This document shows, in pieces, positions 1 through 58,163 of a stretch of DNA of 58,163 bases. The translations under genes were made by a program, and so were the position numbers. Within the stretch, counting starts at the first letter, position 1. The number at the start of each line of letters is the position of its first letter. Source of the DNA: an archaeon (lineage in GTDB: Archaea > Thermoproteota > Nitrososphaeria > Nitrososphaerales > Gagatemarchaeaceae); assembly GCA_021791695.1 (NCBI GenBank), contig JAJYWC010000010.1, positions 1 through 58,163 of the forward strand, read 5' to 3'. Below the pieces are notes generated by a model. The model saw only the letters and a list, made by a program, of their open reading frames with translations. It was not told where the DNA came from and made no database searches.

Positions 1-2176
1 CCGTGACAAGAGTATGGAAGGACCACAGGGCTGACTTCTTACCCAAGACGAGTAGCACCATAACTAGAATAGAAGTCGCGATTGAGATTAGCGCAAGGAC
101 TGCAAAGAAGTAGGGTAGGTAAACAAGAGAATAGGATTCACCGGCGGGAACAGAGAACTGAAGCAATCCTGTCTGAGCTTCGCTGGGGTGATACACTCTG
201 AGGCCACCTGCAAAAGCAACCCAGCCGCTGTCGAATTTCATCGGGATAGTAAGATTGCATACAGAGTCAGCCCCAGTTACGTCCACAACCCAGTAGGAAG
301 GCACCATTTCGCGCCAGGAAACTGAATTAGAAGCATTCTCAGGGTTGTTTGCCTGTGAGTCACATGAAATATATCTAGGGGCGGAAAGATTCTGATAGAC
401 CCACACCGAACCTGAGAAGGTCTTCACCAATGCGAGGCCATTTGAAGCTAACGCATTTCTGACATCGGTCACGTTGTTCGACTTGTAGAATGTGTTCAGG
501 GTGATGGGTTCAGTATCATCCTGAACAATCACATATTTTACGTGATAAGCATCGAGGGTCGAGGTTAGGTTGTTACTTGTACTAAAAGGAAAATAGACGA
601 ACGAATCCACGAATGGTTTCGGAGACGTATAGTATTCGTTAAACGGGCTTGATTTGTTGTTCCACGTGTATGCGTAACCAAACGTACCGGGAACCCAAAC
701 TGTATTGAATAGCCCCGGCTGATCTCCTAGCCAGGAATATGCTTGCAGCACCCCCAGGGGGGGGCTGAACGGTTGCATAACGCCGACTGATTGGGTAACG
801 TCGCTTCCTGGACCAACGGTACCGGACGGGTAGAGCGACCCGTTGTAGAATTGCCAAGATGAGAACAGCAATGTAGTAATCAATAAGAGAATGATTGCAA
901 ACCTAAGACGCCTTATTGGCTGAAATTTGTTAGGAACCACAAACAAGCAGACGTAATAGAGACACAGGGAATACCCACAGGCCACTAATATGAGGCTGTA
1001 GTAACTTGGAATGAAAGGAATAAGGATCAGCTGGCCAGTACTTCCAAGATTATTCGCCAGAGAGAACACTAATGCGTTGATTGGTGAGTTTGTCCCTACC
1101 GACAAATCCAAGCCAATTATACCCAGGAATGCAAATGCAAGGGACGCCTTTTTTCGCATGAATATGGCCATCCCCAAGACTAAAGGAAAGACAAATGCGG
1201 CCATAATCCAAATGCCACTGATGCTGTTAGTCGGGGGAACGTAGTTTACGCTTGAGAAAAAATAACCGCGTAAAGTAATCGCGTCGATCACCGAAGGAGC
1301 TCTTGAGATATACTCTTGAGCAGAACTAAGTAATCCTCCTACGCTCCCAACGACATTACCCGAAGCACCATTCATTGCATACAAGCTTACGTAGAAAGGT
1401 GCGACAATCAGAACGACGACTCCGAAAGTAAAAAGAACCCGCCGAGCCAACCGAAGCCTATCTTGACTAGCGAGCAGCATTGTGAATGAGATGGCGATGA
1501 AGACCACTGGAGACCATATCAGAAACCGAATATCCAGGAATGAGAGAACGACCCACGCAAGACTCGCTAGCCATAGGTCACGACGATCTCCCACGATTAA
1601 CCAATTGGCCAGTTCGGCTGCCAGCAAAGTTACCAGAGCAAACCCTAGCCAGAGCGGATACCATGTAATGGTCTGCATCACATAGAAATTTGACGCGATA
1701 ACAAGTAATAGCAGAATCCTGACTATTTCTGGCGGATGTTTACCGGCGATTTTGTCAATTGCGAGGGAGGCAAGATAGAGAATGCCATAGACAAGACAGA
1801 ATATACCTCCGAAAAACACCCGCTCTATGTTCGCAGAGGAGACACCAAGAGAAGTCAAGATGGCCAATGGCCACGTAAGTAGGATTCGAAAGCATCCAGT
1901 GGGATCTGCTTGTCCAAAGTTAACATTAATGAGATTGGGATCGAACAGATTCCAGCTGTTTAGAAGCAAGTTTGGTGTGTATGGCCAAAAGAAATCCCTG
2001 TAAATTATGAAGCCGCTGCTAGTTAGAAAGAGCCTCATAAAGAGAAAGAGACTGACGAACATGGCTACTAGATTCAACGTGAGTTTCCTCCAAACCCGTT
2101 TCAAGGATTGAATAGAGTTTCTGAGCATATGCAGCGGCTTGTCTGAAACAACGCGACCGTTTGCTCTACTGAACAT
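1..2176 (-). CDS. Large polytopic membrane protein, GT-C glycosyltransferase-like (3' end outside window)
   Basis: Translating the minus strand from the ATG at 2176 gives an open frame of about 725 codons that runs off the left edge, so the C-terminus is missing. There is a basic N-terminus, a first membrane helix, then a loop with DFFWPYTPNLLLNSWN and DPTGCFRILLTWPLA, then many hydrophobic helices, a long extracytoplasmic part with several NxS/T sites, and a further membrane helix near the edge. This layout is like the large GT-C lipid-linked sugar transferases (AftD/DUF3367 or YfhO-like), but I cannot name the family with certainty. It lies 16 bases downstream of a GT4 gene, so it is probably in the same glycan operon. 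The gene is more A/T-rich than most of the window. Confidence 0.75.
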   Translation of the reverse strand, partial: MFSRANGRVVSDKPLHMLRNSIQSLKRVWRKLTLNLVAMFVSLFLFMRLFLTSSGFIIYRDFFWPYTPNLLLNSWNLFDPNLINVNFGQADPTGCFRILLTWPLAILTSLGVSSANIERVFFGGIFCLVYGILYLASLAIDKIAGKHPPEIVRILLLLVIASNFYVMQTITWYPLWLGFALVTLLAAELANWLIVGDRRDLWLASLAWVVLSFLDIRFLIWSPVVFIAISFTMLLASQDRLRLARRVLFTFGVVVLIVAPFYVSLYAMNGASGNVVGSVGGLLSSAQEYISRAPSVIDAITLRGYFFSSVNYVPPTNSISGIWIMAAFVFPLVLGMAIFMRKKASLAFAFLGIIGLDLSVGTNSPINALVFSLANNLGSTGQLILIPFIPSYYSLILVACGYSLCLYYVCLFVVPNKFQPIRRLRFAIILLLITTLLFSSWQFYNGSLYPSGTVGPGSDVTQSVGVMQPFSPPLGVLQAYSWLGDQPGLFNTVWVPGTFGYAYTWNNKSSPFNEYYTSPKPFVDSFVYFPFSTSNNLTSTLDAYHVKYVIVQDDTEPITLNTFYKSNNVTDVRNALASNGLALVKTFSGSVWVYQNLSAPRYISCDSQANNPENASNSVSWREMVPSYWVVDVTGADSVCNLTIPMKFDSGWVAFAGGLRVYHPSEAQTGLLQFSVPAGESYSLVYLPYFFAVLALISIATSILVMVLLVLGKKSALWSFHTLVT

Positions 2177-2192
2177 TACCACTCAATCTCCT

Positions 2193-3428
2193 CTAGAGGT
2201 ATTCACGGGACGAAAGCGAGTCTTGCGCATTTGAGATCCCTTTGATGGTGTGAGCAAGCGCGCGAGTGAAGACATTGGTCCACGAGTATTTCTTGCTCAA
2301 TTCAGCGGCATTTAGCCTCATTCGATCCAAAAGCCCCTGGTTTGTAAGGAGCAAAAACATGGCGGCTGCCAAATCATTTTCGTCAAATTGTACGATCATG
2401 CCGGCTTCGTGCTTCTGGATTTCTTTTGAGAATCTCGGTACGGAAGTAATGATTACAGGCAAACCACACGAAATATACTCCTTTGGCTTTCCGGGGTCAG
2501 CGAACCACGTGAAACTTTCCGTCGTAGGCTCGTAGGGCGCCAACCCAAAAGCGCATCTGGAGATAATCTGCTTCACTTCCCGACTGTTTTTGATGTACCC
2601 CCTAAAATCAACTGAACTAGACAGATTGCGGTCGCGCACCGCGCTGCGGAGAGATTGTTCTAAGGGGCCCGCGCCGATAATGGTAAGTTTCGCATGAGGA
2701 ACCTTTTTCACGACTTGTGAAAACGCAGGGATGAGGAGCTCCAAACCATGCCCCTTCCTAAGATGCCCGATGAATACAGCCCTTTCGTGTTCGTAGTTTC
2801 TGCTCAGATTTGACTGTTTATCCTGTGGTACTGTGCCGAGAGGTACTTCGATTTGTTTACCTCCCACAATCCCTTCTCTCCTACGTGCCTCGGTCATCGC
2901 TTCAGAAAGGTTCCAAGTGTAATCGCAATGCTCTACGCAGAATCGGTCGACTGCGTGATAAGTACTGTTCAACACACGGAAGTTGAAACGCGTGGGAACG
3001 TAATCTATAGTATAGAAAACTACGTAGCGCACAAAACCCATCGATTTCAAAAACAAGCCTAATGCCGCATTCAATGGGTCCACTCCGACATAGAAGGAAT
3101 AACGGCGGTGCGCAATCAAGGCGAAGAGTAACGTGAAGACAGAATCCTTCGGATACAGTATCAGTTGTGGAGCTGGGATAGCAGGGGACTTGATTGTTTT
3201 TATGGTTCTGCCTTTTTCATATAGAAGCATTACCGATTTCTTCTCAGGAGCAAAATGAAACGGGTGTGCGATGTATGCCAGTCGTCGGGTCCCTGACTTC
3301 AGTAAGAAGTCGCGTAATGCTTCGGTTGGCCCGTCGACATAGCTATGGGTCACTAAAATGAAACTCAGATCTCTGAAGTCCGGAGTGTGGTCTAGAACTT
3401 CCATTAAACTAGCCTCCACTTTGCACAC
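2193..3428 (-). CDS. Glycosyltransferase family 4 (GT-B fold)
   Basis: A 411-residue protein with the C-terminal half typical of GT4 retaining glycosyltransferases. FIGHLRKGHGLELLIPAF opens the nucleotide-sugar domain, LTIIGAGPLEQSLR is the next strand and loop, and GKPKEYISCGLPVIIT is the conserved ExxxxGxP donor-binding region. No membrane helix is seen. It probably adds a sugar to a lipid-linked glycan on the cytoplasmic side. The start may be GTG 3428 or the in-frame ATG 3404, both ahead of the first conserved strand. It sits in a run of minus-strand glycosyltransferase genes with short spacers. Donor and acceptor cannot be deduced. Confidence 0.88.
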   Translation of the reverse strand: MCKVEASLMEVLDHTPDFRDLSFILVTHSYVDGPTEALRDFLLKSGTRRLAYIAHPFHFAPEKKSVMLLYEKGRTIKTIKSPAIPAPQLILYPKDSVFTLLFALIAHRRYSFYVGVDPLNAALGLFLKSMGFVRYVVFYTIDYVPTRFNFRVLNSTYHAVDRFCVEHCDYTWNLSEAMTEARRREGIVGGKQIEVPLGTVPQDKQSNLSRNYEHERAVFIGHLRKGHGLELLIPAFSQVVKKVPHAKLTIIGAGPLEQSLRSAVRDRNLSSSVDFRGYIKNSREVKQIISRCAFGLAPYEPTTESFTWFADPGKPKEYISCGLPVIITSVPRFSKEIQKHEAGMIVQFDENDLAAAMFLLLTNQGLLDRMRLNAAELSKKYSWTNVFTRALAHTIKGISNAQDSLSSREYL

Positions 3429-3483
3429 GAACGCAAATGAGAATGAGGTTTTAGTCGCACCAAACTCATCTGAACCCTCATTC

Positions 3484-4353
3484 CTAAGTATTGAACTTGG
3501 TAGGACCGGCTAGATAGCCCATCCCAGCGGCGCAGTACTCCAGGGCCTTTAATGCCAGAAGACCGCCCGCAAGCAACCCTCCGGAATAGAACCTACGCAC
3601 TCGAATATACAGTGACAGTCGATAGGGGAAGCTCATTTGCGTGATTCCATATTCACGATACAACGACCTGTACTTTGCCGCGCTTTTCCCGTAATAGTAC
3701 TTCTTTCTCAGCCAGCTAACTATAGAAAATTCCTCTTCGTGATGCAGAATCTCCGATTTGATTCTTGGTCGCGACACATAGCCCATCTTTTCGATGCGTT
3801 GAGGAAGTGTTGACTCTTCATAGAAGACCACAGATTCGTCGTATCCACCAGCACGGAGGACCAGATCCCGTCTGAAGAAGCGGGGTGATTCTATCTTCGT
3901 CCCCGCATAGAAACTCCTTTCGAAATCTCTTACGCGGACCCAGAAGCCGCCGCCCACGCTCCGCTCCGGAATCACAACACCTTCGACCTCGCGACTCCTT
4001 TCAGCGTAGTCCAAACACTCCTCCACAACGCGATTGGACAATTCCATATCTGCGTCTATAAAGAGGATGTACTTACCTTTAGATTTCATAATGCCAAAAT
4101 TTTTGGCGGCACTACGCTCGGCTGCGAGAGAGTAGAGCCGGGCGTTACATCTTTTTGCGATACCACAAGTATCGTCTCTCGAGTAATTGTCAACTACGAT
4201 AACTTCTAGGTCGCTGAGAGACTGGAGATTTATAGAAGACAGGCACCTTTCGAGACTTCTTGCCGAATTGTACGTCGGTATTATCACAGATACCAGAGGA
4301 AAGCTATTGGAAGGAGAGTTGCTTGCCTGGCCAGTCAGTTGCGGGTCAGCCAT
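3484..4353 (-). CDS. Glycosyltransferase family 2
   Basis: A 289-residue GT-A enzyme. VSVIIPTYNSARSLERCL is the N-terminal nucleotide-binding strand and helix, EVIVVDNYSRDDT follows, and ILFIDADMEL carries the DxD motif that binds the metal and the nucleotide-sugar phosphate. FRRDLVLRAGGYDES is the acceptor-side region common in GT2 enzymes. The C-terminal part (YRSLYREYGITQ onward) is hydrophobic near its end and may associate with the membrane. It lies between two GT4 genes in the same orientation. The sugar specificity is unknown. Confidence 0.87.
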   Translation of the reverse strand: MADPQLTGQASNSPSNSFPLVSVIIPTYNSARSLERCLSSINLQSLSDLEVIVVDNYSRDDTCGIAKRCNARLYSLAAERSAAKNFGIMKSKGKYILFIDADMELSNRVVEECLDYAERSREVEGVVIPERSVGGGFWVRVRDFERSFYAGTKIESPRFFRRDLVLRAGGYDESVVFYEESTLPQRIEKMGYVSRPRIKSEILHHEEEFSIVSWLRKKYYYGKSAAKYRSLYREYGITQMSFPYRLSLYIRVRRFYSGGLLAGGLLALKALEYCAAGMGYLAGPTKFNT

Positions 4354-4469
4354 CTAATCCCGCCTGCACAGAAAAGAGGGGTTAAGTTGCATCGAACTCG
4401 CTTCCGGCCTCTTCCTCTCAATTACTCTCACATCAAGCAACGCTGGAGGAATCATGAATCCTGCTGACC

Positions 4470-5543
4470 TTATAAGTCTGAGTCGACTAGTTTTCTAAAC
4501 TGGGTGGCCGTCTCATCCCAACTAAATGCTCGAGAATACTCTAGAGCATCTTGCGCCATTTGTTGTCGCAGTTGCGTTTCTGCGAGGATGCGGACCAAGC
4601 ATTCTGATAAAGCACCAATGCTGCCGCTGCGAGCGAGCAATCCGGTCTTTCCATCGAGGATCGAATCACGTATCCCAGGCACGTCATAGCCGACCGCGGG
4701 AGTTCCGTGGGCATTAGCTTCAATCACAGTCAATCCGAAGCCCTCTCTAACACTAGGATATGCTAACACCCAGGCCCTTCCGAGCAACTCTGAAACTTTC
4801 CCATGGTCAAGTCTTCCAAAGAAGGTCACTCTTCCATTAGCCTTTTCCTCAAGAGCGGCTTTCTGATACCCATCACCCACGATCCACAATCTTGCGTTTG
4901 GTAACTTTGTCTGAACCAGGTCGAAGGCTGCAACCAGGTGGTCAACTCTCTTCGCTCTTGTGAGTCGGCCAAGATAGAGTATGGTTGGGTTTTTTTCTTT
5001 CTCAGGGATCTCGAGCAGCGGTTTGTACGAAAGTCCGTCTGGAATCACATTTACGTTTTTGAATCCAAGAGCGACCAAGTCCTGCTGGGAACTCTTCGAC
5101 ACCGTAACAGTGGTAGTTTCTCTGTAACTGTTCAACCAGACCCTCTCCATCACCAAATACCCTACAATGGCAAGAGGAAGTGGAGTCTCATAGAACCAGA
5201 CCTCTCGGGCTAGTTGGTGTATAAGCGCAATCACCCTACATGTAACAAATCTGGGTGCCATGAATGGCTTGGTGTTTATCTCGTCGACAACCAAATCATA
5301 ACGATCGGGATTTTCCTTGTAGAAGCGCTTGGCCTCACCCTGCACACTCGTTCTTGTCCCTTTCCTTATGATACTAACCCCACCATATGAATCGAGAGGA
5401 GAAGCGCCTGGAAAGGACGAAGTGAACAGCGTTACCTCATATCCCCAAGAGGCAAGTCTCGTACTCACTTCATGCGTGAAAACCTCGGCGCCGCCGGCCT
5501 CTGGGTTCTTCAAGTCCTTCCAGTTTAGCCATAGAATTCGCAA
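4470..5543 (-). CDS. Glycosyltransferase family 4
   Basis: A 357-residue GT4 enzyme. The N-terminal acceptor domain starts MRILWLNWKDLKNPEAGGAE, with the glycine-rich loop (EAGGAEVFTHEV) of this family. The donor domain contains ILYLGRLTRAKRVDHLVAAF, LWIVGDGYQKAALEE and the conserved ExFGxxxxEA-type region REGFGLTVIEANAHGTPAVG. The length is normal for the family. It precedes the GT2 at 3484-4353 and follows the GT2 at 5553-6353 by 9 bases, which supports cotranscription. The substrate is not deducible. Confidence 0.9.
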   Translation of the reverse strand: MRILWLNWKDLKNPEAGGAEVFTHEVSTRLASWGYEVTLFTSSFPGASPLDSYGGVSIIRKGTRTSVQGEAKRFYKENPDRYDLVVDEINTKPFMAPRFVTCRVIALIHQLAREVWFYETPLPLAIVGYLVMERVWLNSYRETTTVTVSKSSQQDLVALGFKNVNVIPDGLSYKPLLEIPEKEKNPTILYLGRLTRAKRVDHLVAAFDLVQTKLPNARLWIVGDGYQKAALEEKANGRVTFFGRLDHGKVSELLGRAWVLAYPSVREGFGLTVIEANAHGTPAVGYDVPGIRDSILDGKTGLLARSGSIGALSECLVRILAETQLRQQMAQDALEYSRAFSWDETATQFRKLVDSDL

Positions 5544-5552
5544 CTGTGATGT

Positions 5553-6353
5553 TCAAATCCTTACTATTGGTTTATAGGTCGGGGTAGCAGTTGAAAGATT
5601 CTTCTGATACCATCTGATAATCCTGTACCGATAGAAGATGCCCAAAAGATCGATTAGCATGTACATTACATTTCGCAGACTAAATCTCTTGCTCAGGCTC
5701 ACGCTCACGGGCAACTCAATCGTTCCATAGCCCAGTAGTTTCCCTACGACCAGAACCTCGACATCAAATGCGTATCTTTTTACGCTCACGAATTGCATGA
5801 TCCTCTTTATCGCGTCGCTTCTGAATGCTTTAAGGCCGGTCTGAGTGTCAGAAATTCTAAGTCCCATCATGACATCGACGAGCGCGTTGAAAGAGGCGCT
5901 TAGAAACTTACGGACTAGTGGAGCACTGTAGGATGACGAGGGGAGGCGTTTCGAAGCAACTACAATGTCATGTTTCTTCAACGCTTCCAGATACAAAGCA
6001 ATCTTGGATGGGTTGACATCCATATCCGCGTCTGATAGAATCACATACGCCCCGGTCGACTCTTCGATGCCACGCTTGAACGAATACCCTTTCCCTTGGT
6101 TTTTCGAGTTCCTGATAACCTTGACTCTGTCGTCCGAAAGCCTGCTTGCATTTTCATACGTGGCATCTACTGATCCATCGTCCACAACTATCACTTCGTA
6201 ATTCTGCATGAGTTGTTCAAGCATCTGCTTCGCATGAAATATTGATGCTTCAATCTTATCTGCCAGTTGATAAGCAGGCATAATCAAAGAAATTTTCGGC
6301 TGCTCAACTAAAAGAGACTGGAGCAAAGTAGTTCGTGACACGATCCTAATCAC
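5553..6353 (-). CDS. GT2 glycosyltransferase of the polyprenyl-phosphate hexose synthase type (ALG5/DPM1-like)
   Basis: A 266-residue GT-A protein: ISLIMPAYQLADKIEASI, then EVIVVDDGSVDATYENA, GKGYSFKRGIEESTG and VILSDADMDVNPSKI with the catalytic DxD. These match enzymes that transfer glucose or mannose from a nucleotide sugar to dolichyl or polyprenyl phosphate. The later segment DTQTGLKAFRSDAIKRI is the conserved DxxxGxxAF/R block. It would supply a lipid-linked sugar donor to the GT-C membrane enzymes nearby. The start is uncertain, because residues 1-18 precede the conserved strand. A possible TATA box lies near 6440-6450. Confidence 0.85.
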   Translation of the reverse strand: MIRIVSRTTLLQSLLVEQPKISLIMPAYQLADKIEASIFHAKQMLEQLMQNYEVIVVDDGSVDATYENASRLSDDRVKVIRNSKNQGKGYSFKRGIEESTGAYVILSDADMDVNPSKIALYLEALKKHDIVVASKRLPSSSYSAPLVRKFLSASFNALVDVMMGLRISDTQTGLKAFRSDAIKRIMQFVSVKRYAFDVEVLVVGKLLGYGTIELPVSVSLSKRFSLRNVMYMLIDLLGIFYRYRIIRWYQKNLSTATPTYKPIVRI

Positions 6354-6459
6354 GCACTATGCAGGCATGGCTGAGGGAATACTTGAGCTTAGTTCTATCC
6401 CTCTCAGTGAATTCCACATCATGCTCTTCGCCGTACGTTTTATGATTTGTAGTGTCATT

Positions 6460-7785
6460 TCAATCGGACCTGTTCTCAGCCATGATCCATGTGATTGTAA
6501 TCAGAACAAGAAGAATTGCGGATAAGACACCGAGACCAGAGAGGAACAGTTTCCCAAATGAAACGGTCTGGGTAACAGCCCCACCCGGAGCCACTCTGTA
6601 CGGGATTGTGAGTGACAGGAGGCCGACAAGATACTTACCAATCCATGGTGCCAAAGGTAGCATGTAGTACGGAAGGAGCGCGTCGGTAATGCTAGATATG
6701 AAAGCCACAAGGCTAAGACTCCAGAGGAGTATTTTTGCCCGTTTTGTTTGTATAGCGAGGATTGAAACGAACGGAATAATCCAGACGACATAATTTTCAC
6801 CCACGAATCTGAAGAATAGCAGGAGCGGGATGAGGGCGAGCCCGAAGTAGGCGGCTAGTGAAAACAGATCGACTGAGTTCTTTCTAACCATCCAATAATA
6901 AATACCTGTGAGCGACGCAACTACGAGCAGCGAAGATATGGTGGACAGATAAGGTATCGCAAAGAAGAGGGTAATCGCGGACCAAAAAGACAACCCTGCG
7001 TAAGAAAGCCCGAACTGTGGTGTACCTGCAGCCAGGAAGCCGAAACCCTGAATCACTTCACCTAGTAATGGGAGGAACAGGAACAGGGACGCGACAACGA
7101 TGCTAGACATTGCGATTACAAGGCCCCTGCGCCCGCCCTCCTTCCAAGCGATGAACAATAATGGAATCGCGAGAACTATCGCATAATACTTCAACACTAT
7201 TGATGCTACCAGCGCTAATCCTGAGTAAGCGAACTTTCCTTTCAGAATGAAATAAAGAGAAAGAACAGTAAAGAGTGTTGGTAGGGTGTCGAACATTCCC
7301 CACCCTGAAGAGACCCACACGGTAAGAGGATTCAGAAACCACAACGCAGCAGCTGTAGTTGCGAGTCCATCGTCTTTCAGTTGCGCCTTGACTATTCTGT
7401 AGATAAGAAACGCCACTAACGTGTCTGATGCAATAAGAGGTAGTTTGACGAGTAAATCGAAGAGCAATCCCGGCACGACAGAAATGTTCCAAGGGGCCCC
7501 AGGGTTAAGTAAAGGGTTCAGAGAGGACATCGAAATTGTCTGGGCCCCCAAATAGTTCGACAGAAATCCGAATACCAGCGCTGCGGGGATCACGAATAGA
7601 AAAAATGAGTAATCATAGGGCACGAGAAAGCTCCACCCAGTTTCTTTGCCGCTCAGGAAGTTCTCACCGATGCTATACCAAGAATAGACATCGAAAGGAT
7701 GGGCAAAAAATGGCGCGAGAACCAACCGGATAGCCAGGCCAACAAGAGTTACTTTGGAGAATTTAGTCAGTTGCACTTTAGTCAC
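6460..7785 (-). CDS. GT-C family polytopic glycosyltransferase (PIG-M/GT87-like)
   Basis: A 441-residue protein with about ten membrane helices. The first extracytoplasmic loop holds FFAHPFDVYSWYSIGENF, an acidic residue in the place where GT-C enzymes keep their catalytic Asp. LWFLNPLTVWVSSGWGMFD is the conserved N-P helix region of PIG-M, GT87 and mannosyltransferase families. It should use a lipid-phosphate sugar donor on the outer face of the membrane, which fits the polyprenyl-phosphate GT2 next to it. The ATG of this gene overlaps the stop of the upstream GT4 by four bases (7782-7785), so the two are probably translationally coupled. The exact sugar is unknown. Confidence 0.8.
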   Translation of the reverse strand: MTKVQLTKFSKVTLVGLAIRLVLAPFFAHPFDVYSWYSIGENFLSGKETGWSFLVPYDYSFFLFVIPAALVFGFLSNYLGAQTISMSSLNPLLNPGAPWNISVVPGLLFDLLVKLPLIASDTLVAFLIYRIVKAQLKDDGLATTAAALWFLNPLTVWVSSGWGMFDTLPTLFTVLSLYFILKGKFAYSGLALVASIVLKYYAIVLAIPLLFIAWKEGGRRGLVIAMSSIVVASLFLFLPLLGEVIQGFGFLAAGTPQFGLSYAGLSFWSAITLFFAIPYLSTISSLLVVASLTGIYYWMVRKNSVDLFSLAAYFGLALIPLLLFFRFVGENYVVWIIPFVSILAIQTKRAKILLWSLSLVAFISSITDALLPYYMLPLAPWIGKYLVGLLSLTIPYRVAPGGAVTQTVSFGKLFLSGLGVLSAILLVLITITWIMAENRSD

Positions 7786-8915
7786 TGTAACTCTGCATAC
7801 AACCGTTCGACTTCAGCAGCAACGTGGCTCCAATCGTTCAATTCTGCGAACCGTCTCCCGTTAGCTCCCATTCTCCTTCTAACGTTGTCGTCCTCTAGCA
7901 GCAGAACAATTGCGATGACCAACGCGTCGAAATCGTGAGGATTCACAATCACGCCATTTTCGCTATCTTTGATGACCTCAGTTATTCCTCCAACCTTCGT
8001 CCCTATCACCGCCTTGCCGGAGGCCATCGCCTCGAGGAGGACGAGCCCGAACCCCTCCGACGAGTCCTTGCTGGGTAGGACGAGGAGGTCACAGGCTGCG
8101 TAGTAGAGGGGGAGCGTCGAGTCATCGGCGTACCCGGCGAAGGTTACGGAGCTACCGAGGCCGTACTCCCTCGCAAGCCCCTCGTACACGTCCCTCATGG
8201 GACCGTCCCCGACGACCACCAGCCTGGCATCGCCCAGCCTGTCCTTCACGGTCCTGAACGCCTTCAGGAGCACGTCGAGCCCCTTGTAGCCGTGCCAGCG
8301 CGTGAGGGCGCCCACGAAGAGCACCACCTTCCCCCGGAGCCCGTATCTCTCCCTGACCGGATCCCCGTTCACGCCCGGGTTGAACTTCCTCGTATCGACC
8401 CCGTTCGGAATGACGGTCACCCTGTCCCGGTACCTCCTCAGCGTCTCGGAGCGCCGCGCGTAGACGCCGGTGGTCGCGATTATCCTCTGAAAGTGGTCAA
8501 GGTACAGGGGCGACACCGCGCTGTGCAGTCCGACCAGCACGGACGCCCCCAAGCTTACGGGCGGCAGGTCGTTGTGCCAAGTGAGCACCGCGGGGGTCCT
8601 CTTCAGAGCTCCTGCGAACGCTGATACAGCTGCAAGGTATGGACTCGGAAAGTTCGCGTGGACCACATCGTATCTTTCCGCAAAGAAACTCTTGGGAAAG
8701 ACGACAAGAGGCGTTCCATACAGCATCATCGGCGTCCTCAGTCGCACCACCCTAACACCGTCTTCCAGACTCGCCCCGGCACTGAGCGGCCTCCCTGAGC
8801 AATAGACTGTGACGTCGTTCCCCCTCTTTACCAGCTCCTTCGAGAGACTGCTGACATACCTCTCCGCCCCTCCTACCCACGGAGGGTAGAAGCTGTTGAC
8901 CATGCAGACCTTCAC
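7782..8915 (-). CDS. Glycosyltransferase family 4
   Basis: A 377-residue GT4 enzyme with start GTG 8915. MKVCMVNSFYPPWVGGAERY carries the N-terminal GGAE loop. VIPNGVDTRKFNPG leads into the donor domain, with VLFVGALTRWHGYKGLDVLL, LVVVGDGPMRDVYE and SSEGFGLVLLEAMASGKAVI giving the E(x7)E donor motif. The GTG overlaps the stop of an upstream remnant ORF (GTGA), and the stop overlaps the next ATG. Base composition is uneven: the first four fifths are GC-rich like the core genome, while the last 60 or so codons are A/T-rich like the cluster downstream. This suggests a recombination joint inside the gene. Confidence 0.92.
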   Translation of the reverse strand: MKVCMVNSFYPPWVGGAERYVSSLSKELVKRGNDVTVYCSGRPLSAGASLEDGVRVVRLRTPMMLYGTPLVVFPKSFFAERYDVVHANFPSPYLAAVSAFAGALKRTPAVLTWHNDLPPVSLGASVLVGLHSAVSPLYLDHFQRIIATTGVYARRSETLRRYRDRVTVIPNGVDTRKFNPGVNGDPVRERYGLRGKVVLFVGALTRWHGYKGLDVLLKAFRTVKDRLGDARLVVVGDGPMRDVYEGLAREYGLGSSVTFAGYADDSTLPLYYAACDLLVLPSKDSSEGFGLVLLEAMASGKAVIGTKVGGITEVIKDSENGVIVNPHDFDALVIAIVLLLEDDNVRRRMGANGRRFAELNDWSHVAAEVERLYAELQ

Positions 8916-9070
8916 GGGGTCTGGAGCACCTGGTCCCGGGCACGTCCTTTCACCCTGAGGCGCATCTTCGAGGCGGCGATAGCCAGGGCGAGACCGGGGA
9001 GCATGATGAAGGCCGGCGGACCGTACCTCTCTCGCATGACAAGATCAGCCCAGAAAGACAACCTCATACT
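8912..9070 (-). pseudogene. 3' stump of a membrane-associated glycan-cluster gene
   Basis: An open frame continues from inside the vapC 3' end to a TGA that overlaps the GTG of the next GT4 by four bases. It encodes SFWADLVMRERYGPPAF, a hydrophobic helix IMLPGLALAIAASKM and a short basic tail. The four-base coupling overlap is what intact genes of this operon show, so this looks like the real C-terminus of a gene whose body was lost when the vapBC module arrived. It is too short for a family assignment. GT2 enzymes often end in similar hydrophobic segments, but that is only an inference. Confidence 0.4.
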
Positions 9071-9497
9071 CCCTCGTGAGTTCGGTGAAACGGGCTGCCA
9101 TCTCCCTCTCCTTCGTCCTGAAGAGGGCCCTGCCATTGTTGATCCTCGCCCCGGCCAGCACGTACGAATCGGTGAGCGCCAGGCCGAACCTCTGCTTGAC
9201 CTCCCCGGCGAGGAGCGCCAGGTCGAGCGAGGGCTCAGCGAGCGTGATGTTCGGGGAGGCGTAGATCCATTCCACGAGCCTGCGAGCCCTCTCCGTAGCC
9301 CCAGTGAGACCGAGCCTCTGGTATATCCGGCACGAGACGTAGAAGGTCTCTGCGAGCACCTCGTGAGGAACGAGCGCGGTCAGCTTGCCCGCCAGGATGC
9401 GCCCCATCACCGCATCCGCCTCCCGGTGAAACCTCCCTGCGAGGTCAATGTATTCCGCGATCACCCCAGTGTCCAGCGAGACGGGGACGGAGTTCAA
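9045..9497 (-). CDS. vapC: VapC-type PIN-domain ribonuclease toxin
   Basis: A 150-residue PIN domain. The first acidic residue is in SLDTGVIAEY near the N-terminus. HEVLAETFYVS carries the middle acidic residue, LALTDSYVLAGARI the third, and RTKEREMAARF the C-terminal acidic cluster. PIN toxins cleave RNA with a metal held by these residues. The start overlaps the antitoxin stop by four bases, the usual VapBC arrangement. The 3' end overlaps the remnant of a truncated glycan gene, which implies that the module was inserted there. Confidence 0.88.
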   Translation of the reverse strand: MNSVPVSLDTGVIAEYIDLAGRFHREADAVMGRILAGKLTALVPHEVLAETFYVSCRIYQRLGLTGATERARRLVEWIYASPNITLAEPSLDLALLAGEVKQRFGLALTDSYVLAGARINNGRALFRTKEREMAARFTELTREYEVVFLG

Positions 9498-9757
9498 CCC
9501 GCGCCCAGTGCTCTCAGCAGCCGCGCGACCTTCAGCTCGTCTTCATCGCTCGATTCGCGGAGGACGCCCTGGACGACCTCGCTCCCAGCCCTGACGAATA
9601 CATCTGGCGGAGGGTCGACCGCCGGCTGAATCACGACCCTCTTGCCCTCGAGAAGTTCGAACCTGACCCGGTCCCCTCGCCGCAGGCCGAGCTTCGCCCT
9701 GATCTCCCTGGGTATCACGACCTGCCCCTTGGACGACAGCCTTCCCTCGCGTGTCAT
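9494..9757 (-). CDS. vapB: AbrB/MazE-type antitoxin (VapB)
   Basis: An 87-residue protein if it starts at ATG 9757, or 93 residues from 9775. The N-terminal swapped-hairpin AbrB domain is clear: LSSKGQVVIPREIRAKLGL followed by GDRVRFELLEGKRVVIQP. The C-terminal tail DEDELKVARLLRALG is the part that would wrap the toxin. I prefer 9757 because MTREGRLSSKGQ places the Met right before the first strand. The stop overlaps the vapC start. The A/T-rich stretch upstream contains possible TATA sequences, and such pairs normally repress their own promoter. Confidence 0.85.
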   Translation of the reverse strand: MTREGRLSSKGQVVIPREIRAKLGLRRGDRVRFELLEGKRVVIQPAVDPPPDVFVRAGSEVVQGVLRESSDEDELKVARLLRALGAG

Positions 9758-10227
9758 GAATAAAGTAGGAATCACGTCTTACTTAAGTCTTACATCTCAT
9801 GGATACGGTTAAGTGATTTGACCCACAAGAATCGTTAGGTCTTCGTAAAGGTGAGCTTGCGTCTACCCTCATGGAAGGCTAAACACGTACGATTCCTTTA
9901 TTCTTGTTGCAGGTCACGGGATGAACCGGTTAGAGTGCCATTCTTGTCTCTGCTCGCCGTGCGCCAATCAGACCCGAAGAAGAGCTGTTCCACTTGTAGC
10001 AAAAACTTATGCGTATACGTGCTCGTATATCCAAGCCCTAGAGGTTGATTTGTGCCGCTCAGGGTAGCAGACTGATTCTGCTGCGCTTGGAGCACAGAAA
10101 GGACGTCTATCACTAGCTCGAGCTGGAGACACAGAGGTATTCCCTGTCGTCGAACCGGCTACACTTTGACGAATCAACCAGAAGCCTTAATGGTGGACCG
10201 CGTGAACAGACCACACAGGTGTCTTTG
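9758..10227. other. Intergenic stretch, about 470 bases
   Basis: No convincing gene is present. It holds the divergent upstream regions of vapB and the PF03640 gene, one copy of a 20-base sequence also found at 25771-25790, and a possible TATA sequence (gccttaatgg) near 10180-10189 for the plus-strand gene. Confidence 0.5.
9873..9892 (+). repeat. 20-base sequence shared with 25771-25790
   Basis: GGAAGGCTAAACACgTACGA here and GGAAGGCTAAACACaTACGA at 25771 differ at one base. The second copy lies about 80 bases upstream of the start of a decayed IS66-like transposase, where an element end is expected, so this copy may be a solitary end of a lost element. Confidence 0.45.
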
Positions 10228-11019
10228 ATGGAAGAGTGGACAACTCACAAGGTAAGCAGGCGCGGAGCCTCTCTTGGCTCTCGCTGGGCGCACACCGTGT
10301 TGACCGCGATAGTGCTCCTGGCGCTACTCTCGTTCGGAGTCGTAGCTGCTGTGGCTGCTCAAACGACAACCACCTCGACCTCGTCGAGTGCGACGAACTC
10401 GACAGCGAGCACCCCTGCGTACACCGTGGGTGTGGCTCAAAATGCCACGTTAGGGAATTACCTGATAAACGGAGCCGGCTTCACCCTCTACTACTTTGCA
10501 AACGACACGGTAGGGACTGCCACTTCGCCGCCGGTCAGCGCGTGCACTACCGCTCTCAGCTGCGTCGCGGTATGGCCGCCGTTCTACGCTTCCAATATAG
10601 TCGTCGCGCCCGGATCCGGGTTGAGCGCAAGCGACTTCACGACCTTCACGAGGTCGGACGGTTCAAACCAGACGGCCTACATGGGTCATCCTCTCTACCT
10701 CTTCATAGGAGATAGGAGCCCTGGACAGACCACTGGGAATGCCCTACGTCTCAACGGAGGGCTTTGGTACGTGGCGCTTACCAGCGGTGTTGTCGGAACC
10801 ACATCGAGCTCGACCACGAGCACCTCGACATCTACCACATCTACGACCGCCAGCACTACATCTTCCACGACTTCGTCGACGACGGCGCTCTCTCCCGCCG
10901 CGATGGTCGCTCTGACTGTTGCGGCTTCAATGGCGCTTATGGCCGTCGCGCTCGGTTCTAGGCTGAGGGGTAGTCGCCGCGGAACGACGCTCTATAGTCG
11001 TTCTCCATCCCCCGCGTGA
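10228..11019 (+). CDS. Secreted, membrane-anchored protein with PF03640-type repeat
   Basis: A 263-residue protein from ATG 10228 (GTG 10219 is an in-frame alternative). A basic N-terminus and a hydrophobic segment (VLTAIVLLALLSFGVVAAVA) form a signal peptide. The mature part starts with a Thr/Ser-rich linker, then a domain with NATLGNYLINGAGFTLYYFA, CVAVWPPFYA and MGHPLYLFIGDRSPGQTTG, ending NGGLWYVAL. These are the hallmarks of the secreted repeat family PF03640 (DUF/lipoprotein_15), whose function is not settled. Then comes a Ser/Thr stalk, probably O-glycosylated, and a C-terminal helix (MVALTVAASMALMAVALG) with a basic tail. It is likely displayed on the cell surface. Confidence 0.85.
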   Translation: MEEWTTHKVSRRGASLGSRWAHTVLTAIVLLALLSFGVVAAVAAQTTTTSTSSSATNSTASTPAYTVGVAQNATLGNYLINGAGFTLYYFANDTVGTATSPPVSACTTALSCVAVWPPFYASNIVVAPGSGLSASDFTTFTRSDGSNQTAYMGHPLYLFIGDRSPGQTTGNALRLNGGLWYVALTSGVVGTTSSSTTSTSTSTTSTTASTTSSTTSSTTALSPAAMVALTVAASMALMAVALGSRLRGSRRGTTLYSRSPSPA

Positions 11020-11039
11020 TACCGGGACGGCCGAGATAA

Positions 11040-11409
11040 CCCCTGAAGGAGAGGGGAGGGGAGCGCCTTGAACATTCCTCCATCACGTTCTTCGATAACG
11101 GCTCCTCACTCTTGCCGCAGATGAAGGTGAGGAGCGCATTCGCCGCAGACGCGCTGCCGGTAACTTCACCCACGATCTCGACGAAGCGAACATCCCTGTC
11201 CACCGCGGTTGCCGAGGCTGCCGAACTGGAAGGAAGTCGGCTCGTCACGCCCACTACTCTGACAGAATCCAGTGCTACTCGTCCGCGAACACGGCAGCCG
11301 CCTCTCCGGGTATCAGGGCGTCCTCTCCGTGGGGTAAATCCGTGCGCGCGTACGCTCCGGTAAAATGTGCAACCGCATGGGCAAGCGCGAAGGCAGACCG
11401 TGGCCTCAT
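11040..11409 (-). pseudogene. Possible small gene broken by a frameshift
   Basis: On the minus strand an ATG at 11409 overlaps the stop of the GT2 gene by four bases (ATGA) and opens a 44-codon frame ending at 11275 (MRPRSAFALAHAVAHF to EAAAVFADE). Directly behind it another frame continues with protein-like sequence (ALDSVRVVGVTSRLP, RFVEIVGEVTGSASAANAL) to about 11040. Together they could be one reading frame split by a small indel. I do not recognise a family. It may equally be two unrelated chance frames. Confidence 0.3.
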
Positions 11410-12290
11410 CTTGCGCCCTGAAACCTCGCCGTGAGCATCTTCAATATGAGCGAAGTCGCCAGCGCGACTATGCCCACCAGGACAAGAATCACCCCTACGA
11501 GTGCCGTGCCCACCGCGATCTGATGCGTCGCCGAGAAGATGCTCAGGACCCTCAGCCCCGCCACGATTCCGAGAACGACGGCGACTAAGCCGGGCAGTCC
11601 GAGATAGAGAAGCGGGCTCTCCACTATCGTCCTCGTTATCAGGTAGTCTATCACGTGGGAGAGATGCGCAAGGGGGTTTCTCTTCTGCGGAATCCCCCGG
11701 TACCTCACGGAGACGGGTACCTCCTCGATCCGCAGCCCTGCGCCCACCGCGTCGATGAGCGTCTGAGACTCTGTTGCCATACCGTGCTCGCTGAAGCCGA
11801 TCTTCTCGAGGGCGGAGGGGCCGTACGCCCGGAACCCGCTCTGCGTGTCGTGAAGTGCCTCGCCCGCCCTAGCGCTCGTCAGGCTGTCGAGCATCTTGTT
11901 GCCGATGACCCTTTCGCGGGGCATGGAACCGGAGTCCATCTGCCTCACCCCGACGACAATGTCCGCATCGCCTCTGAGCACCGGCTCGACGACCTTCGGT
12001 ATGTCGGCGGGGTCGTGCTGGTCATCGCCGTCTATCGTGACAACCGCCCGAGGCCGGAGAGTCCTTGCCGCCTCGAAGAGCGAGGCGAGCGCCTTACCCT
12101 TCCCTTCGTTCGCGTCGTGCCTCAGGACCTGCGCGCCGAGGGCCCTTGAGATCTCCCCGGTCATGTCGGTGGACCCGTCGTCGCATACGATGACCGCCTG
12201 GGAGACCTTCTTCGCGCCGATGATGACCTTGGCGATGGACTTTTCCTCGTTGTGCGCCGGTATCAGCACGACGATGCCTTCGTGGCTCAA
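11406..12290 (-). CDS. GT2 polyprenyl-phosphate glycosyltransferase with two C-terminal membrane helices (DPM1-like)
   Basis: A 294-residue protein from TTG 12290. The frame is also open to ATG 12338, but a TATA-like GCATATAG near 12331 would place transcription start close to 12305. VVLIPAHNEEKSIAKVI, IVCDDGSTDMTGEIS, NEGKGKALASLFEAA and VVTIDGDDQHDPADIP (DxD) define the dolichyl-phosphate mannose synthase type of GT2, and DTQSGFRAYG is the later conserved block. Two hydrophobic helices near the end (LYLGLPGLVAVVLGIVAG and a second near residue 260) anchor it. It probably charges polyprenyl phosphate with a hexose for surface glycosylation. Confidence 0.88.
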   Translation of the reverse strand: MSHEGIVVLIPAHNEEKSIAKVIIGAKKVSQAVIVCDDGSTDMTGEISRALGAQVLRHDANEGKGKALASLFEAARTLRPRAVVTIDGDDQHDPADIPKVVEPVLRGDADIVVGVRQMDSGSMPRERVIGNKMLDSLTSARAGEALHDTQSGFRAYGPSALEKIGFSEHGMATESQTLIDAVGAGLRIEEVPVSVRYRGIPQKRNPLAHLSHVIDYLITRTIVESPLLYLGLPGLVAVVLGIVAGLRVLSIFSATHQIAVGTALVGVILVLVGIVALATSLILKMLTARFQGAR

Positions 12291-12397
12291 TGCAAACCCA
12301 ACGCCGGTCTGCGGGCGTAAGTCCGGGCCTATATGCAAATCTGTCGGAATGGGACCCTTAGCACCGCCAATCGTTATCTCGGGGTTCAGGCAAGCAG

Positions 12398-13393
12398 ATG
12401 TGGCCGAAGGGTTTGGGGAGAACGACCGAATATCTTCGAAGGAACTGGGGCGCCCCGTTCGTAACGATTTTCATTCTCCTGCTTCTGGTCGCCGCCGGAG
12501 AGCTCTCGTACGGGTCCGAGGCGCTGGCGAACGGCCTCGCGGTCTACGCCTTCTACTTTCTGGTTGCAGGGGTGGTGCTCCAAATCGCGTCTTACGTGAA
12601 ATTCAGGAACGAGCCGGAGCAGCTGCCGCAGGCGGAGCCCGAGCCTCGCGCCAGCCCCCGACCTCCGCGCTTCTCCCGAAGGACCAGAGTCATCATGGCG
12701 GTCGCCATCATCGCCCTCCTTGGGGGAGCAGCGGCGACGGTTGCGCTCGAGTACGGGTCTACTCATGGGTTCAACTCGCTGAGCGTGTCGGTGGACTACG
12801 TCGATGTCCTGAGCGAGCCGGGAGGAGCGGTCGTTGTCGCATTCGCCGTCTCCGCGTCGGGCGGGGCCGCACCCTACGGCTATTCTGCCCAGTGGCCCGA
12901 CGGGCAGGTCCAGAGCAGCACCACGGGCGCCTTCAGCAGGACCTTCGCGGCGGTCGCGATACCGGGCAGCGTTTTGGTGACCGTAGTGAGCTCTGACGGT
13001 CAAAAAGCCACGAAGTCCGTGCCCATCCCCGCGCCGGCCTCGACCACGCTTACCAGCTCGAGCAGCGTCACCACCGCATCATCGCTGCAGTCGACGACCA
13101 GCTCAAGCCAAGGAAACCCGTCTGGGATGACCCTCTCGGTTGGATTCACGAAAGAGCTGAGTGAACCGGGCGGAAACACCACCCTGCTCTTCGGCGTGAG
13201 CGTCCTGGGAGGGCAGGCGCCCTACAACTTCGTTGCACGGTGGGCCGACGGTGTCGTGCAGTCGGACGGCACGGGTTCGTTCAGCCGCACCTTCACGTCC
13301 GGCGAGACGGTCCCTGCGTCGGTCCTCGTCGTTGTCATAAGCGGAAACGGGCAGTCGGCGAAAGTGAACGTCACCTTCTCATCCGGCGGCTGA
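12398..13393 (+). CDS. Membrane-anchored surface protein with two PKD-like repeats
   Basis: A 331-residue protein. Two hydrophobic helices near residues 18-60 are followed by a Pro-rich cytoplasmic linker, another helix (VIMAVAIIALLGGAAATVAL) and an outer region. That region contains a duplicated domain: VDVLSEPGGAVVVAFAVSAS...GYSAQWPDGQVQSS and KELSEPGGNTTLLFGVSVLG...FVARWADGVVQSD, each about 80 residues and ending FSRTF plus a hydrophobic strand. They are separated by a Ser/Thr-rich spacer. The fold resembles PKD/Ig-like surface domains. The 3' end overlaps the convergent membrane protein gene by 15 bases. Function unknown. Confidence 0.7.
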   Translation: MWPKGLGRTTEYLRRNWGAPFVTIFILLLLVAAGELSYGSEALANGLAVYAFYFLVAGVVLQIASYVKFRNEPEQLPQAEPEPRASPRPPRFSRRTRVIMAVAIIALLGGAAATVALEYGSTHGFNSLSVSVDYVDVLSEPGGAVVVAFAVSASGGAAPYGYSAQWPDGQVQSSTTGAFSRTFAAVAIPGSVLVTVVSSDGQKATKSVPIPAPASTTLTSSSSVTTASSLQSTTSSSQGNPSGMTLSVGFTKELSEPGGNTTLLFGVSVLGGQAPYNFVARWADGVVQSDGTGSFSRTFTSGETVPASVLVVVISGNGQSAKVNVTFSSGG

Positions 13394-15208
13394 GGACTCA
13401 TTGAGCTGAAAGATTTCGACGTCCGGGTTGCTGTAGATTAGGCTCATGTTCGGGGACGGGCTGAAGTTGTTCCAGGGGAAGAGGGAGGGGTCAGGAGGGA
13501 CGCTGGCGGTGATGAGGTTTGTCACGATCACGTATCCAGCGCCATCTGCCCTCGCTACCGGTATCGCCCCCCCGGGGGTGCTCTCGAACTGGTAGTACGT
13601 GGTCCTCCCGATCAGGAGGTTGGTGTAGGTGAACCTCCAGTCGGAGACCGATAGGTAGGCAGCCCCGCTCGGCGTGTGGTTGCTGAGCCAGTCTATGGAC
13701 TGGAGGACGGCCTGCTGGCTCTGCGCGACGACCTGCGTGCCCGACGAAGCGTCAGAAAGCATCGATGTCCCCCACGAGCCGACGACCAGCAGGCAGAGCA
13801 CGACGGCGACGGTCAGGACGGCGCGCGGCCTGGCCGACCTGGGAGGGTTGTAACCGGCCCTTTTCCTGGAGGTCTGGTACGCATGCGGGAGGAGATACGC
13901 CACCCCCTGGCCGGCCATTAGGGTGAGCGGCAGGATCGCCATGAACGAGAACCTCCACGCGTTGATATTATCGGGGCTCGTGACCAGGACCGAAACGAAC
14001 CAGATGAACGGGATCAGGAGCAGCCAGTCCCGGTTGGCCCCTGTCTTGTAGAGGTAGACGGCGGCCAGGGCCAAGAACACGATGAAGGCGAGGTCGTCGT
14101 ATATCTCCAGGGCGATGTACTGGAGCACGGGGACCGAAGAGAGAAATCCGGAGAGCGCGGTGGTCCCGCTCACCTGGCCCCCGCCCGTCATGGCGAGGCT
14201 GATGACACTGCTGACGTAACCGGGGTCGGCTGCGGCGACCAGCACGACTGGGACGAGGGGCACCACACCCGGGAGGAGAAACCGTAAGCCTGCCTTGCGG
14301 TCCTTGGCGAAGAGCAGGAGGCCCACCAGGAACAACGCTGGCAGGAGCGTGAGGGTGGAGTAGTGCGACAGGTACGCCATCACGAGCATCAGGACGAAGA
14401 ACGCCCATCGCGTAGGGGACCTCACCCCTGCGGAGACTTCCAGGAAAGCCACCAGCAGCATGAGCGACGCGAGGAACCCGAAGAAGTTGGCGAAGAGCCC
14501 GGTATTCAACACGCTGTCGAACCAGAGCGTGCCCGAGAAGGTGTACACGGCCGTGACGAGGAGGGCCGCAATCCTGTTCGAGAAAAGGCGGCTCGACGCC
14601 AGGTAGACCACCAGCGGAGAGAATGCGACCAGCAGGGCCATCGTCTCCCGGACGGTGACTATGGACGTCCCCCCGACGAGGAGGAGCGAGGCGGCGAGCT
14701 GGTACTCCACCCCGTAGTAGAGCAGGCCGTTCGGGATAGAGGTCGAAGCGCCGGTCATCAGGCTGGTCGAGTAGTCGACGTGGTTTGCAAAGTCCGGGCT
14801 CTGGTACTCCGGGAAGATGGGGTACTTGGAGAAGAAGGCGGCGAGCATTCCGCACAACCCCAGCACCACGAGAAGGACGGCCAGGTCGACCAGGCGCGGC
14901 CTGACGTAGAAGCCGAAACCCCTCCTGTACGCCACTCCGGCCACCAAGAACGCCGCGCCCATCGCGATCATGAGATAGATAGTGGTGGGTTCGATCCCCG
15001 CCATCCTGAAACCATCCAGGCTTGCCCCCGAGGTTCGCACGAACAGGACGAGCGTGTCGAACGCGAGCCCCAGTCCGAAGGCGAGGCCCAGCCGTTCGGC
15101 GAGCGACTCGCCATCGCGCCACACTCCCAACAGCTCCCCCAGGCCCAGGCCCGGCAGAAAGACCATCATCAGGTAGAGGGCATAGCCGGCTAGATTCTGG
15201 TCGGACAT
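13379..15208 (-). CDS. Large polytopic membrane protein, GT-C/DUF6541-like
   Basis: A 609-residue protein with about 14 hydrophobic helices, a loop after the helices at residues 120-160 containing FSKYPIFPEYQSPDFANHVD with several acidic residues, and a soluble C-terminal part of about 130 residues (SQQAVLQSIDWLSNHTPSGA and LYLSVSDWRFTYTNLL-like sequence). This plan is that of archaeal membrane glycosyltransferases and of DUF6541/DUF2206 proteins. It lacks the WWDxG motif of the oligosaccharyltransferase AglB. Its 3' end overlaps the convergent gene. A TATA box lies at 15295-15304, giving a leader of about 65 bases. Confidence 0.72.
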   Translation of the reverse strand: MSDQNLAGYALYLMMVFLPGLGLGELLGVWRDGESLAERLGLAFGLGLAFDTLVLFVRTSGASLDGFRMAGIEPTTIYLMIAMGAAFLVAGVAYRRGFGFYVRPRLVDLAVLLVVLGLCGMLAAFFSKYPIFPEYQSPDFANHVDYSTSLMTGASTSIPNGLLYYGVEYQLAASLLLVGGTSIVTVRETMALLVAFSPLVVYLASSRLFSNRIAALLVTAVYTFSGTLWFDSVLNTGLFANFFGFLASLMLLVAFLEVSAGVRSPTRWAFFVLMLVMAYLSHYSTLTLLPALFLVGLLLFAKDRKAGLRFLLPGVVPLVPVVLVAAADPGYVSSVISLAMTGGGQVSGTTALSGFLSSVPVLQYIALEIYDDLAFIVFLALAAVYLYKTGANRDWLLLIPFIWFVSVLVTSPDNINAWRFSFMAILPLTLMAGQGVAYLLPHAYQTSRKRAGYNPPRSARPRAVLTVAVVLCLLVVGSWGTSMLSDASSGTQVVAQSQQAVLQSIDWLSNHTPSGAAYLSVSDWRFTYTNLLIGRTTYYQFESTPGGAIPVARADGAGYVIVTNLITASVPPDPSLFPWNNFSPSPNMSLIYSNPDVEIFQLNESSAAG

Positions 15209-15507
15209 CTTCTGGCCACCGGGTCTCAGGAGAGGTCTAAGGCCGGGCGCTCTTCGACTCTCTCCAAGATGACCGACCGATGAAACCGATGATTTCTATA
15301 TAATGATTGGCGAGAACGGACGATGCCGGGGCTCGTGCCGGAGAGAAGGCGCCCGGTCTGATCCGCTTCTCCTGTCGTCCACAGCGTAAACAGCGGAATC
15401 TGCTTCAGCGACTTGACGGGAACCCCCGGTCGTTGGGAGAATGCTGGCCCGCAAACCAAGCAGGGGGACGGCCGTATCTCGCCCTTCCCGTTGTAAACTA
15501 ACCAGCA
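15209..15507. other. Intergenic stretch, about 300 bases
   Basis: No gene is recognised. The open frames here lack protein-like features. It holds the promoter at 15295-15304 and the downstream flank of the GT2 gene at 15508. Confidence 0.5.
15295..15304 (-). promoter_or_regulatory. TATA box for the 609-residue membrane protein
   Basis: ATTATATAGA on the minus strand is a close match to archaeal TATA boxes. It is about 90 bases upstream of the ATG at 15208 and is the only clear candidate in the gap. Confidence 0.5.
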
Positions 15508-16602
15508 TCAAGAGCCTTCTCGTTGACCTGGCACCCTTGTGGAACCGCCGGCCCGGCCGCCAGCCAGCTCCCTCCTCATGGTCTTCAGGTCGAAGACGGG
15601 GACGTTCTCCGCCCAGAATCGGAAGGCTTCACCGAGGTCGTAGTCGGCTCCGCCGGAGTGCGAGCAGGGCGTCTTCTGCGACTCCTTCTTGAGGAAGCTC
15701 AACTCCTGTGACGTGAACCGCCGCGTGTTTGCTCTCGTGACCTTCTGGTTTTCGTGCAGCCGCAGGATGGCATAGTTGCACATCGCTGGCCTGGCCCTGC
15801 TCCAGACTACCCGCTCGCTGACTAGCGAATGGAAGTTCTCTTCGGCCCAGAGACCCTTCTCGAGGATGAACGAGTCCTTGTGTCCCATGTTATACGCGCG
15901 GAGGCCCAGGTCGACGTCCTCCAGGGACTTCTTGCCGTCAAACGCTTCGTCATAGCCGTTCAGGTCTAGGAAGAGCTCGAGAGGAGCGGCAACGTAGCCA
16001 TAAACCCAGTTCCACGGGGCCACGGCGAAGCTCTCCTTCATGTAGGGCAATCGTGAGTCATCTATCGCGTTACCTTTCCCGTAGAGCGTCTCGAGGGTGT
16101 CTAGCTTCTCCTTCGCAAGGTTGCCGTACTCAGCTTCGGCGGCGTTGCCCATCTGAGAGAGGTAGTAACTGCGGGCCGAGTCGTCAAAGCGCACCGTAGC
16201 TCCGCCGCGGCGGTAGCGCACCAGGGACAGCGGGAACAGCCCGATGCTGTACCAGTTCCATATGCGTTGGAGGTAGCCGGGAGCGAACTGGCTGGCATCG
16301 TCGACTTTCACGATGAGTTCCCCCTCAGCGTGGAGCAGAGCTGTGTTCATGGCGTTGCAGACGGCCCACATCCCATTTGAGGCAAAGGGCGACGCCTTCG
16401 GTGGTATGTGCTTCACGGGGAAGCCCACGTTGCGGAAGAACCCCTCACGTTGCGACTGGAGAGCGTCGACGACGATCAGCTCGAAGTCGCGAAACGTCTG
16501 TTTCTGCAGGCTCACTACCGTGGGCGTGAAGAGGTGCACGTCCGGCAGGTCGACAAGGCAGTGGTCGTCCCTCGCCGTGCAGAGGACAACGCTCACCTTC
16601 AT
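15508..16602 (-). CDS. Glycosyltransferase family 2-like
   Basis: A 364-residue GT-A-like protein. I choose ATG 16602 because it overlaps the stop of the upstream gene by four bases (ATGA) and places MKVSVVLCTARDD directly at the first strand. Then come TVVSLQKQTFRDFELIVVDA and LIVKVDDASQFAPGYLQRIW, whose KVDD takes the place of the DxD, and DLNGYDEAFDGKKSLEDVDL, the acceptor-side motif with an ED pair. No membrane helix is seen. It is the last of three coupled genes that includes a GT4-methyltransferase fusion, so they probably build one glycan together. Confidence 0.8.
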   Translation of the reverse strand: MKVSVVLCTARDDHCLVDLPDVHLFTPTVVSLQKQTFRDFELIVVDALQSQREGFFRNVGFPVKHIPPKASPFASNGMWAVCNAMNTALLHAEGELIVKVDDASQFAPGYLQRIWNWYSIGLFPLSLVRYRRGGATVRFDDSARSYYLSQMGNAAEAEYGNLAKEKLDTLETLYGKGNAIDDSRLPYMKESFAVAPWNWVYGYVAAPLELFLDLNGYDEAFDGKKSLEDVDLGLRAYNMGHKDSFILEKGLWAEENFHSLVSERVVWSRARPAMCNYAILRLHENQKVTRANTRRFTSQELSFLKKESQKTPCSHSGGADYDLGEAFRFWAENVPVFDLKTMRRELAGGRAGGSTRVPGQREGS

Positions 16603-18308
16603 CGCTGCAACTTCTCCGCGATAATCACGCACTTCCAGTTTCCGAGGATGCGTGGGTCTACGGCGTCGACGAACGACCTGAACGCCCCGACTAGGTCAGG
16701 TCGGAGCTGCCACTGGCCTCCAGAAAGCCGGGTCTCCCACCAGCCGCACGGCTGCAGTACCACGTGTCCGGCGATTGCCGTCCCCTGGAGCGCCTTCGGT
16801 GGAAGCTCGTTCTTCTTCATGAACATAGGCGGCAGATTGCCGAGCTCGGTCCCGCCGTTGTTGTAGAACGCCCATCTGCGAGAGACGCGCTGGATTTCGC
16901 CGATGACTGTCTGGAGGTCGTCAAGGTAGATGTGCTCCATCAGGTCGCTGGCGAAGACCAGGTCGAACGAGTTGTCGGCGAACCTGCTGAGGTCCCGGGC
17001 ATCGCCCCACTCGATCATGCCCTTCGCCCGGCTGTAGGGATGCTCCACCGCCCACTTCGAGAAGTCGATCCCCCGGACGGATATGCCGACGTCCGCGCCG
17101 TAGGCGAGAAAGGTGCCCCTCCCCTCGCCCACGGAGAGCATCTCTCGGGGGTCCAGGACTGACTTTATCGCTTGCATGACGGTCTTCGCTCCCGTCCATT
17201 CTCCCGCGGGGTTGAAGTAGCTCCAATGCTCCACCCTGCTTCCAGAGAAGAACTCTTTGCCTCCATTCGGGCCAGCGTAGTACTCCTCATCGTACCAGTC
17301 GACGCCGAAGAAATCGCCGATCAGGTCGCCGTAGAGCTGCAAGTGCGACTTTGCGACCCGCTCCCAGGAGGTCTCTACCGCTAGCGACTTGGCTTTCTCG
17401 CCGAGCGCAGCGGCAGCATCCCGGTCGGCGAGCAACGAAGCTAGCACTCGCTGCAGGTCGCCAAGGTCTGCCCGTTTGTAACGGGACGGGCCACCCCAGC
17501 CTTCCGTCTCTGAGAGCGAAGGGTCGTCCTCCGGTCCTACTATAGGCTTCCCGGCCGCCAACAGCCGATGGAGTGACGCGCTCACAGAGACTACGCCGCC
17601 GCCTCTGTTCGAGGGCAAGAGCAGCACGTCGGCGGCCGAAGCGTAGAGGTTCGTCCGTTCTTCGTCGAGCCTGCCCAGCCGCAGGACGTTGTCGGGCAGG
17701 CGGGCGCTGTGCACACCGAATGAGAACAGCGGACGATGCTTCTCCTCCGAGGTGACTGCAAAGAGCACATCTCCCATCAGCCTCGCCGCCCCCAGGGCGT
17801 CGGCCTCGAAACCCGGTGTGGCGAAGAGGTTGAACGACAGGACAATCTTCTTGTCGAGCGGGAGCGCCAGGGCCGTCCTGGCCTCGTCCCGCGGGAGGGG
17901 GGCAAAGTCATACGAACCGTAGGGTATCGTGACGACGCGGGCACTGGTCCGGGCGGCTAGTAGCTCTCGGGCACGAGGGGTATGGACTACAACGGCATCG
18001 AAATCGTTGAGCTCGTGGTAGCGCTGTCCATCGTTCTCCGGTAGCTCGTGGACCGTAGCCACCCTGTAGACATCCCGAGGACAGGCGAGCCTGGGACGGA
18101 ACGAACGGGTACCCATGTCCTGCTGGACGTGTAGGAGGGGCGAACGGCTCGGAGTCGAATCCACGTAGACCTCGGATGGGAAGAGCGACTGCAACTCTTC
18201 TTTCAGATATTGGGAATACAGTCCGACCGCAGGCCCTGCCTTGCTGCTGACGAGAAGAGCGACCTGGCTCGGGACCGTCCGGTGGTGTCCACGCTCGGAC
18301 CCGGTCAT
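16599..18308 (-). CDS. Fusion of a GT4 glycosyltransferase and a SAM-dependent methyltransferase
   Basis: A 569-residue two-domain protein. Residues 1 to about 330 are a GT4-like GT-B enzyme: VYRVATVHELPENDGQRYH, VVTIPYGSYDFAPL, KKIVLSFNLFATPGFEADA and VLLLPSNRGGGVVSVSASLH followed by LLAAGKPIVG. Residues 340 to 569 are a class I methyltransferase: EMLSVGEGRGTFLAYGADV is motif I, GIDFSKWAVEHP the acidic end of strand 2, and FDLVFASDLMEHI the motif IV region. It could add a sugar and then methylate it. Its ATG overlaps the stop of the 515-residue gene by four bases, and its stop overlaps the next ATG. The sugar and the methyl acceptor are unknown. Confidence 0.82.
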   Translation of the reverse strand: MTGSERGHHRTVPSQVALLVSSKAGPAVGLYSQYLKEELQSLFPSEVYVDSTPSRSPLLHVQQDMGTRSFRPRLACPRDVYRVATVHELPENDGQRYHELNDFDAVVVHTPRARELLAARTSARVVTIPYGSYDFAPLPRDEARTALALPLDKKIVLSFNLFATPGFEADALGAARLMGDVLFAVTSEEKHRPLFSFGVHSARLPDNVLRLGRLDEERTNLYASAADVLLLPSNRGGGVVSVSASLHRLLAAGKPIVGPEDDPSLSETEGWGGPSRYKRADLGDLQRVLASLLADRDAAAALGEKAKSLAVETSWERVAKSHLQLYGDLIGDFFGVDWYDEEYYAGPNGGKEFFSGSRVEHWSYFNPAGEWTGAKTVMQAIKSVLDPREMLSVGEGRGTFLAYGADVGISVRGIDFSKWAVEHPYSRAKGMIEWGDARDLSRFADNSFDLVFASDLMEHIYLDDLQTVIGEIQRVSRRWAFYNNGGTELGNLPPMFMKKNELPPKALQGTAIAGHVVLQPCGWWETRLSGGQWQLRPDLVGAFRSFVDAVDPRILGNWKCVIIAEKLQR

Positions 18309-19852
18309 TCGCGCTCCCCCGTCCTTACCACCGACGACCGGGCCAGACGCGACGACGGAGATGGTCCGCGCTCCGGAAAGCGCAGGGAATGATACAGGTA
18401 CTCGAGGCCGTCCTCATCGCGGCTGAGTTCCACATGCTCGTCGATGAAGGCGCGCGATATGGGCATCCTGTTCGAAGACGCAGCACGGCAGAGGTCGCCC
18501 AAAAGCTGCGTGCCCACGCCGAGTGCGACGGCCCGCCTCTCCCTTGTGAAGAGCGAGCGCAATACGCGGGCGGTCGTCTCGGGCCTCTCTCTGACCGCGT
18601 AGACTATCCTGGATGAGATGGAGAGCAGCTGTCTTCCCACCGCGGTCCGCCTGTCGGTCAGGCTGTCAAACTGGTGGACCTGAGCCTGCTGGGCCTGGAA
18701 GCTGGCCAGCGACAGGATCGGTTTGTTCATACGTTTGGCGAACTGGATCGACCCGCTGTTGCTCAACGCGCTCTTGGTCGTGAAGATGAGATGGGAACAC
18801 CGGGCCAGCCGCGCCTCAATCTCCTCGTACGAGAAGAAGCCGTCGATTATCTCGATTCCGTCCCCGGCCAGACGCTGCAGGGATGCTATGTACCGTCTCA
18901 TGTCCTCTGCCACCTTCTCGCTTACTTCGGTGTTCACACTGAGCAGCAGGGTGAGAGGCACTCGCAACCTCCGGGCCATGTAGATCAGGTCCTCATGCCT
19001 CTTGCCTCGGGACGCAAAGCCGAATGAACCCAGCCTTACCCGCTCCCTTCGCGCGGCTAGTTCGGGCACGTTCCTGTAGGAGAGGTGGGGCAGGAGCGAG
19101 TAGTCCTCGACCCCGTCAGCCTCGGCGACCTCGTTCGCCCGATAGAGCATCCGGGTATTCGCCTCGAGTTCCGGCAGATAGCCGTTCCACACTCCGAAGT
19201 CGGAGAACGCCGCGTGGACGTCGAAGTAGACGGTGTGACCAGAGGCCGCGAGGTCGAGAGAGTCGAGGATGATCCTTTCAGCATTCGGCAGCCCATTCTC
19301 GAACTGGACGATTACGCTCTGCGCTTCAACTTCCGCTTTGGTCCGCGCGATGCGAGCAGTAACTCCCCATTCCCTTACAATCCGGTCCCGCATGACCCGC
19401 GTGTACTCGGAGATGCCACCCCTCCCCTCAAGCCCGAACAAGATATCGACCTCGTTCAGGGGGACGGGACCCGTCTTCGTCACTCGAGTGTGGGTCCCCT
19501 GGGAAACGACAACCCCGCCGTCCGCGGTGACCCTCCAAGCCTCCGGCATTAGTCCCTGGGACGCTCCCGCTCTCCCTTCGCTGATCAAGACCGCGGTAAA
19601 GAAATTGCTCGGGAAGTGCGTCCTTGTCGGATTCCCGTAGACGTAACGGACCTTCTTGTTGTGAGGTCCCCCGTAGACGGCCCTGTCCGGGCTCAGCGCA
19701 TACAGGTTCGAGTAGCCTGAGTGATGGAGACGATTCACAGCGTCAGATACCCACTGACCCAGGACCAGTACTCTGTCGCTTTTCTGAGCGACCTCCGCCA
19801 GAGCACCTGGAGGCTCCATATGAGGCAGTGCCGCCGGTATGAAGATAAACAC
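18305..19852 (-). CDS. Glycosyltransferase-like protein with a degenerate methyltransferase-like N-terminus
   Basis: A 515-residue protein. The first 130 residues read like a Rossmann methyltransferase that lost its SAM loop (VLVLGQWVSDAVNRLHHSG, then PSNFFTAVLISEGRAG and WRVTADGGVVVSQGTH, which resemble the post-IV and post-V regions). The rest is GT4-like: DILFGLEGRGGISEYTRVMR, VRLGSFGFASRGKRHEDLIY, LTLLLSVNTEVSEKVAED and FFSYEEIEARLARCSHLIF. The glycine-rich donor loop and the usual E(x7)E are weak, so activity is uncertain. Four-base overlaps couple it to the GT4-methyltransferase fusion downstream. It begins the trio. Confidence 0.65.
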   Translation of the reverse strand: MFIFIPAALPHMEPPGALAEVAQKSDRVLVLGQWVSDAVNRLHHSGYSNLYALSPDRAVYGGPHNKKVRYVYGNPTRTHFPSNFFTAVLISEGRAGASQGLMPEAWRVTADGGVVVSQGTHTRVTKTGPVPLNEVDILFGLEGRGGISEYTRVMRDRIVREWGVTARIARTKAEVEAQSVIVQFENGLPNAERIILDSLDLAASGHTVYFDVHAAFSDFGVWNGYLPELEANTRMLYRANEVAEADGVEDYSLLPHLSYRNVPELAARRERVRLGSFGFASRGKRHEDLIYMARRLRVPLTLLLSVNTEVSEKVAEDMRRYIASLQRLAGDGIEIIDGFFSYEEIEARLARCSHLIFTTKSALSNSGSIQFAKRMNKPILSLASFQAQQAQVHQFDSLTDRRTAVGRQLLSISSRIVYAVRERPETTARVLRSLFTRERRAVALGVGTQLLGDLCRAASSNRMPISRAFIDEHVELSRDEDGLEYLYHSLRFPERGPSPSSRLARSSVVRTGERE

Positions 19853-19860
19853 TAGGAGAT

Positions 19861-20030
19861 GAAGAGGCCGTGCCAGACACTAGCACTTCTTCGCAAGGTG
19901 GATGGCCTCAGACCATCCGGGGCCCGGTGGAATCGGGCCGAGGAAGACCGCAGGGAGACGACGAATCCCGAGCACAGCGAAACGCACTCAGGGAGATGAG
20001 CAAGCGACTACGGTGCTTGGATGAAGCATC
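19861..20030. ncRNA. Candidate structured RNA (run of hairpins)
   Basis: The gap between the glycan trio and lrp has consecutive inverted repeats: GTGC/GCAC inside a GAAG/CTTC outer stem (19861-19892), GGATGG/CCATCC with a 7-base loop (19900-19918), GGCCCG/CGGGCC with a 7-base loop (19921-19939), then shorter stems GGGA/TCCC, GCG/CGC and TGCTT/AAGCA. There is no convincing reading frame. The spacing suggests a folded RNA, but I cannot match it to RNase P, SRP or another known class. The strand is undetermined. Confidence 0.35.
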
Positions 20031-20091
20031 GAGGGAGGGTTGGAATTAACTTTGAAAACTATCGAACTCCTTTATGTAAAAGGAAAATGCC

Positions 20092-20100
20092 TATATATAA
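20092..20100 (+). promoter_or_regulatory. TATA box of the Lrp/AsnC gene
   Basis: TATATATAA centred about 38 bases before the ATG at 20134 gives a predicted leader of about 12 bases. It supports ATG 20134 over the in-frame TTG 20113. Confidence 0.75.
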
Positions 20101-20133
20101 GTCATGTAAATATTGCAACGTCGGCGTCTTCAA

Positions 20134-20601
20134 ATGGGAAAACTTGACGAGATAGACATGAAGATACTCGGTTCGCTGCACAAGGACGCGTCCGTGTCAA
20201 TCCCCAAGCTGAGCAAGGACCTCGGTCTCAACCTCTCCGTAACCTACAGCAGGATAAAGCGGCTCTCGCGGAGAAAAATTATCAAGCAGTTCACGATAGT
20301 CGTGGACGAAGAGAAACTCGGCTTTCCGGCGTCTGCTGTGGTCGGAGTGAACCTCGACCCCAAGCAGCGCGACCAGGCGCTAGCCGAGATGTCCAAGCTG
20401 GAGCAGGTCAGGATAATCCAGGAGGTCACGGGAAGGTTCGACGCTTTCGTCACGGTCAGGGGGAAGACGATAGAGGAGATCTACAAGATCGTGGCCGAGG
20501 GCATCGGGAAGGTCCAGGGTGTGAATCAGGCCGAGACTTTCGTCCGCGTCGAGACGCTTAGGCCGGAAGTCAACTACAAGATTGCCGCCAACAGCGGTTG
20601 A
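20134..20601 (+). CDS. Lrp/AsnC family transcription regulator
   Basis: A 155-residue protein. MGKLDEIDMKILGSLHKDAS leads into the N-terminal winged helix, where IPKLSKDLGLNLSVTYSRIK is the helix-turn-helix. The C-terminal half is the RAM ligand-binding domain: FPASAVVGVNLDPKQRD, IQEVTGRFDAFVTVRGKTIE with the conserved G-x-x-D core, and a final strand. Members bind DNA as dimers or octamers and respond to amino acids. The start follows from the TATA box at 20092-20100. The metalloprotease-like gene begins 36 bases downstream and may be cotranscribed. Confidence 0.93.
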   Translation: MGKLDEIDMKILGSLHKDASVSIPKLSKDLGLNLSVTYSRIKRLSRRKIIKQFTIVVDEEKLGFPASAVVGVNLDPKQRDQALAEMSKLEQVRIIQEVTGRFDAFVTVRGKTIEEIYKIVAEGIGKVQGVNQAETFVRVETLRPEVNYKIAANSG

Positions 20602-20637
20602 AATCTCAAATACCCGAAGAGGGTCCGTCGGAACGGC

Positions 20638-21327
20638 TTGGACCCGTTTGTCGTGCTGGACCAGTCGGTGGCACAGGGTAAGCTGAAGCCCGCCTTCGCG
20701 ACGAAGGTCAGGTCGAGGGCCAGGTATCTCACCGGCGCGGTCAGCAGGGTCGAGAAGGCCTCCGGGATCGCGTATCCTCCGTACTACGTCGAGCCGTCTC
20801 TGCCGGTCGCGACGTCCTCTGTGGAGTTCGGCAGCGTGGGCGCGCTCTACGCGAGGGTGATACCAGCTAGCTTCGAGGGGAGGCTCTCGATAATCGTCCA
20901 GTTCACGGCGCCCCTGCTGCTCTTCGGTCTCAAGGGGACGATCGAGGCGGTGGCCGCGCACGAGTTCACCCACTACATCGACCTCGTGAGGAGGTTCAGC
21001 CAGATGCAGCTTTCGAGCGACGAAAGGGCAAGCACGCTGTATGAGGCCGGATACGCTGACGAGGAGAGGCTGGTCGAGCCCGCGTCGGTGCTCGGCGCCG
21101 ACAAGAAGCTCGTGGCCCTCGTGAGGAAGAAGTTCGCGGCGGGGCTGGTGGACGAGAAGCTCAACGAGAAGGTCGCCGGGGGATGGATCGAGAAGGGCCT
21201 TCCCACGAAGAGGGTCTCGCCCGAGGAGAACGCCGTGAGCGTTAGCGTGGCCACCATCGCGAACACGAGCTTCGACCCCGCGGTCATCGCAAAGATAGCC
21301 GAGCTGGGAGGCAGGAAGCAGGCCTGA
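20638..21327 (+). CDS. Small zincin-like metalloprotease (HExxH), function unknown
   Basis: A 229-residue protein starting at TTG 20638, since no ATG precedes the conserved part. VAAHEFTHYIDLVRRF holds HEFTH at residues 108-112, the zinc-binding and catalytic motif of gluzincins and metzincins. A third ligand may be among the acidic residues in EAGYADEERLVEP about 30 residues later, as in minigluzincins. No signal peptide or membrane helix is present, so it should be cytoplasmic. It lies between lrp and the nucleotidyltransferase-kinase gene in the same orientation. The reaction and target are unknown. Confidence 0.7.
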   Translation: MDPFVVLDQSVAQGKLKPAFATKVRSRARYLTGAVSRVEKASGIAYPPYYVEPSLPVATSSVEFGSVGALYARVIPASFEGRLSIIVQFTAPLLLFGLKGTIEAVAAHEFTHYIDLVRRFSQMQLSSDERASTLYEAGYADEERLVEPASVLGADKKLVALVRKKFAAGLVDEKLNEKVAGGWIEKGLPTKRVSPEENAVSVSVATIANTSFDPAVIAKIAELGGRKQA

Positions 21328-21383
21328 CGGACAGGCTCACGGCGGAGGAGAAGGAGGGTCTCATCGACCTCGCCGAAGGGCTC

Positions 21384-22949
21384 GTGAACGGGGAAGTGAC
21401 GTCGGTCACCGCGTACGGGTCGAAGGTCGCGGGGTACTCGAGGCCGGATTCCGACTATGACCTGATAATAACTGCACCCAAGTTCAATGGAAGGGTGCGC
21501 TACAAGTACGTCGACGAGCCGATCAAGGCTTCCGCGCTGATAGTAAAGGACGACCTTTTCAGGAGCGACGCGAAGAAGGCGTCCCTCGGGGAGTTCGTCT
21601 CGGGGAGGCTCCTAAACGTGCACCAGCCGCTGCTCAACGAACCCTTCGTGCGGGAGGCGGAGGTGGAGAGCAAGAAGAGGGTGATTGCTGAGTCGCTCTA
21701 CGAGGTTTCTTCCCAGTACGGCGAGTTCTCGCAGGACCTCACCATCCCTCTTGACTATTTCCTCTTCGACAAGCTCCACAAGCGGGCGCTGATCTATCCG
21801 CCGGTGATCTACAGCTACATCAAGACGTACACCTGCGACAAGGCGGCAGAGAACAGGGCAATCTCGCTGGACGGCTTTTCGGCGGCGGCCAAAAGCCTGG
21901 CGGAGCAGGGGTTCTTCGAGGTGAGAGGGGGCACCGTCCACATCGTCTCGGACAAGCTCCGCGGGAAGGCGTTTGCGCGGCTTCTTGCTCTGCTGAACCT
22001 GACGACCAGGGGGGTGAGGCAGTACGCCGTCCACGGGTACGCGGGAAGGGTCAGGCTGTCCGTGGTGAAGGACGAGGCGCTCTCGAAGGCGAAAAGGATG
22101 CAGCGGAAGCTCGAGCCGCCGCCCGAGATGGAGCATCCCAAGAACCTCCTCAGGCTGGAGGAGGGCTTCGTCGTGAGCAGGACCTCAGAGCTCATCCAGA
22201 GGCTCGCAGAGGAGAACGGATTCGCAAGATACGACTACCAGTCGAAGAGCCTGGGGCTGGTCTACTCCACGGCAAGGGTAGTCACCATCAGCGGGGGCGG
22301 AAGCGCCAGGTACGTCTTCAAGCACTTCGCCGACATACGCTCGGTGAAGTGGGCGTTCCTGAACATCTGGGCGCCCGGGATGAAGTTCAGCATGTCCCCC
22401 CAGGCGAGGATGCACAGGGAGTACTATGCGGGCATCAGGCTGAGGACGGCCGGCGTCAGGACCGCGAGCGTGGTGGGGGCGGCCGTGGACGACAAGGTGC
22501 TCGCGAAGGAGTTCGTCGAGGGAAGGCAGCTGTCTTCCTACGTCGAGAAGCTGCTCAGGGACGGCAGCTCGGACTCCAGCCAGGTCCGCATGTTCGGGGA
22601 AGACCTCGGGAAGATCCACAGGGCGGGGATGGCGATCGGAGACGCCAAGGCCGAGAACGTCATAGTCATGGAGGACGGACTCTGCTTCACGGACCTAGAG
22701 CAGACGGTGCAAAACGGCGACCCCGCGTGGGACATCGCCGAGTTTCTTTACTACGCGGGCAAGCTCTCGCTCAGGGTGGACGGAATCAGGGCCGTGGCGG
22801 ACGCCTTCCTGGACGGTTACGTGAAGGTAGGCGGGGTGCAGGACGTGGCAAAGGCGAAGGCTTCCAAGTATCTCACGCCGTTCAGGCCCTTCGTCACGCT
22901 CCAGAACCTCAAGGCCATCAAGGAGTCGCTAGAACGGCACGCGTCCTAG
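21384..22949 (+). CDS. Fusion of a Pol-beta nucleotidyltransferase and a Bud32-like kinase
   Basis: A 521-residue protein as drawn from GTG 21384. The frame is open upstream and encodes a plausible helix (LTAEEKEGLIDLAEGL), so the true start may be a non-standard codon near 21325. Residues 8-30 hold GSKVAGYSRPDSDYDLII, the GS and DxD of minimal nucleotidyltransferases. The middle has winged-helix-like sequence. The C-terminal 200 residues are Bud32/RIO-like: DDKVLAKEFVEGRQL, GEDLGKIHRAGMAIGDAKAE with catalytic Asp and Asn (ENVIV), and LCFTDLEQT in the DFG position. Bud32 belongs to KEOPS (tRNA t6A), but Kae1 is not in the window. The gene converges with rps27ae. Confidence 0.8.
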   Translation: MNGEVTSVTAYGSKVAGYSRPDSDYDLIITAPKFNGRVRYKYVDEPIKASALIVKDDLFRSDAKKASLGEFVSGRLLNVHQPLLNEPFVREAEVESKKRVIAESLYEVSSQYGEFSQDLTIPLDYFLFDKLHKRALIYPPVIYSYIKTYTCDKAAENRAISLDGFSAAAKSLAEQGFFEVRGGTVHIVSDKLRGKAFARLLALLNLTTRGVRQYAVHGYAGRVRLSVVKDEALSKAKRMQRKLEPPPEMEHPKNLLRLEEGFVVSRTSELIQRLAEENGFARYDYQSKSLGLVYSTARVVTISGGGSARYVFKHFADIRSVKWAFLNIWAPGMKFSMSPQARMHREYYAGIRLRTAGVRTASVVGAAVDDKVLAKEFVEGRQLSSYVEKLLRDGSSDSSQVRMFGEDLGKIHRAGMAIGDAKAENVIVMEDGLCFTDLEQTVQNGDPAWDIAEFLYYAGKLSLRVDGIRAVADAFLDGYVKVGGVQDVAKAKASKYLTPFRPFVTLQNLKAIKESLERHAS

Positions 22950-22958
22950 CGCGCCGGC

Positions 22959-23240
22959 TTACTTGTTCTTGAATGTCGTAAACCCGCAGTGGCCGCAGCT
23001 CAGCCTGTCCTTGTGCTCGGCCATGAAATAGCCCTTTCCGCACCGGGGGCACTCCTTGCGCAGCCGCGTGGCGGCCTCTCCCTCCAGCTTGTAGAGCTTC
23101 CAGACCTGTACGTTGGCCTTTGGTTTCTTCTCCTTGCGCTCCTTCTTTACCTTCGGCGCCGCTGCCTCTCCCTCGGCGGGAGCTGCGGCGGGGGCGGGCG
23201 CAGGGGCTGGAGCTGGAGCGTTCTTTGGGTTATTGGACAA
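22959..23240 (-). CDS. rps27ae: 30S ribosomal protein S27ae
   Basis: A 93-residue protein. The C-terminal half is the S27ae zinc ribbon: [20 protein letters not shown], then [19 protein letters not shown], two CxxC pairs that bind zinc. The N-terminal 35 residues are an Ala/Pro-rich then Lys-rich extension ([15 protein letters not shown]), longer than the usual archaeal protein of 50-60 residues. It may be a disordered tail. It is the second gene after rps24e, six bases apart, which is the standard archaeal order. Its 3' end is nine bases from the convergent kinase gene. Confidence 0.93.
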
Positions 23241-23246
23241 TGACTA

Positions 23247-23579
23247 TCACTTCGCCGGCGCGGCGGTCTCGGCCTTCTTCTTGGCGGCCTTCAGGGCTTC
23301 CTTCTCCTCCTTGGTGAGAAGTCTGACGGAAAGGTAATTGTGACTGACCTTCTTCTTTTCGTCCTCGGAATCGTAGACGTGGAAGCGCCCCACGAGTGCC
23401 CTTGAACCCGACTCAGGGGAGAGGCGGATGAGGGTTATCTTGCCCTCGCTCGTGTTCAGGGCCTGGGCGACCTCCTTGATCGCATCTTTGCGGTTCAAGG
23501 CACCCGCCTTGTCCGCGAAAAGGACCTCTAACTCCGACCTTCCGAGGAGTTTCGAGTCCTTCCTTGTTACTATCTCCAT
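23247..23579 (-). CDS. rps24e: 30S ribosomal protein S24e
   Basis: A 110-residue protein with the S24e sequence: MEIVTRKDSKLLGRSELEVL, KDAIKEVAQALNTSEGKITL, then SRALVGRFHVYDSEDEKKKV and a Lys-rich C-terminus. It binds the small subunit and precedes rps27ae. The TATA box on the minus strand at 23607-23616 puts transcription start only about six bases before the ATG. Confidence 0.95.
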   Translation of the reverse strand: MEIVTRKDSKLLGRSELEVLFADKAGALNRKDAIKEVAQALNTSEGKITLIRLSPESGSRALVGRFHVYDSEDEKKKVSHNYLSVRLLTKEEKEALKAAKKKAETAAPAK

Positions 23580-23606
23580 AACTTCCGTCGCTCCACCCCG
23601 AGGGGG

Positions 23607-23616
23607 TAAATAAAGT
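23607..23616 (-). promoter_or_regulatory. TATA box of rps24e
   Basis: ACTTTATTTA on the minus strand lies about 32 bases before ATG 23579. Confidence 0.65.
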
Positions 23617-23677
23617 AGTTATGTTCAGGGGACGGTCGTCGCTTAATTAGAGGCGTCGGGTCGCGGGAGCCGAGGAA

Positions 23678-24154
23678 TTGGTAGACAGCACCACCCTGGT
23701 CCTGCTCACTTCCGTGGTCCAGACGGTCGTGATAACGCTGACCCTCTTCGTGTTCATCTTCCAGTTTCTAAGCCAGTAGAAAGCAATCAAGGACTCCGCC
23801 TACCAAAGCGTAGTGGGAAGATACAACGATTACATCAGGATGCTCGTAGAGAAGCCCGAACTCACGAAACTGCTATTCCAGGTTGAACGGGCCAGCCGTG
23901 GCACGACAGATGACCTCTCGCAAGAGGATAAGACTCTGGCTGCGTACATGCTGATGGGTTAAGGTATGTTTGAAGAGATATACACGCTGCACAAGAAGAA
24001 GTGGATAGACAAGGAAACATGGGACCAGCGGGCGGCATTCCTGGAGCGGTACTGTCAGCAGCCGATGTTCAGACGCGTCTACGACATCTCAAGAGGAACC
24101 TTCGACCCTGACTTCGAGGAGTACGTCAACGGGCTGATGAAGAAAGAAGGATAG
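23678..24154 (+). pseudogene. Membrane-anchored conserved protein interrupted by two in-frame stops
   Basis: One reading frame from TTG 23678 to TAG 24154 (159 codons) is broken by TAG at 23777 and TAA at 23960 with no frame change. Part 1 is a membrane helix (LVLLTSVVQTVVITLTLFVF), part 2 is KDSAYQSVVGRYNDYIRML to DDLSQEDKTLAAYMLMG, and part 3 is MFEEIYTLHKKKWIDKETW to FDPDFEEYVNGLM. All parts read as one soluble helical domain behind a helix, a plan I recall from uncharacterised prokaryotic membrane-anchored proteins. Single base changes explain both stops (for example GAG to TAG). Decay is likeliest. Translation of the last part from ATG 23966 is possible. Confidence 0.75.
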
Positions 24155-24159
24155 CCAGG

Positions 24160-24483
24160 GCTATAACGCGGGGCAGAGCGTCTGGGCCCGAGGTGAGGCT
24201 CGCCCAAGACCTCCAGCTGGGAACGCTCGACCTGATCCATCTCGCACACGCCTCGATCGCCCGAGCCAGGTTTGGAGCTGGCGGCTTCGTGACAGGGGAC
24301 AAAGAGATACTTGGCAAGTCCGAGCCCATTCGGAGGACCCTGAAGCTAGTGGCGATACACCCCGACGTGGCAGGGCAGGCAGCAGCTGGAGCTTCAATAG
24401 ACCCGCGCCCAGACTCCTCGCCGGGTGGGTTGCTTCGGCAGGAAGGGACTCGCAGTGCGAAAAGTGACGAACAGAGGGCTTGA
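24160..24483 (+). pseudogene. C-terminal remnant of a VapC-type PIN toxin
   Basis: The frame has LGTLDLIHLAHASIARARFG and GGFVTGDKEILGKSEPIRR, the C-terminal helix with conserved Asp and the last strand of a PIN domain. The N-terminal half with the first acidic residue is absent, and the codons before GTG 24193 read as ITRGRASGPEV without a start. It directly follows the interrupted gene and precedes an intact vapBC, so it may be the leftover of an older module. Confidence 0.55.
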
Positions 24484-24507
24484 ATCCAATCAGGGGCGGC
24501 TGTAGTA

Positions 24508-24515
24508 CATTTATT
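24508..24515 (+). promoter_or_regulatory. TATA box of the vapBC operon
   Basis: CATTTATT lies about 30 bases before ATG 24541, so the vapB mRNA is predicted to be leaderless. This favours ATG 24541 over the in-frame start at 24514. Confidence 0.6.
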
Positions 24516-24540
24516 GGCATGCGCGTGTATTGCATTGCAA

Positions 24541-24795
24541 ATGCCCGTTATCACCGTGAGAGTGGATGAGCAGCTCAAGAGGAAGATGGACGGGCTCAAA
24601 GAGGTCAACTGGAGCGAGGTGATGCGGGCGGCCATCGAAGAGAAGGTGCGGGATACCGAGATGTGGAGGCGCGTCGACGCCGTGAGGCTGAGGCAGGCTT
24701 CCGCAGATACAGACGAGCTAAGAAGGAAGATAGAAGGATGGAACGGTGCCGCTGAGATCAGGAGATGGCGTTCGCGTGTCAGCGATAGTCTCTGA
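24541..24795 (+). CDS. vapB: VapB-type antitoxin, ribbon-helix-helix
   Basis: An 84-residue protein. MPVITVRVDEQLKRKMDGLK is the beta-strand and first helix of a ribbon-helix-helix DNA-binding domain, and VNWSEVMRAAIEEKV is the second helix. The C-terminal part (DELRRKIEGWNGAAEIRRWR) would bind the toxin. The pair should repress its own promoter. The gene overlaps the vapC start by about 20 bases. Confidence 0.82.
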   Translation: MPVITVRVDEQLKRKMDGLKEVNWSEVMRAAIEEKVRDTEMWRRVDAVRLRQASADTDELRRKIEGWNGAAEIRRWRSRVSDSL

Positions 24796-25213
24796 TGCCT
24801 CGGTAATTGTCAAGTGGTTCGTCGAGGAAAAGCACTCGGAGCAGGCCCTCAGGCTCAGGGACGACCAGGTAGAGCAGAGGATCAGGATTGTCGTCCCGTC
24901 GCTCGCGGGCTACGAGGTCCTGAATGCGCTCCGCTACTCCGGGAGCTTTGGTGTGGAGGAGCTAGTCGAGGCGTCGGGGATCCTGGAAGGATACCAGTTC
25001 TTGGAGGTGAGTATGAGCGGCCGCGGCGCGGAGGAGGCGCTAAGGATAGCCCTTGACTATGGAGTGACCGTCTACGACGCTGCCTACCTTTCGATAGGGA
25101 AGCTGAGGGGGCTCGAGGTCTACACGGCTGACGAAGAGTTGCTGCGCAAGGTGAAAAAGCTTGGAGTCGCGCGGCATGTGAAGGAGTATCCCCGGGTCCG
25201 CAGTCGACGGTAA
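24776..25213 (+). CDS. vapC: VapC-type PIN-domain ribonuclease toxin
   Basis: A 145-residue protein from GTG 24776 (GTG 24746 is an alternative). IVSDASVIVKWFVEEKHSE has the first acidic residue, PSLAGYEVLNALRYSG the second, VTVYDAAYLSIGKLRGL the third and YTADEELLRKVKKLGV the last acidic residues. All four PIN-domain acidic positions are kept, so it should be active. It lies immediately downstream of and overlapping its RHH antitoxin. Confidence 0.9.
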   Translation: MSAIVSDASVIVKWFVEEKHSEQALRLRDDQVEQRIRIVVPSLAGYEVLNALRYSGSFGVEELVEASGILEGYQFLEVSMSGRGAEEALRIALDYGVTVYDAAYLSIGKLRGLEVYTADEELLRKVKKLGVARHVKEYPRVRSRR

Positions 25214-25414
25214 GGATGCACCGTTGAGTTCGCCAAGTTGTGAGCTTCGGCCAGACCGTTGAGCCTCGTGGCTGGAGTTAATCGGGCCGCAGCCGGAGAC
25301 ACCGCCCTCTTGTGGGCGCAGGCCAACCCTACGGCTGCAGACAAGAATCGCTGGAGCCAGAGCACGCAGGCACCTCTCCATCGTATGTACGGCCTAGCCG
25401 GTCGGCCTGAAGAC
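25214..25414. other. Decayed continuation of the IS66-like element
   Basis: No intact frame is present. Short stretches in different frames could be the degenerated zinc-binding region that normally follows the N-terminal segment of the transposase. Confidence 0.35.
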
Positions 25415-25690
25415 CTATGTGGCACCCTGGTGGCCGTCCTTCCTGCCCGGCTTCCTGGGCGCGGCACCGCCGCCCTCCCCCTCTTTCCGCCTGCTCCTCC
25501 TCAGCTCCATGTATAGGCGCGAGTTCTTCGAGGGAGGCGAGTTCGAGTTCTCGTACAGAGAGAGCCGACGCTTCAGCCCAGATATCTCCCGACCGAGTTC
25601 CTCGACCTTGTCGGTGAGCTCCCTGATCTTGCTTGGCGACACGCCGCACGCTGGACATGGGCTGTCTTCTTCCTGCTGAGGTGCTGCCAA
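25415..25690 (-). pseudogene. N-terminal remnant of an IS66-like transposase
   Basis: A 91-codon frame: a CPAC motif, then a coiled segment IRELTDKVEELGREISGLKR, then ENSNSPPSKNS and KPGRKDGHQGA. The NSxxPPSxxS and KPGxxxGHxG patterns are typical of the N-terminal region of IS66-family transposases. The frame ends in TAG right after GHQGAT. Downstream frames show no intact zinc-finger or DDE domain, so the element is decayed. A possible element end lies upstream at 25771-25790. Confidence 0.7.
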
Positions 25691-25770
25691 GCCCGGTCGA
25701 TTGATGTTGAGAGCTACCGAAGTTAAAGACCCGACAAAATGTTTCTAAAGCAGTTGCGAAATGAGATCAG

Positions 25771-25790
25771 GGAAGGCTAAACACATACGA
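25771..25790 (+). repeat. 20-base sequence shared with 9873-9892; possible IS end
   Basis: GGAAGGCTAAACACaTACGA, 19 of 20 bases identical to the copy at 9873. Its place 80 bases upstream of the transposase remnant fits the terminal inverted repeat of that element. The rest of 25691-25974 shows no gene. Confidence 0.45.
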
Positions 25791-25974
25791 CTTTCGCAGG
25801 GTGGGAAGGAAGCTAGCACGACCTCACAGCCGACGGCATCCTGGCGAGCTTGCTCCAACCCGGCACGGCAGAGCGGGGGCACCCGTGACGGAGAGGTATC
25901 ATCCAGTCAAAGCGGTCAGACAATAGGCTGAACGTCTGACGCAATCGCAGCCGAGGTCTACCGAAACGTTCGAC

Positions 25975-27030
25975 TCAGGTCGCGCAGGTCGGCTCCGTCG
26001 GCCATCCCTGCGAGCTGGTAAGAGTCATGACCCAGTTGGAGACGAAGATCTCCGACGAGTTGTTTCCGGGACCCGCCGACCCGAAGCCGCTTATCTGGAT
26101 CTCATTCGCTCCGGGGACTGAGCAGAAGGAGAGGACGTAGGGGAAGATATCGGTCGACGAGTTGTATCCGGGCACGTTGTAAAGGATCCCGTTACCGTAG
26201 AGGGAGACCAGACGCCCGGAGAGGTTCGGGCTGTTGGCGAAGTTGAAGCTGAAGGTGAGCGTCTGGGGGATGACGGGAGGCAGACTGACGTGTTGGACTG
26301 GCGGTGAGGCTGCGAGGTTGAGTTCCAGCGCTGCGGAAGCCCAGTCTCCTGGAGACGAGAACGTCGCAGGCACCGTGGATGGAGAGCTGATGCCGCTGAC
26401 CGCGTACTCAGCGAAGCCCTGCGATGACCCGCTGGACGGCGGCGATGCAGTGAAACTGGGGCCCGGTGAGTAACCGTTTGAACCCAGAGTGTTCACAACG
26501 CCGACGATGAACCCGAGGTTTGTGAAGGAGAGAGGGGAGACAGACACGGCCGTCGAGCCACCTGCTGGCGCGTTGCCGGTTCCTGTTGCCACTCCGGTAG
26601 TCTTGACACCGGAGAGTTCATAGACGAAGATATCAGAAACAAAGGGTGTGCCCGGGTAGGTGACGGTAATCGTGTCTACGCCGCTCGAAGCCGCCGTGGC
26701 GTAGTCTATCTGGGCGCACTGCAAATCAGCATGCGGGTCACAGATGAAAGCCGCTTGGGAGAAAGACGAACCGAACGTGTCCGTTACTCCCGAGGCCGAC
26801 GGGTTGAAGACGAAAGAAGCGATGGCCACCACCAACACGTCCCCGGAAGACACCGGGTTGGTGAATGTGACCGTTTGAATCGCAGAAGAGCAGGAATTGC
26901 ACCCTCCGCTCTTCTGCTGGACGAGCGGACTCGTAGCCGACGCCGGAAGCGGGGTCAAGAGAAGGAACGAACCTAAGAGGACCGCGACCAAGGCGAACGC
27001 CTTGACCTTGCTAAGAAGATCCACGGCCAT
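25975..27030 (-). CDS. Secreted protein of unknown function
   Basis: A 351-residue protein from ATG 27030. A TATA-like GATTAAATATGG at 27044-27055 predicts transcription start near 27024, so GTG 27024 or ATG 27030 are likelier than the upstream in-frame ATGs. LLSKVKAFALVAVLLGSFLL is a signal peptide. The mature domain has a CNSC pair, FTNPVSSGDVLVVAIASF, an ICDPHADLQC pair, VDTITVTYPGTPFVSDIFVY, and GDWASAALELNLAA near its end, which resembles beta-sandwich surface domains. A second region to the C-terminus contains LYGNGILYNVPGYN. No C-terminal anchor is seen. It lies downstream of the DUF359 kinase gene but has its own promoter. Confidence 0.72.
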   Translation of the reverse strand: MAVDLLSKVKAFALVAVLLGSFLLLTPLPASATSPLVQQKSGGCNSCSSAIQTVTFTNPVSSGDVLVVAIASFVFNPSASGVTDTFGSSFSQAAFICDPHADLQCAQIDYATAASSGVDTITVTYPGTPFVSDIFVYELSGVKTTGVATGTGNAPAGGSTAVSVSPLSFTNLGFIVGVVNTLGSNGYSPGPSFTASPPSSGSSQGFAEYAVSGISSPSTVPATFSSPGDWASAALELNLAASPPVQHVSLPPVIPQTLTFSFNFANSPNLSGRLVSLYGNGILYNVPGYNSSTDIFPYVLSFCSVPGANEIQISGFGSAGPGNNSSEIFVSNWVMTLTSSQGWPTEPTCAT

Positions 27031-27179
27031 CCACCCCATAACTCCATATTTAATCCTAAGCCCAATCATTCTGGCTTTGCAGCCCGCGACTCTTCCATGC
27101 GGCCGATACGGATACGAAGAGCCATCCTGGGAGACCGTTGGAGGCACGGGCCAGAGCCGTGAAGAGAGAGAGGCCGAGG

Positions 27180-27803
27180 CTAAGAACTCTCCCTCTTCAT
27201 CCTCATCATCAAGCGCTCCACGGACCGTTTGGCGCGCGCGTCCACCTCGACCATCACCACGCCGACGCCCGGCTGTCCGTAGTAGAGCGTGGAGCCCGGG
27301 GGCGCAGATTCGATCGCCGGGAGCGCGAGGAGGTCTTCCTCCCCGTCGATAATCACCCGGGCGGGCTTCTCGCCCGCGAAGGCCTCCTCTATGGCGCGGA
27401 TGGCCTCGAACGTGATAGAGCCGGCCGGGTTGGCTGCCGTGAACAGCCGAGCATATGGGACGTCGGGAGCCTCTCTCCTGGTCCTCCGTTCCACCTGGTC
27501 GATGACCTGCACGTCAGGGGTCCTCCCCAGTTCCTGCATCGTCTCGGTGACCCGATCGCCCACCGTCACCACGAGGGGAGACAACCGGAGCATCTGCTGG
27601 AAGGAAGCGGAACGGACCCCCTTTACAGAATAGACCCGGCCTACTGGCCTCTTCAGCGTCCTCCTCAGGCTCGGCGTGAGAATCAGGCGGACTTTCGGGA
27701 GCCCTAGCTTACCTTTAGCGCGTATCTTCCGGGCTTCTTTATGTTCAGAGTCTCGGCCACCTTCGAGTTCTTTGGGTCGAGCACTATCACGAGACCTGAC
27801 CAT
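27180..27803 (-). CDS. GTP-dependent dephospho-CoA kinase (DUF359/COG1909)
   Basis: The conserved domain begins KVRLILTPSLRRTLKRPVG and includes LSPLVVTVGDRVTETMQELG, VIDQVERRTRRE, ANPAGSITFEAIRAIEEAF and VIIDGEEDLLALPAIESAPPG, the acidic block characteristic of the archaeal enzyme that completes CoA synthesis using GTP. The start is a problem: the only ATG in frame is 27803, which overlaps Spt4 by 100 bases and adds a non-conserved basic leader, and no ATG, GTG or TTG occurs nearer the domain. A non-standard start close to 27720 is possible. The position after spt4 is the classical archaeal order. Confidence 0.85.
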   Translation of the reverse strand: MVRSRDSARPKELEGGRDSEHKEARKIRAKGKLGLPKVRLILTPSLRRTLKRPVGRVYSVKGVRSASFQQMLRLSPLVVTVGDRVTETMQELGRTPDVQVIDQVERRTRREAPDVPYARLFTAANPAGSITFEAIRAIEEAFAGEKPARVIIDGEEDLLALPAIESAPPGSTLYYGQPGVGVVMVEVDARAKRSVERLMMRMKRESS

Positions 27804-27889
27804 TCGTCACTCAGCTCGTTCGAGCCGTCGTTCGGGCACTTCTTCTCCGTCGTGAGCATGTGGCACTTTCTGCAAGCGAGTTCCTTCAT
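27704..27889 (-). CDS. spt4: Transcription elongation factor Spt4
   Basis: A 61-residue zinc-binding protein: MKELACRKCHMLTTEKKCPN gives a CxxC and a further Cys (the fourth ligand appears to be missing or replaced). SDEWSGLVIVLDPKNSKVAE is the conserved Spt4 core that pairs with the Spt5 NGN domain on RNA polymerase. It lies nine bases downstream of rpoE and overlaps the DUF359 gene. Confidence 0.92.
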   Translation of the reverse strand: MKELACRKCHMLTTEKKCPNDGSNELSDEWSGLVIVLDPKNSKVAETLNIKKPGRYALKVS

Positions 27890-27898
27890 CTGCTATCA

Positions 27899-28483
27899 CT
27901 ACTGGGCCGCCCGGGCTTCTGCCTTGGCCTGCTTGGCGGCCTTCGCCACGTCCTCTTCGATCCACTCGAGGGCCCCCAGGTAGGGCTGTCTGCAGGTCAC
28001 GCCTATCTTGCCCATCGAGATGCCGTGGCCGAGCGAGACGGCCGTGATGCGGACGCGGACCTTGCTCCCGACCTTGAGGGAGCGCTTACTCTGCGAGGCC
28101 ATGACCACACCCGACTTTACGTCGCTGGTGAGGTAGTCGTCCATGATCTGGCTGAGGTGGAGGAGGGCATCTGTCGGTCCGATCCTGACGAAAGCGCCGA
28201 AATCTGTTATCTCTACGATCTCGCCCTCGATTATCTCCTGCTTGAGCGGGAAGAACGCGAAGACCTCGAACTTCACCTTGTGGTAGGTAGCCCCGTCTCC
28301 GGCGATTATCTTCCCTACCTTGTCTATCTTGACGTTGGTGACGAGGACGAGGTAACCATATTCGGGGTTGATGGTGCTCTCGTACTTCAGCTTCAGCAGC
28401 TCCAAGGCGACATTCTCTAGGGAAGCGCCGAACCTGTTTGGTGGGACGCGAACGACGTCCTCAAGTTCGACTAGCTGGAACAA
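27899..28483 (-). CDS. rpoE: RNA polymerase subunit Rpo7/RpoE
   Basis: A 194-residue protein. The N-terminal RNP-like domain has LEDVVRVPPNRFGASLENVA and YGYLVLVTNVKIDKVGKI, followed by the C-terminal S1 domain EGEIVEITDFGAFVRIGPTD with LLHLSQIMDDYLTSDVKSG. The Ala/Lys-rich tail after residue 175 is longer than usual. It forms the stalk with Rpo4. Translation appears to start at TTG 28483. A TATA box at 28511-28520 gives a leader of about seven bases, so rpoE-spt4-DUF359 can be transcribed separately from aIF2-gamma. Confidence 0.94.
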   Translation of the reverse strand: MFQLVELEDVVRVPPNRFGASLENVALELLKLKYESTINPEYGYLVLVTNVKIDKVGKIIAGDGATYHKVKFEVFAFFPLKQEIIEGEIVEITDFGAFVRIGPTDALLHLSQIMDDYLTSDVKSGVVMASQSKRSLKVGSKVRVRITAVSLGHGISMGKIGVTCRQPYLGALEWIEEDVAKAAKQAKAEARAAQ

Positions 28484-28510
28484 TATGAATAACTTTGTAG
28501 GGGCCTATTC

Positions 28511-28520
28511 CACTTATACT
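28511..28520 (-). promoter_or_regulatory. TATA box of rpoE
   Basis: AGTATAAGTG on the minus strand is about 33 bases before the TTG start at 28483. Confidence 0.55.
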
Positions 28521-28543
28521 AAAGTTTATTCTGGCAGGCGCCT

Positions 28544-28909
28544 CTACAGCGATACCCGGCCGCCACTCAGGGATACCACCCTGACGTTGGAAGCCTTCAG
28601 CTGACGGATGAGCTCCCCGTCCAGGGTAGCGACGAAGGCGTCGTCTCCCAGCGCGAGCGAGACCAGCTCGTCGTCGGCGCTGCCGCTCCCGACCGCCTTT
28701 TCGAGCTTGAGCTCGCCTCTGTCGACCATGTCCTTCGCAACCGAGGCGTACCTGGCGGCTCGCCCGTTGCCTCGGGACAGCCTGACGAGCTCGTCGTAGA
28801 CGGTGTCGATGACGACAGCATCGAAACTCCCCAGCCGCTCGAGCATGTCCTCGCGCCAGGGTGTCGGGCGCTCCATGACGGCGATAAGGAAGCTGCTGTC
28901 GAAGAGCAC
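28544..28909 (-). CDS. PIN-domain protein of the aIF2-gamma operon (Fcf1/COG1412-like)
   Basis: A 121-residue protein from GTG 28909, 14 bases after the aIF2-gamma stop (the frame is open to 28957 inside that gene). VLFDSSFLIAVMERPTPWR has the first acidic residue, AVVIDTVYDELVRLSRG the second, SGSADDELVSLALGD the third and FVATLDGELIRQLKAS the last. Its fixed place after aIF2-gamma in many archaea suggests a housekeeping RNase role, perhaps in rRNA processing, rather than a toxin. No antitoxin is adjacent. Confidence 0.85.
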   Translation of the reverse strand: MLFDSSFLIAVMERPTPWREDMLERLGSFDAVVIDTVYDELVRLSRGNGRAARYASVAKDMVDRGELKLEKAVGSGSADDELVSLALGDDAFVATLDGELIRQLKASNVRVVSLSGGRVSL

Positions 28910-28923
28910 CCTTCGGTGGGGCG

Positions 28924-31900
28924 CTACTTTACGATGCCCGACCCGATCAGGCGCCATCTTTCGGCAATCCTCCTGCTCAGCGCTACGCGCGAGCCCTTCT
29001 CGGCAACGACCGGCTTGCGCAGGTCCACCTCCGCCACCGTGTCCCTGGCCGAGGTGACAGTGCCGAGGGTGGCGGCCGTCCCGATGTTGAGCCTTAGCGA
29101 CTCGCCTACCCTGACCTTATCTACCTTGAGCATCTCTGACGAGCCCACCGCCTGCTCGAAGAGCTGCAGCTCAATGGTGATGTGGGTCTTCGCTGAAGGG
29201 AGGGAGCCGGGCTTACCGAGGAGGCTGCCGACCATCAGGTCGCCCTTGGTGAGGGCCGGGTCGAGGTAAGTCCCGAGAGAGACCAGCCCTCCAGGCCCGA
29301 CCTTCTCCGCCATACCCACGCCCGTGCCGAGGCTCGCGACCTTCGTTATGAGGGGTGCGTACTTTCCGCGGTCGTCAGCCAGCCCCGGTGAGATCTCGAC
29401 CTCGTCCCCGACGCTGAGCTGCCCCCTGGTAACGCTCCCCCCGAGCACGCCTCCCACCAGCGCTGAGATGTCCGTCCCCGGCTTGTTCACGTCGAAGCTC
29501 CTGAGGACCACCATCCGTGCATCGGCAGAGGCATCCCTCTGCGGCGTGGGGATCTTCTCCTCAATCGCCTCGATCAGGGCGTCGATGTTTATCCTGTGCT
29601 GAGCGGAGACCGGGATTATCGGCGCGTCGGCCGCTATCGTCCCCGATAGGAAGTTCTTGATGGCCTCGTGGTTCTTCCTCGCGCCCTCCGAGTCCACCCT
29701 GTCTATCTTGTTCTGGACTATGACCATCTTCTTCATGCCGAGCATCTGGAGGGCGAGCATGTGCTCCCTGGTCTGGGGCATGGGTACGGGCTCGTTCGCA
29801 GCGATCACGAGGATGGCCCCGTCCATCACAGCGGCACCCGCCAGCATGTTGGTCATCAGGCTCTCGTGTCCTGGAGAGTCGACGAAGCTCACAGTCCGCA
29901 GAAGCTGCGTCTCCTGGCCGCACACGGGACAGACTGGGGAGGTGGAGTATGCCTCGGGCGGAGGCGTGTGCGCGCACTTGTAGAATGCGGCGTCCGCGTA
30001 GCCGACCTTGATCGTGATACCTCGCTTCAGTTCCTCGCTGTGAGCGCTGGCCCAGACGCCTGTTATCGCCGCTACCAGGCTGGTGTTGTGGCACACCGTC
30101 GCCCCCTTTCCCGCCACGAAGTTGGCATATTCCGGGACCGCCAGGTCGTAGACCAGACCGCTGTACTCCTCCCTCTTCACCCCGACTATCTTGTCGAACT
30201 CGAGGGAGGACCCGGCCAGGGTCCTGAGCTGCTCAAGCGCTGCGTTGGATGTCCTGAGGGTCGAGGCGGTCGAGACCCTCAGGTGGTCGGCTATGGCCCG
30301 GAGTTCGGCGCCCGAGCCGTCTCTGAGTATTCTTGCGAGCTTCTTTCTGCTGTATCCTAGTCTACTCGCCACGGCTTGGAGCGACGAGGAAGTCAGTTCC
30401 ATGTGCCGCCTGAGGCGGGTCCCGTCCGGAGAAAGCCGGGCTAGCGACTGCTCGACTGCCCCGAGGTGCTGATCGACAGAGTCGATCACCATCAGCAGCT
30501 TTGTCCTTGAGATCCTTCCGGTCTTCGCAGCCCCCTGATAAGCCCCATACCACGGAGCACCCTTCATGTTCGGTATCGCCAGATTCCCTTCGAAGCTCTC
30601 CCTGAGCAGTCCGGAGCTCCTGAACAGAGACCGGAGGGTCTCAACGGCTATCGGGATGCTCATGTCCGTTTCTTTGGTCTGCTTCGGAATTCTGTCGAGG
30701 TAGCTCTTCAACCTGTGTTGGACGCGCGCGTCCTCGAACCCTATCACATCGGCGAAGAGCCTCAGGTCCCTGCGCCCCGAGATCGTGATGCGGCCGTATT
30801 CCTTCAGGCCCTTCTTGGTCCGGCTCTTCTTCACGGAGAACCTTGGGACGATTCCGAACGACTGCAGCAGATACCCGATGATGACTATGTTCTTCTCGTT
30901 GAGCTGTGAGACCATGACCTGCCCCGAGCGTGGGTTGAACTCGCCGTCGAGCGTCAGGAACGCGCGAAGGAAAGCCGCCTTGAGCTCCTTCGGAAGCCTG
31001 CAGACCCAGTCTGCGATTCCGCACCTTGTCTCGTCACCCGGAACGAACCCGAACCTCAACCGCAGGTAGTCTACGAATGGCTTGTTGAATATGGCGAAGG
31101 CCCCCCTTGGGTAGCTCTTCACATTCTGTCCAAGTCTCTCTTCGGTAACCCTAAGGAAATCCCGGAGTATGGCCCGCTGTACGGTCTGCGTTACCGCGAC
31201 TGAGTTGGGTCTGCTGGTGCCTTCTGCCCACACGAACGCGAACCACCTCGCAATGTCTGAGTCGACTCCTGCGATGTGCCTCAGCCTCCTTATCGGCCTG
31301 GTTCGCCCGTGTCTCTGCTCGAGCAGGAACTCGTCCTGCCTGAGGAGGTACCGGGGTCCGGACTTGAAGACCTCCACCACCCTCCGCCTCTCGTCGGAAG
31401 TCGGAGTCCTCGCAGCCTGCGCTATCTTGGAATAGGAGCCGCGGCCGACCCGGGCAAGGACGGACAACCTACTCCTGGAGAGCCCGGTCAGCATCCTCAT
31501 CTTCTCGAATTCGGCGGCCGGCAGTCCGGAGAAGTCCGAAAATCCAGAGGTCAGAGACCTGAGCCTCTCGTAGTCGTCCCAGGTGACGACCTCGTAGAGT
31601 TTCTTGAGCTCGGGCATAGGGTCAGGGAGAGATACGGACTCCTCCAGGGGCACCCGGGACAGGAAGGTCGCGTAGTCACCCGGGCGTATGTCCCTGGCCT
31701 TGACCCACTGCAGCGTCCCTCTTCTGTTGACCAAAAGCGGGTGTTCGGGCGTCACCGTGAGCGACCGGCCGGACTTTCCCGAGACGGTGAACATTGGACC
31801 TGAATAGTCCTCGACGTAGAACATCGACGCCGCTTTCACGGCTTCGAGCTTCGCGTTCAGGCTCACCACGCTGTTGCCGTCGAAACGATAGACCTCTCCG

Positions 31901-32100
31901 CCGTCCACTCGGCTGAGCAGCGTTCCCGTCGTCTTTACCGCTCTGAGTATGTCCGAGCCCGTTACTGGGACGCCGTCCAGCAGGACGTACTGGTCGATCC
32001 TTTGACACTTGCCGTGGTCGACGTGGCCGCTGGTCCCGATGTTACACTCGGGCTGCTTCGGGATACGCCTTATCGGGACTGTCTCTGTCGCTTGCTCCAT
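28924..32100 (-). CDS. eif2g: Translation initiation factor aIF2 subunit gamma, intein-containing precursor
   Basis: A 1058-residue precursor that should splice to a 417-residue GTPase. The N-extein is residues 1-31, ending in the P-loop GTSGHVDHGK. The intein is residues 32-672. The C-extein resumes with TSLVAAITGVWASAHSEELK and includes the zinc motif region CAHTPPP...CPVCG, FVDSPGHESLMTNML (G3), VQNKIDRVDS (NKxD) and the two beta-barrel domains. aIF2-gamma carries initiator tRNA to the ribosome with GTP. It is flanked by rps6e upstream and a PIN gene downstream, the usual archaeal order. Without splicing the P-loop is split and the factor cannot work. Confidence 0.95.
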   Translation of the reverse strand: MEQATETVPIRRIPKQPECNIGTSGHVDHGKCQRIDQYVLLDGVPVTGSDILRAVKTTGTLLSRVDGGEVYRFDGNSVVSLNAKLEAVKAASMFYVEDYSGPMFTVSGKSGRSLTVTPEHPLLVNRRGTLQWVKARDIRPGDYATFLSRVPLEESVSLPDPMPELKKLYEVVTWDDYERLRSLTSGFSDFSGLPAAEFEKMRMLTGLSRSRLSVLARVGRGSYSKIAQAARTPTSDERRRVVEVFKSGPRYLLRQDEFLLEQRHGRTRPIRRLRHIAGVDSDIARWFAFVWAEGTSRPNSVAVTQTVQRAILRDFLRVTEERLGQNVKSYPRGAFAIFNKPFVDYLRLRFGFVPGDETRCGIADWVCRLPKELKAAFLRAFLTLDGEFNPRSGQVMVSQLNEKNIVIIGYLLQSFGIVPRFSVKKSRTKKGLKEYGRITISGRRDLRLFADVIGFEDARVQHRLKSYLDRIPKQTKETDMSIPIAVETLRSLFRSSGLLRESFEGNLAIPNMKGAPWYGAYQGAAKTGRISRTKLLMVIDSVDQHLGAVEQSLARLSPDGTRLRRHMELTSSSLQAVASRLGYSRKKLARILRDGSGAELRAIADHLRVSTASTLRTSNAALEQLRTLAGSSLEFDKIVGVKREEYSGLVYDLAVPEYANFVAGKGATVCHNTSLVAAITGVWASAHSEELKRGITIKVGYADAAFYKCAHTPPPEAYSTSPVCPVCGQETQLLRTVSFVDSPGHESLMTNMLAGAAVMDGAILVIAANEPVPMPQTREHMLALQMLGMKKMVIVQNKIDRVDSEGARKNHEAIKNFLSGTIAADAPIIPVSAQHRINIDALIEAIEEKIPTPQRDASADARMVVLRSFDVNKPGTDISALVGGVLGGSVTRGQLSVGDEVEISPGLADDRGKYAPLITKVASLGTGVGMAEKVGPGGLVSLGTYLDPALTKGDLMVGSLLGKPGSLPSAKTHITIELQLFEQAVGSSEMLKVDKVRVGESLRLNIGTAATLGTVTSARDTVAEVDLRKPVVAEKGSRVALSRRIAERWRLIGSGIVK
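30085..32007 (-). mobile_element. Intein with LAGLIDADG endonuclease in aIF2-gamma, P-loop insertion
   Basis: A 641-residue intein between Lys31 and Thr673 of the precursor. The first residue is Cys32 and the end is CHN before Thr, all the residues needed for splicing. LTVTPEHPLLVN (about residue 114) is block B. Two endonuclease motifs are visible: SDIARWFAFVWAEG near 280-294 and FLRAFLTLDGEFN near 377-389. Between the endonuclease and the C-terminal splicing blocks (GLVYDLAVPEYANFVAG) are about 150 residues with helix-turn-helix-like sequence (LQAVASRLGYSRKKLARIL), which may be DNA-binding. The motifs look intact, so it may still be mobile. Confidence 0.93.
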
Positions 32101-32130
32101 GAGGACCGTTGTCGAGTTTCGAATTTCGGT

Positions 32131-32140
32131 GATAATTAAA
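32131..32140 (-). promoter_or_regulatory. TATA box of aIF2-gamma
   Basis: TTTAATTATC on the minus strand, about 35 bases before ATG 32100; predicted leader about nine bases. Confidence 0.65.
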
Positions 32141-32158
32141 CGTGCTGCGGTCGGACGG

Positions 32159-32500
32159 TTACTCTGCCTTCGCTACGTTGAGCTGGTAGATCTCTTCGGT
32201 GACCGTGCCGCCCCTCACGAGCTTCCTTCTCTTCTCCCCCTCGACGGAGTTCCGGAAGCCGACGCCCTCGGTCATCAGGACGTACCTCTTGCCGCTGCCT
32301 AAAACGTCGCCCCTCATCGGGAACCCCGCCTTGTCGCTCCCGCCCGTGATCTTGACCTTGTAGTTCTGGCCGACGACGCTCAGGTCCACCACTTCGCCCA
32401 CCTTGCGGCCCACGAATATCTGGGCTGTCGAGTCCTTCGCCTCCAGGACCTCGGACTTGCCCGTCTTGGGGTCCGACACGACGATCTTGAACTGGGCCAT
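32159..32500 (-). CDS. rps6e: 30S ribosomal protein S6e
   Basis: A 113-residue protein: MAQFKIVVSDPKTGKSEVLE, FVGRKVGEVVDLSVVGQNYK, ITGGSDKAGFPMRGDVLGSG and RKLVRGGTVTEEIYQLNV are the conserved S6e blocks. The archaeal form lacks the phosphorylated C-terminal tail of the eukaryotic protein, as here. It lies between aIF5B and aIF2-gamma, each with its own TATA box. Confidence 0.96.
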   Translation of the reverse strand: MAQFKIVVSDPKTGKSEVLEAKDSTAQIFVGRKVGEVVDLSVVGQNYKVKITGGSDKAGFPMRGDVLGSGKRYVLMTEGVGFRNSVEGEKRRKLVRGGTVTEEIYQLNVAKAE

Positions 32501-32525
32501 CTTTCGGAGACCCCTCCGGAACGCG

Positions 32526-32534
32526 TTAATAAAT
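32526..32534 (-). promoter_or_regulatory. TATA box of rps6e
   Basis: ATTTATTAA on the minus strand is about 30 bases before ATG 32500, so the mRNA should be nearly leaderless. Confidence 0.65.
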
Positions 32535-32545
32535 GGTAGGTGGGG

Positions 32546-35500
32546 TCAGAACCCGTACATCATATCCTTGACCGAGCGGATGGAGATTATCTCGTTGAGG
32601 GCCTCCTGGTCGTCCTCCTTCAGCGTGCCGGCGAGCTCCCCCTTCAGCAGCTTCACGTCGTGGGAGGTCGGGAAGCTGTAGAGCGAGTCGTTCTCCCGGA
32701 TCTGCCTCCCGAGGGTCGGCCCCCGGACCGATATCGCCACCTGCATCCCCTTGGTCGCTTCCTGGACGGGCTTTGCGTTCTCCTGTATCTGCTCCACCGT
32801 ACCAAGCTCCACGCCCGATGAGTCCATCAGGCGGACCTTGGGTTTCAGCCTCCCGGCGACCACCTCGACCCCGAACACGGCGGGGTCGTTCCTGCGGAAG
32901 AACATCCCGGGAAGGGCCTTCAGCTTCGCCGGAGGGACTATCGTGGAGAGCACGCTGCGCTCGTCATGCTCGCGCTTCGTCGCCGCCCACTGGACGTATC
33001 CCTCTATCGCGTCGTAGATCACGTCCGAGGTGATTATCTGCGCCTTGGCCGCCGCTTCCTTCGCCTCCGGCACGACCTTCACGTCGAACCCGATGATCGC
33101 ACCGAGGTACGGGTCGTGTTCCGCCACGGCCTCGGCCTCGATCATGTCCCTCTTCGTGATGTCGCCGATGTCGGCCATCCTGACGGGGATCTCCCGCTGG
33201 TCGAGCATCCGGATGAGCGCCTCGAGACCGCCGATGTTCCCCGCCTTGACTATCACGCCGTCGATGTCGACCTTCGACACAAGCGTCCCCAGGTCCTTCT
33301 CCGCTTCGCTCTTTATCGTCTGGAACTCCTTCTCGTCATGGAAGGCTATGACCGACGTGCCCGGTATGACTCCGTCCAGTTCGGTCGAGACGAGCTTCAC
33401 GCCCGCCGCCGAGTAGACCTCCTGGACGGGGGTGAACTTGTCGCGAGGATCCCTCATCTCGTCGAGCGGCTTGGGCATGAAGAGCGCCTTCACCTTTGAC
33501 GCTATCGCTCCATCGCGTCTTACCAACACTATCTTATCGCCGACGGCGAGCCTCCCCTCCGTGAGTATGATGTTGGCGGTCTGGCCTATTCCCGTCTCCT
33601 CCTGCAGCTCGAGGATTATTCCGCGCGCCCTGCCCTTCTCGTCGACGGCGACCAGCTTCTCGGAGAGGAACTGCTGCGCCAGTCCTATCAGGACGGCCAG
33701 CAGCTCTGGCATCCCTACCCCGTATCTGGCGGATATCGGGACGATTGAGACCTGCTTGCGGAAGTCCTTCACCCTGTAGAACGCATCCGAGTCGAAACCG
33801 AGCCTTGAGAGCCCGCCGACTACGTTGTAGAGGCGCTCCTCAAGCTCGTCGCTCCACTGGGGCGGCTGCTCCTTTATGACGCTGGCGAGGTACCCCTTCG
33901 ACTCCTTCCTCCAGCCCTTGATCATGTCCACCTTGTTCAGGGCTACGAGGAAGGGGACCTTTCTCTGCTTGAGTATCTCGATGCTCTCGAGTGTCTGGTT
34001 CTCGAGCCCCTTCAGGACGTCCACGAGCACTATTGCGATGTCCGCCGCCGACCCTCCTCGCATCCTCAGGTTCGAGAATACTTCGTGCCCCGGGGTGTCA
34101 ATGATCAGGAGGCCAGGGATTTTGAGCTGGGCCCCCGTCTTGTTCATTATCTGGCCGGAGATCGATGTCAGCGTCTCCATCGGGAAGAAGCTGGCCCCGA
34201 TCTCCTGGGTTATCCCGCCGGCCTCCCTTCCCTGGACGCTAGTACCGCGAAGCTTGTCCAAGAAGCTTGTGTTGTGGATGATGAGGCCGTTCGCAAGGAA
34301 GTTATGGCAGTCGTCAACGGTGAAGTCATAAACGAAACACCCTCCTTGAATCTCCTCCACGGAAGTGACCTGAACGGTAGCGAAGTCCTCAATCAGCCTC
34401 TGAGCGGACTGGTTCTCATAGGTCGGTACGACGGATGGCAGTCTCCTGAGCACATATCTGCTGAGCTTCTGGTGCGCTTCGGAGCTGGTCAGCTGGAACT
34501 GGTCATCCCATATGGCCCGGTTGGAGTCCATGACAGACCTCAGGAAGTCGCCCGGAATCGGAGTTGTGTCGAAGACTCGATTTGTCTCCGAACTAGACAG
34601 GGTCCTTCTTGCACAGAGCATCTTCTCCTTGTCCTTGAAACCCACATGCTTGAGGAAAGCAGAGATGTTGTCCTTTCCGCTGATGAAAATCTCCCGGGAG
34701 CGAGTCTTCTTTCCGGAATAGGACAGGCATCCGAACCGTTGCAGCAGCATCGGGAGCTGCTTCATGAGCATCCGACTCTCGCAACCCGCACCGACGTACT
34801 TCCCTTCCTGGACGAAGCCTTCCGCGTCAAAGAAGCCGCGCAAGAACGCCGCTACCTGAAGGTCGGGCATGATGGAGACGAGCTCGGGGATCCTCAGGTT
34901 CCTGGTCTTGTCACTCTCGGGATACTCGAAGGCCTCGGTCAGGAACCTTGCGAGGGTCTTGCCCCCTCTGTGTGAAACGATGCAGAAGGACCTGCGCCAT
35001 GCTCGGCTCGCTCCCACCCCGAAGGCTGACATCAATGAGTCCAGGAAAGCATCCATTATGCTGTCGGAGGAGTTGGCCAAGTCGCCACTTCCGGCAACAC
35101 CATCCCCATACAGCAGGCCGACGACATAGGAGAGCGACTCAAAGCCCCGGCCATCCCTCGGCAGTCTTATCCACGGAGACCCCTGTGAGGCCCGGCGCTT
35201 TGGCGAGGAGAATCTTATTCCTTCCACGGAGTCATAAGCCAATGCGAGCGGGATTCCCAGAGACGCAGCGAGTTTGCGGAAGGCGCCAGCCCGATAGTAG
35301 CCTTGCCTAACATGAAACATCAACTCTTTGTCTCCAATCTCGGCTCCGACCCTCTCGCGACCTCCCCGGGAGAAGTCAGCTATCCGTTTGTTCAGGGAAG
35401 AAGAGACTCTGACAAGGAAGTCGTCCGAGAGCCTGAGCAGAATCTCGGACTTTAAGTTGAGGAGGTCGCCTTCGGCGGTGCAGGTCTTCGAAGGGAGAAC

Positions 35501-35908
35501 CAGGCGGTCGCCCAATGCGAGATTCTCCGCCTCGACGTATCTCAGCTCGCCCTCCTTCGACATCGACAGGAACTTGTGCTCAGGAGTACACTTTACTGAA
35601 TAGCCGGCCTTCGTCGAGACGTTGACGAGCCTGTCCGTCTTGAGCTTCCAAACGTGCGAGACCTTTCGTGGAGCAACGTTTCCCTCTTTGTCTACCGAAA
35701 TCACGCGCAGGTCTCGCGCCTCGTAGACCTCGCCATCCGGCCGATGCGACGCTGCACCGGTCTTGTAGGTCTCGAAGACCTGCCTCGCTTCAAGAATCCT
35801 TCCACCCGCCAGCTGGATTAGCGTGTCTTCACTGACACATTTGCCCGCGTCGGTGTGCCCTAGTACGACGACTACCGGTTGACGCAGGGGCTGCGCGGGT
35901 TGGGACAC
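32546..35908 (-). CDS. infB: Translation initiation factor aIF5B, intein-containing precursor
   Basis: A 1120-residue precursor expected to splice to 597 residues, the normal size for archaeal aIF5B. The N-extein (1-23) starts at GTG 35908 and ends GHTDAGK. The intein is residues 24-546. The C-extein begins TSFLDKLRGTSVQGREAGGI and has FPMETL, IIDTPGHEVFSNLRMRGG (G3), VALNKVDMIKGW (NKxD), then domains II-IV. The P-loop reads GHTDAGKT instead of the common GHVDHGKT. aIF5B promotes subunit joining. It is the first gene of the rps6e/aIF2-gamma block and has its own TATA box. Confidence 0.95.
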   Translation of the reverse strand: MSQPAQPLRQPVVVVLGHTDAGKCVSEDTLIQLAGGRILEARQVFETYKTGAASHRPDGEVYEARDLRVISVDKEGNVAPRKVSHVWKLKTDRLVNVSTKAGYSVKCTPEHKFLSMSKEGELRYVEAENLALGDRLVLPSKTCTAEGDLLNLKSEILLRLSDDFLVRVSSSLNKRIADFSRGGRERVGAEIGDKELMFHVRQGYYRAGAFRKLAASLGIPLALAYDSVEGIRFSSPKRRASQGSPWIRLPRDGRGFESLSYVVGLLYGDGVAGSGDLANSSDSIMDAFLDSLMSAFGVGASRAWRRSFCIVSHRGGKTLARFLTEAFEYPESDKTRNLRIPELVSIMPDLQVAAFLRGFFDAEGFVQEGKYVGAGCESRMLMKQLPMLLQRFGCLSYSGKKTRSREIFISGKDNISAFLKHVGFKDKEKMLCARRTLSSSETNRVFDTTPIPGDFLRSVMDSNRAIWDDQFQLTSSEAHQKLSRYVLRRLPSVVPTYENQSAQRLIEDFATVQVTSVEEIQGGCFVYDFTVDDCHNFLANGLIIHNTSFLDKLRGTSVQGREAGGITQEIGASFFPMETLTSISGQIMNKTGAQLKIPGLLIIDTPGHEVFSNLRMRGGSAADIAIVLVDVLKGLENQTLESIEILKQRKVPFLVALNKVDMIKGWRKESKGYLASVIKEQPPQWSDELEERLYNVVGGLSRLGFDSDAFYRVKDFRKQVSIVPISARYGVGMPELLAVLIGLAQQFLSEKLVAVDEKGRARGIILELQEETGIGQTANIILTEGRLAVGDKIVLVRRDGAIASKVKALFMPKPLDEMRDPRDKFTPVQEVYSAAGVKLVSTELDGVIPGTSVIAFHDEKEFQTIKSEAEKDLGTLVSKVDIDGVIVKAGNIGGLEALIRMLDQREIPVRMADIGDITKRDMIEAEAVAEHDPYLGAIIGFDVKVVPEAKEAAAKAQIITSDVIYDAIEGYVQWAATKREHDERSVLSTIVPPAKLKALPGMFFRRNDPAVFGVEVVAGRLKPKVRLMDSSGVELGTVEQIQENAKPVQEATKGMQVAISVRGPTLGRQIRENDSLYSFPTSHDVKLLKGELAGTLKEDDQEALNEIISIRSVKDMMYGF
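34271..35839 (-). mobile_element. Intein with LAGLIDADG endonuclease in aIF5B, P-loop insertion
   Basis: A 523-residue intein between Lys23 and Thr547. It opens CVSEDTLIQLAGGRILEA (block A with catalytic Cys). VKCTPEHKFLS near 105 is block B. SYVVGLLYGDGVAG (about 260-273) and AAFLRGFFDAEGFVQ (about 353-367) are the two LAGLIDADG helices. CFVYDFTVDDCHNFLANG and IIHN before Thr are the C-terminal blocks F and G. All splicing residues are present. It occupies the same P-loop position as the intein in aIF2-gamma, although the two inteins differ greatly in length and in the sequence I can compare by eye. Confidence 0.94.
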
Positions 35909-35945
35909 ACGAAGACACCAAGGAACTGCTGCCGGAGCCCGACCG

Positions 35946-35955
35946 CCTAATAAGC
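35946..35955 (-). promoter_or_regulatory. TATA box of aIF5B
   Basis: GCTTATTAGG on the minus strand; predicted leader about 16 bases before GTG 35908. Confidence 0.55.
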
Positions 35956-35987
35956 TATCCTTCGGTCGGAGGCAGCTCCCGCCGGGC

Positions 35988-37742
35988 TCATCGGGGGATC
36001 ACGGGCAGGATGACGCGCGAAGGACGGCTCGCGTCGTGGTAGACGTGCTGCTCGGCCACGACCGGCCTCGACTCCATCGCAGGCTGCTTCGCGGTGTTCA
36101 TGTTCCTCTCGAAGTGGGGGAAGTTGCTGCTAGAGACCTCGAGCCTGACCTGGTGCCCCTTCAGGAAGAGGTTGCTCGTCGACCAGAGGTCGATGGTGTA
36201 CTCGTAGACCCTGCCCGGCTTGATGAGCTTCGGCCTCCTGGTGCTCTCCCTGTAGCGCGCACGGATGATGCCCTGAGCGAGGAGCTGCGCGTAGCCGCAC
36301 TCCCACACGTCGACCAGCTTGGCGGTGAAGTCCGTGTCGGCGGCAGAGGTCGCGGCGAAGAGCTTCAGCACGACGCGGCCGGTCACCTCGACAGGCTTCT
36401 TCAGCGGGGGCGTGCTGTACACCAGCACATCCTTCCTCTTCTCGACGCAGGTCTGGTCGTACGGCCCGGCAGGATTGAAAGTTGCGTCGCAGCAGAGCGC
36501 CCCTCCGGCGGTTGGAACTGGGTCGAGGGGGTCGTAGAGGAAGCGGTCCGGCCGCTCGTCCTTGGGGGCGACGGTCCCGAGCGAGCCGTCTCCATCGAGC
36601 GTGTTCGCGGAGCCGCCGCTGTGGATGTAGTAGTCTGTGTACTTCGTCCTCGCGAGCGGCCAGTCGTCCTCGTCCCTCCAGACGTTCTCCCCCATCACGA
36701 ATATCCTGACCGGAGGGGTCTTCGCCTGCGGACCTCCCTTCAGCCACGAGTCGTACCAGTCGAGGACCATACCCTCGACGTCGGTCGTCGCGTACGCGGC
36801 TTCGTGTCCGAAGTCTACGTCTCCGATCAGTTTGCCGAGGTCGGAGGCTCGCCCCAGGTGCATCCAGGGCCCTATCACGAGCTTCTGCTGCCTGCTCTCC
36901 TTTGTCTTGCCGTGCTTGCGCATCCTGAGGAAGTTGCTTATCGTCCCCTCGAGGAATATGTCGTACCAGCCGCCGAGGTTGAACGCCGGCGCGCTTATCC
37001 TGCTGTGGAAGTTCTCGAGGTTGATCTCTTCCCAGTAGGCGTCCTGCTCGGGGTGGGAGACCCAGTCGTAGAAGAACTCGGCGTTGCCCCTGAAGTAGGG
37101 GACCTTGGCGACCGGGATGTGGTCGAAGACCTTCTCGGCCATTGCGTCCCTGACGTCCAGCATCCTCTCGGCCTCCTCCTTCTTCCCCCTCCGGAAGAGC
37201 TCGGTCGCGCAGAACGAGTTGACGCACCACGACTCGACGAAGGAGAGCTGCAGCGCCCCTCCCCTGTAGAACCACTCTTCGTAGTAGTTGGCGGCCGTCA
37301 GCGCGGGGAAGATGCACTTCAGGTGGGGCGCCCCGGAGGCGGCCGCGAGCCACTGCGTGGCTCCGACGTACGAACCCCCGTACATGCCGACCTTACCGTT
37401 CGACCATGGCTGCGTCCCGCACCACTCGACCGTGTCGTAACCGTCGTCTATCTCCTGACGGAACGGGTCGAACCTGCCCTCGGAGTTCCACCTCCCCCTG
37501 ACGTCCTGGATCACGACCGCGTAGCCCCTGCTCACGGCCCTTATGGGCCGCATCGAGAGGTTCGCGAACCCGCCGATCCCCTTGTCGTAAGGGGTCCTCT
37601 GAAGGATGACCGGATGCCTGCCCGCCCCTCTCGGCCTGTAGACGTCCGCCCTCGTGATCAGGCCGTCGCGCATCTTTATTGGAACGTTGAGGTCTATCGT
37701 CGCTTCGACTTCATCTTGGCTCCCCGGCCAGGATTCCGACAT
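35988..37742 (-). CDS. CocE/NonD-family hydrolase (X-Pro dipeptidyl-peptidase-like)
   Basis: A 584-residue alpha/beta hydrolase. GLITRADVYRPRGAGRHPVI and RTPYDKG are the typical N-terminal blocks, and WSNGKVGMYGGSYVGATQWL holds the nucleophile elbow with Ser in GGSYVG. VLDWYDSWLKGGP follows the helical cap. The C-terminal jelly-roll domain has KLVDVWECGYAQLLAQGIIR and HQVRLEVSSSNFPHFERNMN. The family cleaves esters or peptides with an N-terminal X-Pro. No signal peptide is seen, so it should be cytoplasmic. It sits between aIF5B and ndk, where most archaea have no such gene. Its own TATA-like sequence is near 37767-37775. Confidence 0.88.
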   Translation of the reverse strand: MSESWPGSQDEVEATIDLNVPIKMRDGLITRADVYRPRGAGRHPVILQRTPYDKGIGGFANLSMRPIRAVSRGYAVVIQDVRGRWNSEGRFDPFRQEIDDGYDTVEWCGTQPWSNGKVGMYGGSYVGATQWLAAASGAPHLKCIFPALTAANYYEEWFYRGGALQLSFVESWCVNSFCATELFRRGKKEEAERMLDVRDAMAEKVFDHIPVAKVPYFRGNAEFFYDWVSHPEQDAYWEEINLENFHSRISAPAFNLGGWYDIFLEGTISNFLRMRKHGKTKESRQQKLVIGPWMHLGRASDLGKLIGDVDFGHEAAYATTDVEGMVLDWYDSWLKGGPQAKTPPVRIFVMGENVWRDEDDWPLARTKYTDYYIHSGGSANTLDGDGSLGTVAPKDERPDRFLYDPLDPVPTAGGALCCDATFNPAGPYDQTCVEKRKDVLVYSTPPLKKPVEVTGRVVLKLFAATSAADTDFTAKLVDVWECGYAQLLAQGIIRARYRESTRRPKLIKPGRVYEYTIDLWSTSNLFLKGHQVRLEVSSSNFPHFERNMNTAKQPAMESRPVVAEQHVYHDASRPSRVILPVIPR

Positions 37743-37797
37743 GCGCCCGCACAGGCGTCGGACGATTCATAAGCGTTGAATCCCTGAAAGAGAGAGG

Positions 37798-38211
37798 TCA
37801 GGAGAAGTATGTTTTGCTCTCCCAGTCGAAGGAGTCCTTCGAGTCGGAGGCATGAATGGCGTTGTCCAGCAGTCCCGTCGCAAAGTCGCCCCTTATCGTG
37901 CCAGGAGCAGCCGTCCAGGATCGCGTCGAACCTATCATCAGGCGCACCACGGCTATCGCGTCCGTACCCTCGAGGATGACGCCGACGCTGGGTCCGCTGC
38001 TTATGAACGAGACGAGGTCACCGAAGAACGGCTTGTCCTTGTGGACGGAGTAGAACTGCTCCGCCCTCGCTCGGCTGACGGTCTGCATGCGGATCTCGAC
38101 CGGCTTCAGACCCCGCTTCTCGAAGCGGGAGATTATGTCGCCTACGTGCCCCTTGGCCGTGGCGTCGGGCTTCACGACTATCAGGGTCCTCTCTACCGCC
38201 GGGAGGGACAT
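37798..38211 (-). CDS. ndk: Nucleoside diphosphate kinase
   Basis: A 137-residue protein from ATG 38211, which shares its A with the rpl24e stop (TAATG). ERTLIVVKPDATAKGHVGDI and FEKRGLKPVEIRMQTVSRAR open the fold, FFGDLVSFISSGPSVGVILE is the substrate-binding region, and DFATGLLDNAIHASDSKDSF contains the catalytic His in the NxxHxSDS signature. It exchanges phosphate between nucleoside tri- and diphosphates. The rpl24e-ndk pairing is standard for archaea and fixes this start against the longer frame to 38280. Confidence 0.96.
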   Translation of the reverse strand: MSLPAVERTLIVVKPDATAKGHVGDIISRFEKRGLKPVEIRMQTVSRARAEQFYSVHKDKPFFGDLVSFISSGPSVGVILEGTDAIAVVRLMIGSTRSWTAAPGTIRGDFATGLLDNAIHASDSKDSFDWESKTYFS

Positions 38212-38387
38212 TACTTGCTGCTCCTCGCCCACTTGTACTTTCTCGGGTCGCGCCCGAGCTTGACGTCGTTGTACTTGCACTTGCTGGAGCAGTAGCTCTT
38301 CGAAGAGCCGTCGTTCAGGACCAGCATGACGCCGGTGCCTAGGTGGACTTCTTTACCGCAGAAAGCGCACTTCTTTGGAGTATACAA
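38211..38387 (-). CDS. rpl24e: 50S ribosomal protein L24e
   Basis: A 58-residue protein found by reading the minus strand upstream of ndk. It starts at TTG 38387, because an in-frame TAA lies a few codons further up and no other start exists. CAFCGKEVHLGTGVMLVLND and SYCSSKCKYNDVKLGRDPRK carry the CxxC and CxxxC that bind zinc, followed by YKWARSSK. This is the full L24e domain. Its stop overlaps the ndk start as TAATG. Usually rps28e and rpl7ae stand immediately upstream. Here they are 3.7 kb away. Confidence 0.93.
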   Translation of the reverse strand: MYTPKKCAFCGKEVHLGTGVMLVLNDGSSKSYCSSKCKYNDVKLGRDPRKYKWARSSK

Positions 38388-38435
38388 TTCGAATCGACTT
38401 CCTTGTTAGTGGTCCGTCCGAGGCCTCCACTCTCT

Positions 38436-38445
38436 GCATATAAAC
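38436..38445 (-). promoter_or_regulatory. TATA box of rpl24e-ndk
   Basis: GTTTATATGC on the minus strand, about 53 bases before TTG 38387; predicted leader about 27 bases. It shows the pair now has its own promoter after separation from rps28e. Confidence 0.6.
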
Positions 38446-38449
38446 GAGA

Positions 38450-39040
38450 CGATGAAATCAGGTGAGTGCTTCGAGTACTCACGAGAAGGACAGCCCTGCC
38501 AAGCCACAGGCCCGCGTGCTTGGAGCTGACCAGTTCCTGTGCCACAGCGGGGTTTATGCGCCGGCGTATGACTCCGTCTTTCACAGACTCTGGGAGGCTG
38601 AGCAGAGAAGACGCGTCTGATGACATAGGACTGGCTCTTTCCAATCCGGCGGGCGAGTTCCGAGATGCCGCCGTACCCGAACTCTTCGACATACCGTCTG
38701 AAGGCGACCGCTTCTTCGAGCGCGTTGAGGTTTTGCCTCTGCATGTTCTCTACCAGCGAAGTCTCGTATGCCTGCTTGTCATCCATCGAGACGATGTGGC
38801 AGGGGACTCGCCTCATGTTGAGCAACCTGCAGGCTTCGAGTCTCCGGTGTCCGGCGACGACCTCGAACCAGCCCTCGACCGGTCTGACGACGAGGGGCTC
38901 CATCAGCCCGTTTTCACCGATGGAAGAGACCAGTCCTGGACGCTCTCAAGTGCCATCCGGGGGTTGTGCGTGGAGGGCCTTATCCTGCCGATGGGGACCG
39001 TCTCGAAGACTCCGAGTTCGGAGCTCCCGGCGAGGGTCAT
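38450..39040 (-). pseudogene. ParB-like protein broken by two frameshifts
   Basis: ATG 39040 overlaps the stop of the upstream membrane gene (ATGA). The frames read ETVPIGRIRPSTHNPRMALE, then after a shift near 38930-38938 SSIGENGLMEPLVVRPVEG, VVAGHRRLEACRLLNMRR and ENMQRQNLNALEEAVAFRRY with helix-turn-helix SELARRIGKSQSYVIRRV, then after a second shift near 38601-38615 LLSLPESVKDGVIRRRINP. That is a continuous ParB/Spo0J N-terminal plus HTH protein (GHRR box, ENxQRxxL motif). Each shift is one or two bases, so either the gene is dead or the assembly has indels. The C-terminus fades out before the rpl24e promoter. Confidence 0.75.
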
Positions 39041-39360
39041 ACTTCGGCAGGACCTCCACGGTGCGCCTCCTCCCTGGGACCGGCTGGCGCCGATGGTCTG
39101 CTGTCCTCCGGTGCGCGTGGAGCGGGTCCCGGGGTATCCATGCTGCCGGATGCGGCGTCAAGCGGTCCTGTCCGCGGGACCAGGGCGTAGCCGAGGAGCA
39201 AAAGGCCGGAGAGAAGTCCAACCCCCAGCAGCGAGACGAACGGCCACCCTCCCGACAGGTCTCCACTGGCTATCGCGGGGAGGGAGAGAACAATCGCTGC
39301 CGCGCACACTGTCAGGACCGATGCTCCCAGCAGCCCGGATAGCATCCGCAGCGGCTTCAA
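39037..39360 (-). CDS. Small membrane protein, two helices
   Basis: A 107-residue protein: MKPLRMLSGLLGASVLTVCA starts the first helix, a second helix is LLGVGLLSGLLLLGYALV, and the C-terminal 40 residues are Pro-rich and hydrophilic (SMDTPGPAPRAPEDSRP). It overlaps the next upstream gene and the ParB-like gene by four bases each, so it is part of a tightly coupled set. No family recognised. Confidence 0.6.
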   Translation of the reverse strand: MKPLRMLSGLLGASVLTVCAAAIVLSLPAIASGDLSGGWPFVSLLGVGLLSGLLLLGYALVPRTGPLDAASGSMDTPGPAPRAPEDSRPSAPAGPREEAHRGGPAEV

Positions 39361-39572
39361 GTCAGGACTCCCCTCACGAGCTGGGAGAGGACAGGGTCGA
39401 GCCCCGAGCCGGTGATCAAGACTGCGACACTTGCGGCGATAGCCGAGGCCATGAACAGGTCTTCGAGGCAGAGGCGCTTCCTTTCAATGTAGAGGAAGAG
39501 CATCGAGGGTAGGGCCGCCATCGCCAAGTCGACGATGAGCACGATGTAGGAAACGAACTGAAGTCCTGTCAC
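39357..39572 (-). CDS. Small membrane protein, two helices
   Basis: A 71-residue protein from GTG 39572. The frame is open to 39659, but a TATA-like GGATTTACTT at 39611-39620 would start transcription near 39590. VTGLQFVSYIVLIVDLAMAA is the first helix and FMASAIAASVAVLITGSG the second, with LYIERKRLCLEDL between. It overlaps the 107-residue gene by four bases. The plan of a short two-helix protein beside a winged-helix regulator resembles DUF7521-like sets in other archaea, which is a loose comparison. Confidence 0.55.
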   Translation of the reverse strand: MTGLQFVSYIVLIVDLAMAALPSMLFLYIERKRLCLEDLFMASAIAASVAVLITGSGLDPVLSQLVRGVLT

Positions 39573-39677
39573 GATTCTCGCACCGCACCGACGGTGACGA
39601 ACTCTCGTGAAAGTAAATCCCTTGTGGTCTGAACCTCTAATCGTGAAGGGACGGGCCACTGGATGTCCTTGAGGACT

Positions 39678-39968
39678 TCAGTTCTTCAACACGGCGGCCG
39701 CGAAGAACAGCAGAGTGACCAAGTCGAAGAGAGCCCTTACCAGACTTACCGCATCGGACGGGACTGAAGAAGCGGCGAGGAGCTGCTCCACGACCAGGAC
39801 GCGCAGCAAGAAGCTGGCGAACGCGGCTGCGACGAAGGCCATCCTTCTCGTCCCCGTCCTCCTGTAGGCCAGCGCGGCTATGACGATCATCGCGGCCGCC
39901 ATCACTGCGACCAACAGCCTCAGCGCGTCGGCTGCAAACTCCAGCGAGGCAGAAGGAGGGACTGCCAT
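39678..39968 (-). CDS. Small membrane protein, three helices
   Basis: A 96-residue protein. LRLLVAVMAAAMIVIAALAY is helix 1, AFVAAAFASFLLRVLVVEQL helix 2 and LVRALFDLVTLLFFAAAVL helix 3, with the short basic loop RRTGTRR between the first two. It lies 15 bases downstream of the double winged-helix regulator and is likely cotranscribed with it. Function unknown. It may be a membrane partner of the regulator. Confidence 0.65.
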   Translation of the reverse strand: MAVPPSASLEFAADALRLLVAVMAAAMIVIAALAYRRTGTRRMAFVAAAFASFLLRVLVVEQLLAASSVPSDAVSLVRALFDLVTLLFFAAAVLKN

Positions 39969-39983
39969 TCTGCTTTCAGTAGA

Positions 39984-40553
39984 CTACTCCGGTGCGTCTT
40001 TGCGGTCCTCAGCTGCCAGCATAAGGGAGATGTCGTGCATCCTGCTCGCCCACCTCTCCCACGTTCCTGGCTGATAGTGCCTGATGAAGCTGAGTATCTC
40101 CCGAGGGTTTGCTATCACCTGGTAGACCACCGTCCGCCCGTCCCTCTTTCGAGAGATCACGCCCAGCCGGGCAAGCCTGTCGATGTGCCACCAGATTGTC
40201 GGCGCCGAATGTCTCAACCTGCTAGCCAGCTCCTTCTGTGTTATCCCGGGCGTCTCTAGGATGCAGAGGAGGATGTCGCGTGGCGTTGTCAGGGTCAACA
40301 GACCCATCAGGACCTCCTGCTTCTCTCCGAAAAGGTCAGCCGGGAAAATGAAGGTTCTCAGGCCGTACCTGAGAGACTTCACCATGCCTGCTTCCGAGAG
40401 CCTCCGCATGTGGTACGCCAGGTTGCCCGGAGCCATCTTCAGTTCCCTCTCCATCTGCGTTTTGTGGACCCCGGGATGCCTTTTGACGTACTCATAGATG
40501 CGCGCCCTCGTCTCCTGAGTTACCAGTTCAGCGACCTGACTATCGCTCACCAT
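39984..40553 (-). CDS. Tandem winged-helix transcription regulator
   Basis: A 189-residue protein with two winged helices. The first is ETRARIYEYVKRHPGVHKTQ with MAPGNLAYHMRRLSEAGMV. The second is PGITQKELASRLRHSAPTIW with WHIDRLARLGVISRKRDGRT and VVYQV as the wing. This ArsR/MarR-like pair is common in archaeal regulators of membrane-stress or surface genes. No membrane helix is present. A TATA sequence (GCATTTATCA) near 40593-40602 precedes the GTG/ATG start. It heads the set of three membrane proteins and the ParB-like gene. Confidence 0.85.
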   Translation of the reverse strand: MVSDSQVAELVTQETRARIYEYVKRHPGVHKTQMERELKMAPGNLAYHMRRLSEAGMVKSLRYGLRTFIFPADLFGEKQEVLMGLLTLTTPRDILLCILETPGITQKELASRLRHSAPTIWWHIDRLARLGVISRKRDGRTVVYQVIANPREILSFIRHYQPGTWERWASRMHDISLMLAAEDRKDAPE

Positions 40554-40867
40554 GTGGGCACGCCGTCCGGAGAAAACGAGCGCATCATCCCTGATAAATG
40601 CCTGTGGGTCCGAGTATCTAAACCCGGCGGGGGGTCTGACGCCAACAGGGCGCAGGCCCGGACCTTACCCGTTAACTCTGCGCTAGACGCCGTTGAGCGC
40701 GCCGTCCCTCTGGCGCATGCGGGTCCGCGTCCCATTCCCGGGCGCTCGTGTAAGCCTTGGCCTCCCGCGCAGATGGGGCGAAGGGTAAGGGGGGTCGCGG
40801 CGGAGGGACACAGACTCGCACCCACGACAGGCTCATCGGGGCTTAAATCGGGTCCGGGACTGAGGCT
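40554..40867. other. Divergent intergenic stretch, about 310 bases
   Basis: It holds the promoters of the winged-helix gene (minus, near 40593) and of the endonuclease gene (plus, CTTAAAT at 40842-40848). No gene or tRNA is recognised. The sequence is GC-rich with many short repeats. Confidence 0.45.
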
Positions 40868-42136
40868 TTGTTGGACCCGGGGCGGCAAGACGAGTGGAAA
40901 GAGCGGCTTATCGCCTACGTTCTCGAACACGGTGACAGCCTTGAGTTCACGAGGCACTTCTGGAAAGGTTGCGAGCCTATTGAGGTTGAGGTAATTCAGT
41001 ACCACAAATTCGCAGCCGCCACCAGACTTGCTGCAGAAGGCCGAGATGATGAAGCCATTGCGCTAGAGCTTGACTCTGGGAAGTCGACAATCTATACCTG
41101 GAGAACTCTCCGACAAATGCCCAAGTTCGGACACTTCCTCAGGATGCTAACGACCCGGGGCTTGCCTGCCGAAGGCAAGGTTTGGTTAGCCACCGAGACA
41201 TCACATGGTCATGGTGTCCCTGTCGGAAAATTTATTCAGGTCCCCATGGTCGTCAATACATGGAATGACATAGAATCAGTGCTAATTCAACTCAGCGACT
41301 TGAACCAACCAAAGCCCACGAGGACACGCGAGTACCTGCTTGGATTCCTTATCGGCATCATCATGGGTGACGCCGCCAAATCCAAGTCAAGGGAAGGGGC
41401 GAGCCATCGACACATAGCCCTGGTTTTAAGCAAGAAATATGCCACCAATCTGCTCATTGGCGAATTCGCATGCGTTAGTGCAAAGAGCATTGGACTTCGG
41501 ATGCATCGGGTCAACGACCTAGCCAAGCCTCCTCACAAGCCATTTGGCTTCTACGAGTGGGTCTCCCAAGCGTCACCTCTAGTCGACTGGATTTACAATA
41601 TCGCGCTGGGACTCAAAGATGGTCAGCTCACAACTTACGACCCTGTCCACGCCGACTGGATGCTGCAATCTCCAAGGGATTTCCGGATTGGGGTCATTAA
41701 CGGTATTGCGGAATCTGATGGTTCAGTCGCAATCGCGAGTCAGGAGGTCGAATTCTGGGTTGACCCACATCGAGACCTGTTGAAGAAAATGCTTGAGCTC
41801 GAGGGACTCCGTGCGTTTAACAACAGGCAAGCACTATCGCTTTCCAAGACTCACGCAATAAAATCGTTCGAAGTGCCCATTTTCAATCCAGAACTTCGAA
41901 CGGTCAGATATCAAAGACATGAAGTAATGGCGAAAGCAAGGACGCTCCGAAGAGACGAAAGACTTCCCGAAGAACTCAAACTAGAAATAATCGCGCTGGC
42001 AACCCAGAACCTCTCCGTCCCCGACATCGTGGAAAGAATCGCAGAGACACGGAAGATTCTAATCTCGTTCGAGGCGGCGCAACGGTGGGCCTCGAAGGCG
42101 TCGAGGGACGGAACGACTAGTGAACGGCCCCAATAG
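40868..42136 (+). CDS. Free-standing LAGLIDADG homing endonuclease
   Basis: A 422-residue protein from TTG 40868 or TTG 40871. A TATA-like CTTAAAT at 40842-40848 predicts a leaderless mRNA. It has two endonuclease motifs, [20 protein letters not shown] (about 155-174) and [20 protein letters not shown] (about 272-291), each with the acidic residue that holds the metal. An N-terminal segment ([20 protein letters not shown]) and a C-terminal one ([20 protein letters not shown]) look like helix-turn-helix units. No intein splicing blocks are present. It is more A/T-rich than its neighbours. It is convergent with rps28e and overlaps it by 20 bases, so it was probably inserted at that gene's end. 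Confidence 0.85.
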
Positions 42137-42401
42137 CCGAAAGAAGCCCAAATAGCGCCAATAGTGGCAAAAAGAAGGGTAAAATGGTCTTTATTTTCCT
42201 AGCTTCTCGTTCAGTATCTCTTAGGAGAAGTATGTCGCTCAGCCTGATCGGGCCCTTGACGTTCCTTGTCAGAATCCTGCCCTTCTCCTTGCCCTCCAGG
42301 ATCTTGACCCTGACCTGAGTGATTTCGCCGGCCACTCCGGTGCGACCCACTATCTGCACCACCTCTGCGGGTGTGATCGCTTCGGCGGCCTGCTTGCTCA
42401 T
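42117..42401 (-). CDS. rps28e: 30S ribosomal protein S28e with a hydrophobic C-terminal extension
   Basis: A 94-residue protein. Residues 1-71 are standard S28e: [60 protein letters not shown]. The family normally ends within a few residues of REARKI. Here 23 more residues follow ([20 protein letters not shown] and AVH), almost all hydrophobic and long enough for a membrane helix. The extra codons lie antisense to the 3' end of the endonuclease gene, so the native stop seems to have been replaced at an insertion joint. The start overlaps the rpl7ae stop by four bases. Confidence 0.92.
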
Positions 42402-42781
42402 TGCTTGGCGCCCCTGAGTCTTGCGAGCTCTTGGGTTACCTGGTCCAGTATCTGCTGGCCCTCACCCGGCTCGAGTACGGCCGCCGCTGCCGTGGAAACA
42501 TTGATGCCTATCGCCGGACCTATCTGGTCCTTGCTAGGTACGAAGACATAGGGTATCTTCTTCTCCTCGCAGAGCAGCGGCAGGTGCGCCACCACTTCCG
42601 GTGGCTGGACGTCCTCGGCTATCACGACGAGCTTGGCCATACCTCTCTCGACGGCCTTGGTGGTCTCGTTGGTGCCCTTCCGGACCTTGCCGGACCTGGA
42701 GGCCTGTCTCAGGACCTCATAAGCGGCTTCGGATACTTCCTTCGGAGTCTCGAACTTTACGAAATACGGTTTCGGGGTCAT
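42398..42781 (-). CDS. rpl7ae: 50S ribosomal protein L7Ae
   Basis: A 127-residue protein from ATG 42781. [60 protein letters not shown] and [13 protein letters not shown] are the L7Ae blocks, with the KGTNETTK motif that grips kink-turns. In archaea it is part of the ribosome, of box C/D and H/ACA RNPs and of RNase P. The TATA box at 42819-42828 gives a leader of about 15 bases and rules out the longer frame to 42802. Confidence 0.96.
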
Positions 42782-42818
42782 CTTGCAATATATCGCCCAC
42801 AACCGCAGTTTTAGGGGT

Positions 42819-42828
42819 GCATATAAGC
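42819..42828 (-). promoter_or_regulatory. TATA box of rpl7ae-rps28e
   Basis: GCTTATATGC on the minus strand, about 42 bases before ATG 42781. Confidence 0.65.
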
Positions 42829-42854
42829 ATGGCAGCAGAAGGCCCTGTCAGGAC

Positions 42855-43286
42855 TCATTCTTCAGCTGGTCCGGAGGCGATGACCTCAGACGGCTCAGCA
42901 CGCTTGAGGTCCAGGCCGTCGAAGTCATGGTCGAAGCTCACTATCGCCTCGACCCCCAGTTTCTTCGCGAGATAGTACTGCAGCGAGTCGTCGAAGTCCC
43001 GGCCGAGAGACCTGGCAAGGAGCGAAGCGGCGATCTCGTCTGACAGGTCGGTGTCGTGTACCGAGAGCCCCAGAGAGTTCTCGATGGTTCTGAGAAACTC
43101 CACGAGCCCTGGGCCGCTCCCGATCTGAGCCTCGACCGCGTGGACGGTGAAGTGCGAGACGACGGCCTCCAGCTCGCCCGCCGAGACCTTCTTCAGCAGG
43201 GCCTTGCACTCTCCCGCCTTCTTCTGGTCCAGCAGCACCTCGAGAAAGACGTTCGTGTCTATGAGAATCAATCCACCTTCGACCAT
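42855..43286 (-). CDS. vapC: VapC-type PIN-domain ribonuclease toxin
   Basis: A 143-residue PIN protein. LILIDTNVFLEVLLDQKKAG has the first acidic residues, SHFTVHAVEAQIGSGPG the second, GRDFDDSLQYYLAKKLGVEA the third and VSFDHDFDGLDLKRAEP the C-terminal acids. All catalytic positions are kept. It overlaps its antitoxin gene by 19 bases. Confidence 0.9.
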   Translation of the reverse strand: MVEGGLILIDTNVFLEVLLDQKKAGECKALLKKVSAGELEAVVSHFTVHAVEAQIGSGPGLVEFLRTIENSLGLSVHDTDLSDEIAASLLARSLGRDFDDSLQYYLAKKLGVEAIVSFDHDFDGLDLKRAEPSEVIASGPAEE

Positions 43287-43501
43287 GCCCTGTGCTGCAG
43301 GTCGACCGAGGTCATTCCGGGCGCCTTCACCACCCCCGTGAGCGAGTCCCAGTCGGCAAGCCCGGGCGATGCAAACTTCCGCATGCTCTCCTCGATGGCC
43401 TTCTTCATCGCACCCTTCTTGTATCCGTACGTCTCCATGGCCTTCTTCCTGAATTTCCTGGCGAGGGCCTCGTTGACCTCGACCTTTATCGTTTCCGTCA
43501 T
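43268..43501 (-). CDS. vapB: VapB-type antitoxin
   Basis: A 77-residue protein: MTETIKVEVNEALARKFRKK is a strand and helix of ribbon-helix-helix type, TYGYKKGAMKKAIEESMRKF the next helix, and the tail ADWDSLTGVVKAPGMTSVDL would contact the toxin. It is the first gene of the pair. The promoter with an overlapping inverted repeat lies immediately upstream. Confidence 0.85.
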   Translation of the reverse strand: MTETIKVEVNEALARKFRKKAMETYGYKKGAMKKAIEESMRKFASPGLADWDSLTGVVKAPGMTSVDLQHRAWSKVD

Positions 43502-43534
43502 AAGTACTTTAGTACCTTGGTCTGATATTTAAGG
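43502..43534 (-). promoter_or_regulatory. Promoter and probable operator of vapBC
   Basis: CCTTAAATATC (43524-43534) is the TATA box and predicts transcription start near 43503, so the mRNA is leaderless. Between it and the ATG is AGGTAC-TAAA-GTACTT (43502-43518), an imperfect inverted repeat that covers the start site and suits autorepression. Confidence 0.55.
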
Positions 43535-44094
43535 ACCCCGGCCAAGAGGGCTTTGGCACATCATTCAGAACTTCATCTTCTTGATGCGGTCCGGCTGCAG
43601 ATACGACGGGTAGGGTACCGGCGGATGCTGTGGGTCGTCCACGAACCTCGTACATCATCTCCTTCGAGGATGGGACGCCGTGGGACATGAAGGTAGATTT
43701 GGTCTTGGGGAAGAAGGACGGCCTAGCCCTGCCGCCGTCACCCAGCGCCGTCTCCATGCCAGGACAGTTGATGCGCGTCTGTGAGAGGGCGTTCGGGAAC
43801 ATCAGGAGCTCGCCCACCGAGTGGTCCGGCTTTTAATTACGCATGTATAGATGCGCTCTCAAAGCCGTCGTCGAATCCGCTCCCAGCCAACCATAACTCA
43901 GGAATGCTCATGCTTACTCCAGTGGTGAGGTCAATCACGCCCCAAAGCTATGGTAGGAGGCCCGCAAAGGGCCAGCGCCCCGGAGATACCCTGGGCGGAG
44001 GTTGCGCTCGGTTGAGGCTAAATGGCTTCCTGAAGCGGCGCGCGATGCCCCGGGCTTGGCAGAGGCACCGGTTTACCATGGTCCAAGGGTGCAC
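43535..44094. other. Intergenic stretch, about 560 bases
   Basis: No gene that I can support. A short plus-strand frame at 43630-43836 contains ISFEDGTPWDMKVDLVLG but has no recognisable start or continuation. The rest shows no repeats or RNA genes. Confidence 0.4.
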
Positions 44095-44925
44095 TCAAAG
44101 CGGTCCCGCCTTCCCCTCCTGGCGCCGGCCCGGTTTTGCTCTCCAGACGAGCGGAACGGCAGCAAGGGCGATGGCGCTGGCGATGTTTGAGACCGTTGAC
44201 GGCCAGCCGTAAAAGACCTGATTGAACCCGAGCGTCGGAAGAAGCAGCAGGCTGGGAAAATGAAACACCACGGACGCAAAGAGAATGGCTGTCAGTGCCG
44301 CCTTCCTGGCCATGAACATATTGTACGTCAGCGGGATCAGGAGCATCGCCACCATCAGGTCGGAGACGAAGGCGAGCAGCCCCCATAGCGTGTGGGTGAC
44401 CGCGACCGACGAGAGCGTCACCCCGCTCTGATTCCAGACTCCCCCTCGAATCAAGTCCCCGACGCCATCCTGTACGTAGAAGGAAGAGAAGAAGACCCCG
44501 ATAGCGGCGCCCCACTTCCAGGCTGTGCCCTTTCCCAGCCAGAAGAGGAAGGCCATGGCGATGGAGAGGAGGATGAAGATATAGTGGCCGACGAACTCGT
44601 CAAAGGAGTTGCCCAGTATCGCCGGTATCGTGATGAGCAGCCACCAGTTTCCCCAGACGACGCTCGTCCTGTCGCCGTCGAACTTCCTCTCGTTGAGATA
44701 AGCGGCGACCGCGACTACGGTGACAACCAAGAGAACGGTCCCGGAGACAAGCGGGATGGTCGAGACCGACGGAAACCCGCCTCCCGCGTCGTAGGCGTCC
44801 ACGGGGTCGAGCGCACCAGGGCTCTGGATAGCGAGCCCCGCGGCGATGAGGACCAGCTCTCCCAGTATCGCGCCGAGAATCAGCCACCGCGCCCTACTGG
44901 TGATGGACCGGAAGAGTGAGGCCAT
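44095..44925 (-). CDS. Polytopic membrane protein of unknown function
   Basis: A 276-residue protein with about eight hydrophobic helices, for example WLILGAILGELVLIAAGLAI, LVSGTVLLVVTVVAVAAYL, FVGHYIFILLSIAMAFLFWL and ALLAFVSDLMVAMLLIPL-like stretches. A short loop after helix 3 reads NERKFDGDRTSVVWGNWW. There is no signature I recognise. A TATA box at 44955-44964 gives a leader of about seven bases. Confidence 0.7.
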   Translation of the reverse strand: MASLFRSITSRARWLILGAILGELVLIAAGLAIQSPGALDPVDAYDAGGGFPSVSTIPLVSGTVLLVVTVVAVAAYLNERKFDGDRTSVVWGNWWLLITIPAILGNSFDEFVGHYIFILLSIAMAFLFWLGKGTAWKWGAAIGVFFSSFYVQDGVGDLIRGGVWNQSGVTLSSVAVTHTLWGLLAFVSDLMVAMLLIPLTYNMFMARKAALTAILFASVVFHFPSLLLLPTLGFNQVFYGWPSTVSNIASAIALAAVPLVWRAKPGRRQEGKAGPL

Positions 44926-44954
44926 TCCTTTTGTTAGATTTCATGGCACCCTGA

Positions 44955-44964
44955 TTATTTAAAA
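44955..44964 (-). promoter_or_regulatory. TATA box of the 276-residue membrane protein
   Basis: TTTTAAATAA on the minus strand, about 35 bases before ATG 44925. The rest of 44926-45209 shows no gene. Confidence 0.6.
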
Positions 44965-45209
44965 TCCTCTTACAGGACTACGGGACGGAACAGGCTGGCC
45001 GGTGCTGCGGCTGTCCTCAGAGGTTACCTTTGCTCGGCGGGGTGTCAGGGTTCCGCACTTGGCTACCTGGAGCGACGTAAGTTCACAGGCAGGCTATGAT
45101 CAAAGGGAACCTACAGTTGGCTGAACAACGCGCTCGCGGACTAGGCGTCAGGCAGCAGGGACTGGGCGCTTAAGTTTTCGTATACACACACCCGCAGGCC
45201 TCTCATCTT

Positions 45210-45517
45210 CTACGCGATGAGCGTGGTCACGGCCAGCAGGAGGTAAACTACGGCGTAGCCGGCCAGGGCCCACCGAAGTATCCGCACTCCGTCTATGCCC
45301 AGCTCCCCGCGCGCGTAACTCCGCGATGCGCCCAGGTACAGGATCCCGAAGATGGCGAGCAGGACGCCTGCGAACAGGACGACCGCTATCAGAGCGTCGA
45401 CGTTCAGCAGGAGCGCCCCCGCATCTCGAGGATGGTCCGCTCGCCGTCCCCGCGGAGAGGGACCGCTGCCTCGCAGTCCTGCGCCACGGCTCCTTCTCCA
45501 GTCAATGAAGACGCCAT
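45210..45517 (-). pseudogene. Small membrane protein gene with a frameshift at a C5/G5 run
   Basis: From ATG 45517 the frame reads ASSLTGEGAVAQDCEAAVPL and ends at 45404. A second frame that reads through the same point continues LLNVDALIAVVLFAGVLLA, GILYLGASRSYARGEL and AGYAVVYLLLAVTTLIA to TAG 45210. Joined, they give a protein of about 100 residues with two membrane helices. The switch falls at the five-C run 45416-45420, a usual site for single-base indels by slippage or by sequencing error. Confidence 0.6.
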
Positions 45518-45522
45518 ACTCC

Positions 45523-46113
45523 TCAATATATCGCCAGGTGAGCCATTATCAGGATGATGACCAACTGGAAGGCCGCCTGGCTTCCTGCGAGCCGGATGTT
45601 TCGCATGTTGAGCTTCGCGATCTTGGCGGTGTCCGGCTTTACCTTCGCCAGTTCGATGAAGATCCTCACGCCGTTCGGCATGAACACGCCGAAACCCTGC
45701 GCGGTGAGTATAAACACCACTATCCCCGCCGCTATTATCCACGGGGAACTCAGGTCGAACTTGCCCATCGACTGCGCGAGGTAGATGCCCGAGGTAATCG
45801 CGGTCGCAGCCAGCGACGGGATTATGAAGAACGTCGTCGGCGTGAGCCTCTTGGCCACCTCGACCCTCTGGGGTATCTCCAGAGACCTCAAGACCCGGGT
45901 CATGACCAGGCCCATGAACAGGTCGAAGCCGGTCCATGTCCCCCCGGTTATCACGTGCACATAGTCGAGGAGGAACTGGCTGTTGGCCGCAAGAGCACCT
46001 ATGAGGGCGATGGGGGGGACGACGCCGATTGCGAAGCTGTAGAGGAGCAGTCTCCGCGTGAAGGGTGGAAGTCTCGAAGACTCCGGTTGAGCAGAGGCTC
46101 GTGCTTGTGCCAC
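45523..46113 (-). CDS. Polytopic membrane protein of unknown function
   Basis: A 196-residue protein with five hydrophobic helices: LLLYSFAIGVVPPIALIGAL, GGTWTGFDLFMGLVMTRVLR, FFIIPSLAATAITSGIYLAQ, PWIIAAGIVVFILTAQGFGV and AAFQLVIILIMAHLAIY. Loops are short, with VAKRLTP and ELAKVKPDTAKIAKLNMR on one side. The plan resembles DUF2269/CopD-like integral membrane proteins but no metal ligands stand out. The frameshifted small membrane gene starts six bases downstream. Confidence 0.7.
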   Translation of the reverse strand: MAQARASAQPESSRLPPFTRRLLLYSFAIGVVPPIALIGALAANSQFLLDYVHVITGGTWTGFDLFMGLVMTRVLRSLEIPQRVEVAKRLTPTTFFIIPSLAATAITSGIYLAQSMGKFDLSSPWIIAAGIVVFILTAQGFGVFMPNGVRIFIELAKVKPDTAKIAKLNMRNIRLAGSQAAFQLVIILIMAHLAIY

Positions 46114-46326
46114 GACCGCACGTGACTACTTTGCTGTCTGAAAGCCTTTTGGAACCCTTGCTGGCGATTCGGGACGCGGGCTTCTGCGCCCGCACAGCGG
46201 CGAGGCATCGGGTTCGTCGGTCCTCGCCGGGGGCACGGGCCGGACATGAGCCTGAAAGAGGCTCAAATCATGCGTGATGCTGGGAATGTTCACACGGGGT
46301 GAATAGAATGAAGGTTGACAGGTTCT
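46114..46326. other. Intergenic stretch with a hairpin
   Basis: TGAGCC-TGAAAGA-GGCTCA (46249-46267) is a perfect six-base-pair hairpin downstream of the methyltransferase pseudogene. It has no T-run, so a terminator role is uncertain. No gene seen. Confidence 0.35.
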
Positions 46327-46919
46327 TCAGTCAGTCCCAATCGTCCTCGTCGCCTCCACAAGATACCACTTGCCGTGGTCTTCGACGCGGGGCTTCAATC
46401 GGGAGGCCTTCGCGGCCATGGAGACGGTATTCGGCTCGAAGAAATCTTCCTCATTGTGGCGGCTCTGAGAATCCAGTGTGTGAGCTTTGGGAGAGTAATC
46501 AGCGATAATCAGCCGTCCACCCTGCTTGAGGACTCTAGACATTTCAGCGATAGGTCCGCCGACGGCTTCGATATGATGCATGACCATTACCGAGACCATG
46601 ATGTCGAAGAACCCGTCCCCGGACTTCAATTCGTCGGCGCTGTCTTTGGCGAGCGTGACCCTTTGCTGGTCATCGGCGGAGAGCGCGCTCCTCGCTTAGG
46701 TGAGAACGTCCCCCGAGGGGTCCAAGCTAAGCACCCGACTTTGTTTCGAGAGGTGCCGGAGCAGAAACTTGGCCGTGGAAACCATTCCGGTCCCGACGTC
46801 CAAGACTCGGACGTCTTCATCCTCTGGAGTGAGCTCCGATAGACGCGCCCTGATCGCTGCGCCGTACCCGTGAAAATTGGTATCTTGGGCACTGGCTGTA
46901 TCATAATCTCGAGCCCCCG
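46327..46919 (-). pseudogene. SAM-dependent methyltransferase interrupted by an in-frame stop
   Basis: One frame covers a class I methyltransferase: DTNFHGYGAAIRARLSELTP, VRVLDVGTGMVSTAKFLLRH (motif I), RVLSLDPSGDVLT, then TAA at 46696-46698, then ARSALSADDQQRVTLAKDSA, FFDIMVSVMVMHHIEAVGG (motif IV region) and MSRVLKQGGRLIIADYSPKA. A single A-to-T change of a Lys codon would create the stop. The start is also unclear: no standard codon lies in frame before the conserved region. The shortened family length and the two defects point to a decaying gene. Confidence 0.8.
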
Positions 46920-46925
46920 CAATAA

Positions 46926-46936
46926 TGTATTTATGA
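46926..46936. promoter_or_regulatory. TATA-like sequence between divergent genes
   Basis: GTATTTATGAG lies 33-42 bases before GTG 46968 on the plus strand. Its complement also suits the minus-strand methyltransferase. Which gene it serves cannot be decided. Confidence 0.45.
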
Positions 46937-46967
46937 GAGCTTAGCCCTGATTTTGCCGGTGTAGCGT

Positions 46968-48059
46968 GTGTACGGTCGAGTCTCTAAGTCGATCATGGCA
47001 TTCTCTTCGCTGTCGCTGCTGCTGCTTTTCGTCTTGCCGGCATTTCCGGCGGCGGCGGCCGCTACTGCAACATCTGACTGTGTTTCAGCAGGAAGCACCG
47101 GTCTGACGACCGTGGTCGTCGCCTTCGCAGGTGAGACCATCAGCGGGAGCGTGAACGCGACAGGATGCGACCTCGGTGTCTATGTGCCGCCTGGCGCGAA
47201 CGGCGTCATGGTTACTCACGCGGTCATCACGGGTGCAAACGAACATGCCATCCTCGCGCAGAACGTCGTCGGTTTCACCCTCAGAGACAGCGTGATAACC
47301 GGTAACGGCCTGGCCGTGAACCCGAAGGTCCCGGACAGCAAGGCGGTAGAACTGGTTGGCACCGCCAACTCCACGGTCATAAGCAACACAATCGTCGCCA
47401 ACGGCGCTGACGGAGGTATCGCGCTGACCGATGACGGCCCTGTCAACCCTGGCGCCCTTAGTCCGGGCGTCCTATCGGCCAGCGTCGGGAATGTCGTCGA
47501 GTTCAACTTCGTCAACGATACAAGCCCCGCCAACTGCGGCATAGTGCTGGCCGGGTTCAACGCCGGCGCGGGGGTCAGGGACAACCTCGTCCTCGGCAAC
47601 ACCATACTTGGCAACTCACCGAAGAATCCTGGCCCCGGAGACGGTCAGATAGTGATCGCGTCCGATGGCCCTGGCGTGACAATCTCTGACAACGCCGTGC
47701 AGGCCAACACCATCGACGGGAGCCTCCTGCCCGGGATCGTCGTCCACAGCAACGCCCCCGGAGACGTGATCTCTGGAACAGACATCCTCAACAACAACAT
47801 CATCAACAATGGAGGATACCCCGTAGGCGGCCCATTCACGAGCGCTAACGACCCCGTCACCGCGACCGGAATAGCGGTCATCGCCGAGGCGGCCGTTCAC
47901 GAACCCAACCCGCCGACGGTGACGGGAACTAACGTGCTCAACAACCTCGTCACAGGGGACGTGTACGGAATCTGGACGTGTCAGACAACCCAGACGACAG
48001 TCGTAGGACTGATCGGCAACTCGCAGACAAACTCCACGTCGTGCCCGGCGGGACCGTAG
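46968..48059 (+). CDS. Secreted right-handed parallel beta-helix protein
   Basis: A 363-residue protein from GTG 46968 (ATG 46995 is an alternative). SSLSLLLLFVLPAFPAAAAA is a signal peptide. The rest is made of repeated strands typical of pectate-lyase-like beta-helices: AILAQNVVGFTLRDSVITGN, STVISNTIVANGADGGIAL, AGVRDNLVLGNTILGNSP, VTISDNAVQANTIDGSL and ISGTDILNNNIINNGGYP, with Asn ladders. Cys pairs at the start and end may cap it. It probably binds or degrades polysaccharide outside the cell. The catalytic residues cannot be placed. Confidence 0.8.
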   Translation: MYGRVSKSIMAFSSLSLLLLFVLPAFPAAAAATATSDCVSAGSTGLTTVVVAFAGETISGSVNATGCDLGVYVPPGANGVMVTHAVITGANEHAILAQNVVGFTLRDSVITGNGLAVNPKVPDSKAVELVGTANSTVISNTIVANGADGGIALTDDGPVNPGALSPGVLSASVGNVVEFNFVNDTSPANCGIVLAGFNAGAGVRDNLVLGNTILGNSPKNPGPGDGQIVIASDGPGVTISDNAVQANTIDGSLLPGIVVHSNAPGDVISGTDILNNNIINNGGYPVGGPFTSANDPVTATGIAVIAEAAVHEPNPPTVTGTNVLNNLVTGDVYGIWTCQTTQTTVVGLIGNSQTNSTSCPAGP

Positions 48060-48084
48060 GTCCCGACACGAGAAGCTGTGGGCG

Positions 48085-48345
48085 TCATTCAAAATAAGCT
48101 GAACGGTTAGCGAGGTCAGATAGTGCAGCTCCACTTCGGGTGGATTCTGTAAGCCCGAACTTCATCCACGCCGTCTCCCCGTCTGTAATCTTTCGCCTCG
48201 TCCCGTCCTCTAGCGTGTCCAGAACCAGCTTCACGAGCAGGGCCGCCTTCTCCCAGTTCGTGCTTATGTAAGAATATACGCGGCGCTCGATTCTGTTCCA
48301 CTCGCTCGTCCAAGGAGGATGACTACAGAAAGTCGCGTCGAGCAG
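48085..48345 (-). pseudogene. C-terminal remnant of a DDE transposase (IS630/ISAzo13-like)
   Basis: The frame reads LLDATFCSHPPWTSEWNRIE, then RRVYSYISTNWEKAALLVKL, and ends at 48085. PPxxSxWNxIE with the terminal catalytic Glu, followed by the (F/Y)SxIxxNW helix, is the C-terminal signature of these transposases. Upstream codons are lost at a junction with another remnant near 48345. Confidence 0.65.
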
Positions 48346-48350
48346 ACTCG

Positions 48351-48548
48351 GTGCCTACCGCTGCAGGAGGTACCTCCATGCTCGACGACGGCGAGCTCGA
48401 GAAGCTGGACAGGAGGAAAGAGATTATCGAGCACCCGTTCGGAACGATGAAGAGGGCTGGATCCACGATGCTGGCTTACAGTATGAAGCGGGCGATCGAC
48501 ATCTTGGGGACGAGGAGACTGATAGGCGCGACTGGGGCCAAGGTGTAA
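48351..48548 (+). pseudogene. C-terminal remnant of an IS1182/IS5-type transposase
   Basis: RRKEIIEHPFGTMKR and TMLAYSMKRAIDILGTRRL are the last blocks of these transposases (ExVEHPFGxxKR and YNxKRAxNILG), but the stretch of about 30 residues that normally separates them is missing. It abuts the remnant on the other strand, so two elements collided here. The flanks 48060-48084 and 48549-48747 show no gene. Confidence 0.65.
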
Positions 48549-48715
48549 GGCAGAATGATATATCTTGATTCATCCAGCTAAATCCGAATTTCCACAAGGC
48601 CTGATCTGATGTAGGTCCCTCCCGATTCACACTATTATCTATGTGGGACCTGGTCTTGCAAGCGTAAGGTCCCCTTTTTGCTCTTGCCGGTTATTCGCTC
48701 GTTCTACATGGACAT

Positions 48716-48723
48716 GCATAAAT
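48716..48723 (+). promoter_or_regulatory. TATA box of the zinc-ribbon protein gene
   Basis: GCATAAAT about 30 bases before ATG 48748, predicting a nearly leaderless mRNA. Confidence 0.6.
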
Positions 48724-48747
48724 CCCCGACTTGCGCATCATCCCGCC

Positions 48748-49647
48748 ATGTACTGCATGAAGTGCGGTGCTATGATGCCCGACGACGCGGGTTTCTGCTC
48801 CAAGTGTGGCTCTCCGATGAAACCTGTCTCATCCATCGCAGCGGCAGAACGGCCTGCTCCCTCTCCCGCCGCGTCAGGCCAGGTCACCCAGCTGAAATGC
48901 CCGGGCTGCGGAGCGCCCATAAGCCCAAAGTTCGGCGAGGCCGTGATTTCTTGCGGGTACTGCGGCGGCAGCGTCACCCTGGGACGTGAAGGCTGGAGCG
49001 CAGTCCAGAAGCACACGATGCTTCAGGCCAGGCTCACGGAGCGCGAGCAGGTGCTCCAAAAGGTGAGGGATGTGATGGATCGAGGCATGTTCCACAAGCA
49101 CATACAGGAAAAATCAAGACTTGAGGAAGCTACTCTCGGTGTGGTTCCGTATTGGCTCATTCCCGCTTCTGCCTCCACGACAGTCACATTCATGTGGGGA
49201 GAAACGGGAGGTGCCCAGTACGGAGACATCGGTGGCCAGGTCGTCAACAAGACAGCGGAGGTGGACGACAACTACGATTTCCCAGTGGTCGCAGTCAAAG
49301 CATTGAAGGCTGAGTATCAGCCAAAGGGGTATCAGTTCGCTTTGGCAGACAGGCAGCTCTTCGATTTCTCGAAGCTTCCCAAGGGGTTGAAAGTGATCAA
49401 CGGCGACGTGGGAGAAGAGCAGGCGAAGTTTGAGGCCAAGACACTGGTCAAGGAGTTACAGTACACGAAAGCGCATGACCTGCACAAGCACCACACAATA
49501 GAGCGGATTGCCACGGAGGTTGACGTGACAGATGGAGAACTTCTCCACGCGCCAATCTGGTACGTCAGGTACGACCACGATGGGAAGAAGATTGTCCTCG
49601 TTGTTGACGCAAATTCGGGCGGCGTCATGAGCACAAGCGGCCTCTGA
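48748..49647 (+). CDS. Double zinc-ribbon protein, function unknown
   Basis: A 299-residue protein from ATG 48748. MYCMKCGAMMPDDAGFCSKC is a zinc-ribbon (CxxC...CxxC) of the zf-ribbon_3 type. After a Pro/Ala linker a second ribbon follows, LKCPGCGAPISPKFGEAVIS with CGYCGG. Then comes a coiled helix (LTEREQVLQKVRDVMDRGMF) and a soluble domain with two beta-rich halves (ATLGVVPYWLIPASASTTVT, DDNYDFPVVAVKALKAEYQP, DGELLHAPIWYVRYDHDGKK). No membrane helix. The TATA box settles the start. It may be a regulatory or chaperone-like scaffold, which the sequence cannot decide. Confidence 0.8.
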   Translation: MYCMKCGAMMPDDAGFCSKCGSPMKPVSSIAAAERPAPSPAASGQVTQLKCPGCGAPISPKFGEAVISCGYCGGSVTLGREGWSAVQKHTMLQARLTEREQVLQKVRDVMDRGMFHKHIQEKSRLEEATLGVVPYWLIPASASTTVTFMWGETGGAQYGDIGGQVVNKTAEVDDNYDFPVVAVKALKAEYQPKGYQFALADRQLFDFSKLPKGLKVINGDVGEEQAKFEAKTLVKELQYTKAHDLHKHHTIERIATEVDVTDGELLHAPIWYVRYDHDGKKIVLVVDANSGGVMSTSGL

Positions 49648-50261
49648 GCATCCTGGAAGCCGCGCAAAGCCTCTCCTCACGATACCCCAAATCCCTTCCA
49701 GGCACGCGGAAAAGACATTCAGCAGGAAGGCGAAAGGGGACGAAACCTGCCTCAAAGACTTCGCGCGCCAGAGGGTATTTTGCCGGACCGCAGACTTCAG
49801 GATCGACTGGCGGCGTACGTCCACCGCGATCCCGGCGGGAACCAGGTCGTCTGCGGTGATGGTCAGGGACGTTCGGTATGAAACCCGGGAAATTCTGGCG
49901 CGCCAACCTCTCCCTGCACCCGCTCTCGACAGTATGACCTTCTCGGCCATGCCACAGCTGTCAGACGCTGGCCTTCGCCATCAGGAGAGGCTTGATGCTT
50001 GTGACGGGGGCATCAGCTTCTCCCTTGTTCCTGAAGATGGATTGAATAGACATGACAGCTTCCCGGCCGGTCAGGCTATAGATGGTGGTGTGCCATCGCA
50101 AGTTTGGTTTCGCTGACCTACCAAATATTTGCAACTCCATGAACCGTGTGCACTTTTCCAAGATTATCATCCTGAAGCTTTTCAGCCTGTTTTCGCACAA
50201 GAATTTCACGGCATCGATTTCACGGCATCGGAAACCAAACCACTGACGACACACCATCCCA
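49648..50261. other. Gene-poor stretch, about 610 bases
   Basis: No intact gene. On the minus strand near 49680-49890 the frame with RQNTLWRAKSLRQVSSPFAF and LLNVFSACLEGIWGIVRR looks protein-like and could be the tail of an ISH3-type transposase, but it lacks conserved acidic residues, so I do not call it. Confidence 0.35.
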
Positions 50262-51200
50262 TCAGCGCGTCGTTGTTATTGCTCGAAAAGCCGCACGAAC
50301 TTGGTGCACGAACCACCCTACCTCTCTCAGGACGAGGACAACCGAAGCTACGGTCAGCGCAGACCCCGCCGCCAAATCAAGGGCGCCGCCGGATGTCGAA
50401 AGGTAGCTCTGAAACGGCCCCCCGGGGAGGATAGTGACCAGGATGCGAGAGCCGGCGAACAGACAGCCTATCCCAAGGACCAGCAACGCCAGGAGTCCGG
50501 CTGTCCTCTTTACAGACGAGAGGACTGGGTCGGGAGTGCGCGCAAACGACGTGATGAGGATGCCTGAGGCGACCAGCAGAATCGACACCCCACCGGCATC
50601 TGAGTTGAAGTAACCCGCATATGAGAAGTAGCCCAAACCCACCCCGCCGAGCACGACCGCAAGCACACCGAGAAGGTACTGGAGCCACATCGACCGATTT
50701 TCATGATAGGGGCCGATACGTATTGCCAGTATAATCAAGACCGATGCTGCCACCTCCTCCAGGCCACCGTAAAGGAAGTCGGCGCTTCCGGCCGTAGGCG
50801 CGATGCCCAGCAGGGCCATCCCCGCGCCGTTCAGCAGCAGGAACATCATCGGAACAGGGAGCAACGACAGGCCGAGTGCAGGCAGACGCCCTCGTAGCGC
50901 GCAAATCGAGGCGAAAGCACCGATCAGCAGATAAAAGATTGCGGCGACGAGTTCGGTCGCTGCACCAGCAATAAGCAGGATGGAGCCCCCCGTGCTGGCG
51001 ACAGTTTCGAAGAAGAGGACCAGCGAGAGCCCGACCGTTACGATCGACAGCCCGAACAGGACGCCTCCGACCCTCAGCAGCGGATCGACCCACCTTGCTG
51101 TCTGGGGCGAAGTCAACAGACCGTGCCAAGGCTTCCTCGGATGCGCCTCGCCTTCCCGGTCCTGGACGCCTTGCGCTGTGTCTGCTTGCAATTCGGACAA
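50262..51200 (-). CDS. Polytopic membrane protein of unknown function
   Basis: A 312-residue protein with an N-terminal cytoplasmic segment of about 40 residues and about eight helices, for example VGGVLFGLSIVTVGLSLVLF, LLPVPMMFLLLNGAGMALLG, LLGVLAVVLGGVGLGYFSYA and GLLALLVLGIGCLFAGSRIL. No catalytic motif. The start at TTG 51200 is 42 bases downstream of the giant surface protein, so it is probably in the same operon and may anchor or export it. Confidence 0.68.
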   Translation of the reverse strand: MSELQADTAQGVQDREGEAHPRKPWHGLLTSPQTARWVDPLLRVGGVLFGLSIVTVGLSLVLFFETVASTGGSILLIAGAATELVAAIFYLLIGAFASICALRGRLPALGLSLLPVPMMFLLLNGAGMALLGIAPTAGSADFLYGGLEEVAASVLIILAIRIGPYHENRSMWLQYLLGVLAVVLGGVGLGYFSYAGYFNSDAGGVSILLVASGILITSFARTPDPVLSSVKRTAGLLALLVLGIGCLFAGSRILVTILPGGPFQSYLSTSGGALDLAAGSALTVASVVLVLREVGWFVHQVRAAFRAITTTR

Positions 51201-51242
51201 ATCTTCATCGACTCGAGTGACTTGCGGGGGCTGGCGTATGGG

Positions 51243-54200
51243 TCATCCTTCACTGGGATGCTTTCTCTTCTCAATGCTCGAAAGGCACCGCCGGAGCGCG
51301 ATCGTCGCCGATGTCGCAATCAAGAGGACAGACGAAGCCATGATGACCAAGTATTGCTGGCTTCCTCCTACAGCTACTCCCTTGACTGTCCCTGCAGGGG
51401 TTGTCGTGCCCGTCGAGCTTGCGAGCTCGTAGCTGACAGTGACACCGACCGGCACGCCTCTCATTATTACTGTTCCAGACTGAGGGTCTGGGAGGAAGGC
51501 GCCGCTGATACCCACCGAGTAAGTGTAATTCCCGTTAGGTTCGGTGAAGGTGATGAGGTCGCTAGTGGAATTCTTGACCACCCCCGAGAGCACGACACTC
51601 CAGCTCTCACCCAGCGCCAGACCGGACTCGACGAAGGACACCTGACTTCCATTGGGCGAGACCGGCTGGAAATGTATCACCTCGACCTCCGTTCCACGGG
51701 TGACAAGAAAGGTGCCAGACGATGGGCTTGCGACGTATCCAGGCACCGGTCCCACCGCGAAAGTGGACTCCCCAGACCACGCGACGGTGACCACGTTTGT
51801 TGAGTTGGAGACTTTCGGGATGCCATCAAGGGAGACAGACCAGGGAGTGCCCGCAGGCAGTCCGGACTCCGCAAAAATGACCCCGCTTCCGTTCACGTCA
51901 ACCAGATTCGATTGCGGGCTGTCTCCCATTGCATTGACAGCCACCACCGCGAAGTAATACTGTCCTGGCTGCGAGGCGCGATAGTCATAGCTAGTGGCTG
52001 AGCCGTTGAGTTCTGCCGCCGTGACCATGCTCTCGGAGCCGTTTCCCTCAAGTACATAATATCCGGTCACGTGGTAGGCTCCTGCCAGCTTCTCAGACCA
52101 GTCAAGTTGGATGTTCGAGCCCGAGGCGGAGAGACCAAGAGAGGGGGCTGGCGGCGGGGTAATCGGAAGGTAGGACACCTCGAGGTCGAGTAGAGGCCTC
52201 GTCGCATTCCCGTAGTTATCCAAAGCATAGATCGCGAGCGAGGAATTCACGAGGGAGCCGCCGTAACCCGAGGCGCCGTTGTAGGGAAGAGTAGCAAGCG
52301 TCCGGACGATCCCCCCTCCTACCTCCTGAACCGCGATCGAGCCGGGGGCGCCGACGAGAAAGAAGTAGGTGCCGTTGCTGCAGAATACCCGGAACGACGA
52401 TGTGTTGGTTCCAACGGAGTAACCCAATATATCCGAGCCCGAAGAAGCATTGTAGAGCTGGATTCGGTCGGACGAAGCGGAATGGTAGAGCACTGCCAGC
52501 GCAGATGACGGCCCGGCGCTTACGAGCTGGGCGTCCTGGACCGTGTATCCCTGTTTCGAGGGAAGGCCTGACGGCGAGAAGCTCGACAGGCCGAGGAGGC
52601 CGTAGGTACCGTTGAAGTACCTTAAGAGTGCCAGGTCGCTCTGCGCATTGAAGGACATGATTTGCGATATCCCGGAGGCGGAGAGATTCGCCAGCAACCG
52701 TCCCGTGCCGAGGTCGTACTCTATGACCGATTGTTGCGTCGAGAGCAAGTGGTCGCTCAGAATCACGAGCGCGTCTCCCCCAGAGGGCGTCGGACTGAGG
52801 GCATCAGAGATGGCCACCCTGCTCCCGGTGAGGTTCCTGACGCTTCCCCATTCACCTGTCGACGGTGTATAGTATGCGTACTGCGTCGTCACTGTACCGA
52901 GGGTGAATGGGCCGGTAGCACCGTTCAGTTCGCTTCTGGGCATAGAGTTCCACAACAGCGCAACGGTGCCGTTCGGCAACGTTATGGACCGGGGATTGAA
53001 AGCGACTGAGTTGCCGTCCACCGGTACTTTCAACCTGCTGACCGCCAAGTTTGATGCGCCGAGCGCTAGCCCTTCAATGTACTGGCCCTCGTTCAGAGGC
53101 ATCGAGGTGTTATCCGAAGTGTAATAGATGTACGCTTCACCTCCCGAGGAGGTGGAAGACACGCGGGTGAATGGATAGATGTCTTCCACCGCTACGCCGC
53201 CTGAAGACCCGTTCTTCCAGACCATGCTGTCGTACGCGCTCCCGTAGTAGTATCGGGGGACGACTGTGATGTTCGCATTGCTGGCCGGCGGGTAGGAGGA
53301 CGGGTCTGACCCCCACTGATAAATCGTGCCCGGCCCTACAGAGTAGAACGTCCCCTGCCACTGTCCGAAATCCCAGCCTATGCTTATGGAACCCGTGACC
53401 TGCCCGCCCTCCTCGAATGGCTTCGAGGCGTTCAGGTGCACCTGAAAGGTCAGAGTTCCCTGTGCGTAAATACCGAACTGCTCGATTTCATCCAGGCCGG
53501 CGAAGACCGTCACCGAGACCGGGACTGTCATTGTGCCCATGAGTTTCTCGACCATGAGCTCGACCCCCTGGACGGCCTCCTGGGACGGGACGTTTGTTGG
53601 GACGAGCGTGTATTCAAGCGAAACACTCGGACTTACCGTGACCTGGACCTGTATCCCCAGCATGACCGATTCCCCGCTTCCGGAGCAGCACTTCGTCTCA
53701 TACGGGTTCATCGTCACAGAGGTGGACCCCCCTATGGTCATGTTGACCGCGGAGGACATCCAGCGGATGGTGCCTCCCGAGAGCTGAAGACTGCCGGTCG
53801 TGCGAACCTCAGCGTAGATGTATGCGTTGGCTGACCCGATGGTCATGCTGGGTGAACGGAAGGAATAGAACGAGTTCAGGTCAACTTGGCCTGACGAGGT
53901 CGCTGTGAGGTTCAGGGAGAGCTGCGGGACGAACCTGTAGGTCCCGTTTATGTAAGGGACCGGGATGTAGGCACTGAAGTAGCGTGACAGGTTGAAATTG
54001 TCCGCGAATTGAACAGTGTAGGAGTCGTTCCACGTCCCGGTCATCGTGTAGGTCGTCTGGTTGCTCCCCGACTCGTGAATGACAGAGCTGAACCACGGAG
54101 GTGGGTCGACAACGTCGAAGAGCAGCTCTGTCGTCAGTTCCGACCCGTTGGCGAACATTGCCTTCACGTGCATCGCCGAGCCCGTCTGCAGGCTCCCCAT

Positions 54201-55829
54201 GTTCAGTCCTGCGGCCGTGAAAAGATCGCTCTCTGAAGAAGCGTTGAAGCTCAGGGTGTGGCCGGCGACGGTGCCCGAGACTGAGACCGGTGTGACAGTA
54301 CCCCACGCCGAGCACACGAAGAAGTCGTTGGTGAGGTCCACGCCGTGGATGAAGTATCCGGTGAGGAACGAGGAAAGGCGGATGTACGGGACCGCCCTGA
54401 GGTTTATCCGCAGGCTGACGGTCCCGCCGTCAACGGTCACGGTTCCATTGGCTGGCGCAGGCGAAAACCCAATCGACGAGCGCACAGAATACGGGTACGT
54501 GCCGTTGTACTCCGTGAATACCATCGTGCTGTCCGAAGAGGTCTTGGTCACATTGCCTAGGGTCACGGACCACTCTTCCCCCGCTGGCAGGTTGGAATGA
54601 AAGTCGACGAAGAAGCCGAATAGGACAGCCAGTATCCTGCCCGGGCTGATCGCGTACAGGTAGCCGTTCGAACTATCGTAGACCAGGCTGGCGGTTGGCG
54701 GAGCAGTTTCGTTATTCATCTGGCCGGTCCGCAGGTCTACCTGGGTGATACTGGACAGCCAGCCAGAGAAGGGAGAATAGAGGTAACTAGGCATGGAAGG
54801 GTTACTCGGACCCGTGCTCAGGTACAGATAATCCTGGGCGGGGTCGTACGCCATCCCCCATATTGGTGCACCCGCATTGAGGCTGCCGACGATAGTGTTC
54901 GTGGAACCGCTGATGATATACACGTGCCTGCCGGAGCTTGCGCTTGAAAGTATCTCGTTATCCTTTTGGTCGTAGGTGAGATAGTCCGCCGAGGCTTGTA
55001 CTTGCGAGGAATTGAGTTGGTTGAACGGGCCGTTTATGGTGGTAACCAGCACATTGTACGAGCCGTCGATCACTGATATGCTGTCCAGCCCTCTGTTCGC
55101 TACATAGATGTAGCCGTTATCAGAGTCGTAGACGATGTTGTCGGGCAGGATGCCCACGGTGACGTTCGCGACCGTCACGCCGGTCGAAGGGTCTATGACG
55201 GAGACGTATCCGTGCGACTGGTAATCACCATAGAAGCTCACAGCTACGGCGACGTAGAGATAGCGGTTGCGGGCATCGTACGCGATGGCGCGGGCCCCGT
55301 AACCGTAAACCATCCCAGCAGGAACATTCACGCTGATCGTCCGGACTAGTGTGCCCGTTGAGCCGTTAATCACCTCGACTGCATCGCCCACGAGCCAGTA
55401 GATGCTCCCGCGGTCACCTAGGGCAAGGCTGTTGACGATGCCGTTGGAGATGTTCATGGACGCCACCCGTGCCATCGCATTGGTCGATGGATCCACGGCG
55501 ATGAGCCCGCCATCGGACTCCAAGTATATCTTCCCGTTAGCGCCCTGAAGCATACCGTAGCTCAGCAGGTTCTGGTAGTACCCCTGGTAGTGAAGCATCG
55601 AGATATTCAAGGAGGCGGCCACATCTGCAGAATTGACGGTGGATGTGCTCGACGGGAACGAGGAGCAATTATCAGGCCGTTGGCCCGAAGGGGCAACGAG
55701 GGGCGACGGGATCGCGCCACCGCCCCTCGCGCCTATCATCCCGACCGCGTATGCGGGAGAGAGGAGCAGGAGAGATACGACAGACAGAGTAAGGAGCCTA
55801 AGCGAGACTGAAGGCGGAGGAGTTCTCAT
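51243..55829 (-). CDS. Giant cell-surface protein with beta-propeller and repeated sandwich domains
   Basis: A 1528-residue protein. A signal peptide (LLTLSVVSLLLLSPAYAVG) is followed from about 90 to 410 by a YVTN-type beta-propeller (YVSVIDPSTGVTVANVTVGI, GYIYVANRGLDSISVIDGSY). A domain with NLPAGEEWSVTLGN recurs near the end as SGLPAGTPWSVSLDG and SGLALGESWSVVLSG, the repeat often seen in archaeal surface proteins. Before these stands a fibronectin type III domain (APSLGLSASGSNIQLDWSE). The long middle is rich in NxS/T sites. The C-terminus is a helix (YLVIMASSVLLIATSATIAL) with a basic tail. It should be an S-layer or adhesin-like protein, and a substrate for the window's glycosyltransferases. 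Confidence 0.82.
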   Translation of the reverse strand: MRTPPPSVSLRLLTLSVVSLLLLSPAYAVGMIGARGGGAIPSPLVAPSGQRPDNCSSFPSSTSTVNSADVAASLNISMLHYQGYYQNLLSYGMLQGANGKIYLESDGGLIAVDPSTNAMARVASMNISNGIVNSLALGDRGSIYWLVGDAVEVINGSTGTLVRTISVNVPAGMVYGYGARAIAYDARNRYLYVAVAVSFYGDYQSHGYVSVIDPSTGVTVANVTVGILPDNIVYDSDNGYIYVANRGLDSISVIDGSYNVLVTTINGPFNQLNSSQVQASADYLTYDQKDNEILSSASSGRHVYIISGSTNTIVGSLNAGAPIWGMAYDPAQDYLYLSTGPSNPSMPSYLYSPFSGWLSSITQVDLRTGQMNNETAPPTASLVYDSSNGYLYAISPGRILAVLFGFFVDFHSNLPAGEEWSVTLGNVTKTSSDSTMVFTEYNGTYPYSVRSSIGFSPAPANGTVTVDGGTVSLRINLRAVPYIRLSSFLTGYFIHGVDLTNDFFVCSAWGTVTPVSVSGTVAGHTLSFNASSESDLFTAAGLNMGSLQTGSAMHVKAMFANGSELTTELLFDVVDPPPWFSSVIHESGSNQTTYTMTGTWNDSYTVQFADNFNLSRYFSAYIPVPYINGTYRFVPQLSLNLTATSSGQVDLNSFYSFRSPSMTIGSANAYIYAEVRTTGSLQLSGGTIRWMSSAVNMTIGGSTSVTMNPYETKCCSGSGESVMLGIQVQVTVSPSVSLEYTLVPTNVPSQEAVQGVELMVEKLMGTMTVPVSVTVFAGLDEIEQFGIYAQGTLTFQVHLNASKPFEEGGQVTGSISIGWDFGQWQGTFYSVGPGTIYQWGSDPSSYPPASNANITVVPRYYYGSAYDSMVWKNGSSGGVAVEDIYPFTRVSSTSSGGEAYIYYTSDNTSMPLNEGQYIEGLALGASNLAVSRLKVPVDGNSVAFNPRSITLPNGTVALLWNSMPRSELNGATGPFTLGTVTTQYAYYTPSTGEWGSVRNLTGSRVAISDALSPTPSGGDALVILSDHLLSTQQSVIEYDLGTGRLLANLSASGISQIMSFNAQSDLALLRYFNGTYGLLGLSSFSPSGLPSKQGYTVQDAQLVSAGPSSALAVLYHSASSDRIQLYNASSGSDILGYSVGTNTSSFRVFCSNGTYFFLVGAPGSIAVQEVGGGIVRTLATLPYNGASGYGGSLVNSSLAIYALDNYGNATRPLLDLEVSYLPITPPPAPSLGLSASGSNIQLDWSEKLAGAYHVTGYYVLEGNGSESMVTAAELNGSATSYDYRASQPGQYYFAVVAVNAMGDSPQSNLVDVNGSGVIFAESGLPAGTPWSVSLDGIPKVSNSTNVVTVAWSGESTFAVGPVPGYVASPSSGTFLVTRGTEVEVIHFQPVSPNGSQVSFVESGLALGESWSVVLSGVVKNSTSDLITFTEPNGNYTYSVGISGAFLPDPQSGTVIMRGVPVGVTVSYELASSTGTTTPAGTVKGVAVGGSQQYLVIMASSVLLIATSATIALRRCLSSIEKRKHPSEG

Positions 55830-55914
55830 CCGCCAGCGCCTCCCGCAGGGTGTTTCCCAGCGCCGGAGCGTTCAAGAGCCGCATCAGGCGCGCAGCGCTT
55901 CGCGTACCAGCGAT

Positions 55915-57738
55915 TCAATATCCTTCTCCCACAGGGCACAGGTACGCCGACGTGCATGGCTGGAAGCCGAAAGTTATTGTGTCTGCTCCCACACCCGCTG
56001 AGAGATCGTTTGCGTAACCTATGAAGCCGTTCCAGGGCGTTCCGCCGCCCACCGTCAGGGCGACGCCCGTCACATTCACCCCAGGATGCATGGTGGCGTA
56101 GAGTCCCACTGTCGTGAGCTGGAGTGGCTGTTGCGCCTGATTTTCCACCATCCAGCCTCCCGCAAACGCGTCCCACTTCTGCCATGACGCAGGCATCACA
56201 CACCCTGGAGTTGGGCACTGGTCAGGCACCGTTCCTGCGCCCTGCGCAGTCGGGTACCCGCCCGTCTGGTAGCACGGTTCGAAGACGAGCGAATTGCCAT
56301 TGCTCAGGATCAGCTCGAGGTTGACGTCCTTGCATGTACCCTGAACTGGGTAGACAAAGGTGTAATAGGTCAGCGAGGTCAGCGAGGAGAGAGCGGCACT
56401 TTCGTTGAACCAGCGGTACAGCAGCAGCACCTGGGTGCCACTTGTCCCGGCGTAAAGTGCTGCGCTTCCGGGTCCCATTGGAGAGACTTGAGGTCCGTAG
56501 ACAAACTCAACTGGTGGCATCGATTCATTCCACCACACGGGCTCGGGAAGGAAGCTCTGCTGCCCTGCCAGGCCACTTCCCGGTACAGGAATGTCAGGAC
56601 AGGTGTCTGTTGGCATGAAGGTGCACCCGACAGGAGGCCGGAGGTTCTCCATCCCAGCGACGGCGGTCGCGTTGATACTGGTCTGAACAAGATTCACCGT
56701 CCAGCCTGAATAGGTTGACGCTCCCTCGAACGGATAAATCATCACATGCGTGATTACAGAGAATGTCACCTGCAGGTGGAGGGGACCCGAATAGCCGTAT
56801 GCGGGAGCCACGACGGTAATGTTGAAATCCGATGTGGACGGCTGGATGGCCGCGGGCACAAGAGGCTGCGGGCTAGAGACGTTGAAGAGAAAAGGAAGAG
56901 CAGGCTGAATACCGACGACCTGAATACCGCTGTCCAGTTCATTTATTGCAACCACTGATACGCTGGTAGGGTATGCAGTGAACCCGCACTCGAAGAGTCC
57001 GCACCGCGTGGAAAATGCATTGTTGCTGGCACCTCCTCGGCTTATGGATCCGAGCGATATCTGGACATCTATCCTGTCCCCAGTGTAAAACACCTTGCTC
57101 TCGTATCTGCTCGTTGAAGGGTACAGAACTTGGCCGCTGACCGAGTCGAGTCCATACCCGAACCCGGGAATCAAACCCTGGGTGTAAACGTACGCGCCGT
57201 CTATCCTCGATACCCAGCCGGCCGCGGGAGGGATACTCCCTACTGTGACCCGCACGTCGCCCTGCTGGGGTTGACCTTGCGGCCCGTCGTACACTAGCTG
57301 AACGGGGCCTTGGCCACGGGGCAGCTCAAAGGAAACCTGTCCAGAGACGGACTGCCCCTTCGACAGTTCAGCTGAACCCATGGGAGCGTAAAGGTACATC
57401 GCATAGCTACCGTTGTGAGACGAATACATATCATCGTATACTGTTGAAGAGTTGCTGACGACGTGGAACCATAAGGGATCGAGTTGCCACTTCCCGCTGC
57501 CATCGTATGTCGCGTTCAAATCGAATATGTAGATCAAACTCCCACGGGACGCGTCGATTCCATCGAGATCAACCCTTGTAACTGAAACTCGATAGGGAGA
57601 ATTTGACGCGTAGTTCGAGGTTAACTGAGACCCACCAAAGTACTGAACGCTTGCCACTGTCCCAACTGCAGAAAATGCGATGAGAAATACGACCAGAAAG
57701 GCCCGTCCAGCGCTTGCTCCCGCTGCCGCTGCTTCCAT
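55915..57738 (-). CDS. Large secreted, N-terminally anchored protein of unknown function
   Basis: A 607-residue protein from ATG 57738. The N-terminus has a hydrophobic helix (AFLVVFLIAFSAVGTVASVQ) that is an anchor or signal. The outer part contains strand-rich repeats with many NxS/T sites, VSGQVSFELPRGQGPVQLVY, and paired Cys (RCGLFECG, FMPTDTCPD, DQCPTPGC). No family recognised. It starts a probable operon with the giant surface protein, 85 bases downstream. The TATA box at 57763-57772 gives a nearly leaderless mRNA. Confidence 0.7.
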   Translation of the reverse strand: MEAAAAGASAGRAFLVVFLIAFSAVGTVASVQYFGGSQLTSNYASNSPYRVSVTRVDLDGIDASRGSLIYIFDLNATYDGSGKWQLDPLWFHVVSNSSTVYDDMYSSHNGSYAMYLYAPMGSAELSKGQSVSGQVSFELPRGQGPVQLVYDGPQGQPQQGDVRVTVGSIPPAAGWVSRIDGAYVYTQGLIPGFGYGLDSVSGQVLYPSTSRYESKVFYTGDRIDVQISLGSISRGGASNNAFSTRCGLFECGFTAYPTSVSVVAINELDSGIQVVGIQPALPFLFNVSSPQPLVPAAIQPSTSDFNITVVAPAYGYSGPLHLQVTFSVITHVMIYPFEGASTYSGWTVNLVQTSINATAVAGMENLRPPVGCTFMPTDTCPDIPVPGSGLAGQQSFLPEPVWWNESMPPVEFVYGPQVSPMGPGSAALYAGTSGTQVLLLYRWFNESAALSSLTSLTYYTFVYPVQGTCKDVNLELILSNGNSLVFEPCYQTGGYPTAQGAGTVPDQCPTPGCVMPASWQKWDAFAGGWMVENQAQQPLQLTTVGLYATMHPGVNVTGVALTVGGGTPWNGFIGYANDLSAGVGADTITFGFQPCTSAYLCPVGEGY

Positions 57739-57762
57739 CGCCTTTTGTTACCGTGACCCACT

Positions 57763-57772
57763 GGTTTATACT
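57763..57772 (-). promoter_or_regulatory. TATA box of the 607-residue surface protein gene
   Basis: AGTATAAACC on the minus strand, about 30 bases before ATG 57738. Confidence 0.65.
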
Positions 57773-58163
57773 TACGGATAGCGTGGTGTAATCCACCCAC
57801 CCAGTCATGAACCAGGTAGTCTGGAGCATTGTTTCACATCTTGATCGACCACTCGCGGCTGAAAGCAAGACCGTCGAAGTGGGCTATCTCGACTCGTGAA
57901 ATGACGATGTCATTGCGCCTGCGATTTCTCTCACCCTCGGCTGCTTCGAGACGCTGTTCGGGCAATAGAGCGAAACAGTTACCGACCAGTATGCAGGGCT
58001 CATCTTTCGCTTCGAGATCATCTCAACTCGCTCGGTTCCCTCATCGTGAAGCAGGGGATACCGTGAAAAAAAGGGCCGTTGCGAAGCGCGTCTGCACCGT
58101 TGACAGTCCGGCTTCACGGTCTGGAGGTACGTGGGATGACTCTATATCAGACACTGCCGTAGG
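57773..58163. other. Gene-poor stretch at the right edge
   Basis: About 390 bases without a supported gene or repeat. A gene may begin beyond the edge. Confidence 0.4.

Follow-up and report, generated by a model that had tools for sequence, protein, structure and literature searches.

A nucleotidyltransferase and Bud32-like kinase fusion that overlaps a predicted zincin gene in an archaeon and probably acts outside KEOPS

What is the role of a protein that joins a minimal nucleotidyltransferase (NTase) domain to a Bud32-like kinase and is encoded directly behind a putative zincin metalloprotease? The two genes lie in a stretch of 58,163 nucleotides (the window), which is contig 64 in a genome of 1.8 Mb and 72% completeness from the archaeal order Nitrososphaerales. 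A sequence-only reading of this locus had described a HEFTH zincin gene followed by the fusion and had raised a KEOPS role, a target that the fusion may nucleotidylate or phosphorylate and the protease may process, and Lrp control. The open reading frames are as it described them, and the Pfam, NCBIfam and structure-profile matches are above chance. The product of the second gene truly joins an NTase-like domain to a Bud32-like kinase domain and keeps the catalytic residues, and the zincin gene adjoins and overlaps this gene. A full-text search of the literature found no paper on this NTase-kinase fusion (NTK). To our knowledge, archaeal kinases are few, and most are without a known substrate.

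What is probably one transcription unit opens with the gene for an AsnC/Lrp-family regulator (20134..20601, + strand), read here from ATG 20134 where the ORF list starts at TTG 20113. Its Pfam matches are HTH_24 (6e-9), HTH_AsnC-type (3.4e-8) and AsnC_trans_reg (3.1e-9). A TATA-box-like sequence, TATATATAAG, is read directly in the DNA 5' of this gene (20092..20101, +). Inspection of the window sequence by eye gave no TATA-like element between the Lrp and zincin genes or between the zincin and NTK genes, so a single transcript of all three is plausible. The zincin gene (20638..21327, +) has a TTG start and encodes 229 amino acids. NTK follows (21324..22949, +; 541 amino acids) and is convergent with the gene for ribosomal protein S27ae (22959..23240, -; PF01599, 3e-20), behind which lies the gene for ribosomal protein S24e (23247..23579, -; PF01282, 3.4e-12). 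The position of both ribosomal protein genes is conserved. Of the loci mapped, two have an Lrp gene immediately 5' of the zincin gene, that of the window and that of G338, a genome of the same family. In families f2 and f4, which may be the ammonia oxidisers Nitrosopumilaceae and Nitrososphaeraceae, the genes upstream of the zincin are Pus10, SRP54 and diphthamide synthase. The zincin-NTK pair itself is found in three families. Lrp control is a reading of gene adjacency; in the other families that have the pair, no Lrp gene was seen directly 5' of the zincin.

The start of NTK needs revision. The listed start, GTG 21384, would drop the first helix, preceding the NTase strand, and alignments with homologues of the family begin at residue 2-5 when the longer frame is read. 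In G338, a TTG overlapping the zincin stop (TTGA) is the sole in-frame start in this part of the sequence. Seven further loci of the family show TTGA in five cases and ATGA in one, in the NTK frame, and in the seventh the zincin gene is directly upstream without an in-frame overlap. An NTGA overlap is thus found in the window and in seven of the eight family loci inspected, and the eighth pair is still adjacent. Since the CTGA of the window is homologous to the TTGA and ATGA of its relatives, translation of NTK most likely begins at CTG 21324, overlapping the zincin stop. In two other families, the zincin and NTK frames overlap or are closely spaced (six loci). This arrangement of stop and start makes the two genes look translationally coupled, and their overlap makes co-expression likely in the window's order.

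The zincin is a metalloprotease by prediction. Its HExxH zinc site, HEFTH (20959..20973, +; residues 108-112), has H108, E109, F110 and H112 invariant in 15 of 15 homologues, and the homologue alignment offers E136 and D141 as candidate third zinc ligands. The HExxH motif is common to DA1-like (PF12315) and SprT-like (PF10263) peptidases, which some zincin homologues match weakly (7/15 and 5/15, best E 0.0016 and 0.04), whereas the window zincin itself matches neither, nor any other Pfam or NCBIfam family. A sequence search against solved structures returned nothing credible for it. Single-sequence AlphaFold models of the zincin and of NTK (mean pLDDT 35 and 34) were made without an alignment and are unusable. 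Family f2 keeps the zincin in more than 60 genomes and has no NTK, so the zincin is independent of NTK; in the two f2 loci read, it directly precedes S27ae and S24e. It is conserved in the window's order and in two more families.

In a sample of 398 genomes of the phylum, some of them incomplete, the zincin is present in 95 and NTK or related kinases are matched in 216, a count that includes weak matches that are canonical Bud32. Of 46 genomes in the window's family, about 42 have a match that clearly exceeds the background set by Bud32, and the four without a clear NTK match are incomplete or contaminated assemblies. In the window's order, all genomes examined that have both zincin and NTK have them side by side; one genome (G014, family f7) has them on different contigs. 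The pairing is confined to this order, and a survey of 97 NTK loci found the zincin in 8. The commonest partner elsewhere is an RNase J-like metallo-beta-lactamase, encoded directly downstream on the same strand at 26 of the 97 loci, with a gap of -37 to 66 bases (L078, L085, L086, L094, L095, L169-L173, L177, L179-L182, L185-L187, L189-L191, L193, L194, L196, L199, L201). This hydrolase has the metallo-beta-lactamase motif and the SGH and PVHG-type motifs of RNase J-family beta-CASP nucleases, though its 88-100 bits against the RNase J model (TIGR00649) are far under the 400-bit cut-off. The genome of the window has a homologue that is unlinked to NTK (contig 32). The zincin and NTK might be unconnected neighbours, in which case NTK would serve some purpose of its own and the overlap would reflect compact genome packing. 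That each gene occurs without the other in most genomes, and that NTK has other neighbours in other lineages, speaks for this; we nonetheless doubt it, as the adjacency is kept in three families (about 30-50% identity) although the genes 5' of the zincin differ.

The kinase domain (22236..22898, +) is assigned to the Bud32-like kinases by NCBIfam (arch_bud32, 2.5e-11), by a profile search against solved structures in which Bud32/KEOPS kinases are the top matches (7e-15), and by profile-profile comparison with Bud32 in hhalign (99.5% over 140 columns). In 27 homologues, Pfam reports APH, Pkinase, RIO1 and ABC1 with E down to 3e-10. The window protein has K333, E366, H432, the catalytic loop GDAKAEN (D440 to N445; 22638..22658, +) and the metal-binding DLEQ (D457 to Q460; 22692..22703, +), which replaces the DFG of Bud32. 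K333, H432, D457, E459, Q460, W469, D470 and Y499 are found in all 97 homologues, as is the D.EQ pattern; D440 is kept in 95 of 97 and N445 in 85 of 97. Conservation of the active-site residues of the kinase extends throughout the phylum. NTK has its kinase superfamily in common with the atypical kinases RIO1 and RIO2, and Pfam RIO1 matches 10 of 27 members, though the window protein scores under the Pfam cut-off and most other RIO/Bud32-like kinases of the sampled genomes are not on the NTK side of the tree.

Three side observations concern this kinase. In two f4 proteins (L074, L075), Asn replaces the catalytic Asp equivalent to D440 (GNxKPKN). Genomes of f4 also have a further kinase-only gene (L136-L138) on the NTK side of the tree. 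The kinase-only protein L155 of family f22 (229 residues) scores 99 bits against the NTK kinase profile and does not match the Bud32 of the window's genome. It may correspond to the uncharacterised Sulfolobus kinase SiRe_1639 / Saci_1477, which would make the latter a possible kinase-only relative of NTK. No autophosphorylation of SiRe_1639, the candidate homologue, was seen in vitro (PMC5682000).

The N-terminal NTase domain, of the polymerase-beta type, has the signature YGSKVAGYSRPDSDYDL (21414..21464, +), a Y-G-S-x10-D-Y-D arrangement with G32, S33, D44 and D46. The hG[SG]x9-13DhD motif of MNT / NTP_transf_2 enzymes is present in the window as YGSKVAGYSRPDSDYD. NTases of this group (MntA, AadA-type) have the G-S-x10-D-x-D motif in common with NTK, and the Pfam and NCBIfam matches are weak: NTP_transf_2 or Polbeta is matched in 14-17 of 27 homologues with E down to 2.3e-7, and the window NTase reaches 19.2 bits against a Pfam gathering score of 21. 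NTK differs from them in being fused to a kinase, and the third catalytic carboxylate was not found at the expected strand. At the aligned position stands K68 (acidic in 4 of 94), and where the family has V-D75 (76 of 95), the window has K75-D76. The GSKVAGY-SDYD stretch is kept in the window and in the eight family relatives inspected (9/9). A comparison with L226, the closest relative of full length, shows the NTase to be the best-conserved part, with 76% identity and a dN/dS of about 0.11 (dN 0.19, dS 1.76), compared with 61% and about 0.30 for the kinase (dN 0.30, dS 1.01), ratios that are rough because dS is near saturation; the zincin is 73% identical. The NTase of the window's family keeps both metal-binding aspartates and is strongly constrained. 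Across the 97 homologues, the strict motif is intact in about 28 and absent in about 69, and a fast kinase tree gives nine or more switches between the two states, so NTase chemistry is dispensable in parts of the NTK family. A generally degenerate NTase fits the homologues that lack the motif; the lineage of the window is excluded from this description by its kept motif and strong constraint.

Between the NTase signature and the kinase lies a middle region (21564..22223, +) with no recognised fold. It carries the family-wide residues D82, G89, E90, K117 and E123, and D82 is present in 95 of 95 homologues.

NTase-domain genes are also found beside NTK, convergent with it, at 16 of the 97 loci. 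These NTP_transf_2 genes usually come as two in tandem, encode 335-370 residues and often overlap the end of the NTK gene (L079, L087, L088, L092, L159-L162, L164, L207-L212, L215). Kinship between them and the NTase domain of NTK was considered and set aside as weak, at 60% with the intact-motif rows and 4.5% with all rows.

These family matches bear on the possibility that NTK acts on small molecules. Its kinase would phosphorylate a metabolite as APH or choline kinases do, and its NTase would adenylylate one, as in aminoglycoside-modifying enzymes. Of the 27 members, 15 match APH (best 3.4e-10), there are also Kdo matches and one to choline kinase, and the NTase has weak AadA/ANT matches in NCBIfam. 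Such an enzyme is unlikely, since the best family matches are to the protein-kinase-like Bud32, and NTK in the window's order adjoins information-processing genes with no biosynthetic cluster around it.

A toxin-antitoxin or conflict module is a still poorer fit. The NTase would modify and thereby silence a toxin-like zincin, much as MntA adenylylates HepT (PMC7641770), and the overlapping two-gene layout, the MNT-type motif of NTK and this precedent agree with such a scheme. We regard it as very improbable: NTK is near-universal in the window's family, the zincin is conserved and stands alone in another family, the pair has a fixed place adjoining ribosomal protein genes, and the neighbours of NTK are the zincin and S27ae, without a HEPN partner.

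Bud32 is an ATPase in KEOPS (PMC3814370), and its arginine-rich C-terminal tail (RGR) inserts into the cleft of Kae1 and is needed for t6A synthesis (PMC7718258). NTK has the kinase domain order of Bud32/PRPK (TIGR03724) and its catalytic Lys, Glu, Asp, Asn and Asp (K333, E366, D440, N445, D457). It has GDxKxxN and D.EQ where Bud32 has HGDLTTSN and DFG, some 300 extra N-terminal residues, and a gene that does not adjoin kae1. Against TIGR03724 it reaches 43.4/45.6 bits, under the 125-bit cut-off. The RGR tail is present in none of the 97 NTKs and in 29 of 31 Bud32 proteins. In a quick maximum-likelihood tree, whose reliability is limited by several long branches, a branch with support 92 separates the Bud32 rows from NTK. 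The genome has a separate canonical pair on contig 55, kae1 (53174-54145, 421 bits) and, directly behind it, a full-score bud32 (54175-54771, 211 bits), and canonical Bud32 is above the cut-off in 40 of 40 genomes checked. A CGI-121 search with the Pfam model gave no match in the 72%-complete genome and is uninformative, as the same model also misses the Sulfolobus acidocaldarius control.

The first proposal, in which the fusion would serve as Bud32 in this organism or assist KEOPS in t6A synthesis, has hardly any standing left: Bud32 is its nearest known kinase family by sequence and its gene adjoins translation genes, but the separate kae1-bud32 pair, the presence of Bud32 in every genome checked, the replaced signatures, the place outside the Bud32 clade and the missing tail rule it out as a KEOPS substitute. 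In these genomes, a short match to Bud32 is no sure sign of KEOPS. The sequence-only reading had held that a separate complete bud32 together with a loss of catalytic residues would argue against KEOPS; the separate gene is there, and the residues are kept. Because the residues are kept although a full bud32 exists elsewhere in the genome, NTK is probably active in another role.

The reading we prefer, at a probability of roughly 0.45, is that NTK is a widespread, uncharacterised Bud32-related kinase with an accessory NTase that probably regulates protein or RNA turnover. What stays constant in NTK is the kinase domain, which points to ATP-dependent phosphorylation or ATP hydrolysis as the core activity, and the recurring pairing with metal-dependent hydrolases suggests turnover as the process. 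NTK would be an ATP-using regulator that phosphorylates a turnover partner or acts on it through ATP hydrolysis in the manner of Bud32. The NTase may serve as a nucleotide-binding or nucleotidyl-transferring accessory module, with which some lineages could dispense. As a candidate partner, the zincin or a substrate of it would come first in the window's order, and the RNase J-like hydrolase encoded directly downstream would take that place in other lineages. Several points count against a turnover kinase, namely the restriction of the zincin pairing to one order, the more than 60 genomes that have the zincin and no NTK, the result with SiRe_1639, the Asn-for-Asp replacement in two NTKs, and K68. 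A stronger version, in which NTK is bifunctional, both phosphorylating and nucleotidylating its target, and is repeatedly paired with a metal-dependent hydrolase (the zincin in Nitrososphaerales, the RNase J-like nuclease elsewhere) as a kinase-controlled system of protein or RNA turnover that runs parallel to KEOPS and is distinct from it, is a long shot as a joint claim. NTK is nonetheless a well-defined, unexplained enzyme, with near-invariant kinase residues in many families and an NTase that is constrained here and lost elsewhere. Concrete candidate partners are at hand in the product of the overlapping zincin gene and, in other lineages, in the RNase J-like hydrolase.

The rest of the window holds other features. 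A 422-residue ORF (40868-42133, +) is without any Pfam match. Four PIN-domain proteins are encoded at 9048-9497 (-), 24746-25210 (+), 28547-28957 (-) and 42858-43286 (-); just 5' of the second is a small ORF (24514-24795), and the two resemble a VapBC pair. The genes for aIF2-gamma (28924-32100, -) and aIF5B (32546-35908, -) each contain an intein with a LAGLIDADG domain, placed in the GTPase P-loop at GHVDHGK/C and GHTDAGK/C, respectively.

Follow-up and report, generated by a model that had tools for sequence, protein, structure and literature searches.

In a 58,163-nucleotide archaeal contig (JAJYWC010000010.1, positions 1 to 58,163, here called the window), two neighbouring genes on the minus strand encode the translation-initiation GTPases aIF2-gamma and aIF5B, and each of them is interrupted by an intein. 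This raises the question whether the two inteins work together, as a device that couples initiation capacity to growth state, or whether they arrived separately and simply lie side by side. The window belongs to a Nitrososphaerota MAG (G000; 1.81 Mb in 77 contigs, 71.8% complete, 3.1% contaminated) of the family Gagatemarchaeaceae, and all genomes compared with it are MAGs as well. Our analysis argues strongly for two independently acquired, full-length homing inteins, for which we infer splicing, cleavage and the exact chemistry. The features of the locus are as follows (a slash marks a splice junction).

28924..32100, minus strand: aIF2-gamma precursor, 1058 aa (ORF; TIGR03680, PRK04000)
30085..32007, minus strand: aIF2-gamma P-loop intein, 641 aa, Cys1...His-Asn/Thr+1 (profiles, alignment, model)
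31633..32007, boundary approximate, minus strand: aIF2-gamma intein, N-terminal splicing part with blocks A and B (TPEH) (PF14890, model strands)
30688..31290, boundary approximate, minus strand: aIF2-gamma intein, LAGLIDADG homing-endonuclease domain, E262 and D354 intact (PF14528, alignment)
30265..30423, minus strand: aIF2-gamma intein, helix-turn-helix (HTH) insertion between endonuclease and block F (PF13560, model helices)
30085..30210, minus strand: aIF2-gamma intein, C-terminal splicing part with blocks F and G (VYDLAVPEYANFVAGKGATVCHN) (alignment)
32159..32500, minus strand: putative ribosomal protein S6e-like ORF between both intein-bearing genes (ORF; name from sequence reading)
32546..35908, minus strand: aIF5B (archaeal IF2/eIF5B) precursor, 1120 aa, GTG start (ORF; TIGR00491, PRK14845)
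34271..35839, minus strand: aIF5B P-loop intein, 523 aa, Cys1...His-Asn/Thr+1 (profiles, alignment, same-genus empty sites)
35480..35839, boundary approximate, minus strand: aIF5B intein, N-terminal splicing part with blocks A and B (CVSEDT..., TPEH) (PF14890 residues 37-523, TIGR01445 residues 1-91)
34625..35137, boundary approximate, minus strand: aIF5B intein, LAGLIDADG homing-endonuclease domain, LLYGDG D246 and FFDAEG E340 intact (PF14528, alignment)
34271..34402, minus strand: aIF5B intein, C-terminal splicing part with blocks F and G (VYDFTVDDCHNFLANGLIIHN) (alignment)

The interval 30085-35839 that an earlier note on this DNA had assigned to the pair is exact: 30085 is the base at the C-terminus of the aIF2-gamma intein, and 35839 the one at the N-terminus of the aIF5B intein. 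Its description of the two genes as neighbours holds in so far as they are adjacent on one strand, with the S6e-like ORF sitting between them. Each precursor is one unbroken ORF with the intein in frame, and removal of the intein restores a conserved host protein: with NCBIfam profiles the aIF5B exteins score 623.6 bits for TIGR00491 (cut-off 554.75), and the aIF2-gamma exteins 563.8 bits for TIGR03680 (cut-off 514.5) and 577.9 bits for PRK04000. The aIF5B precursor scores 809.8 bits for PRK14845 (cut-off 756).

Both inteins are inserted at the same point, the P-loop GK/T, between the invariant Lys and Thr. At the protein level the junctions read GHVDHGK/C...VCHN/TSL in aIF2-gamma and GHTDAGK/C...IIHN/TSF in aIF5B, and at the DNA level GGCAAG/TGT...CACAAC/ACC and GGCAAA/TGT...CACAAC/ACA, respectively. 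Relatives of the same genus carry the empty sites GHVDHGK/TSLV and GHTDAGK/TSFL at exactly the predicted junctions. As the codon at which these alleles are uninterrupted is the one that is split in the window, they fix the intein boundaries independently. The identical P-loop position proposed before is thus confirmed by GK/T in both genes and by the empty sites in relatives.

Both elements share the domain plan of a HINT domain with an inserted LAGLIDADG endonuclease. The PF14890 Intein_splicing profile scores 60.9 bits in the aIF2-gamma intein and 77.8 bits in the aIF5B intein (cut-off 35.8), and LAGLIDADG_3 also lies above its cut-off in both. The HINT fold indicated by PF14890 is further supported for the aIF2-gamma intein by an AlphaFold2 model (mean pLDDT 89.5, pTM 0.85), which among PDB entries is matched best by the TliVMA intein (7qss) and PI-PkoII (2cw7), with E down to 2e-22 for intein crystal structures. 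The catalytic acids of the endonuclease are present in both, as E262/D354 (FVWAEG, FLTLDG) in the aIF2-gamma intein and D246/E340 (LLYGDG, FFDAEG) in the aIF5B intein. Because each element holds all major intein blocks and relatives have an uninterrupted site, a chance resemblance is ruled out. The two inteins had been described as very different in length and domain make-up; the lengths do differ (641 vs 523 aa), but the difference in make-up was overstated, as it comes down to one HTH-bearing insertion in the aIF2-gamma intein (PF13560, 31.6 bits, cut-off 27).

With respect to splicing, Cys1, TPEH in block B, the terminal His-Asn and Thr+1, i.e. class-1-type residues, are found in both inteins. 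The further claim that every splicing residue is in place applies to these positions but not to block F, where the aIF2-gamma intein keeps Asp621 and has Ala at the His position (YANFVAG vs CHNFLAN in the aIF5B intein, in which Asp and His are both present). In the alignment this position is variable across the whole aIF2-gamma intein clade. Judged from the residues, the absent His could slow Asn cyclisation in the aIF2-gamma intein.

Both aIF2-gamma and aIF5B are essential genes by known function. In the assembled part of G000 there is no further copy of either, only paralogues with 29-33% identity. Single copies of essential genes imply that both proteins need splicing, in agreement with the earlier view that the two GTPases depend on it. 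The C-extein of aIF2-gamma is strongly conserved, with dN/dS of ~0.06 between G000 and its congener G006, as it should be if splicing does yield the mature protein. With the P-loop split inside the translated GTPase, neither precursor should bind GTP. Class-1 self-excision would proceed from an acyl shift at Cys1 through transesterification by Thr+1 to Asn cyclisation and leave intact aIF2-gamma or aIF5B, and translation initiation in the host cell would require both inteins to splice. Persistence of the elements may be explained by the LAGLIDADG endonuclease, which would cut intein-free alleles and induce gene conversion; P-loops would be favoured targets because their DNA is conserved and imprecise loss would be lethal.

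The presence of the inteins is patchy at both loci, as expected of homing elements, and transfer can be traced for the aIF2-gamma intein. The inteins of G015 and G020 are 95.2% identical at the nucleotide level, in contrast to 79.7% for the first 300 nt of the C-exteins. With a dS of 0.14 for the intein, far below the 1.27 for the C-extein, it was the intein that moved horizontally and not the gene. The aIF2-gamma intein has thus recently homed between the lineages of G015 and G020. In this pair dN/dS is ~0.05 for the splicing part and ~0.17 for the endonuclease part, which shows that both parts are under purifying selection. The inteins of G000 and G006 show the opposite pattern. The exteins of these two are 91% identical (C-extein dS 1.02), but between the inteins identity drops to 51% with synonymous sites saturated. 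The host tree groups G000 with G006 (98/96), in conflict with the intein tree, which groups G006 with G005 (97/96; AU p = 0.023 against G000+G006, a modest value in a tree with long branches). Given this conflict and the saturation, G000 and G006 have probably acquired their aIF2-gamma inteins separately. A possible case of co-conversion in G020, G067 and G068, which have near-identical C-exteins with a differing N-flank or intein, was set aside because misassembly or a strain mixture explains it equally well: the G067 contig ends 86 codons past the intein, and G068 and G020 share 99.9% identity across 17.7 kb and disagree only beside a contig end.

Homing elements pass through cycles of gain, degeneration and loss, which predicts relatives with lost catalytic acids. 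In the alignment a catalytic acid is indeed lost or changed in the aIF2-gamma inteins of three relatives (G005, G067, G061); endonuclease activity therefore cannot be assumed, although the copy in the window has both acids. Scans of viral contigs for a vector of either intein recovered no allele; what matched was short and weak and confined to general intein blocks.

The aIF2-gamma intein occurs in 15 of the 46 family genomes and the aIF5B intein in 12. On the C-extein tree of aIF2-gamma this requires at least nine changes of presence, six of them forced by well-supported branches, and the aIF5B host tree, built from a subset of 24 genomes, adds five. The comparison of allele sites in related genomes that the earlier note had suggested thus yields empty alleles at the exact junctions and repeated gain or loss at both loci. 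Among the order-level relatives searched, every complete aIF2-gamma or aIF5B gene is a frame of normal length.

These distributions bear directly on the idea of a regulatory pair, in which splicing of both inteins would answer a growth or stress signal and co-regulate initiation capacity. Both genes act in initiation and are near neighbours with a shared strand, each intein disrupts the GTP site of its host, and conditional splicing is documented for other inteins such as those of Pyrococcus horikoshii RadA and mycobacterial DnaB (PMC5790916, PMC6195587). However, among the 31 family genomes in which both loci are readable, three have both inteins, eight only that of aIF2-gamma, five only that of aIF5B and 15 neither. 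The three genomes with both compare with 2.8 expected (Fisher p = 1), and the two patchy distributions are thus independent. None of the seven sequenced congeners carries both: G005 and G006 have the aIF2-gamma intein only, G004 that of aIF5B only, and G001, G002, G003 and G007 have neither. A beneficial element would be expected to be retained by descent, contrary to the nine and five changes on the host trees and to the lack of joint retention, and such frequent gain and loss weighs against a fixed host benefit, as has been argued for haloarchaeal MCM inteins (PMC10643990). As a selfish origin is simpler and covers all data, we regard co-regulation as improbable, and nothing in how the inteins are distributed supports the notion that the pair is coordinated to tie initiation to growth. 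Conditional splicing of both initiation GTPases, by which two P-loop inteins at once would limit the start of translation post-translationally, appears very improbable.

Alternatively, ectopic homing between similar P-loop sequences within the lineage could have generated one intein out of the other. The shared GK/T position, the neighbouring genes and the weak homology of the two inteins (24% identity, E = 8e-11) would fit such an event, and the grouping of aIF5B-type inteins with EF-2 inteins at the same position in another family makes long-term movement between GTPase P-loops plausible. The phylogeny contradicts it for recent times. All aIF2-gamma inteins, including a copy from a Bathyarchaeota MAG, form one clade (100/100), and the aIF5B inteins cluster with P-loop inteins that other Thermoproteota carry in aIF5B and EF-2 (95/89, or 95/93 with aIF5B mini-inteins added), within which the window's copy belongs to a family-specific clade (98/92). 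Relative to other inteins the aIF2-gamma clade can be placed only tentatively (supports of 81-89%, long branches). Any common origin of the two is far older than the genus, a descent of one from the other within the lineage is extremely unlikely, and the statement that neither is a recent copy of the other stands on 24% identity and separate clades. That misjoined intein pieces or a contaminant contig created the locus has a negligible probability, for although G000 is a MAG in 77 contigs with 71.8% completeness and 3.1% contamination, each ORF reads through its intein in frame, the same alleles recur in 15 and 12 family genomes from independent, publicly recorded assemblies, and in G006 the two genes again lie near each other but differ from G000 in which inteins they carry.

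The preferred reading, two independently acquired homing inteins, also accounts for their proximity once the intein load of the genome is considered. G000, 72% complete, harbours ~15 inteins in genes whose names were read from sequence: a Mrp-type ATPase, MCM, topoisomerase VI A (two), a radical-SAM protein (cut by a contig end), a TadA/FlaI-type ATPase (three), a glycosyltransferase, PolB, NuoB (two), HerA, aIF2-gamma and aIF5B. The Intein_splicing profile, which can match one intein twice, gives 19 matches in G000, 0-12 in family relatives and 0-5 in 24 genomes from elsewhere in the order. For 18 Thaumarchaeota genomes, a published table gives one single-intein gene (PMC10643990). With such a load, inteins in two adjacent genes need no special cause; the pair may be an occasional outcome in a very intein-rich genome, for which a joint function would be unneeded. 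That this thaumarchaeal family is so rich in inteins is more unusual than the neighbouring pair.

The two sites differ in how often inteins use them. A scan of 398 genomes of the phylum for the junction HVDxGK/C, a pattern that misses the window's own GHTDAGK site in aIF5B and GHIDHGK of G431, found it in aIF5B in ten genomes, in EF-2 in three and in aIF2-gamma only in the window's genome. Three further GK/C matches (G081, G037, G364) lie in no recognisable GTPase and were set aside. P-loop inteins occur in aIF5B in 11 of the 398 sampled genomes besides G000, and fungal eIF5B inteins are on record (PMC5784728); inteins thus use the P-loop of aIF5B widely, and the site is already known. The P-loop of aIF2-gamma is rarely used. 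Here this allele is known from the Gagatemarchaeaceae and the one Bathyarchaeota MAG only (36% identity, same site), and its named relatives are Nitrososphaerota/Thaumarchaeota MAGs. A limited literature search, with InBase and subscription papers outside its scope, found no published aIF2-gamma intein, which is weak evidence; on the basis of this search, with no earlier report found, aIF2-gamma extends a known kind of element to a new host gene.

With these data aIF2-gamma joins the host genes of P-loop inteins; its intein has homed from one species to another in recent times and is present in a further archaeal class. In an intein-rich thaumarchaeal family several steps of one pathway can be interrupted by chance, which calls for caution before co-occurrence of inteins is read as regulation. 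One genus that includes intein-bearing and intein-free species offers natural material for testing the cost of splicing.

Among solved structures, profile and fold comparisons both rank the VMA P-loop inteins of archaeal V/A-ATPase subunit A (TliVMA 7qss, PhoVMA 7qst, TvoVMA 4o1s) as closest to the aIF2-gamma intein, with which they share the GK/T site and Cys1. They differ in being shorter (432 vs 641), in lacking the extra helical/HTH stretch, in showing ~16% identity in the structural match and in forming a separate clade. The aIF5B intein corresponds in host gene and site to the known aIF5B/IF2 P-loop allele (NF011418/PRK14845, archaeal IF-2 with intein), whose intein part is matched by the window's aIF5B intein alone with E = 1e-39. 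In other sampled Thermoproteota aIF5B inteins are often mini-inteins of 156-172 aa, in contrast to the 523 aa with LAGLIDADG of the window's copy. Its closest non-allelic relative is the EF-2 P-loop intein (GK/T; genomes G395, G422 and G454 of family f72; E ~1e-57), which occupies the homologous position in another translational GTPase but forms its own clade (100/100). The haloarchaeal MCM-a and MCM-d inteins likewise represent two close homing inteins in essential machinery, with frequent gain, loss and transfer and no evidence of co-homing (PMC10643990). They share one gene, whereas the inteins described here reside in two adjacent genes.

The genome to which the window belongs, a single 72%-complete Nitrososphaerota MAG (G000), holds about 15 inteins, found on contigs C4, C16, C19, C32, C36, C55, C61 and C64 (loci L129-L137), and its family is generally rich in inteins compared with the remainder of the order. 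Several inteins interrupt one and the same gene product in the following reading frames of this genome:

C61:19500-28500 (L133), ORF of 2186 aa, TadA/FlaI-type secretion ATPase, three inteins
C19:1-6000 (L136), ORF of 1036 aa, NuoB-like subunit, two inteins

One of the three ATPase inteins has Ser1 and interrupts the P-loop at GK|T, and at least two of the three recur in a relative in G001 (L114), a genome of the same genus. Both inteins of the NuoB-like subunit start right at a conserved Fe-S-motif cysteine (ETAC|C and AMGA|C).

Three genomes of the same family, G020 (L223), G068 (L222) and G067 (L225), were compared at one locus each. G068 is 99.9% identical to G020 across 17.7 kb, except for a stretch upstream of the intein. 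The inteins of G067 and G020 differ, yet the C-extein of G067 matches that of G020 at 99.6% identity across its last 264 nt up to the contig end. This could reflect recombination or misassembly.

Upstream of aIF5B the window contains two long overlapping frames:

36036-37772, + strand, open frame of 578 aa, antisense to the next
35988-37742, - strand, ORF of 584 aa

The antisense frame is probably a side effect of high G+C codon use.

Other Thermoproteota families carry aIF5B P-loop mini-inteins of 156-172 aa (L212-L216, L218, L221), which are too short for an endonuclease. A P-loop intein of the GK|C...HN|T form is also present in EF-2 in one genus of another family (G454, G395 and G422; L197-L199, L205-L207), and among non-allelic inteins it is the one most closely related to that in the window's aIF5B. 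The aIF2-gamma intein has a counterpart at the identical site in the MAG of Bathyarchaeota archaeon ILS 300 (WUQV01000107.1, L163); the two are 36% identical and their gene neighbourhoods differ.
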